IMG/VR virus record: IMGVR_UViG_3300044511_000043
Coordinates: 1 to 21,210 of that record
Strand: one strand, 5' to 3'
DNA length: 21,210 nt
Source: a virus
Part shown: one piece after another, positions 1 through 21,210 of the stretch
Layout of the letters: each line of letters starts with the position of its first letter
Numbering within the stretch: the first letter of the stretch is position 1
Made by a program: the position numbers and the translations under genes
Notes under the pieces: generated by a model
The model's database searches: none
Seen by the model: only the letters and a program-made list of their open reading frames with translations
Told to the model about the DNA's origin: nothing

Positions 1-1
1 G

Positions 2-109
2 GCCACTATGCACGAAGACCTTTACCATTGCGGTCATCGCGTCGTTGTGGCGAGAACACTAGCCAATGCTATTGAGGCAGTGGTGAGCTTTTACCGGAGC
101 AAAGTATGA
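2..109 (+). CDS. C-terminal end of an upstream gene, unknown product (partial)
   Basis: An open frame enters from the left edge and stops at 107-109. The last 35 residues include the segments DLYHCGHRVVVARTLANA and VVSFYRSKV. Its stop overlaps the ATG of the next gene in an ATGA arrangement, as in many gene pairs here, which supports it being real. The start lies outside the window and no family is recognisable from this tail. Confidence 0.5.
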   Translation, partial: ATMHEDLYHCGHRVVVARTLANAIEAVVSFYRSKV

Positions 110-900
110 CAAAAGACGCTCCGGCTTTCGATTTTTACCCTGAGCGTTGGCTTTCAGGCGTGGCTAAGTTTTCTGATGCAGAGCAACTGACATACCTGCG
201 ATTGCTCTGTCACCAGTGGCTTGACGAAGGCTTGCCCGACAATACAGCAGCGCTAAAACGCCTTGGTGGAAAAGGCGTGACGCCTGAGCTTTTGGAGAAA
301 TTCCCACTATGCGAAGATGGCAAACGCCGCAATGCGAGGCTTGAGACAATCCGCAGCGAACAGCGTGCGCGTATTGCTAAAAAGAGCGAACAACGCAAAG
401 CGGCTGCAAATGCGAGATGGGAGAGAGAGCGGCTGCAAAATACATGCGAAAAGGATGCGACCGCATCATCACCGCATTGCGGCAGCGATGCGACCGCATC
501 ATCACCGCATTGCGGCAGCGATGCCCACCACCCACCACCCACCACCCACCACCCACCACCCACCACCCACCCTATTAATAAACCACACACACCGCGCGCG
601 CATGCGCGAGGTGTCTGGCCTGATCCGTCGGAATATCCGACCGTCGAGACGGTTCGGCAATGGGCCGTAGCCGTAATGGCACCGCCGGAATGCGCCGATA
701 AATGGCATGCCGAACGCACGGCGGAAGGCTGGTTGAGCAAACACGGCAGACCGTTGCAACTCATTGCGTTGCGCCCGCTCTTTGCGGTCTATGCCACGGC
801 CTGGAAGGCCAATGAGAACCGGGGGAATCAACGATACGCCAGACCGCCCCGTCCCGCCGATATTTCGGACGTGAAACCACAAAACATGCGTGTGCTATGA
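106..900 (+). CDS. YdaU/DUF1376-type phage replication protein
   Basis: 264 aa. The N-terminal 100 residues (FDFYPERWLSGVAKFSDAEQ, then LRLLCHQWLDEGLP) match the DUF1376/YdaU pattern of phage replication-initiation proteins, which sit next to a DnaC-type loader, as here. A basic helix follows (about 85-115). Next comes a repetitive low-complexity linker: DATASSPHCGS twice, then HHPPPTT repeats, at about 117-156. The C-terminal domain (about 165-250, with WLSKHGRPLQLIALRPLF) resembles the replisome-organiser tail that contacts the loader or origin. The start is supported by GGAG seven bases upstream of ATG. The stop overlaps the next gene's ATG (ATGA), implying translational coupling. The role as initiator is inferred from family and context. 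Confidence 0.72.
   Translation: MTKDAPAFDFYPERWLSGVAKFSDAEQLTYLRLLCHQWLDEGLPDNTAALKRLGGKGVTPELLEKFPLCEDGKRRNARLETIRSEQRARIAKKSEQRKAAANARWERERLQNTCEKDATASSPHCGSDATASSPHCGSDAHHPPPTTHHPPPTTHPINKPHTPRAHARGVWPDPSEYPTVETVRQWAVAVMAPPECADKWHAERTAEGWLSKHGRPLQLIALRPLFAVYATAWKANENRGNQRYARPPRPADISDVKPQNMRVL
454..519 (+). repeat. Two perfect 33-bp tandem repeats inside the replication gene
   Basis: The 33-base unit at 454-486 is repeated exactly at 487-519. It encodes DATASSPHCGS twice. Being a multiple of three, copy changes keep the frame. It lies directly before a 7-bp tandem repeat. Confidence 0.95.
524..572 (+). repeat. 7-bp tandem repeat, seven units, inside a coding region
   Basis: The unit CCCACCA is repeated seven times (the last base of the last unit differs). 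Three units make 21 bases, so the protein shows the seven-residue repeat HHPPPTT. Gain or loss of one or two units would shift the frame of the replication gene and remove its C-terminal domain. Confidence 0.95.
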
Positions 901-1604
901 TCAACGCCCAAGACATCGCCGCCCCGTTTTTGGACAGCTTAACGGCTCGTCATCGCCGCACTTGCCAGAGGTGCAAGAAGCCGTTCAATGCCGTTGGATT
1001 CTTGATCTTGTGCGAAGTATGCGAAGGACTACCAGATTCGCCGCCTGAACCCATAAGGCGCGAACTCGGCGAGTCATGGCCTGAGCGTCACCGTGCACAG
1101 CTCGCCAGCCTGCATGGGCCTGGGCTTATCAAGGCCCAAGCATTGCTTCCACTTGTGCGCGAAGGCGATTCCATGCTAGTGCTTGCTGGGGATCGCGGTC
1201 GGGGCAAAACGCAGATTGCCACTTGGCTGGCTTGGCAGCGTGGCCAGAATGGCCTGAAGCCGGGCATTTACGCCAAGGCATTCGACATTTTCACTGACGT
1301 GAAAAACACATGGTCGAAGCAATCGACCGGAAGTGAAGCGGGGGTCTTGGACCGTTACAAGAAAGCAGCATTTCTAGCGATAGATGAATGCCATGAGCGC
1401 GGCGAAACCGATTGGGAGAACCGCACCTTCCGCAACGTGCTAGACCATCGCTATGACGCCTGCCTGCCTACGGTTATCATTGGAAATTGGCGCGAGGCTG
1501 GGCAGGTGAGAGACAGCCTTGGAGCGTCCATAGTTGATCGTATCAGCGAGACGGGAGGGATCGTCTTTTGCGACTGGCCTAGCTATAGAATGCAACCCTC
1601 ATAA
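897..1604 (+). CDS. DnaC/IstB-type helicase loader ATPase
   Basis: 235 aa. The N-terminus has a zinc-binding pattern, CxxC-N12-CxxC (C23, C26, C39, C42), as in many phage DnaC-like proteins. Walker A is GDRGRGKT (98-105), Walker B is AFLAIDE (158-164), the sensor-1-like strand is VIIGNW (193-198), and a candidate arginine finger is in SIVDRI (211-216). The length fits phage DnaC-like AAA+ loaders. In the family these load the replicative helicase at the origin, helped by the partner initiator encoded just upstream. The ATG overlaps the upstream stop (ATGA). IstB-type transposition helpers look similar, but no transposase is nearby. Confidence 0.85.
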   Translation: MINAQDIAAPFLDSLTARHRRTCQRCKKPFNAVGFLILCEVCEGLPDSPPEPIRRELGESWPERHRAQLASLHGPGLIKAQALLPLVREGDSMLVLAGDRGRGKTQIATWLAWQRGQNGLKPGIYAKAFDIFTDVKNTWSKQSTGSEAGVLDRYKKAAFLAIDECHERGETDWENRTFRNVLDHRYDACLPTVIIGNWREAGQVRDSLGASIVDRISETGGIVFCDWPSYRMQPS

Positions 1605-1731
1605 AACACAATGCCTTGCAATTCGGACTACCTAAGAGCCTCCAAAAAAATAAATCACACAAAATCCGAAAATAGTTCTTGCGCTTGTCGGGCAATGTGC
1701 GAATGTGAGGACGTAATCAAAACAGCACACC
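1605..1731. other. Intergenic AT-rich gap
   Basis: 127 bases between the loader gene and the small 1732 ORF. An A-rich stretch lies at about 1645-1675. No convincing -35/-10 pair or hairpin terminator was found. It may hold a promoter that does not match the sigma-70 consensus. Confidence 0.4.
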
Positions 1732-1884
1732 ATGAAAACTAAAATGACCATTAAAAAATTCGCCAAGCAGTTTAGCTTTTCTGACTGGAGTTATCTTTGT
1801 AGCAACGACGAATTTGAAAAAGCGGTAACGTTTGCCGATTGGGGGCAGGCCGAAGTGATAGCGCGTCGTCTGCTTAACCCATGA
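1732..1884 (+). CDS. Small 50-aa hypothetical protein
   Basis: A short ORF starting MKTKMTIKKFAKQFSFSDWS and ending ARRLLNP. A second in-frame ATG lies four codons in. Its TGA overlaps the ATG of the next gene (ATGA at 1881-1884), the spacing seen throughout this operon, which supports translation. It is basic at the N-terminus and acidic in the middle (SNDEFEK). I recognise no family. It would be missed by a 60-codon cutoff. Confidence 0.5.
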   Translation: MKTKMTIKKFAKQFSFSDWSYLCSNDEFEKAVTFADWGQAEVIARRLLNP

Positions 1885-2276
1885 CCTTTGCCGAACAACT
1901 CAGAAGCCAGCGCCAGCGCCTCGGCCTCACGCAGTCCCAGGCCGCTGAGCTTCTGGAGGTCTCCGCCTCATGGGTGGACAAGGCAGAGCGAGAACAACGC
2001 GTCCCTCTCAAAATAACGCAAGAGGGGGCGATTGCTCGGCTTTCGAAGGCCAAGAAATATCCATGCTGGGTATGCTTGTCATGTGGAGCTAACTACGGAC
2101 GAAGTATTCACGACCGACCCCGCTGCTGGCATGTCGGGACCTGCGACGTATGCGGCATTGAGGCGTGTGTTACACAACCACGCGACTTTGGACACCTGCA
2201 CGACGGTTGGCAATCTCATTCCGCGAACGCCCCTGCTCTGGCACAGAGCGGGGGAGAGAAAACCTGTGACTTATGA
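1881..2276 (+). CDS. XRE-type HTH protein fused to a cysteine-rich domain
   Basis: 131 aa. Residues 3-45 (FAEQLRSQRQRLGLTQSQAA, then LLEVSASWVDKAERE) are a clear Cro/C1-type helix-turn-helix. Residues 62-105 carry a cysteine/histidine cluster (CWVC, SCG, CWH, CDVCG, EAC) that looks like a zinc-binding module, followed by TQPRDFGHL. The family role would be DNA-binding regulation; the target is unknown. The C-terminus reads into an attC-like half-site at 2222 with Asn-Ala in frame. The stop overlaps the next ATG (ATGA). Confidence 0.68.
   Translation: MTFAEQLRSQRQRLGLTQSQAAELLEVSASWVDKAEREQRVPLKITQEGAIARLSKAKKYPCWVCLSCGANYGRSIHDRPRCWHVGTCDVCGIEACVTQPRDFGHLHDGWQSHSANAPALAQSGGEKTCDL
2222..2256 (-). 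other. attC-like half-site (left arm only)
   Basis: CGCGAAC at 2222-2228, then a six-base spacer, GCT, and CTGGCA follow the ungapped left-arm pattern of the six complete sites downstream. The arm folds on itself (GCTCTG/CAGAGC, extended by CCCC/GGGG with one bulged T). No matching right R box follows, so this is at best a relic. Confidence 0.4.
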
Positions 2277-2545
2277 AAACCGCAACCATCACCGTCCCAA
2301 TTTACGAAACGCCAACGGGCACACCAACATGTTGCCGCGACCTCGCGAAAGGCGAGGCGTGCAGCTTCCTCCGCACGCAGCGAATGGGAACTGAAATGAC
2401 CTGCCTATTTGCACTGCAGAACGGAAAACCAGCCGAGCCCCTGATGGAGGGGCAGGAGGGGTTCTTGATACCGTCGCCCGCATGTCCATTTAACTGTCTG
2501 TCTAACGCCAAAGGTGAGGCACAGCCTCCCGCAACAAAACTATGA
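2273..2545 (+). CDS. Cysteine-rich hypothetical phage protein
   Basis: 90 aa. The cysteine layout (TCCRDLAKGEACSFLRTQRM, later MTCLF, then PSPACPFNC) suggests metal binding and resembles small phage proteins of unknown function with a C..C..CPF ending. The C-terminal LSNAKGEAQPPATKL is encoded by the attC-like half-site at 2500. It overlaps both neighbours by ATGA, so it is probably translated as part of the operon. No function can be assigned. Confidence 0.55.
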   Translation: MKTATITVPIYETPTGTPTCCRDLAKGEACSFLRTQRMGTEMTCLFALQNGKPAEPLMEGQEGFLIPSPACPFNCLSNAKGEAQPPATKL

Positions 2546-2578
2546 ATACACCAAACGACAAAACCGGAGGCTGTTCGC
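2500..2578 (-). other. attC-like half-site or eroded site
   Basis: GTCTAAC (2500-2506), six-base spacer, GGT, GAGGCA fit the left-arm pattern. A perfect inner stem follows (ACAGCCTCC 2521-2529 with GGAGGCTGT 2566-2574), then GTTCGCT at 2573-2579. The L-box part of the right arm is missing, as if deleted. The start of the next gene (ATG 2542) lies in the loop. Confidence 0.4.
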
Positions 2579-2799
2579 TGTTGCCGTGCCCGTTCTGCGG
2601 CCTGACCGACAAAGACACTGTGCCAAACATGGGACTCGTGCCCGCCGTGGCCATACACAGCTACCCCCAAGGCTATAGGGTCGAGTGTGAAGGGTGCGGC
2701 TGTGACGGCCCGTGGCATCACCAACACTCGGAAGCAATCGCCGTGTGGAATCGCAGGCCGAACGTCCCAGCTCATACTACATCCTCCAATGCTTCCTAA
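2542..2799 (+). CDS. Lar-like restriction alleviation / zinc-ribbon protein
   Basis: 85 aa. LLPCPFCG at about 13-20, CEGCGCDGP at about 50-58 and EAIAVWNRR at about 64-72 reproduce the Lar family signature: two CxxC pairs and a closing EAI..WNRR. Rac-prophage Lar enhances host methylation and so reduces restriction of phage DNA. A link to the DNA methyltransferases downstream would make sense, but many Lar-like proteins have no tested role. It overlaps the upstream stop (ATGA), and its end overlaps the methyltransferase start by 11 bases. Confidence 0.75.
   Translation: MNTPNDKTGGCSLLPCPFCGLTDKDTVPNMGLVPAVAIHSYPQGYRVECEGCGCDGPWHHQHSEAIAVWNRRPNVPAHTTSSNAS
2757..2785 (-). other. attC-like half-site (left arm only)
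   Basis: GCCGAAC (2757-2763), six-base spacer, GCT, CATACT matches the pattern and resembles the left arm of the complete site at 7744. No complementary right arm was found before the methyltransferase gene. The AAC is in frame with the Lar-like ORF. Confidence 0.33.
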
Positions 2800-3493
2800 A
2801 CCATATCATTCAGAGCATGCCGTCACTATATTTTGCGGCGACTGCCGCCAGATCGTGCCGCTGCTAGGACGGTTCGATCTACTGCTCACTGACCCGCCTT
2901 ATGGAATAGGCTTGAATACAAGCAGGATTAGAAGGACGTGGAATGTGAAGTCGTCCAAATGGGCTGCGGCGAGGGTAACTAAAGACTACGGAGTTCATGA
3001 ATGGGATAGTGCGCCGCCGCCAGATGATCTTATTAACATGGTTGTAGCCGCTGCGGGCAGAAGCATTATATGGGGTGGGAACTACTTTGCGCTACCCCCT
3101 TCACCATTCTGGTTAGTATGGGACAAACAAACCAGCGGCAACTTTGCTGACGCAGAGCTGGCGTGGACGAACATGGTCGGCGCTGTGAAGTTGAAACATT
3201 ACTTGTGGAACGGCTTCAAGAAGGCGAAGCCAGAAGATCGCTGGCATCCAACACAAAAGCCGTTGGAGGTCATTCAATGGGCTCTATCGCTCGCCGGAAA
3301 TATTCAAACCATCCTCGACCCATTCGCTGGAAGCGGGACAACCGGAGTCGCAGCAAAAAACCTCGGAAAAACGGCTGTTCTGATCGAGCGCGAGGAACGA
3401 TACTGCGAGATAGCGGCCAAGCGACTAGCTCAAGGGGTTTTGAACTTCGATAGCCTGCCCCAGAGGAATGGTTCTCCATCTTTTGTATTATGA
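2789..3493 (+). CDS. DNA methyltransferase, beta class (N6-adenine or N4-cytosine)
   Basis: 234 aa from ATG 2789, chosen because upstream in-frame codons lie in the Lar frame and add no homologous residues. The order is VTIFCGDCRQIVPLL (12-26), catalytic motif IV DPPYG (35-39), WGGNY (95-99), HPTQKP (153-158), then the SAM-binding motif DPFAGSGTT (177-185) and AVLIEREERY. DPPY before FxGxG defines the beta class (PF01555). It acts on DNA using SAM; the target site is unknown. No restriction partner is nearby, so it is probably a solitary phage enzyme protecting phage DNA. Its stop overlaps the next ATG (ATGA). Confidence 0.9.
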   Translation: MLPKPYHSEHAVTIFCGDCRQIVPLLGRFDLLLTDPPYGIGLNTSRIRRTWNVKSSKWAAARVTKDYGVHEWDSAPPPDDLINMVVAAAGRSIIWGGNYFALPPSPFWLVWDKQTSGNFADAELAWTNMVGAVKLKHYLWNGFKKAKPEDRWHPTQKPLEVIQWALSLAGNIQTILDPFAGSGTTGVAAKNLGKTAVLIEREERYCEIAAKRLAQGVLNFDSLPQRNGSPSFVL

Positions 3494-3696
3494 TTGCACG
3501 CCATCAACACGAACACGAAGTCATCAATGCCCGAGAATATCCCGGCACGCGCCAACTGTGCACGATCTGCGACGAGCCAACGGAGCGATGCGAGGAAGAC
3601 GCCATCTACACGGAGGATGACGAAGGACCGCTTTGCGTAGAATGTTGGCGCAAAACGCCGGAATACATTCTGGAGAACGCTGGAACTGAGCGATGA
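3490..3696 (+). CDS. Small zinc-ribbon-like hypothetical protein
   Basis: 68 aa, acidic, with CTICDEPTERC (24-34) and CVEC (49-52), a probable one-zinc ribbon. Both ends overlap neighbours by ATGA. The last residues LENAGTER are encoded by the left arm of the complete attC-like site at 3672, with Asn-Ala in the common frame. No family assigned. Confidence 0.6.
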   Translation: MIARHQHEHEVINAREYPGTRQLCTICDEPTERCEEDAIYTEDDEGPLCVECWRKTPEYILENAGTER

Positions 3697-3769
3697 GTGC
3701 CCCTCTACCAACGTCCGAACCTGCAAGCCGCGTCGCGGGGCACTCATTCGCTCCAGTGACTGGTTCTGC
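3672..3769 (-). other. attC-like integron recombination site 1
   Basis: Left R box GGAGAAC (3672-3678), right R box GTTCTGC (3763-3769). The left stem ACT-GAGCGA-TGAGTGCCCC (3685-3703) pairs with 3737-3755. The right arm carries two extra bases (C and T on the + strand), six pairs apart. Spacers next to the R boxes do not pair. The minus strand reads AAC..., with GCGTT at its far end, as in known attC sites, so the site is assigned to the minus strand. Confidence 0.8.
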
Positions 3770-4571
3770 GGCACGGTCGAAATACAAGACCATCGTAGCC
3801 GACCCTCCGTGGCCCATTGGAAACTTCCCCGCATGGTTTGCCAAAGAGCGTCGAAGCAAGCGCGAGCGTGAAATCGGCGTGAACCCGACGCCATACAAGA
3901 CGATGACGCTACCTGAAATCGAACGCCTGCCAGTCGGGGACATCGCGGCAGACGGGGCGCATCTCTATCTGTGGACAACCGATAACTTCTACGAGGATGC
4001 GCTCGGTGTGGCGCGAGCGTGGGGCTTCGAGAAATCGGCAACGCTGGTCTGGTGCAAGAAGCCAATGGGGAAAGGAATGGGCGGGACGTATCCAAGCAAC
4101 GTCGAGTTCGTGCTGTTCTGTCGGCGCGTGGACAACCGTGGGTGGAAGCAATTCGGGGAATGGCTGCGCGAACGCCGGACGGCGGCGGGACTGACGACCG
4201 GCCAAGTGTGCGCGGCAATCGGGGCACATGGGGCGATGAACCACGGCGGGATGCAAAGCAACTGGGAAAACGGTCTGGCTGTGCCGTCGCTGGAGCAATG
4301 GGCAAAGCTGAAACCGATGCTCGGCGTGAACGGAGAGACGGACGGATGGCTCGAAAGCCTGCAAATCGAATCGGGCAACCGCGCCGATAGCCGGTGGTAT
4401 CAGTGGGCGCGTGGCAAACACTCAGCCAAGCCAGAAGCCTTTCAGGACATCGTGGAGCAAGTAAGCCCCGCTCCGCGAATCGAACTCTTTGCGCGACGGC
4501 AGCGCATCGGGTGGGACTCATGGGGCAACGAATGCCGGAACGACGTGGCGCTAGTGCCGCAGAACGCATAA
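3693..4571 (+). CDS. MT-A70 family DNA adenine methyltransferase with HTH insertion
   Basis: 292 aa. YKTIVADPPWPIG holds the catalytic DPPW (37-40) of the MT-A70 family. The usual fold continues with PYKTMTLPEIERLPV (67-81), HLYLWTTDNF (90-99), LVWCKKPMGKGMGGTYPSNV (118-137) and EFVLFCRR. At about 150-225 an XRE-like helix-turn-helix (FGEWLRERRTAAGLTTGQVC; NWENGLAVPSLEQWAKLKPM) interrupts the domain. It then resumes with GKHSAKPEAF and RIELFARRQRIGWDSWGNE (262-280). It probably methylates N6 of adenine in phage DNA. ATG 3693 lies inside attC-like site 1, so the first 22 residues are encoded by that site; GTG 3756 is an alternative start. It ends in PQNA at site 2. Confidence 0.88.
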   Translation: MSAPLPTSEPASRVAGHSFAPVTGSAARSKYKTIVADPPWPIGNFPAWFAKERRSKREREIGVNPTPYKTMTLPEIERLPVGDIAADGAHLYLWTTDNFYEDALGVARAWGFEKSATLVWCKKPMGKGMGGTYPSNVEFVLFCRRVDNRGWKQFGEWLRERRTAAGLTTGQVCAAIGAHGAMNHGGMQSNWENGLAVPSLEQWAKLKPMLGVNGETDGWLESLQIESGNRADSRWYQWARGKHSAKPEAFQDIVEQVSPAPRIELFARRQRIGWDSWGNECRNDVALVPQNA

Positions 4572-4658
4572 GGTGACTGACCGACATGAGCGCCACTGAT
4601 GCCAGCCTCGCCCCTGACTGTCCCGCTCATGGCGGTTCAGTCCACCGGCTTGTTCTGC
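4559..4658 (-). other. attC-like integron recombination site 2
   Basis: R boxes GCAGAAC (4559-4565) and GTTCTGC (4652-4658) are fully complementary. The inner stem GGT-GACTGA-CC...CATGAGCG pairs with CGCTCATGG...TCAGTCCACC. Two extra bases sit on the right arm, six pairs apart, with one mismatch in the distal stem. The spacers (gcataa / ggctt) do not pair. The loop is about 30 bases. It holds the stop of the MT-A70 gene and the start of the next gene. Confidence 0.85.
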
Positions 4659-5329
4659 CGGGGGTGGAGCTGTATTGCGGGGACTGCCGGGAAATCATGC
4701 CAACACTGGCAAGCGTGGATGCCTGCATCACTGACCCGCCCTATGGAATCGCTTATGATCCGAGCGAAAGCACGCAGCAGGGAATCCAACGCTTCGCAAT
4801 GGTGATCGGAGACGATGAAGTCTTCGACCCGGCACACCTAATGGACTTCCCAGATGTAATCATGTGGGGTGCAAACAACTACTGCCACGCCATCCCGCCA
4901 AGGATCGGCCAATGGTATTTTTGGGATAAGGTGACACAAAACGCACTCAAGGTGAGAATTGCCGAAGGCGAATACGCTTGGCACAAGAAAGGCACAAAAC
5001 CCCGCGCATTCCGCCACTTGTGGAGCGGTGCATACCGCGCCAGCGAATCCGGCGAGCGTGCTGTGCATCCGACGCAAAAACCAGTAGTGCTCATGCAATG
5101 GTGCATGGACTCCATGAAGCTACCAGAAGGTTCCGTGGTGCTCGATCCCTACATGGGCAGCGGATCAACAATCATCGCTGCAATCCGCACCGGGCGGAAA
5201 GCAATCGGCATAGAGAAAGACCCGGAACACTTCAAAAACGCCGTGGAACGGATCAAGCGTGAACTCGCGCAAGGCGATCTATTCCTTGGGCAGAACGCCT
5301 CTGGTGACTCACCGCCGTTCGGCGGTTGA
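4586..5329 (+). CDS. DNA methyltransferase, beta class
   Basis: 247 aa. VELYCGDCREIMPTL (27-41), DPPYGIAYD with catalytic DPPY, WGANNY, HPTQKP, and the SAM motif DPYMGSGST followed by AIGIEKDPEHF give a PF01555 beta-class enzyme. It parallels the one at 2789-3493 but is clearly divergent. ATG 4586 has AAGGTGA ten bases upstream; the first 26 residues run through attC-like site 2 and look unstructured. GTG 4664 (VELYCGDC) is an equally plausible start. The C-terminus (GQNASGDSPPFGG) is encoded by site 3 and the stop lies inside that hairpin. It is expected to methylate adenine-N6 or cytosine-N4 in DNA. Confidence 0.88.
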   Translation: MSATDASLAPDCPAHGGSVHRLVLPGVELYCGDCREIMPTLASVDACITDPPYGIAYDPSESTQQGIQRFAMVIGDDEVFDPAHLMDFPDVIMWGANNYCHAIPPRIGQWYFWDKVTQNALKVRIAEGEYAWHKKGTKPRAFRHLWSGAYRASESGERAVHPTQKPVVLMQWCMDSMKLPEGSVVLDPYMGSGSTIIAAIRTGRKAIGIEKDPEHFKNAVERIKRELAQGDLFLGQNASGDSPPFGG

Positions 5330-5348
5330 GTCCACCGACTTGTTCGAC
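5290..5348 (-). other. attC-like integron recombination site 3 (compact)
   Basis: R boxes GCAGAAC (5290-5296) and GTTCGAC (5342-5348). The stem GGT-GACTCA-CCGCCG closes with a TTCG loop and pairs with CGGCGG-T-TGAGTC-C-ACC, leaving two extrahelical bases on the right arm six pairs apart. At 59 bases it is the size of a classic 59-base element. The dam-like gene begins 11 bases after it. Confidence 0.85.
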
Positions 5349-5359
5349 CTCTTCATATT

Positions 5360-5842
5360 ATGGCAAGACTCCGAAAACAGTTTGAATCCGCAACCGTCGA
5401 ATGGCCGACACCGGACAGTCTATGGAAGCCGCTCCATGATGAGTTCGGCTTCACGCTCGACGTGTGCGCAACTGACGAAAACGCCAAGTGTTCGCGATAC
5501 TATACGCGCCACGACGATGGACTGGTGCAACCATGGTCCGGTGTGTGCTGGATGAATCCTCCGTATGGCCGGGAAATGGTCGCCTGGCTGAAACGCGCCG
5601 AGTCTGAGAAAGCCAATGGGGTGACGACGGTTGCGCTGATACCATCGCGGACAAATACCGGATGGTGGCATGACATCGTGATGCCCAATGAAGTCCGCTT
5701 CGTGCGGGGTCGTCCGAAATTCGGAAACGCAGATCAAGGATTGCCTTGGCCCCTCGCCGTGGTGGTTTTTCGGTCGAACGCCCTTCGTCAGCCGCCCCTA
5801 CCGGCTGGCGGGAACACACCAACTAAAGACGCGGCCCGGTAG
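5360..5842 (+). CDS. Phage DNA N6-adenine methyltransferase (PF05869, Dam type)
   Basis: 160 aa, the usual size for this phage family. Key segments are EWPTPDSLWKPLHDEFGFTL (14-33), DVCATDENAKC (34-44), WMNPPYG with the catalytic NPPY (64-70), MVAWLKRAESEKANG, and the closing ALIPSRTNTGWWHD. It methylates adenine N6 in DNA with SAM. The start ATG follows attC-like site 3 directly and has no Shine-Dalgarno. The last about 20 residues (SNALRQPPLPAGGNTPTKDA) come from translation into site 4. The enzyme core ends before them, so the tail is probably dispensable. Confidence 0.9.
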   Translation: MARLRKQFESATVEWPTPDSLWKPLHDEFGFTLDVCATDENAKCSRYYTRHDDGLVQPWSGVCWMNPPYGREMVAWLKRAESEKANGVTTVALIPSRTNTGWWHDIVMPNEVRFVRGRPKFGNADQGLPWPLAVVVFRSNALRQPPLPAGGNTPTKDAAR

Positions 5843-5868
5843 GGGTTGGCTGCACGAACTTGTTCGAC
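5773..5868 (-). other. attC-like integron recombination site 4
   Basis: R boxes GTCGAAC (5773-5779) and GTTCGAC (5862-5868) are perfectly complementary. The stem CGT-CAGCC-g-CCCCTACCGG pairs with CCGGTAGGGG...GGCTGCACG near 5837-5856. An unpaired G/C-type base and an A-type bulge with a neighbouring mismatch lie on the right arm, at the same spacing as in the other sites. Spacers do not pair. The dam-like stop (5840-5842) is inside. Confidence 0.82.
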
Positions 5869-5874
5869 ATTTTT

Positions 5875-6111
5875 ATGACACGCTCCCCACAATCAGACGC
5901 CGCCGCAAACGGTGCGAATGCTAAAGAAGAACTTTACAACATGTCGTGCCGCCTTGAGCGCGAAAACGCGAAGCTGCGGGACGCTTTGCAGCGACTCGTG
6001 GACACCCACGGCAATTGCAACTGTGGAGTTTCCGACACGGAGCTTGCGGCATGGGATCACGCACGAATTATTCTGTCTAACGCACAAGCTGAGGCACCAT
6101 CATACGCATGA
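5875..6111 (+). CDS. Small coiled-coil hypothetical protein
   Basis: 78 aa from ATG 5875, the first ATG after attC-like site 4. A TTG at 5860 inside the R box would add five residues. EELYNMSCRLERENAKLRDA and LQRLV (about 22-46) form a short predicted coiled coil, then CNCG and the helix TELAAWDHARIILSNA. Short proteins of this style are frequent in phage accessory regions without known function. The C-terminal SNAQAEAPSYA is encoded by a half-site at 6075. The stop overlaps the next ATG (ATGA). Confidence 0.55.
   Translation: MTRSPQSDAAANGANAKEELYNMSCRLERENAKLRDALQRLVDTHGNCNCGVSDTELAAWDHARIILSNAQAEAPSYA
6075..6105 (-). other. attC-like half-site (left arm only)
   Basis: GTCTAAC (6075-6081), spacer gcacaa, GCT, GAGGCA matches the left-arm pattern. 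It is most similar to the half-site at 2500 (shared CTGTCTAACGC and GAGGCAC). No right arm was found downstream. Confidence 0.4.
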
Positions 6112-6416
6112 CAACGACAAAAGAAAAGACCACGGCGGAATACGCGACGTGTTCGGGCTTGGAGCGTCTGCACACGCTGAGGGCTCTACCGGAAGACATC
6201 GCCCTTATTCGCGATCAAAACCCGCGGCAACGGGAACTCCATGACGGGCGTCCGGTTGTTGGCTGGCCTAAATGGGCAAAGGATGACCTCCGAAGCGTCA
6301 TCCGCTACCGTTTGGCCCTCACTGGCGGCGATGTGTCTGCGTGGGCTCCAGTTCCGTTGGCGTATTCTGGCTCTGTGTCAGAAGTCGAAGGAAATTCAAA
6401 CCACAAACTACCATGA
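6108..6416 (+). CDS. Hypothetical protein, 102 aa
   Basis: Starts MTTTKEKTTAEYATCSGLER by ATGA overlap with the preceding gene. The middle is basic and tryptophan-containing (VVGWPKWAKDDLRSVIRYRL). The tail from about residue 80 (APVPLAYSGSVSEVEGNSNH) is low in structure. I recognise no family. Just after its stop, sequence homologous to the MT-A70 gene begins. The ORF could therefore have been altered at its 3' end by the event that created the remnant. Confidence 0.45.
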   Translation: MTTTKEKTTAEYATCSGLERLHTLRALPEDIALIRDQNPRQRELHDGRPVVGWPKWAKDDLRSVIRYRLALTGGDVSAWAPVPLAYSGSVSEVEGNSNHKLP

Positions 6417-6540
6417 GTTCTGCGGCACGGTTAGGTGCAAAGACCATCTGCCCGCAGGAAGCGCCACGGATGGGCTTCATGGGGCAACGAAATCACCCCG
6501 GATGTGGAAATCCATTCGCCGCAGAACGCACAAGCTGAAT
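6417..6540 (+). pseudogene. Internally deleted, frameshifted MT-A70 methyltransferase remnant
   Basis: GTTCTGCGGCACGGT at 6417-6431 is identical to 3763-3777 in the MT-A70 gene, and AAGACCATC matches again at the same spacing. At about 6449 the sequence jumps to the gene's last part: in another frame 6450 onward reads ARRKRHGWASWGNEITPDVE and then SPQNAQAE, matching ARRQRIGWDSWGNE...PQNA. The catalytic domain and HTH insert are missing and the halves are out of frame. It ends in attC-like site 5. A 41-codon ORF at 6413-6538 is only a by-product. Confidence 0.75.
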
Positions 6541-6578
6541 CACACCATTCGAGCGTTGATTCCAGTGCCTTGTTCGTC
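6521..6578 (-). other. attC-like integron recombination site 5
   Basis: Left R box GCAGAAC (6521-6527), right R box GTTCGTC (6572-6578), pairing over GAAC/GTTC. The stem GAATCA pairs with TGATTC, with flanking CT/AG pairs and two extrahelical bases on the right arm six pairs apart. Site length is 58 bases. R-box outer pairs are imperfect, so it is slightly weaker than sites 2-4. Confidence 0.72.
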
Positions 6579-6618
6579 CCCGTTTCGACTGACTGCGCAA
6601 AATAAAATAAATTGCGTA

Positions 6619-6647
6619 TTGACACAATTAGCAGCCCATGCAATACT
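6619..6647 (+). promoter_or_regulatory. Putative sigma-70-type promoter inside a cassette
   Basis: TTGACA (6619-6624), 17-base spacer, AATACT (6642-6647), preceded by TGC giving an extended -10. It is 67 bases upstream of the 6714 gene and just downstream of attC-like site 5, in an AT-rich stretch. Only the sequence match supports it. Confidence 0.45.
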
Positions 6648-6713
6648 CACCTCGTTCCACAAAGGAACAACGTCCCGGCGTCTCCGGCACAACTCAGCAT
6701 AGAATACAAGCTC

Positions 6714-7277
6714 ATGAACACCACACCAGACAACCGACTCATTAACGCAACTTCCTTGACCTTCGCGCTGCGCGACAAGCTCTCTAACAGAGCCGCAAGC
6801 TGGGCGGCTGTCGAAATATGTAAAGCCTGGGGGTTGCCATTCAATGGCGGGCGCGCGCAAAAACACAAGGAACATGTCGCTAAGTATGGACCCCAGGGAA
6901 GCGGTAAAGCCAGAGCCGTGGTCGAGCATTGCGTGAAGCTGCGCAAGCCGCGCACTCTCGAACGTTTCGCCGAACAGTTGGAGACCTTTGCTGACCGTCC
7001 ACGCGGTAACGGAACTGTAGAGCACAAAGTCGCTGCCTACATTATAGCAGATGACGGTTGGACCGGAGAAGCGGGTGGGTTTGCCAGCATTCCAATGTCT
7101 ATTTATTGCGCACATTCAGACGACTCAAGCCTCGCCGCGCCAGCGGCAGAGTTGCTAGACTTCACTCAACTTCAGGAGTTCATGTGCCACTGCCCAGGAG
7201 CAAATGGAGAAACGCTTATCTGGTTTCGCTCGGCTGGCGACATGCGCATTGGAGACGGTTTTGGAATTACCAAGTAG
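6714..7277 (+). CDS. Hypothetical protein, 187 aa
   Basis: ATG 6714 is preferred to the upstream in-frame codon at 6612 because it follows the putative promoter. The N-terminal half is basic and helical (ALRDKLSNRAASWAAVEICK, later GGRAQKHKEHVAKYGPQGSG), suggesting nucleic-acid contact. The second half is more acidic (YIIADDGWTGEAGGF; AHSDDSSLAAPAAELLDFTQ) and ends with ETLIWFRSAGDMRIGDGFGI. I recognise no family, catalytic motif, signal peptide or membrane segment. It is followed closely by an RHH-like gene (ATG two bases after the stop). Confidence 0.6.
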   Translation: MNTTPDNRLINATSLTFALRDKLSNRAASWAAVEICKAWGLPFNGGRAQKHKEHVAKYGPQGSGKARAVVEHCVKLRKPRTLERFAEQLETFADRPRGNGTVEHKVAAYIIADDGWTGEAGGFASIPMSIYCAHSDDSSLAAPAAELLDFTQLQEFMCHCPGANGETLIWFRSAGDMRIGDGFGITK

Positions 7278-7279
7278 GA

Positions 7280-7504
7280 ATGAACTCAGAACCAACACGC
7301 GGAGCGCCTCCAAAACGGGGCGCTACCGCCTCTGCCGTCATAAATGTTCGCGTCGATGCGGACCGCAAAAACCATTACACTCGCTTCGCAAAAAAGCGCC
7401 GTGATGGCGACAAGACACTCGCTGGCCTCGTGATCGATACGCTCGATGCGGCGACTGGCTACCGCGAGGCGGCTAACGTCCCGGATCAGATACGCGAGGA
7501 CTAA
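7280..7504 (+). CDS. Ribbon-helix-helix-like small protein
   Basis: 74 aa from ATG 7280, with TAGGA just upstream. The pattern INVRVDADRKNHYTRFAKKR, then KTLAGLVIDTLDAA, resembles a beta-strand plus two helices of the Arc/MetJ (RHH) fold. Such proteins act as dimeric DNA-binding regulators or antitoxins. The N-terminal 18 residues (MNSEPTRGAPPKRGATAS) look disordered and basic. Its start is two bases from the previous stop, so co-expression with the 187-aa protein is likely. Whether it represses the promoter at 6619 is not shown. Confidence 0.55.
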   Translation: MNSEPTRGAPPKRGATASAVINVRVDADRKNHYTRFAKKRRDGDKTLAGLVIDTLDAATGYREAANVPDQIRED

Positions 7505-7507
7505 AAT

Positions 7508-7756
7508 ATGGAAAACACGACAGACGATCTGCGAGCGTTATCTGCATCCGGTTTGTTCGGCCCCGTTGGACGCCATCCGTGGGTCAATGAAGCCGGGATA
7601 GTGGACGCCGCAAAGGCCGGAACCTGGGTAGCAAACATCATCCTCATGGCAGGAGGATCGCCAAAGACTGCCTTCGCTTGTGCGCTTGAAGTGGCGACAG
7701 ACATCACTGACAACCCCGCCAAGTTCAAAGACTTTGCGCCTTGGCCGAACGCATAA
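7508..7756 (+). CDS. Hypothetical protein, 82 aa
   Basis: Good Shine-Dalgarno (GAGGA) upstream of ATG 7508. Sequence features are LFGPVGRHPWVNEAG, then the mildly hydrophobic helix WVANIILMAGGSPKTAFACA and DNPAKFKDFAPWPNA. The helix is amphipathic rather than a convincing membrane span. The ORF ends with WPNA and a TAA inside attC-like site 6. It is the third gene of the cassette that has its own promoter. No family recognised. Confidence 0.6.
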   Translation: MENTTDDLRALSASGLFGPVGRHPWVNEAGIVDAAKAGTWVANIILMAGGSPKTAFACALEVATDITDNPAKFKDFAPWPNA

Positions 7757-7831
7757 GCTCATGGACGCCGACCTATTCACTCCGATTCAAGATGGACGCT
7801 CATCGGCGTTCCATGCAGCGACTTGTTCGCG
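7744..7831 (-). other. attC-like integron recombination site 6
   Basis: R boxes GCCGAAC (7744-7750) and GTTCGCG (7825-7831) pair over CGAAC. The stem GCT-CATGGA-CGCCGA pairs with TCGGCG-T-TCCATG-C-AGC: two extrahelical bases on the right arm exactly six pairs apart. Read on the minus strand it begins GCGAACAAGTCGCTGCA and ends GCTTATGCGTTCGGC, the arrangement of classic attC sites. It is the best match of the set. Confidence 0.88.
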
Positions 7832-8480
7832 GTTGGAGTCTGTGCGGATGGGCCGAGATTCAGAACTCTTAGATGACATGCTGGACTTCTACGCTCCCGC
7901 CGCAAAACGGATCATAGACGTGTGCTGCAATCGGCGGAAGATGTGGAAGGGAACGCGATGGGGCAGCGAGGTGACGTGCTACGACATCAACCCCGAAGTG
8001 ATGCCCGACGTGGTGACAGGGTGGCATGAACTACCCGACCCTGACGGATCGGTGGACGTGCTATGCTACGACCCGCCGCACCTGCCAGCCGCCGCCGCAA
8101 CTCAGGCAAGCCTCAAGCAATACGTCACCGACTACGGGCTGGAGCAAACCTGCGGAGGCGACAATGTGGCCGCGCTGCATCTGCCGTTCCTGGCCGAAGC
8201 GAAGCGAGTGCTCCGCCCCGATGGTCTGATCTTCGCCAAGATCAAGGACTACATCCACAATCACCGCTACCAGTGGAATCTGGAATACTTCAACGCTGCC
8301 GTGCGTGCTGTCGGGCTGACACCGTGCGACCTGATAATCAAACGTGACCCGTGCGGCGGGAATCTCAAGAGTGGCCGATGGAAGACGGCACACCACGCCA
8401 AGAACTGCCACTGCTATTGGGTAGTGGTCAGGAATGGGCGTTGCGAACCGCGCACAGTTTCTTCCGCGAACAAGGATTAG
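7761..8480 (+). CDS. Predicted SAM-dependent methyltransferase (probable DNA or small-molecule target)
   Basis: 239 aa from ATG 7761 inside attC-like site 6, or 210 aa from ATG 7848 just after it; the latter keeps the whole domain. IIDVCCNRRKMWKGTRWGSE is a motif-I-like SAM loop. VTCYDINPEVMPDVVTGWHE, then LPDPDGSVDVLCYDPPHLP supplies a DPPH in the motif-IV position. FLAEAKRVLRPDGLIFAKIK is the typical Rossmann strand 5 region. It resembles phage class I methyltransferases with a DPPHL motif. Substrate is uncertain. The C-terminal SANKD has an Asn codon within GCGAAC, hinting at one more degenerate site. Confidence 0.72.
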   Translation: MDADLFTPIQDGRSSAFHAATCSRLESVRMGRDSELLDDMLDFYAPAAKRIIDVCCNRRKMWKGTRWGSEVTCYDINPEVMPDVVTGWHELPDPDGSVDVLCYDPPHLPAAAATQASLKQYVTDYGLEQTCGGDNVAALHLPFLAEAKRVLRPDGLIFAKIKDYIHNHRYQWNLEYFNAAVRAVGLTPCDLIIKRDPCGGNLKSGRWKTAHHAKNCHCYWVVVRNGRCEPRTVSSANKD

Positions 8481-8491
8481 CCACAATAAAC

Positions 8492-8516
8492 TATGGACGA
8501 ATCCGATTCGTCCATA
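8492..8516. repeat. Perfect 11-bp inverted repeat (hairpin)
   Basis: TATGGACGAAT (8492-8502), three-base loop CCG, ATTCGTCCATA (8506-8516). There is no T-run after it, so an intrinsic terminator is possible but not typical. It lies just after the last accessory gene. Confidence 0.8.
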
Positions 8517-8524
8517 TTCAGCCA

Positions 8525-8566
8525 TGAGCGCTTGATATTATTTGCGCTCACACTAAATTAGTGTGA
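8525..8566. promoter_or_regulatory. Two overlapping palindromes at a putative late promoter
   Basis: TGAGCGC (8525-8531) pairs with GCGCTCA (8544-8550). TCACACTAAATTAGTGTGA (8548-8566) is a perfect palindrome about a central A. They share TCA, so the two hairpins exclude each other. A weak promoter, TTGATA (8532-8537), 16-base spacer, TAAATT (8554-8559), overlaps them. This suggests an operator controlling the virion module. Confidence 0.45.
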
Positions 8567-8577
8567 CGACTGATACC

Positions 8578-8955
8578 ATGCCTAAACTCAACCAACGTCA
8601 GCTATTATTTTGCGAGGCACTGCTTGCCGGTGCTTCGCAGGCTGAGGCCTATCGGCGCGCTGGTTACTCGCCTGTTCGAGCCGAGTCGAAGGCTGCTGAG
8701 CTAGTGCGAACCCCTGCTGTTTCAAGCTATTTATCCGCAAAGAGGGCAAAGAGCGAACAAGCTGGCGAGTTCTTGCGAGAAGATGCTTTGCGACTGCTGC
8801 ACCATTTGGCCACATCTGGCGACACGTCTAGCAGTCGCGTTGCTGCCATTGCTCAAGCTGCGAAAATGCAGGGCTGGAACGCTGCCGAGAAGCAAGAGCA
8901 TAGCGTCTCTGACAACTTGGCCGCTCTTCTCGCCAAAGTGCGAGGCCGGGCATGA
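8578..8955 (+). CDS. Terminase small subunit
   Basis: 125 aa from ATG 8578. A GTG at 8563 would add five residues but lies inside the palindrome. LNQRQLLFCEALLAGASQAE, then AYRRAGYS (4-31) and LVRTPAVSSYLSAKRAKS match the Terminase_2 (PF03592) N-terminal HTH, which recognises phage DNA. LLHHLATSGDTSSSRVAAIA and QAAKMQGWN form the usual oligomerisation region. In the packaging complex it selects the pac/cos site and passes DNA to the large subunit, whose ATG overlaps this stop (ATGA). Confidence 0.85.
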   Translation: MPKLNQRQLLFCEALLAGASQAEAYRRAGYSPVRAESKAAELVRTPAVSSYLSAKRAKSEQAGEFLREDALRLLHHLATSGDTSSSRVAAIAQAAKMQGWNAAEKQEHSVSDNLAALLAKVRGRA

Positions 8956-10574
8956 TCACGGCAGCGGAGAGGGCTGAATGGGATCGTAGGTCCGCCAAGG
9001 ACAGACCTGACGCTGAGGCACTAGCGGACCCGCTTTGGCGTCTGGCGTGGCTCTACACGTGCAAGCACGGCGCAAAAATGGTGCCTTTTCGTCCGACTGA
9101 AGAGCAGGTCGAAGTGATCATTTGCATCCACTTGAGAGGCTGGCGCAAGCTCATAATACCCAAAGCGAGACAGCTCGGTATGAGCACGGTTCTAGCCCTG
9201 ATATGCCTGGACATGTGCCTCCACATTGCCGGGTTTAAGGCCGCGCTGGTGGACAAGACGGCAGCGGACGCTGCCACAAAGCTCGACGAGAAAATTGAAC
9301 AGGTCTGGAATGGGCTACCGGAAGAGTATCGAGCCGCATACACCACGCCGAAGGGGTATGCACCTGGGGGCATGGCTTGGAAGGTTGGCGAGGACGATGT
9401 GAGCGTTTTTGAAGCGGGTGCTGGCTTTCGTGGCGGAACGCTGCAATTCGCGTGGATTAGTGAATGGGGATGGATTCAGGCGAATGACGCCAGCCGCTCG
9501 AATGAAATTCTAACCGGGACGCTGCCAGCCGCAGAGCTTGGCATCACAGTGGTCGAAACAACTTGGGCAGGCGGTAAGTCTGGCGACGTGTGGACTCTGG
9601 TTGAAGAAGCTTTGAACACGCATGAAGCGGAAAAGGGGCCGGATAGCTGGCGCATCCTTTTCTTTGGCTGGCATTCGTGCTCGGCTTACACTACCGAACA
9701 CGGCTACGTTGACGACGCCAGCGCGGAGCTACTGGCCAAGACTGAGGCAAAGCTTGACTTCACGTTCACTGATGGTCAAAGGCGTTGGTATGCGGCGCAA
9801 CGTCGCAAATACAAGCGCCAGATTTTCGGCGAGTATCCCAGCACGCTCGACGAGTGTTGGTATGCGCCTGTGGAGGGCAGCATTTACGGCGAGGAACTGG
9901 ACATGCTACGCACGGCTGGAAGGCTTTGCGCCCGTCCAGCCCTGCTGAATCATTTGCCTTTGTTCACATGGTCAGACTTGGGCATAAGAGACACCGGCAT
10001 CTTGCTCCTGGCGCAACCTGCTGGAACTGATATCCATGTTCTCGACTACCACGCCGCAGAGGGCGAGCCTGCGAGCTATTGGGCAGGCGCGATAATGCGA
10101 TGGGAACAGGAATACAAAGTCATTATGAGGCATTTTTTGCCACACGATGCAAACAGGCGGAGCCTGAATGACGCTGCGAGCTACGTCGAAACGCTGGCAA
10201 AGCTGGGCATTAAGAACACCGAAGTCTTGCCAATGACTCACACGGTATGGTGGGGCATTGGCCTTTTGCGTGACATGCTGCCGCGAATGGCCTTTCATGA
10301 ACGCTGCTCACAGCCTTGGAAAGATGGCACCGGCAAAGAGCGAATGAGCTTGGTTGCTGCCCTGGAAGTCTATCGTAAGCGGACCAATTCCAGCGGCAAA
10401 GTCGTCAATGACGAGCCATTGCACGACGAGGCGAGCAATTACGCTGATGCCGTGCGCTACTTAGCCGAAAGCCTCGCCCGTGGTGTGGTGCCCACGTCTG
10501 AGAAAATCGGGCGAGACGCGGGACGCGACAAGGCAAGGGCAAGGCTAAAAGCGACGATGCAAGTTGGCGGTTGA
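8952..10574 (+). CDS. Terminase large subunit
   Basis: 540 aa, normal length. The ATPase domain has the Walker-A-like KARQLGMST (71-79), Walker B with catalytic Glu FAWISEWG (167-173), and coupling motif VETTW (201-205). The RNase H-like nuclease carries TWSDLG (D342), PHDANRR (D399) and DEASNYADAVRY (about 492-503), the expected acidic triad. It cuts concatemeric DNA and pumps it into the prohead through the portal. The start overlaps the small-subunit stop by ATGA. The portal gene that usually follows is absent. Confidence 0.93.
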   Translation: MITAAERAEWDRRSAKDRPDAEALADPLWRLAWLYTCKHGAKMVPFRPTEEQVEVIICIHLRGWRKLIIPKARQLGMSTVLALICLDMCLHIAGFKAALVDKTAADAATKLDEKIEQVWNGLPEEYRAAYTTPKGYAPGGMAWKVGEDDVSVFEAGAGFRGGTLQFAWISEWGWIQANDASRSNEILTGTLPAAELGITVVETTWAGGKSGDVWTLVEEALNTHEAEKGPDSWRILFFGWHSCSAYTTEHGYVDDASAELLAKTEAKLDFTFTDGQRRWYAAQRRKYKRQIFGEYPSTLDECWYAPVEGSIYGEELDMLRTAGRLCARPALLNHLPLFTWSDLGIRDTGILLLAQPAGTDIHVLDYHAAEGEPASYWAGAIMRWEQEYKVIMRHFLPHDANRRSLNDAASYVETLAKLGIKNTEVLPMTHTVWWGIGLLRDMLPRMAFHERCSQPWKDGTGKERMSLVAALEVYRKRTNSSGKVVNDEPLHDEASNYADAVRYLAESLARGVVPTSEKIGRDAGRDKARARLKATMQVGG

Positions 10575-10598
10575 CATATCGACTAATATCGTCATAGT
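10571..10598 (+). promoter_or_regulatory. Putative promoter upstream of the capsid gene
   Basis: TTGACA (10571-10576), 16-base spacer, CATAGT (10593-10598), overlapping the end of the large terminase gene. It would give a leader of about 135 bases before the capsid ATG. Consensus match only. Confidence 0.35.
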
Positions 10599-10612
10599 TG
10601 CCACGTCGACCC

Positions 10613-10675
10613 GGCCCGCAAGGCTTACCGGAGTTGATCGCCAGCGAACTGTGACAGGCCCGTAAGGCTTACCGG
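10613..10675 (+). repeat. 19-bp direct repeats in the capsid leader
   Basis: GGCCCGCAAGGCTTACCGG (10613-10631) recurs as GGCCCGTAAGGCTTACCGG (10657-10675), one mismatch, 44 bases apart. They lie in the 167-base gap between large terminase and capsid, which has no gene. They could belong to a structured leader, be a protein-binding site, or mark a deletion scar. Confidence 0.85.
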
Positions 10676-10741
10676 CAGAGGCGAAGTCAGTAGAAGGCCA
10701 CTAGCGAGGCCGGATACACAAACTTCCATCACTCTACCGCT

Positions 10742-11611
10742 ATGCCCATTGAAAGTCACTATACTACGCAGTTTTCAACCAACTGGATTCATCGCATCCA
10801 GCAGACCAAGCAACGCCTTGGCGCTTTTATCGAGTGGGACAACTTTGACGGCGAGCGCAAACGCTATGACCGTATCGGCTCCATGTCGAGCCAGGCAAAG
10901 ACCGAACGCAACGCGCCTACGCCGATTCAAGAAGCGTCTTTCGATAGCCGCTGGGCTGTTCGTCAAGAATTCAACATGGGCAATATCCTCGACAAGAAGG
11001 ATTCCAAAAAGCTCGGTCAACTTGTCCTCCCGACAAGCGACTACGTGAAGCAGCACGCCAACGAATATCATCGCAATTGTGATGATGTGATGTGGAAAGC
11101 TGCCCTTGCCGCTGTGCCTACCGGCAAGGATGGTTCTGGCTCGTCTGCTCTGCCGGAAGCGCAAAAGGTGGCGCATGGGTCCAAGAATCTCAACGTCGCC
11201 AAGCTCATTCAGATCAACGAAATTTTTGACGACGCTGACTTGGAAGACGAAGCGCCCCGCGTCATGCTGGTGACTGCTAAGCAGCTTTCGAGCCTTCTGA
11301 GCACTACCAAAGTCACAAGTGCCGATTACGCCGCCGTGAAGGCTCTGGTGAACGGAACCATTGATACCTTCATGGGCTTCAAGTTTGTGAAGATCAAGCG
11401 ACTTCCGAAGACCGGCAACATTCGCACGTGTGTTGCCTTCGCCAAGGGCTCCATTCGCGGTTTCATGGGCGCGAAAGAGACTGACATCGCGGAGCGCAAA
11501 GACCTGTCCAACGCCATTCAGATTTATTCTGAATGGGACCTCGGCGCAGTGCGCGTTCACGACGAGAGCGTTGTTTCTTTCGAGTGCGACGAATCTGTGA
11601 CCGGCGATTAA
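10742..11611 (+). CDS. Major capsid protein
   Basis: 289 aa. Position after the terminase, size, and segments HYTTQFSTNWIHRIQQTKQR (6-25), a viral-capsid-like N-terminus, DDVMWKAALA, LIQINEIFDDADLEDEAPRV (about 155-174) and VTAKQLSSLLSTTKVTSADY identify a short phage capsid protein of the HK97-like 'phage capsid protein' type. IRGFMGAKETDIAERKDLSN near the end is typical. It forms the icosahedral shell. No Shine-Dalgarno precedes ATG 10742, which is odd for the most abundant virion protein. No separate scaffold gene is visible. Confidence 0.82.
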   Translation: MPIESHYTTQFSTNWIHRIQQTKQRLGAFIEWDNFDGERKRYDRIGSMSSQAKTERNAPTPIQEASFDSRWAVRQEFNMGNILDKKDSKKLGQLVLPTSDYVKQHANEYHRNCDDVMWKAALAAVPTGKDGSGSSALPEAQKVAHGSKNLNVAKLIQINEIFDDADLEDEAPRVMLVTAKQLSSLLSTTKVTSADYAAVKALVNGTIDTFMGFKFVKIKRLPKTGNIRTCVAFAKGSIRGFMGAKETDIAERKDLSNAIQIYSEWDLGAVRVHDESVVSFECDESVTGD

Positions 11612-11630
11612 ACCCAAACTCTGAATTACT

Positions 11631-12080
11631 ATGCCTACTACCAAGTCAACCCATTACACAGCACAAGAAGCTGCGGAGCTTGACAGCTCCAAGCTTGTCA
11701 GTCCATCCGGCAGTCTGGAGTTTCGCCAGATTGTATATCCGCTTGTTGGAACCGAAGCAGCGAATGACATCATCAAGCTTGCCAGGCTGCCCATTGGAAC
11801 CACGATCATCCCGGCGCTCTGCTCGGTGCTGTGCGAAGACCCAGGCACTACGCTGACTCTGGATATTGGGACGGCAGAAGACACGGACGGCCTGGCAGAT
11901 GGAATCGTTCTTTCCGCTGGAGGTCTGGTAAACTTCTGCTCTGGCACCGTTCCGGCGTTTGGCCTCACCAAGACGCCAATCGCTTCGCGTGACCTCCAGG
12001 CAGTCGTTGCCAGCGCCAACACGCTGACCGCAGGCGCGAAGCTGGTGTTCAACCTCGCCTACACGCCAGCCCGCTACTAG
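11631..12080 (+). CDS. Small head protein (probable decoration or head-stabilising protein)
   Basis: 149 aa, mostly predicted beta: LPIGTTIIPALCSVLCEDPG, then TTLTLDIGTAEDTDGLADGI, VLSAGGLVNFCSG and TAGAKLVFNLAYTPARY. Phages with this capsid type often carry a protein of this pattern (LTLDIGD..DxDRYADGI...AGAKI) straight after the capsid gene. Its exact role is not certain; a decoration or head-fibre-like role is inferred from position. The start lacks a Shine-Dalgarno. A hairpin terminator follows the gene, so capsid and this protein probably share a strong transcript. Confidence 0.6.
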   Translation: MPTTKSTHYTAQEAAELDSSKLVSPSGSLEFRQIVYPLVGTEAANDIIKLARLPIGTTIIPALCSVLCEDPGTTLTLDIGTAEDTDGLADGIVLSAGGLVNFCSGTVPAFGLTKTPIASRDLQAVVASANTLTAGAKLVFNLAYTPARY

Positions 12081-12100
12081 TCCGCTTCAACCATCATTCG

Positions 12101-12140
12101 GGCGGCGTCTCTCTTTATCGGGAGCGCCGCCTTTCTTGTT
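12101..12140 (+). terminator. Rho-independent terminator after the head genes
   Basis: GGCGGCG (12101-12107) pairs with CGCCGCC (12125-12131), the stem partly extended by further pairs, followed by TTTCTTGTT. It sits immediately before the tail tubular A start at 12141. T7-type phages also place a terminator downstream of the capsid gene. Confidence 0.75.
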
Positions 12141-12749
12141 ATGACAGACCTTCAACTCTGCAACTTGGCCCTTGCTCGTTTGGGTGAGGCGCGCGTCTAT
12201 GATTTGACTGAAGACCAGTTTGTGGCGGTACAGTGCGCCCGTCAGTTTCCGCTTGCCGCTGAAGAGGTGCTTCGCTCTCATCGGTGGAATTTTGCAAGCG
12301 CGAGAGTTGCCCTATCTCGTCTCGCGGAGGCTCCGGCCTTTGGCTTCAAATATGCTTACGCGCTGCCGACCGATTGTCTGCGGGTGCTTGAAGTGAACGG
12401 TGTGAGCGGAGCCGGTGAACCCGGCGCGGAATGGGAGATCGAAGGCCGTGCGCTGCTGACTGACGAAACCAGCGTCAAAGCCATCTACATCAAACGGGAA
12501 ACAAACCTGATGTATTGGGATTCGCTCGCCATTGAATGGCTCGTTTTGGCGCTGGCTGCGAAGCTAGCGCCCACGATTCAGGGGGGTAGCACAAGCAAGG
12601 CCAATGAGCTGCGAGAAGAGATTAACCGGCTTGCTGCTCCGCTGGCTCGTCGGATCGACGCCAATGAGAGCAAACGTGAAAACGCGAACAGCATGGAGAT
12701 GCTGCTGAATTCAAGCCGCACAATCTACGCAAGGGGGGTGGGGCTGTGA
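12141..12749 (+). CDS. Tail tubular protein A-like adaptor
   Basis: 202 aa, close to T7 gp11 (196 aa). LQLCNLALARLGEARVYDLT (4-23), then VAVQCARQFPLAAEEVLRSH and RWNFASARVAL are the signature of this family. FKYAYALPTDCLRVLEVNG and AIYIKRETNLMYWDSLAIEW follow. It forms the ring between portal and tail nozzle. The stop overlaps the GTG start of tail tubular B. The presence of this adaptor makes the missing portal gene more striking. Confidence 0.9.
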   Translation: MTDLQLCNLALARLGEARVYDLTEDQFVAVQCARQFPLAAEEVLRSHRWNFASARVALSRLAEAPAFGFKYAYALPTDCLRVLEVNGVSGAGEPGAEWEIEGRALLTDETSVKAIYIKRETNLMYWDSLAIEWLVLALAAKLAPTIQGGSTSKANELREEINRLAAPLARRIDANESKRENANSMEMLLNSSRTIYARGVGL

Positions 12750-15700
12750 GCGTTCATGTTTTGAAAGTTTCGTTCAACGCAGGCGAATTGCACCCGCTAA
12801 TGGATGCGCGCACGAACGTGGAAAAGTATGAGACGGGATGCCGCAAGCTTCGTAATTTCGTGATACAACCACAAGGGCCAGCGTCTCGAAGGCCGGGCAT
12901 GGAGTTCATTGGAATGCAGGGCGACTCGACAACGGCAAGCCGCTTCGTCGAGTTCAATTACTCTGCCACGACTCGCTTTTTGATCGAAATGAGCAACGGT
13001 CTATTTAGGTTCTGGTCTAACGGCGCGCTTGTCCCCGTGACCGCTCCGCATCCATATGATCCAAGCGAGTTCTTCCAAGTCCAGGTTAAACAAGTCAACG
13101 ATGTTTGTTACTTCTGCCACCCGAATCATCATCCGCTGAAGCTTTCTAGATTGTCAGATACAAAATGGAAGTCCGAAGAGCTGCCGTTGCGTTACCCCCC
13201 CTTGCTTGACGAGTATGTGCCAAAGGAGACGGTAGCAACGCCAGATGTGACAACGCTGCACACGCAACCTTTGGAGATGGCCCCAGAGTTCACGGTGACT
13301 GCTGCCAGCACATCAGCAAGCATCCCAACTTTTACCGTTGCCGCTCCAGCCGTGGGCAATCGCTGGTTTGATCTGACATGGAGCTGGCCAAACGGCGCTG
13401 ATACGGCAACGAAGACGCTGACCATGGAAATACGGAAGCATGATGGAACATGGGTGAAGTTCGCGACGCCCAACATTACGCTATCGACAACCACAACTCC
13501 ACCGGTCCCAACGGATTGGAAGTTTCGCGCCAATGGCCGCAATTTGCTACGATCAACCAAAGCTTCATCGTCGGGGACTTGGGGCGCTGAAACATCCATC
13601 GTCAATTTCTTCCAGAACGGGTTTAGCGGACAGCCCGCAAGTCTGACCTTCAGGTTTGTGGTTGGCGCTGTCACGACCTCAATTCGCGATGATCATGTTT
13701 GCCATGTGACGCCACACACAGGCAGCGTGGTCAATGTGCCCATGTCGCCCATCATCACGACGCCTGTCACTGCTGACATCGTTTCGACTTACAACTTGCC
13801 GAATCCTACGCCTGCCGGTCGCTCGATGGCATACGAGCTGCTCAATAACGGCGTCTGGCAACCCTTCTTCGCCACGTCGCTGGTTTATGGTATGTCGCCG
13901 CAAACGCTGCGCATCCGAGATACCGCGCTTGGCAAGCCGGTGCTGGAAATGAAGCAGGAAAATGGCGCTTGGGTAGCGCAAGGCGCGTTGCTCACAACGC
14001 CAACGGTTCAAACGTCCTGGCGTATGCGCGTGCGCTATGTAACGACTACTACCTCCGCCATGCTAGGCAATGTCACGTTAAGCGGTGCTGTCTCGCATGT
14101 GGCCAAGCTCGAAGCCAACAAATCGGGCGACAACGATCAAGGCAAAGGCGGTGTGACCGTGCCAGCCGGGCAATGGCAAGCCCGTGTTACAATTGGCAAC
14201 GTCGCCGTGCCTGCTGGGGCTAAAGCAACTCTTCAGAAGTGGAATGGGACAGCGTGGGCCAATGTGCGAGGATCATGGACACTTGCGGCCAACGCAACGT
14301 TTGCATTTGACGGCACAACAACCGGAGCGCTCAAGGCACCTACTCTAATGCGCGTGCTGTATGAGCCGGGCATTACAGGTCTGGCCACGCTTGCAAATGC
14401 CGTGTTTGAGTCGCTTGTCTATCCGCCTAGCGAAGCCATCACGGTAAGCGTCAACAACACTTCAGGCGACAATCGAACGATGACCGCAAGCTCTGCCATC
14501 TTCAAGCCTGAGCATGTCGGCGCATTCTGGCAAGTGGCACACAGGCGGGATTTGTCATACACCGAAATTGTCGGCACCGTTGGCGACTTGGTAACGCTGA
14601 CAAGCTCAGAACTGCGCATTGTAGGCGGCTACGACATTTACACTTATGGCACGTGGAAGGGTAAGCTGTTCCTGGAACGCAAGAACAATGCTAACGTTTG
14701 GGAGATATTGCGCGTCTGGACAAGCAACAAAGATCGCAATGTTCAGGTTCACGCCGAATCCGACACTGATTCAGACTTTCGACTGAGGCTCGAAGACGGG
14801 GCCATTGGCTATGCCGCAAGTGATGCCGCCGTGCCGCGTTTTCTGATTGAAGCCAGTGATGCGCGGACCTATGGCCTTGTGAAGGTTGTTAGCACAAAGG
14901 TTAGGCTTTCAACGCCAGCGCCGGGTGAAACGGGTTACGCATGGGAAGACGGCGTTGAAGGCGTGGATTGGGAATACTCGGACACCGTGGCACGGGTGAA
15001 CATCATCCGCGCTCTGGCCAGCCAAGACGCAACGCCGCTTTGGGCTGAGGGCGCATGGTCTGACGTTCGCGGCTACCCTGCAGCCTTAGGATTGCATGAA
15101 CAGCGGATTTGGTTTGGAGGATCGAAGCATCAGCCTCAAACGCTGTGGGCTTCCGTGGTGGGGGATTTCGAGAACTTCCGCCGTGGAACCAATGATGACA
15201 GCTCCATCACCCTCACTCTTGCTGCCGAAGCGTCCAACTCAATTCGCTGGTTGTCTTCCGCTCCGGGCGCGCTGCTGGTTGGCACAGGCGGGGACGAGTG
15301 GGCAGTCAAACCGCAAGCGGACGGGCCGTTGACGGCTTTTTCTGCCCGTGGCGAAGTGCAGTCGTCTTATTCATCCGCGCAACTGCCAGCGAAGCGCGCC
15401 AATGACGTGACGCTATTTGTCCAACGGGATGGCCGTCGAATCCGGCAGATGGCCTATGCGCAGGGGCAGGAAGGGTTTGTTGCGTCTGACATTACTGTTT
15501 TAGCTTCGCACATCACCAAGAGCGGAATCAAGCAACTTGCGTTCCAGCAGGCACCACAGGCAATTATTTGGTGTGTGACAAATGCCGGGAAGCTGGTCGG
15601 CATGACGTTTGAAAAGGATCAGAATGTTTTTGGCTGGCATCAGCACGACACGGACGGACACATTGAAACGATAGCGCTGCTTCATGGGACGCCCTCCGAT

Positions 15701-16327
15701 GAGCTTTGGCTGGGCATTCGCCGGACGATCAACGGTCAAACCGTGCGCACGGTTGAGCGAATAATCATTGTCGAAGATTACGATTCACACGCGGGATTGA
15801 TCTACCTCGATGGCGCGGTGAAGTCGCAGTCTGTGAGTGCCCGCACGTCAATTACCGGCTTAGGACACTTGGAAGGCAAAACGGTTTCGGTGATGATCAA
15901 CGGCGCTGTTTTCCCTTCCGCTGTCGTCACTGGCGGGGCCGTGCAAGTCGCCGTGCCAGCCAATCAAATAGCCGTTGTCGGCTTGCCTTACGAGTCGATT
16001 TTGCAACCCATGAGGCAAGAAGTGCCTCAGCAGGATGGGACTAGCCAGGGGCGTAAGTTCAAGCTGGTCGATGTCGTCGCCCGTGTTTACCAGTCACTTG
16101 GCGGTGAACTCTCGGCAAACTGTGACGATGAAAGGCTAATGTGGTCAACGCTTGGCCTTGCGTCATTGCAGAACAACGATGGGCCTCCTGTTCTTCTGAC
16201 CACGGAAAGAAAGGTTAAACTGGAGTCCAGGTATGAAGCATCAGTCAATGTAGCCATACGCTCTTCTTCACCATTCCCTCTAACTCTGACAGCCTTAACC
16301 CTAAGCTTTGATATTTATGGACAATGA
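12746..16327 (+). CDS. Tail tubular protein B-like nozzle protein, enlarged
   Basis: 1193 aa, about 400 longer than T7 gp12 (794 aa). The GTG start follows a strong AAGGGGGG. The N-terminus FNAGELHPLMDARTNVEKYE, then CRKLRNFVIQPQGPASRRPG (10-51) is the family hallmark, as is ALGLHEQRIWFGGSKHQPQT, then LWASVVGDFENFRRG around 780-815. Between them, at about 180-570, lies a Thr/Ser/Val-rich beta region with repeated ...PAGxxAxLQKWNGTAWxxVRGSW-like strands, probably inserted Ig-like or beta-sandwich domains. It forms the DNA exit channel of the short tail. Confidence 0.9.
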   Translation: MSVHVLKVSFNAGELHPLMDARTNVEKYETGCRKLRNFVIQPQGPASRRPGMEFIGMQGDSTTASRFVEFNYSATTRFLIEMSNGLFRFWSNGALVPVTAPHPYDPSEFFQVQVKQVNDVCYFCHPNHHPLKLSRLSDTKWKSEELPLRYPPLLDEYVPKETVATPDVTTLHTQPLEMAPEFTVTAASTSASIPTFTVAAPAVGNRWFDLTWSWPNGADTATKTLTMEIRKHDGTWVKFATPNITLSTTTTPPVPTDWKFRANGRNLLRSTKASSSGTWGAETSIVNFFQNGFSGQPASLTFRFVVGAVTTSIRDDHVCHVTPHTGSVVNVPMSPIITTPVTADIVSTYNLPNPTPAGRSMAYELLNNGVWQPFFATSLVYGMSPQTLRIRDTALGKPVLEMKQENGAWVAQGALLTTPTVQTSWRMRVRYVTTTTSAMLGNVTLSGAVSHVAKLEANKSGDNDQGKGGVTVPAGQWQARVTIGNVAVPAGAKATLQKWNGTAWANVRGSWTLAANATFAFDGTTTGALKAPTLMRVLYEPGITGLATLANAVFESLVYPPSEAITVSVNNTSGDNRTMTASSAIFKPEHVGAFWQVAHRRDLSYTEIVGTVGDLVTLTSSELRIVGGYDIYTYGTWKGKLFLERKNNANVWEILRVWTSNKDRNVQVHAESDTDSDFRLRLEDGAIGYAASDAAVPRFLIEASDARTYGLVKVVSTKVRLSTPAPGETGYAWEDGVEGVDWEYSDTVARVNIIRALASQDATPLWAEGAWSDVRGYPAALGLHEQRIWFGGSKHQPQTLWASVVGDFENFRRGTNDDSSITLTLAAEASNSIRWLSSAPGALLVGTGGDEWAVKPQADGPLTAFSARGEVQSSYSSAQLPAKRANDVTLFVQRDGRRIRQMAYAQGQEGFVASDITVLASHITKSGIKQLAFQQAPQAIIWCVTNAGKLVGMTFEKDQNVFGWHQHDTDGHIETIALLHGTPSDELWLGIRRTINGQTVRTVERIIIVEDYDSHAGLIYLDGAVKSQSVSARTSITGLGHLEGKTVSVMINGAVFPSAVVTGGAVQVAVPANQIAVVGLPYESILQPMRQEVPQQDGTSQGRKFKLVDVVARVYQSLGGELSANCDDERLMWSTLGLASLQNNDGPPVLLTTERKVKLESRYEASVNVAIRSSSPFPLTLTALTLSFDIYGQ

Positions 16328-16727
16328 ATTGCTAAGCGTAAGAGAACTTGAACCTTCTGAGCATCCCATGGTATCCGCGTGGGCGCGGGCACATGGCTGC
16401 GGAAAGTTTGATCCTCGCTTGCTGCCTGCAAATCGCTTCTTTGCAGTATGCGTTGACGGTAATCCGGTTATGGTCGCGGCTCTACACTTTCTTGTGGGGG
16501 TGGGCGTGGCCATGCTGGATCATTCATTCAGCGTGCCGGGGTTGAGCCTGCGCAATGCGCGCCGGGCAAGCGCCGCCTTGGTAGATGTAGCCAGCGATAT
16601 TGCTGCGCAAAACAATTGCGGTGTGCTACAAATGTTCGTGCCTTCAGGTATCGCAAGGGTAGCTAAAACGCTGGGTTTCCAGGAGCAAGACAACAACCTT
16701 CACTTCATGACCAAGCAATGTCTGTAG
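16317..16727 (+). CDS. gp13-like internal virion protein (GNAT-like)
   Basis: 136 aa from ATG 16317, overlapping the tail tubular B stop by 11 bases; a TTG at 16308 would add three residues. T7 gp13 (138 aa) has the same position and size. SVRELEPSEHPMVSAWARAH and FAVCVDGNPVMVAALHFLVG, and the end GIARVAKTLGFQEQDNNLHF resemble a reduced acetyltransferase fold. It may help assemble the virion core rather than catalyse. A true acetyltransferase cannot be excluded. Confidence 0.6.
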   Translation: MDNELLSVRELEPSEHPMVSAWARAHGCGKFDPRLLPANRFFAVCVDGNPVMVAALHFLVGVGVAMLDHSFSVPGLSLRNARRASAALVDVASDIAAQNNCGVLQMFVPSGIARVAKTLGFQEQDNNLHFMTKQCL

Positions 16728-17437
16728 TATCCGCAGTCGCAACCGTCGTAGGCGCTGGCATCAGCGCTTACTCGCTCTACCAGCAGGGCAGGGCAAGTGA
16801 TGTTATGGGCCGTTACAACGCCCATCAGCAAGAGCTGAACGCCAAAATGCAGCTTATGCAAATGCTGGCGGAAAGCAATGCGCGCAAAAAAGCCGCTGAG
16901 GCTGAATTCGCACTTCGCAGCCAAGAAGCACAGGCCAAGTTTGCCAACGCGAAGACCATTGAAAATCAGGTGGCGGGAACGTCGGCGGCGGCTCGCGAGA
17001 CGGCTCGAAGGAAGACGGAAGAATATCAGCGGTTCATGGGCACACAGCGCGCCAACATCGCAGCAAGCGGGTTCGTGGAAAGCAGCGGGACGCCTCTCGA
17101 CCTATTGGCAGAGACAGCAAGCAAGATTCAGCTTGAGCGCGAGGACTCGCTTTATCAGGACGAAATGAATCGCCGGTCAATGTTCCGCGAAGCTGACCTT
17201 GAGCGCCTGGGGGGGCATTTAGCCCTTGCCGGTGCCTCGTTGGATCGTAACAGCGCGCTTGTGGGAGCCGGTATGCAAGCAGCAGCGGGCCTCGCCGATT
17301 ACCGCAGGGGGCTGCGTGAGGCCGAGATTACCCGGCTGACAGGTCAGAATAACCGCTATGCCGCGAACATTGGGGCAGTTGGAACCATTATCAGCGGCGT
17401 CTCAAGCGGAGCTTCACAATACGCATCCATCAAATAA
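16718..17437 (+). CDS. gp14-like internal virion protein
   Basis: 239 aa. A hydrophobic N-terminal helix (VVSAVATVVGAGISAYSLYQ, 2-21) is followed by long Ala/Glu/Lys-rich coiled coil (QQELNAKMQLMQMLAESNAR; KKAAEAEFALRSQEAQAKFA). Next comes the characteristic ANIAASGFVESSGTPLDLLA segment (about 113-132) and a Gly/Ala-rich C-terminus (IGAVGTIISGVSSGASQYAS). In T7 gp14 is ejected first and forms a pore in the outer membrane. It overlaps the previous gene by 10 bases. Confidence 0.8.
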   Translation: MSVVSAVATVVGAGISAYSLYQQGRASDVMGRYNAHQQELNAKMQLMQMLAESNARKKAAEAEFALRSQEAQAKFANAKTIENQVAGTSAAARETARRKTEEYQRFMGTQRANIAASGFVESSGTPLDLLAETASKIQLEREDSLYQDEMNRRSMFREADLERLGGHLALAGASLDRNSALVGAGMQAAAGLADYRRGLREAEITRLTGQNNRYAANIGAVGTIISGVSSGASQYASIK

Positions 17438-17439
17438 CC

Positions 17440-19308
17440 ATGCCCCTTGTCCCTTTCCAAACCGATGTAAACGCCCCGTTGCGTGGCAACGCTGCCTACA
17501 AGCCAGCACTCGACAACTTGCGTCGCCCCAGGGTGTCGGCTGATAACGTCGTTAGCGGAATGCGGCAACTTGGACAAGCAGTGAAGGCCGACACGGTTGA
17601 CCCGTCCAGCTTTGAGCGTTCAGCGGGCGCGCTGGGCGCGATTGGCGAGGCGGTCATGCGCGCGGGCGGCGTGGGCTTGGCGCTGGTGGACAAGCACAAG
17701 GAGGCGAAGGAGCGCAAGGCTCTACTGGAGATTGATTTGGCGAAAGATATTGCCAATGCAAGCATCGCCGCGTTCAAGGACAAGAACCCGAACAACACAG
17801 CGGCCTGGGTGAAGGAAACGGATCGCGTGACGAGCGAACTGCTGAGCCGCTGGAAGGATGATGAGCGCCTAGGCAAGGCGGCGAAGGAAGAATTGGCCTT
17901 GAAGCTCAACACTTGGCGCAAGGTGTCGATGATCGGGGCTGAAACGGACATGGTGAAGGCGGACTTTGCTTCGGTGAAGCAGGGGTATTTAACGCGCGGG
18001 AATGACCTGCGGCGAATGGGCCGGGTGGAAGAAGCGAAGGCGCTGGAGCCGGGCATGAAAAATAGCGGTGTCTTTGAGCCTTACGAGCTGGAGCATGAGA
18101 GCACATTAAACCTAATGGCCAGTGCCGATGAGGCAGTGAAGCAGCTCAACGCGGAGTCCGCACGCCTCGCGTCGATGGGCGATTATGCAGGCGCGAAAGC
18201 CCTGATTGGCGGCGCGCAAAAACCAGAAGCCATGAATGAAGGCCAATGGCAGAGTAGCAAAGAAGGCGCGCTGCGCGGCCTGGACAAGCAGCAGCAGCAG
18301 CAGGATGCGAACATGCTGCTGAATGATGACCCGAAGTTATTGCAAGAAATGCTGGCGATGCCGGGCAAGTTTGATGCCTACTCGCCACAAGAGAGGTCAG
18401 ACCTGAAAGCCAAGGCGGACAGTGCGCGTGAGCGGGCCGCGCAAATGCAGGTGCAGGACGCCAAGCGGGCGCTGGACCTGCTGCCTACTGACAAGCTGAA
18501 GGACGCCAAGTCTGACGCTTTGGGCGTGGAGGTGGATCAGCTCACGCCCTGGCATCGCCAGCTTGTTGAGCAAGACATCGCCATCCGACAGGGCAAGGCA
18601 TCGCTGGACGATGAAGGTCAATACCTCGAAGACCTGTCACAGGTGGAGCGCTACGATCCAGAGAAGGACCCGCAAGGTATTGTGGCGGCGCGGGCCGAAC
18701 AGGTCTTTGATGTCCGTTATTCCAAGGGCGGGTCTTATCACAAACGGTTGATGGATAAGCTGAACGCGAAGCTCAATCCCGGCGAGGAGACGCCCGACTT
18801 CGCTGCTGCAAAGGCGAGCGTGTTCGAGAGCGCGGAGCAGGCCAGCATGGTGCCTGAGACGGAAGATGGTCGGCAGGTAGTGAGAAAGGCTGAACAAAAG
18901 CTGGTGGCCGGCGAGGGCCGGGTGTCTGGCGTGCCTAATGTGGCGCGCTGGCTCACTGCGCCTTTCGGAGGCTTGCTGCTACCTCCGGCTCAATATGGGC
19001 CGGATGGAACGGTTGACAAAATCAAAGAAAACAATGGGAACCCCGTCCCTCTTCAAAAGAGGGATGAGGCACTTCTGAAAGTCAACAACGCCAAAGCCAA
19101 GGCCGTCGCCGAAAAATTCGAGCGCGAGTATCAAACCAACAAGGCGAAATGGGATACTGACCCGGCGCTGATGGAAAAACGCAAGAAGGAACTGCTAAGG
19201 GAAGCCGGGTTGCCGGTGGTGCCTAGCAACCGCCATGCCGGACTGAATCACACGGACATTCTGCTGCCGAAGCTATCCGCCGAAGACCTCGCCAAAGGAA
19301 CGAAATGA
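17440..19308 (+). CDS. gp15-like internal virion / ejection protein
   Basis: 622 aa, highly charged and helical, with no Cys-rich or membrane segment. A polyglutamine run (QQQQQ) lies at about 285-289. The N-terminus (VPFQTDVNAPLRGNAAYKPA) and the region GGVGLALVDKHKEAKERKAL recall phage internal core proteins. T7 gp15 has 747 residues. It would form part of the ejected channel across the periplasm together with the neighbouring proteins. Assignment is mainly by synteny and overall composition. The ATG is two bases after the previous stop with no Shine-Dalgarno; the end overlaps the next ATG. Confidence 0.68.
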   Translation: MPLVPFQTDVNAPLRGNAAYKPALDNLRRPRVSADNVVSGMRQLGQAVKADTVDPSSFERSAGALGAIGEAVMRAGGVGLALVDKHKEAKERKALLEIDLAKDIANASIAAFKDKNPNNTAAWVKETDRVTSELLSRWKDDERLGKAAKEELALKLNTWRKVSMIGAETDMVKADFASVKQGYLTRGNDLRRMGRVEEAKALEPGMKNSGVFEPYELEHESTLNLMASADEAVKQLNAESARLASMGDYAGAKALIGGAQKPEAMNEGQWQSSKEGALRGLDKQQQQQDANMLLNDDPKLLQEMLAMPGKFDAYSPQERSDLKAKADSARERAAQMQVQDAKRALDLLPTDKLKDAKSDALGVEVDQLTPWHRQLVEQDIAIRQGKASLDDEGQYLEDLSQVERYDPEKDPQGIVAARAEQVFDVRYSKGGSYHKRLMDKLNAKLNPGEETPDFAAAKASVFESAEQASMVPETEDGRQVVRKAEQKLVAGEGRVSGVPNVARWLTAPFGGLLLPPAQYGPDGTVDKIKENNGNPVPLQKRDEALLKVNNAKAKAVAEKFEREYQTNKAKWDTDPALMEKRKKELLREAGLPVVPSNRHAGLNHTDILLPKLSAEDLAKGTK

Positions 19309-21210
19309 ACGAACTCCCCGAACTCTCTACGCTGCGCGTGCTTACCGAAGACGAGGCCGCGATTCTGCGGCGTGACCTGGATACACTCACGCCCGACTTG
19401 CAGGAGAGGGCAAAGCATCGCCTGGCCCGCTTCGATGATGAGCGGCAATCACGTATCTTTGCCGACTTTGCCGACCCAATGAAGATGATGGATGAAGGCG
19501 GCTACTACGCTGCACAGGAGAGCGTCAGGCCAGGCTTCGGTGTGCAGGCGCGGAAGAAAGACGCCGTGGCGAGTTTCTACGCGCGCGAGTATGGCACCAC
19601 GCAAGCGGCGGTGCTGAAGGACTTCGACCGCTACAACTACGACTACGGGGCTCGCGAGTTCAACGAGGCGGTGCCGCTGGAGCCGGAACGGATGTTCGAG
19701 CGCTTGAAGCCCGTGGTGCAGCGGCGGCGGGATGAGCGGCAGTTCAACGCCGCTCTTGATGATGATGCGTTTGAGTTCGCGTTTGAGGGGGGCACGTTCC
19801 GCGACTGGCTGGCGGCGGCGAAGGGCAGGCCGGGCTTCGATCAAGCCAAGAGCGGCGAGTATTTGACGCGCTGGAATGCGGTCCAGCGCAGCGCCAAAGA
19901 GAAGCTGGGGCCGAACATCCCGCTTGTGCGGCAGATTCTCAATGTGCTGAAGCAGGACATGGGGCAGGGGGAAGACACGAGCGACGGCGCGGATTACTGG
20001 AAACATCCGGCCTATGAGCTGCGCGAATTGGCGGCGAGCAACCCGGTGGCTTACGAGCAAACCAAAAATGCGCTGGAGTTCATGGCGCGGCGGCAGGCGG
20101 GGAAGTCGATGGATAAGAACCTAGCCAAGGTGACGGGCGAGGGCTTTTATCGTGGCGTGCAACGGCTGCTCGGCGGGGCAGTGAACGCCACGCAAGCTGT
20201 GGCCGGGGCGAATGTGGCGGATGCCATCGGGGCCGATGAGTATGCAGCGACGATGCGTAGCATGTCGAAGGTGGATAACGACCTGCGCCGGATTGGCCAG
20301 CGGGTGCTTGATCCGGCGCTTTCGCCTGATGATCCCTGGTGGCGGACGATGCTCGTTGGCGGCTCGGAGTCCGTGCCCACGATGATCGCGGGCATGAACA
20401 AGCTAATCGGCTTGCCTCTGTTGGTGGGTAGCTATGTAAACGATGCGCGTGAACAATTCCGCGAACGCGGTTGGGATGGAGGGCAGGCGGATATGGCGGC
20501 GGTGACGGCAGGCGTAGTGATGGCGGGCATTGAGCGGGTGTCAGAGCTGCCGTTCATGGACAAGCTGACGGCTCCACTCCGGGCACGCTTGCTCAAGTGG
20601 GGCGGCAATTCATTGGCGGGCAGGATGGGCACCAATGCGTTGATGCGTATCCCGGCAGAACTTTTGGAAGAGTTCGGGCAGGACATGACGCCCTCCCTAG
20701 TGCAGGCAGACGCGAAGCTGCGCGAGGAGCTGGGGTTCATCGTTGCTTCTGTGCCTGCGGTTGATCTGCAAAAGGAGGCGGGTGATTGGATCAAGCATAG
20801 CCTGGCAGACACGGCCTTGATCGTGCTGCCGTTGGCGCTCATCGGCGCGGGCTTTCACTCGTTTAGCGAGGCGGACCGCGCGGCGTTGGACACCTGGACG
20901 GCGAACCCGAAGAACCTGGCCATCTTCGGGGAGGCAAAGGCGGCGCGCATTGCGCTATTGCCTGCGCCTGAGCGCCTCGCGGCCATTCAAACGGCCTGGC
21001 AGAAGCAAGACAAGACAGAGCGCGTGGAGTGGCTGCGGGAGCAGTCCAAGGTGCAACGCGAGCGGGTCAATTTGGGCGCACAGGAACAAGCCCGCCAGCA
21101 ACGCGAAGCTGAGGCCATCGGCGTCTCTATCCGCTACGACGGCGGGGCATGGCGGGTGACGCTGGGTGACGGGCAGGTGGTGCAGGTGGACAGCGCGGAG
21201 GCAGCGGAAC
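19305..21210 (+). CDS. gp16-like large internal virion / polyvalent-type protein (partial, runs off the window)
   Basis: At least 635 aa, open to the right edge; ATG 19305 overlaps the previous stop and has AAAGGA upstream. The N-terminus is helical and charged (LTEDEAAILRRDLDTLTPDL). A middle part has hydrophobic helices: SVPTMIAGMNKLIGLPLLVG (about 357-376), then AAVTAGVVMAGIERVSELPF and ADTALIVLPLALIGAGF (about 504-520), bracketing LLEEFGQDM. It ends with a Gln/Arg coiled coil and RYDGGAWRVTLGDG. This pattern occurs in very long phage polyvalent or internal virion proteins. T7 gp16 (1318 aa) holds the same place and carries the lytic transglycosylase; no such motif is seen in this part. 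Confidence 0.7.
   Translation, partial: MNELPELSTLRVLTEDEAAILRRDLDTLTPDLQERAKHRLARFDDERQSRIFADFADPMKMMDEGGYYAAQESVRPGFGVQARKKDAVASFYAREYGTTQAAVLKDFDRYNYDYGAREFNEAVPLEPERMFERLKPVVQRRRDERQFNAALDDDAFEFAFEGGTFRDWLAAAKGRPGFDQAKSGEYLTRWNAVQRSAKEKLGPNIPLVRQILNVLKQDMGQGEDTSDGADYWKHPAYELRELAASNPVAYEQTKNALEFMARRQAGKSMDKNLAKVTGEGFYRGVQRLLGGAVNATQAVAGANVADAIGADEYAATMRSMSKVDNDLRRIGQRVLDPALSPDDPWWRTMLVGGSESVPTMIAGMNKLIGLPLLVGSYVNDAREQFRERGWDGGQADMAAVTAGVVMAGIERVSELPFMDKLTAPLRARLLKWGGNSLAGRMGTNALMRIPAELLEEFGQDMTPSLVQADAKLREELGFIVASVPAVDLQKEAGDWIKHSLADTALIVLPLALIGAGFHSFSEADRAALDTWTANPKNLAIFGEAKAARIALLPAPERLAAIQTAWQKQDKTERVEWLREQSKVQRERVNLGAQEQARQQREAEAIGVSIRYDGGAWRVTLGDGQVVQVDSAEAAE

Follow-up and report, generated by a model that had tools for sequence, protein, structure and literature searches.

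A putative replication origin of iteron-like units and short tandem repeats within a phage initiator gene

Replication origins that lie within genes are already known, and phage lambda carries its own in the middle of gene O (PMC7466680, PMC6022878). According to these two sources, the N-terminal part of lambda O is held to bind DNA and the C-terminal part to bind P, with a flexible linker between them. They also describe Stx phages with 6 iterons, in which the two extra iterons mean 13 more residues of protein. The annotated ori iterons of lambda occupy 39034-39118 of a gene O that spans 38686-39585 (J02459), a place similar to that of the repeats described below.

Short repeats feature in two further systems. 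The neuO gene of prophage CUS-3 is a true heptamer switch, a 7-bp repeat in prophage coding sequence that yields the full-length product at multiples of three units. As reported (PMC13001214), the repeats lie in the 5' region, number 3-53 units and are OFF in 42 of 64 genomes. The DnaA-trio of bacterial oriC, as described (PMC10797057), is a few-copy trinucleotide motif that is contacted by DnaA and lies beside the initiator box nearest the opening region.

The stretch of DNA analysed here (the window) comprises 21,210 bp and is a virus record from IMG/VR. A preliminary description of it had pointed to seven CCCACCA units and a perfect 33-bp duplication within a replication gene, and had proposed that slippage of the heptamers could act as a phase switch. 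The repeats are real. However, a different function is favored here. Judged from sequence and from comparison with relatives, positions 444-572 are probably the replication origin of the phage, carried within its own initiator gene; we put the probability at about four in five.

The initiator gene and its repeats

The initiator gene (106-900, plus strand) encodes 264 amino acids and was recognized from the list of open reading frames, PHROG matches, a sub-cut-off match to Pfam DUF1376 and an AlphaFold2 model. The protein matches the primosomal protein families phrog_9327 (3e-9) and phrog_3992 (5e-7). Its score against DUF1376 (YdaU) is 24 bits, under the curated cut-off of 30.1; four relatives reach 26-29 bits and that at locus L025 has no match. 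Of the BFVD fold matches with E of at most 0.001, 14 of 34 are named DUF1376. NCBIfam gave no match for any of seven proteins. The best sequence match among solved structures was unrelated (E 0.14) and the lowest Foldseek E in the PDB was 5.7. In the AlphaFold2 model, built with 19 sequences, confident stretches at about residues 10-118 and 175-240 flank a low-pLDDT linker that holds most of the repeats, with mean pLDDT below 50 in each block of residues 121-170. The predicted protein probably consists of a DUF1376/YdaU-like N-terminal domain (about 10-118) and a C-terminal domain (about 175-240) joined by a flexible, disordered linker (about 121-170), low pLDDT being a hint of disorder and no proof of it. 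This agrees with the placing of the array between two domains in the preliminary description. The C-terminal half has no PHROG match in the window. Among five relatives scanned, that of L004 resembles phrog_678, "replication initiation O-like" (9e-11), and that of L006 weakly matches phrog_270 (5e-4).

A gene for a DnaC-like helicase loader (897-1604, plus strand; phrog_50, 5.5e-23; phrog_3277, 2.8e-20) lies directly downstream, its start overlapping the end of the initiator gene. The closest genome relatives of the initiator belong to Verrucomicrobiota, and so the host of the phage is probably found there. GC skew across the window is uninformative, with no clear minimum at the repeats. Four consecutive DNA methyltransferase-like genes (N6_N4_Mtase, MT-A70 with a weak HTH, N6_N4_Mtase and phage Dam) occupy 2687-5842 and are adjoined by a Lar-like restriction alleviation gene (2542-2799). 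No portal was matched among the 15 window proteins scanned against PHROGs, and there is no space for a portal gene at 10574-10742, where the gene for the large terminase (8952-10574) is followed by that for the major head protein (10742-11611).

Tandem Repeats Finder places the 33-bp duplication at 454-524 on the plus strand (2.2 copies, 100% match, score 142) and the CCCACCA repeat at 524-571 (period 7, 6.9 copies, 100% match, score 96), base 572 completing the seventh unit. These are the two top scores of the 10 rows for the window, the next being 42. What had been overlooked is that the 33-bp unit is three times 11 bp, with phased half-sites. Eleven base pairs is about one helical turn and is no codon step. 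Seven iteron-like units of 11 bp can be laid out over 444-520 (plus strand) from the register of the half-sites: ATGCG or TTGCG occurs at 444, 455, 477, 488 and 510, with ATGCC at 521, and CGCAT occurs at 462, 473, 495 and 506. Both sets keep the 11-bp register from 444 to 521. Their density reaches 9 in 90 bp, against a window mean of 0.7 and a maximum elsewhere of 4. Three outlying ATGCG sites on the same strand, at 309, 332 and 410 (309-414), may be chance; the first two are 23 bp apart and the third lies 34 bp from the first unit at 444. The heptamer array (524-572, plus strand) abuts the iteron array. Its opposite strand is G-rich, and it codes for a Pro/Thr/His linker whose repeating peptide is identical whichever of the three frames is read.

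How might such an origin work? The N-terminal domain of the initiator would bind the phased 11-bp iterons, and the C-terminal domain would bring in the helicase loader, the product of the next gene. Strand opening would then take place beside the iterons, in the manner of lambda O and P. The heptamer array on their 3' side may provide a single-strand contact, like the DnaA-trios, or may be a spacer, and in other initiators 5-7 bp repeats of different sequence stand there instead. What the sequences show is the anatomy, the phasing with the helix, the position of the short array 3' of the iterons, the conservation and the loader gene; binding, strand opening, activity as an origin and the role of the short array are inferred from them.

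The likeness to lambda lies in the mid-gene position, in iterons set in the linker between putative DNA-binding and loader-binding parts, and in the loader gene that follows. The 33-bp duplication would amount to three extra 11-bp units added in frame, which parallels the extra iterons that lengthen the Stx phage protein. However, the window has 11-bp units whereas lambda has 18-bp iterons spaced 20-24 bp, and the place of the 39-bp AT-rich tract of lambda is taken by a 7-bp array. The N-domain also differs in being DUF1376-like, a distinction drawn from the family match. A search for an AT-rich unwinding tract beside the iterons found none: the array is about 28% AT and is followed by a weak rise, seen in the window as a short AT-rich stretch at 573-582 (plus strand). 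Across the family, mean AT is 0.51 in the first 15 bp after the array and 0.30-0.43 in the remaining bins outside it. Since no such tract was found, the locus is best filed as a variant working like ori-lambda, outside the lambda O family itself. The array resembles the DnaA-trio in being a short repeated motif beside the putative initiator sites, but its candidate units are of 5-7 bp, varied in sequence and C-rich in this clade.

Other structures near the array are less marked. A weak inverted repeat with a 5-bp stem lies 3' of it (593-608, plus strand). Of 18 genes, 4 have a stem of 7-8 bp here and 5 have one of at least 6 bp; among control windows, stems of at least 7 bp occur in 2.2% and stems of at least 6 bp in 7.3%. 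The RNA of this place does not fold more strongly than that 100 bp upstream (mean z -1.0 and -1.07, respectively), and a hairpin after the heptamers is a hint only. With RNA parameters, a G-quadruplex is possible on the strand opposite CCCACCA. It is unlikely as a general property because TCTGCAG, CAGAGA, TCTCAG and other units found in related linkers are not of that kind.

Periodicity and short arrays in related initiators

Relatives were collected by a whole-protein search (7 loci in IMG/VR), by an N-domain profile (12 in IMG/VR and 8 in genome contigs, one of these unrelated) and from 386 genomes of the order to which the Verrucomicrobium G003 belongs, 18 of them with a match. Two family searches over the same 68 genomes gave a match in 14 and nothing new. 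The set used for periodicity comprised 30 initiator genes, the window and 29 relatives, after duplicates of one contig had been merged and L030 (truncated), L031 (unrelated, integrase-like by eye), L045 (start not located) and L047 (decayed) had been left out. The best self-match lag was taken in the linker from codon 88 to the CCCACCA-like array, or over 200 bp, and 900 equal-length windows elsewhere in the same loci served as controls.

The linkers are phased with the helix. The best lag falls in the set 11, 12, 22, 23, 24, 33, 34 and 35 in 27 of 30 initiators but in only 238 of 900 controls, and it is not divisible by three in 18 of 30 linkers compared with 54 of 900 controls; the genes are kindred, with near pairs included, and these counts are therefore not independent. 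A helical-set lag is seen in 9 of the 30 N-domains of the same genes. Without the window and L063, which was found via its heptamer, the proportion for linkers is 25 of 28. Seven of the 30 are not significant singly against shuffles (L006, L007, L026, L041, L042, L046 and L048). The sequences of the iteron-like units vary from phage to phage. When applied to lambda O, the method ranks lags of 23, 24 and 20 at the top, which is the true spacing, with p 0.30 in 200 bp and z 3.8 in a chosen 160-bp window. Seven cultured phages were fetched for comparison and six initiators analysed, L149 being left out. Four of these (L144, L146, L147 and L148) have lags of 22 or 12 with z of 4.6-8.1 in whichever of several windows scored best; in the other two (L145 and L150) the lags are weak. 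The top-scoring 12-bp array among the relatives examined is in the initiator linker of L029 (4207-4481), where the unit is repeated 23 times and encodes Ser-Ser-Ala-Pro repeats.

A short array beside the iterons is also a shared feature. CCCACCA-like arrays of at least 2 units are present in 18 of 30 initiators, or 16 of 28 without the window and L063. A wider survey took any 5-7 bp tandem array with a Tandem Repeats Finder score of at least 30 in the linkers of 34 relatives, leaving out the window, L063 and L011. Such arrays occur in 27 of 34 linkers versus 84 of 680 control windows, and elsewhere in the genes they were seen in none of the 34 N-domains and at 3 of the 34 gene ends. Raising the score threshold to 40 gives 18 of 34 and 36 of 680. 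Outside the CCCACCA clade they are 12 of 16 and 25 of 320, with units such as TCTGCAG, CAGAGA, TCTCAG, CAGAAA and CCCAT. Linkers with arrays other than CCCACCA include those of L020, L021, L044, L049, L050, L146 and L148, and the program found no 5-7 bp array in L007, L028, L029, L043, L048, L144 and L147. The position is consistent. Among genes with both elements, here searched with the window, L063 and L011 included, 21 of 22 have the short array on the 3' side of the iterons, with a gap of 0-45 bp in 20 genes and of 76 bp in another; the arrays of L050 overlap. Because 5-7 bp arrays of other sequence hold the same place 3' of the iterons, the CCCACCA array is probably a second origin element, of which the heptamers would be one version.

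The L011 initiator (4257-5066) has the same arrangement of period-12 repeats, (CCCACCA)4 and a C-terminal domain, all inside the initiator gene. However, it belongs to a different phage initiator family (phrog_9474, phrog_270 and phrog_2447) with no DUF1376 match, and a DnaB-like helicase gene lies downstream. It is a single case, found because of its heptamer. CCCACCA stretches were in initiators in 7 of 35 cases, compared with 0 of 16 for a control heptamer of the same composition, for which at most 230 residues of the longest frame were read (Fisher p 0.058, the stretches not being independent). A reversed-pattern control also gave a signal and was set aside as uninformative, since reversing a CCCACCA array yields another array of this kind. 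In IMG/VR, with the window's own and very near records possibly left out, the exact 33-bp unit had no match.

Taken as support for an origin are the helical and non-codon lags, the half-site maximum of the window, the short array 3' of the iterons, the fixed codons of the heptamers (see below), the downstream loader gene, the O-like match of L004 with the weak one of L006, the similar place of the lambda iterons, and the copies outside initiator genes (see below). Counting against it are the lack of a clear AT-rich opening region, the uninformative GC skew, the seven individually non-significant linkers, the result for lambda in 200 bp, the borderline periodicity of the chromosomal element L108 (see below), the relatedness of the genes, the seven relatives without a 5-7 bp array and the existence of heptamer-only arrays without iterons. 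If the reading is right, the layout of lambda, with the origin within the initiator gene, extends to a widespread and little-characterized DUF1376/YdaU-like family. It would also offer a quick way to find origins in uncultured phages, by looking in the initiator linker for 11-12 bp periodicity and then a 5-7 bp array. And if the short array is truly a second element, the opening of phage origins without an AT-rich tract becomes directly testable.

Slippage, peptide or chance

What if the heptamer array is instead a contingency locus, in which slippage toggles the full-length initiator and, for example, restrains lytic replication in part of the population? The array is long, perfect and out of codon step, and the frame arithmetic behind the proposal is correct: past the array, the stop comes after 109 codons in frame 0 and after 1 and 32 codons in the other two frames. 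There is even one case that resembles slippage. L024 has one heptamer more than its close relative L025, which puts its C-terminal domain one frame over. Compared in its own frame, this domain has pN 0.057 and pS 0.254, and the N-domain has pN 0.038 and pS 0.183. The C-terminal domain is thus constrained like the N-domain, and so the shift in L024 either arose recently or comes from faulty assembly; the genome of L024 was assembled from a metagenome, where misassembly of a repeat could happen. However, 17 of 18 genes with CCCACCA-like arrays, of 2-7 units each, are in frame, or 17 of 19 when the decayed gene of G056, which is broken otherwise too, is added; these counts concern divergent relatives and not one population. 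At the OFF rate of neuO, the probability of at most 1 of 18 being out of frame is 1.6e-7 and that of at most 2 of 19 is 1.0e-6. Many of the relatives' arrays are also short or interrupted, and short arrays of 5, 6 and 7 bp occupy the same place in other initiators. The array differs from neuO in being mid-gene and in adjoining iterons. Heptamer switches do have a phage precedent, that of neuO being prophage-borne, and this speaks for the idea in principle. What stands is the non-codon unit and a single pair that differs by one unit; a selected switch is not supported, and we regard it as very unlikely. Slippage is possible and has perhaps been seen once, but the family is unlike a contingency locus. 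The 11-12 bp repeats beside the heptamers, and the 5-7 bp arrays that generally follow such repeats on the 3' side, point to an origin at the DNA level. The wider caution is that a repeat array out of step with the codons of a replication gene need not be a contingency locus and can be an origin instead.

Perhaps the array matters for its peptide. A PPPTTHH segment could be retained as a flexible or loader-contacting linker, with the DNA repeat a by-product. The constancy of the peptide in every frame fits this, as do the predicted disorder and the retention of at least one PPPTTH-like motif by most members of the clade. But codon fixation exceeds what a peptide needs. The first Pro codon of the motif is CCA in 15 of 15 genes, against 74 of 305 elsewhere in those genes, and the Thr codon is ACC in 15 of 15, against 59 of 192; since these genes too are akin, the counts are not independent. 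Moreover, CTC replaces CCC in 3 of 15, which alters the amino acid and keeps the heptamer pattern. Iteron periods of 11, 22, 23 and 34 are not codon steps, and chromosomal copies exist without an initiator gene (see below). This explanation is likewise highly improbable. Alternatively, the heptamers might be a neutral short tandem repeat of a kind common in these hosts, lodged by chance in a tolerant linker. Plain CYCACCA and other 7-bp arrays do occur in the same genomes, and a disordered linker would tolerate repeats. Yet the short arrays are concentrated in linkers over gene ends and controls, they keep to one side of the iterons and are found in phages of other hosts too, and the unit and its codons are conserved. 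A neutral repeat would also leave the iterons unexplained. It is an unlikely account of the array, and an origin within the initiator gene is preferred to all three.

Chromosomal copies of the array

An exact 19-bp array is present in 4 of 68 genomes of the family. The sites are a prophage initiator (G063), the decayed initiator (G056) and three others in host chromosomes, G073:C4, G063:C1 and G024:C2, at which iteron-like repeats accompany the CCCACCA array: L107 at about 8280-8430 (G073:C4), L108 at about 9120-9311 (G063:C1) and L109 at about 9580-9760 (G024:C2). The iteron-like repeats lie upstream of the array, with best lags of 34 and 11 in L107 (z 4.2) and 24 and 12 in L109 (z 6.3). Periodicity in L108 is borderline (best lag 18, then 23, 24 and 35; p 0.05), and this element aligns with L107. 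An initiator N-domain was not found in the 19-kb stretches around these sites, the best tblastn match (E 0.006) being short and off the array. Over about 98 bases, the G063 element matches the origin-like stretch of the G063 prophage at 80% identity. The elements of G063 and G073 are in the same place, between ribonucleotide reductase-like and dehydrogenase-like genes (named from their translations), and share 75% identity over 122 columns, with flanks at 55% and 38%. A role as host oriC was considered and dropped, because dnaA is 157 kb distant in G063 and 278 kb in G073; coarse GC skew, at 22 points of G063, has no switch at the element.

These copies are possibly decoy origins or relics. 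Ectopic lambda origins arrest the phage, according to one report (PMC4488673). A bolder reading combines the observations into one scheme, in which the 5-7 bp array is a general second element of initiator-embedded origins that replaces the AT-rich tract, as a single-strand contact comparable to the DnaA-trios with CCCACCA as one version, and in which the chromosomal module could serve as a decoy, titrating the phage initiator and shielding the host. As a whole this scheme is tentative and, on balance, doubtful. No description of DUF1376-like phasing, of a 5-7 bp array 3' of iterons or of the chromosomal copies was found in the literature searched, mostly by title. The copies make a testable case of host-borne phage origins.

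A wider heptamer pattern finds arrays in 15 of 386 genomes. Eighteen distinct sites were read. Initiator genes, or elements with iteron-like repeats and heptamers, account for 8 of them; the remaining 10, mostly CTCACCA, are plain arrays that lack an initiator and any significant helical lag. Since plain arrays make up 10 of 18 sites in the same order, the heptamer alone is no marker of an origin. A 100-kb viral contig (L009) carries 17 heptamers (ACCCACC/ACCTACC) at 9868-10102, followed by 15- and 30-bp repeats; no gene was recognized by eye over these repeats. Arrays of other 7-bp units also occur in this order, among them ATTTATG, TGATTTA, TCACTCG, TTGGTCA and CTCACCA (L024, L027, L040, L041, L050 and L155), and these are reminiscent of the STRR repeats of cyanobacteria.

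Follow-up and report, generated by a model that had tools for sequence, protein, structure and literature searches.

In tailed phages, the gene order terminase-portal-scaffold-capsid is among the most reliable known, and it is used both for annotation and for judging the completeness of a genome. The stretch of DNA analysed here (the window: an entire 21,210-base IMG/VR record, classed as a linear viral fragment and thus less than a whole genome) departs from this order. The gene for the large terminase subunit (TerL) ends at position 10574 and that for the major capsid protein begins at position 10742, leaving a gap of exactly 167 nt (10575–10741) where portal and scaffold would be expected. 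Where, then, are these two genes? The original prediction offered three answers: that the portal lies elsewhere, that it is highly divergent and fused, or that it was removed by a deletion, either natural or the result of assembly collapse at repeats within the gap.

The features of the gap on which that prediction was built stand. TerL (8952–10574) and capsid (10742–11611) are adjacent genes on the plus strand, and the plus strand of the gap between them contains no open reading frame of 50 aa or more. The two direct repeats (10613–10631 and 10657–10675) are identical at 18 of 19 bases; when the window was shuffled 100 times with dinucleotides preserved, two such 19-base matches never occurred (mean 0.02). 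No further copy was found in the rest of the window, nor, allowing three mismatches, in the contig that continues it (L175, see below). The repeats are thus confined to the gap, and the idea that they are operators spread over the genome was rejected.

The window phage is a temperate-looking podovirus of the T7/HTVC010P type, with a virion module encoded on the plus strand. The gene for the small terminase subunit (8563–8955; PF03592, 3.6e-9; phrog_51, 1.5e-14) precedes TerL (phrog_2, 4.2e-16; ~30% identity to annotated phage terminases by tblastn). The capsid protein is of the HTVC010P type (PF19821, 2.4e-55; phrog_3437, 7.3e-60) and is followed, as originally described, by the other virion genes: a small virion structural protein (11631–12080; phrog_8455, 1.4e-4), tail tubular protein A (12141–12749; phrog_394, 4.2e-46), tail tubular protein B (12746–16327; phrog_376, 5.9e-172), a gp14-like internal virion protein (16718–17437; phrog_418, 3.9e-17), a second ejection or internal virion protein, recognized by its position and by homologues in relatives (17440–19308), and a third, large, gp16-like internal virion protein that is cut by the contig end (19305–21210). 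Tail tubular protein B is enlarged: it has 1193 aa against 712 profile positions in phrog_376, with the extra sequence lying N-terminal of the part that matches positions 162–710.

No portal was detected in the window, whether by a PF16510 profile search, by a portal profile able to detect the portals of relatives, or by PHROG scans of the main open reading frames (none of which was named portal). A divergent portal hidden inside the window was rejected on the strength of these searches. Because the window is a linear fragment, absence of the portal from it does not mean absence from the phage; the claim that portal and scaffold are missing holds at this junction, and for this contig only.

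The junction itself recurs elsewhere. Contigs from two other assemblies (L002, dataset 3300044956; L082, dataset 3300044957) match the window across it at 99.9%, and a diverged relative, L003, is collinear through it (protein identities of 82% for the capsid and 80% for the terminase). Both repeat positions are common to these two assemblies and to L003. The terminase also directly precedes the capsid in L004–L009 (capsid identity 44–57%), which lack these repeats. Relatives with capsid identities of ~40% or lower have the order terminase, portal, scaffold, capsid, as do Pelagibacter phage HTVC010P (KC465898) and Alteromonas phage ZP6 (Mareflavirus, MK203850). Since contigs from two further assemblies share it, as does the diverged L003, the TerL-capsid junction is, on sequence comparison, real, with neither deletion nor collapse. 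Replacement of the terminase as the cause of the missing block was rejected: HTVC010P/ZP6-type terminases (in L009, L178 and L181) and terminases of the window's type both directly precede a capsid gene.

An exact search with bases near the right end of the window found L175 (IMG/VR 3300044511_000052, dataset 3300044511; 19,331 bases). The last 127 bases of the window (21084–21210, plus strand) are identical to the end of L175, while base 128 differs; this 127-base sequence also terminates L183, a further contig from this phage. Neighbouring edges in an assembly graph built with k=127 would overlap in this way, and we infer that such is the origin of the overlap. The reading frame of the gp16-like protein runs from the window into L175, giving 2627 aa in total. 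A search for further contigs with the last internal protein of the window found nothing. The other end of L175 matches the start of the window (positions 1–131 at 97.7% over 131 bases, and 853–929 at 100% over 77 bases), and so the two contigs appear to join into a circle of about 40 kb (a size obtained by arithmetic).

It is L175 that carries the T7-type head-tail connector of this phage. Its proteins of 114, 119, 559, 89 and 287 aa, in that order, are followed by tail-fibre-like genes and, beyond these, by a Bet-like annealing protein and an exonuclease. The 559-aa protein is the portal (phrog_332, 2.9e-109; at position 12,546 of L175) and the 287-aa protein the scaffold (phrog_3742, 4.4e-30); the pair lies 6.7 kb beyond the overlap, after the internal virion proteins. 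In joined coordinates the portal occupies 27,869–29,548, ~16.3 kb after the capsid. An ordinary, separate portal protein contradicts the suggestion of a highly divergent, fused one. The join between window and L175, and with it the placement of the portal in the window phage, depends on a 127-base overlap between two separately numbered contigs.

Relatives with both genes on one contig have the same arrangement. When their full records were searched with phrog_332 (the T7-type connector family), portals were found far downstream of the capsid: in G004 (IMG/VR 3300049595_001872), capsid and portal lie at 10.6 kb and 29.4 kb; in G007 (IMG/VR 3300022305_001618), at 4.7 kb and 20.1 kb; and in G021, at 4.6 kb and 19.0 kb (same strand in each case). 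In G022 they lie at 24.9 kb and 4.2 kb, both on the minus strand. Portal and scaffold in these relatives are located 14–19 kb downstream of the capsid, with a phrog_3742 scaffold-like protein following the relocated portal. G004 and G007 share with the window phage both the relocated portal block and the TerL-capsid junction, but differ in that their capsids are only 57% and 47% identical, respectively, to that of the window; G004 carries endolysin and integrase genes after the scaffold. In a portal tree (a quick search, with some forks open), the seven relocated portals, including that of the window phage, form a single clade (SH-aLRT 99), requiring one change on the tree. With the standard order on the remaining branches, and likewise in HTVC010P and ZP6, the relocated order is most simply read as derived, apparently once.

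The genes surrounding the relocated portal reveal the extent of the moved segment. In standard-order relatives, the interval from terminase to portal contains homologues of the 114- and 119-aa proteins of L175 (for example, genes of L129 at 51% and 43% identity), and the 89-aa protein has its match in the gene behind the portal of HTVC010P. Together, homologues of these two small pre-portal genes and one post-portal gene are found at the standard place in L129, L137, L163 and HTVC010P. As homologues of all five moved genes (two small genes, portal, small gene, scaffold) fill the terminase-capsid interval of standard-order relatives, homology identifies the moved segment as essentially the whole of that interval; equivalently, two neighbouring blocks were swapped. 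The standard order is (i) TerL, (ii) two small genes, portal, small gene and scaffold, (iii) leader, capsid, tail tubular proteins A and B and internal proteins, and (iv) fibre genes; in the clade of the window phage, blocks (ii) and (iii) have changed places.

The remainder of the module is familiar. HTVC010P shares with the window phage a same-family capsid (34% identity), the phrog_332 portal, the phrog_3742 scaffold-like protein, tail tubular proteins A and B and the later virion genes, but has portal and scaffold between terminase and capsid. ZP6 agrees with the window in gene set and order from the capsid onward, down to a small acetyltransferase-annotated gene after tail tubular protein B; it differs in its standard portal-scaffold-capsid order and in belonging to another terminase group. 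The order seen here is a previously undescribed variant of the T7/HTVC010P virion module, built from known components; no paper on relocated portals in this group was found in the open-access literature.

We therefore favour, with a probability of roughly 90%, the reading that a pair of neighbouring virion-operon blocks has been swapped in this clade, such that the portal lies ~16 kb past the capsid, off the contig, and a promoter and structured leader would drive the capsid gene. Sequence comparison documents the move itself, a single origin for it in the tree, which genes were moved, and that the gap is conserved; the functions proposed for promoter and leader are predictions from consensus and conservation. 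The exchange of a five-gene block with the capsid-to-ejection block, apparently once, means that the order of these genes is not obligatory, and contigs with the swapped order should not be called defective.

Two other explanations for the absent portal were weighed against the block swap. Portal and scaffold could have been lost by a natural deletion or through collapse of the assembly at the 19-base repeats, making the window a defective element or an artefact; the presence of two near-identical repeats in the gap, and of portal and scaffold at this very place in standard relatives, speaks for such an event. This is the least probable account, and at the level of the clade it is already refuted: the junction persists in two other assemblies, in the relative with 80–82% protein identity and, without the repeats, in L004–L009, while both the relatives and the contig continuing the window bear a portal downstream. 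The portal lying elsewhere as a conserved arrangement is also the outcome that the original prediction had named as removing the deletion idea, leaving its first option, relocation, as the one borne out. Alternatively, the window phage could be a satellite that borrows a portal, with L175 belonging to another, co-occurring phage that shares only its ends through recombination. Strains do recombine here, in that the DnaT-like, ejection-protein and methyltransferase-terminase segments vary between near-identical contigs. Nevertheless, we regard a satellite as very improbable, given that L183 ends with the same 127 bases, that the reading frame is unbroken, that L175 matches the window at its two ends, and that the relocated block is present in all relatives whose contig includes both loci.

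The block swap leaves the capsid gene directly behind TerL, separated from it by a gap that is probably a sigma70-like promoter and a conserved leader. The candidate promoter, TTGACA-16-CATAGT (10571–10598, plus strand), overlaps the terminase stop codon and agrees with the consensus at 10 of 12 positions (one such promoter found, 0.4 expected in shuffles); a TTGAC-type -35 box also follows the terminase stop in L003, L004, L006, L178, L181 and L185. The putative leader RNA of the capsid mRNA (10605–10741, plus strand; ~137 bases) is 83.8% identical to that of L003, whose capsid and terminase coding sequences are 74.3% and 73.0% identical, respectively, to those of the window; the leader of L185 is 69.3% identical, against 60.6% for capsid coding DNA. 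RNAalifold, applied to the leaders of the window, L003 and L185, predicts a fold that includes six pairs with both bases changed. The window leader alone folds modestly better than its shuffles (z = -2.06).

Within this structure, each direct repeat belongs to one copy of a hairpin consisting of a 4-bp outer stem, a CC-loop-GG core and a 4-base bulge on the 3' side. Copy 1, CCGG CC(CGCAA)GG CTTA CCGG (10611–10631, plus strand), contains repeat 1; copy 2, CAGG CC(CGTAA)GG CTTA CCGG (10655–10675, plus strand), contains repeat 2 and forms three of the four outer pairs. The repeats are thus part of the conserved leader. The motif recurs, often in tandem, in many other HTVC010P-type capsid-gene leaders, where compensatory changes give other outer stems (CCGA/UCGG, UCUG/CAGA, UUCG/CGAA, GUUU/AAAC, AGAA/UUCU and others), and with bulge variants such as CUUA, ACUA, AUAA or ACAC. 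Among 64 dereplicated leaders, 20 carry it, compared with 4.2 +/- 2.0 in dinucleotide shuffles. When cores were picked by loop and bulge sequence only, all four outer pairs were present in 20 of 108 leader hits versus 40 of 2032 background hits (p = 1.6e-12, an optimistic value as hits overlap and related leaders are non-independent). Subject to the same overlap and non-independence, the odds of a perfect outer stem are 11 times as high in leaders as in the remainder of these loci. A MAFFT alignment of the mixed-length motif copies left the loops ungapped and was unusable. The motif also stands directly before the capsid gene in standard-order phages, and so, judged by this distribution, the leader is part of the capsid block and stayed with it through the swap.

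What might such a leader do? In T7, the capsid gene (gene 10) has a promoter to itself, and its leader, which contains a hairpin, promotes strong expression. In the window, the promoter is sigma70-like, of the host type, where T7 uses a T7 promoter, and the leader carries a tandem stem-bulge motif; the likeness is by analogy only. A promoter at the terminase stop would start the capsid transcript inside a long rightward virion operon, in which portal and scaffold would be expressed later; by analogy with T7, the structured leader of roughly 130 nt, with its tandem hairpins, would protect the message or promote translation, so that the virion's most abundant protein is made at a high level. We infer a function in capsid gene expression; the leader may alternatively serve autoregulation or antitermination.

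A simpler view is that the gap is an ordinary promoter plus spacer, in which repeats and hairpins are idle as RNA and serve at most as DNA operators. A sigma70-like promoter is indeed present, paired changes can arise in DNA dyads too, and Rfam has no such family (no match among 4227 models to the window up to E = 5, and only tRNAs at the gathering threshold in 16 related loci). We find this view rather doubtful: the one-sided 3' bulge, with its fairly constant sequence, suits RNA better than a DNA dyad, and the motif lies on the sense strand of 20 of 64 leaders but on the antisense strand of only 6. By a small margin over even odds, the gap instead represents a widespread cis-acting RNA motif in the capsid leaders of HTVC010P-type phages of many hosts, which would govern how strongly the capsid gene is expressed, wherever the portal block lies. 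The motif appears to be undescribed, as far as Rfam and open-access papers tell (no paper on the capsid leader was found in the latter). If this reading is true, the two blocks could swap without loss. The conserved leader is a specific candidate for what raises capsid expression far above that of neighbouring genes in podoviruses that are among the most abundant in marine and fresh waters.

Several further observations concern variation in this phage population. The second and third ejection proteins of L183 are only ~39–40% identical to those of the window (17655–21083), between flanks of 99.9–100% identity; by this comparison, ejection proteins are variable within one population. A DnaT-like primosomal gene likewise occurs in two variants (38% protein identity) with near-identical flanks, at 132–852 of the window and 78–657 of L175. 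The primosomal-like protein encoded at 106–900 contains tandem TASSPHCGSDA and HHPPPTT repeat units (430–600). Five separate DNA methyltransferase-like genes lie within 6 kb of the window (2687–8480). Between the last of these and the small terminase gene, L002 (3943–4266) and L082 (1398–1721) carry ~320 bases more than the window (8466–8471), including a 97-base copy (96%) of window positions 5775–5871.

Finally, HTVC010P-type virion genes were also observed in Akkermansia genomes (G065, G075, G084 and G092; capsid loci L260–L264, L102–L105 and L107, portal loci L114–L118 and L266–L269), where they occur singly at distant chromosomal loci. In G075, the capsid lies at 1.73 Mb, tail tubular protein B at 2.17 Mb and the portal at 2.43 Mb; G065 and G092 are similar. 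A literature search on Akkermansia and gene transfer agents found nothing relevant. The portal is accompanied by a scaffold-like gene, adjoins a divergent tail-tubular-A gene, and has a dN/dS of 0.03–0.06 across four genomes; tail tubular protein B is read through one TAG in two of these. The set suggests a domesticated virion or a gene-transfer-agent-like element.
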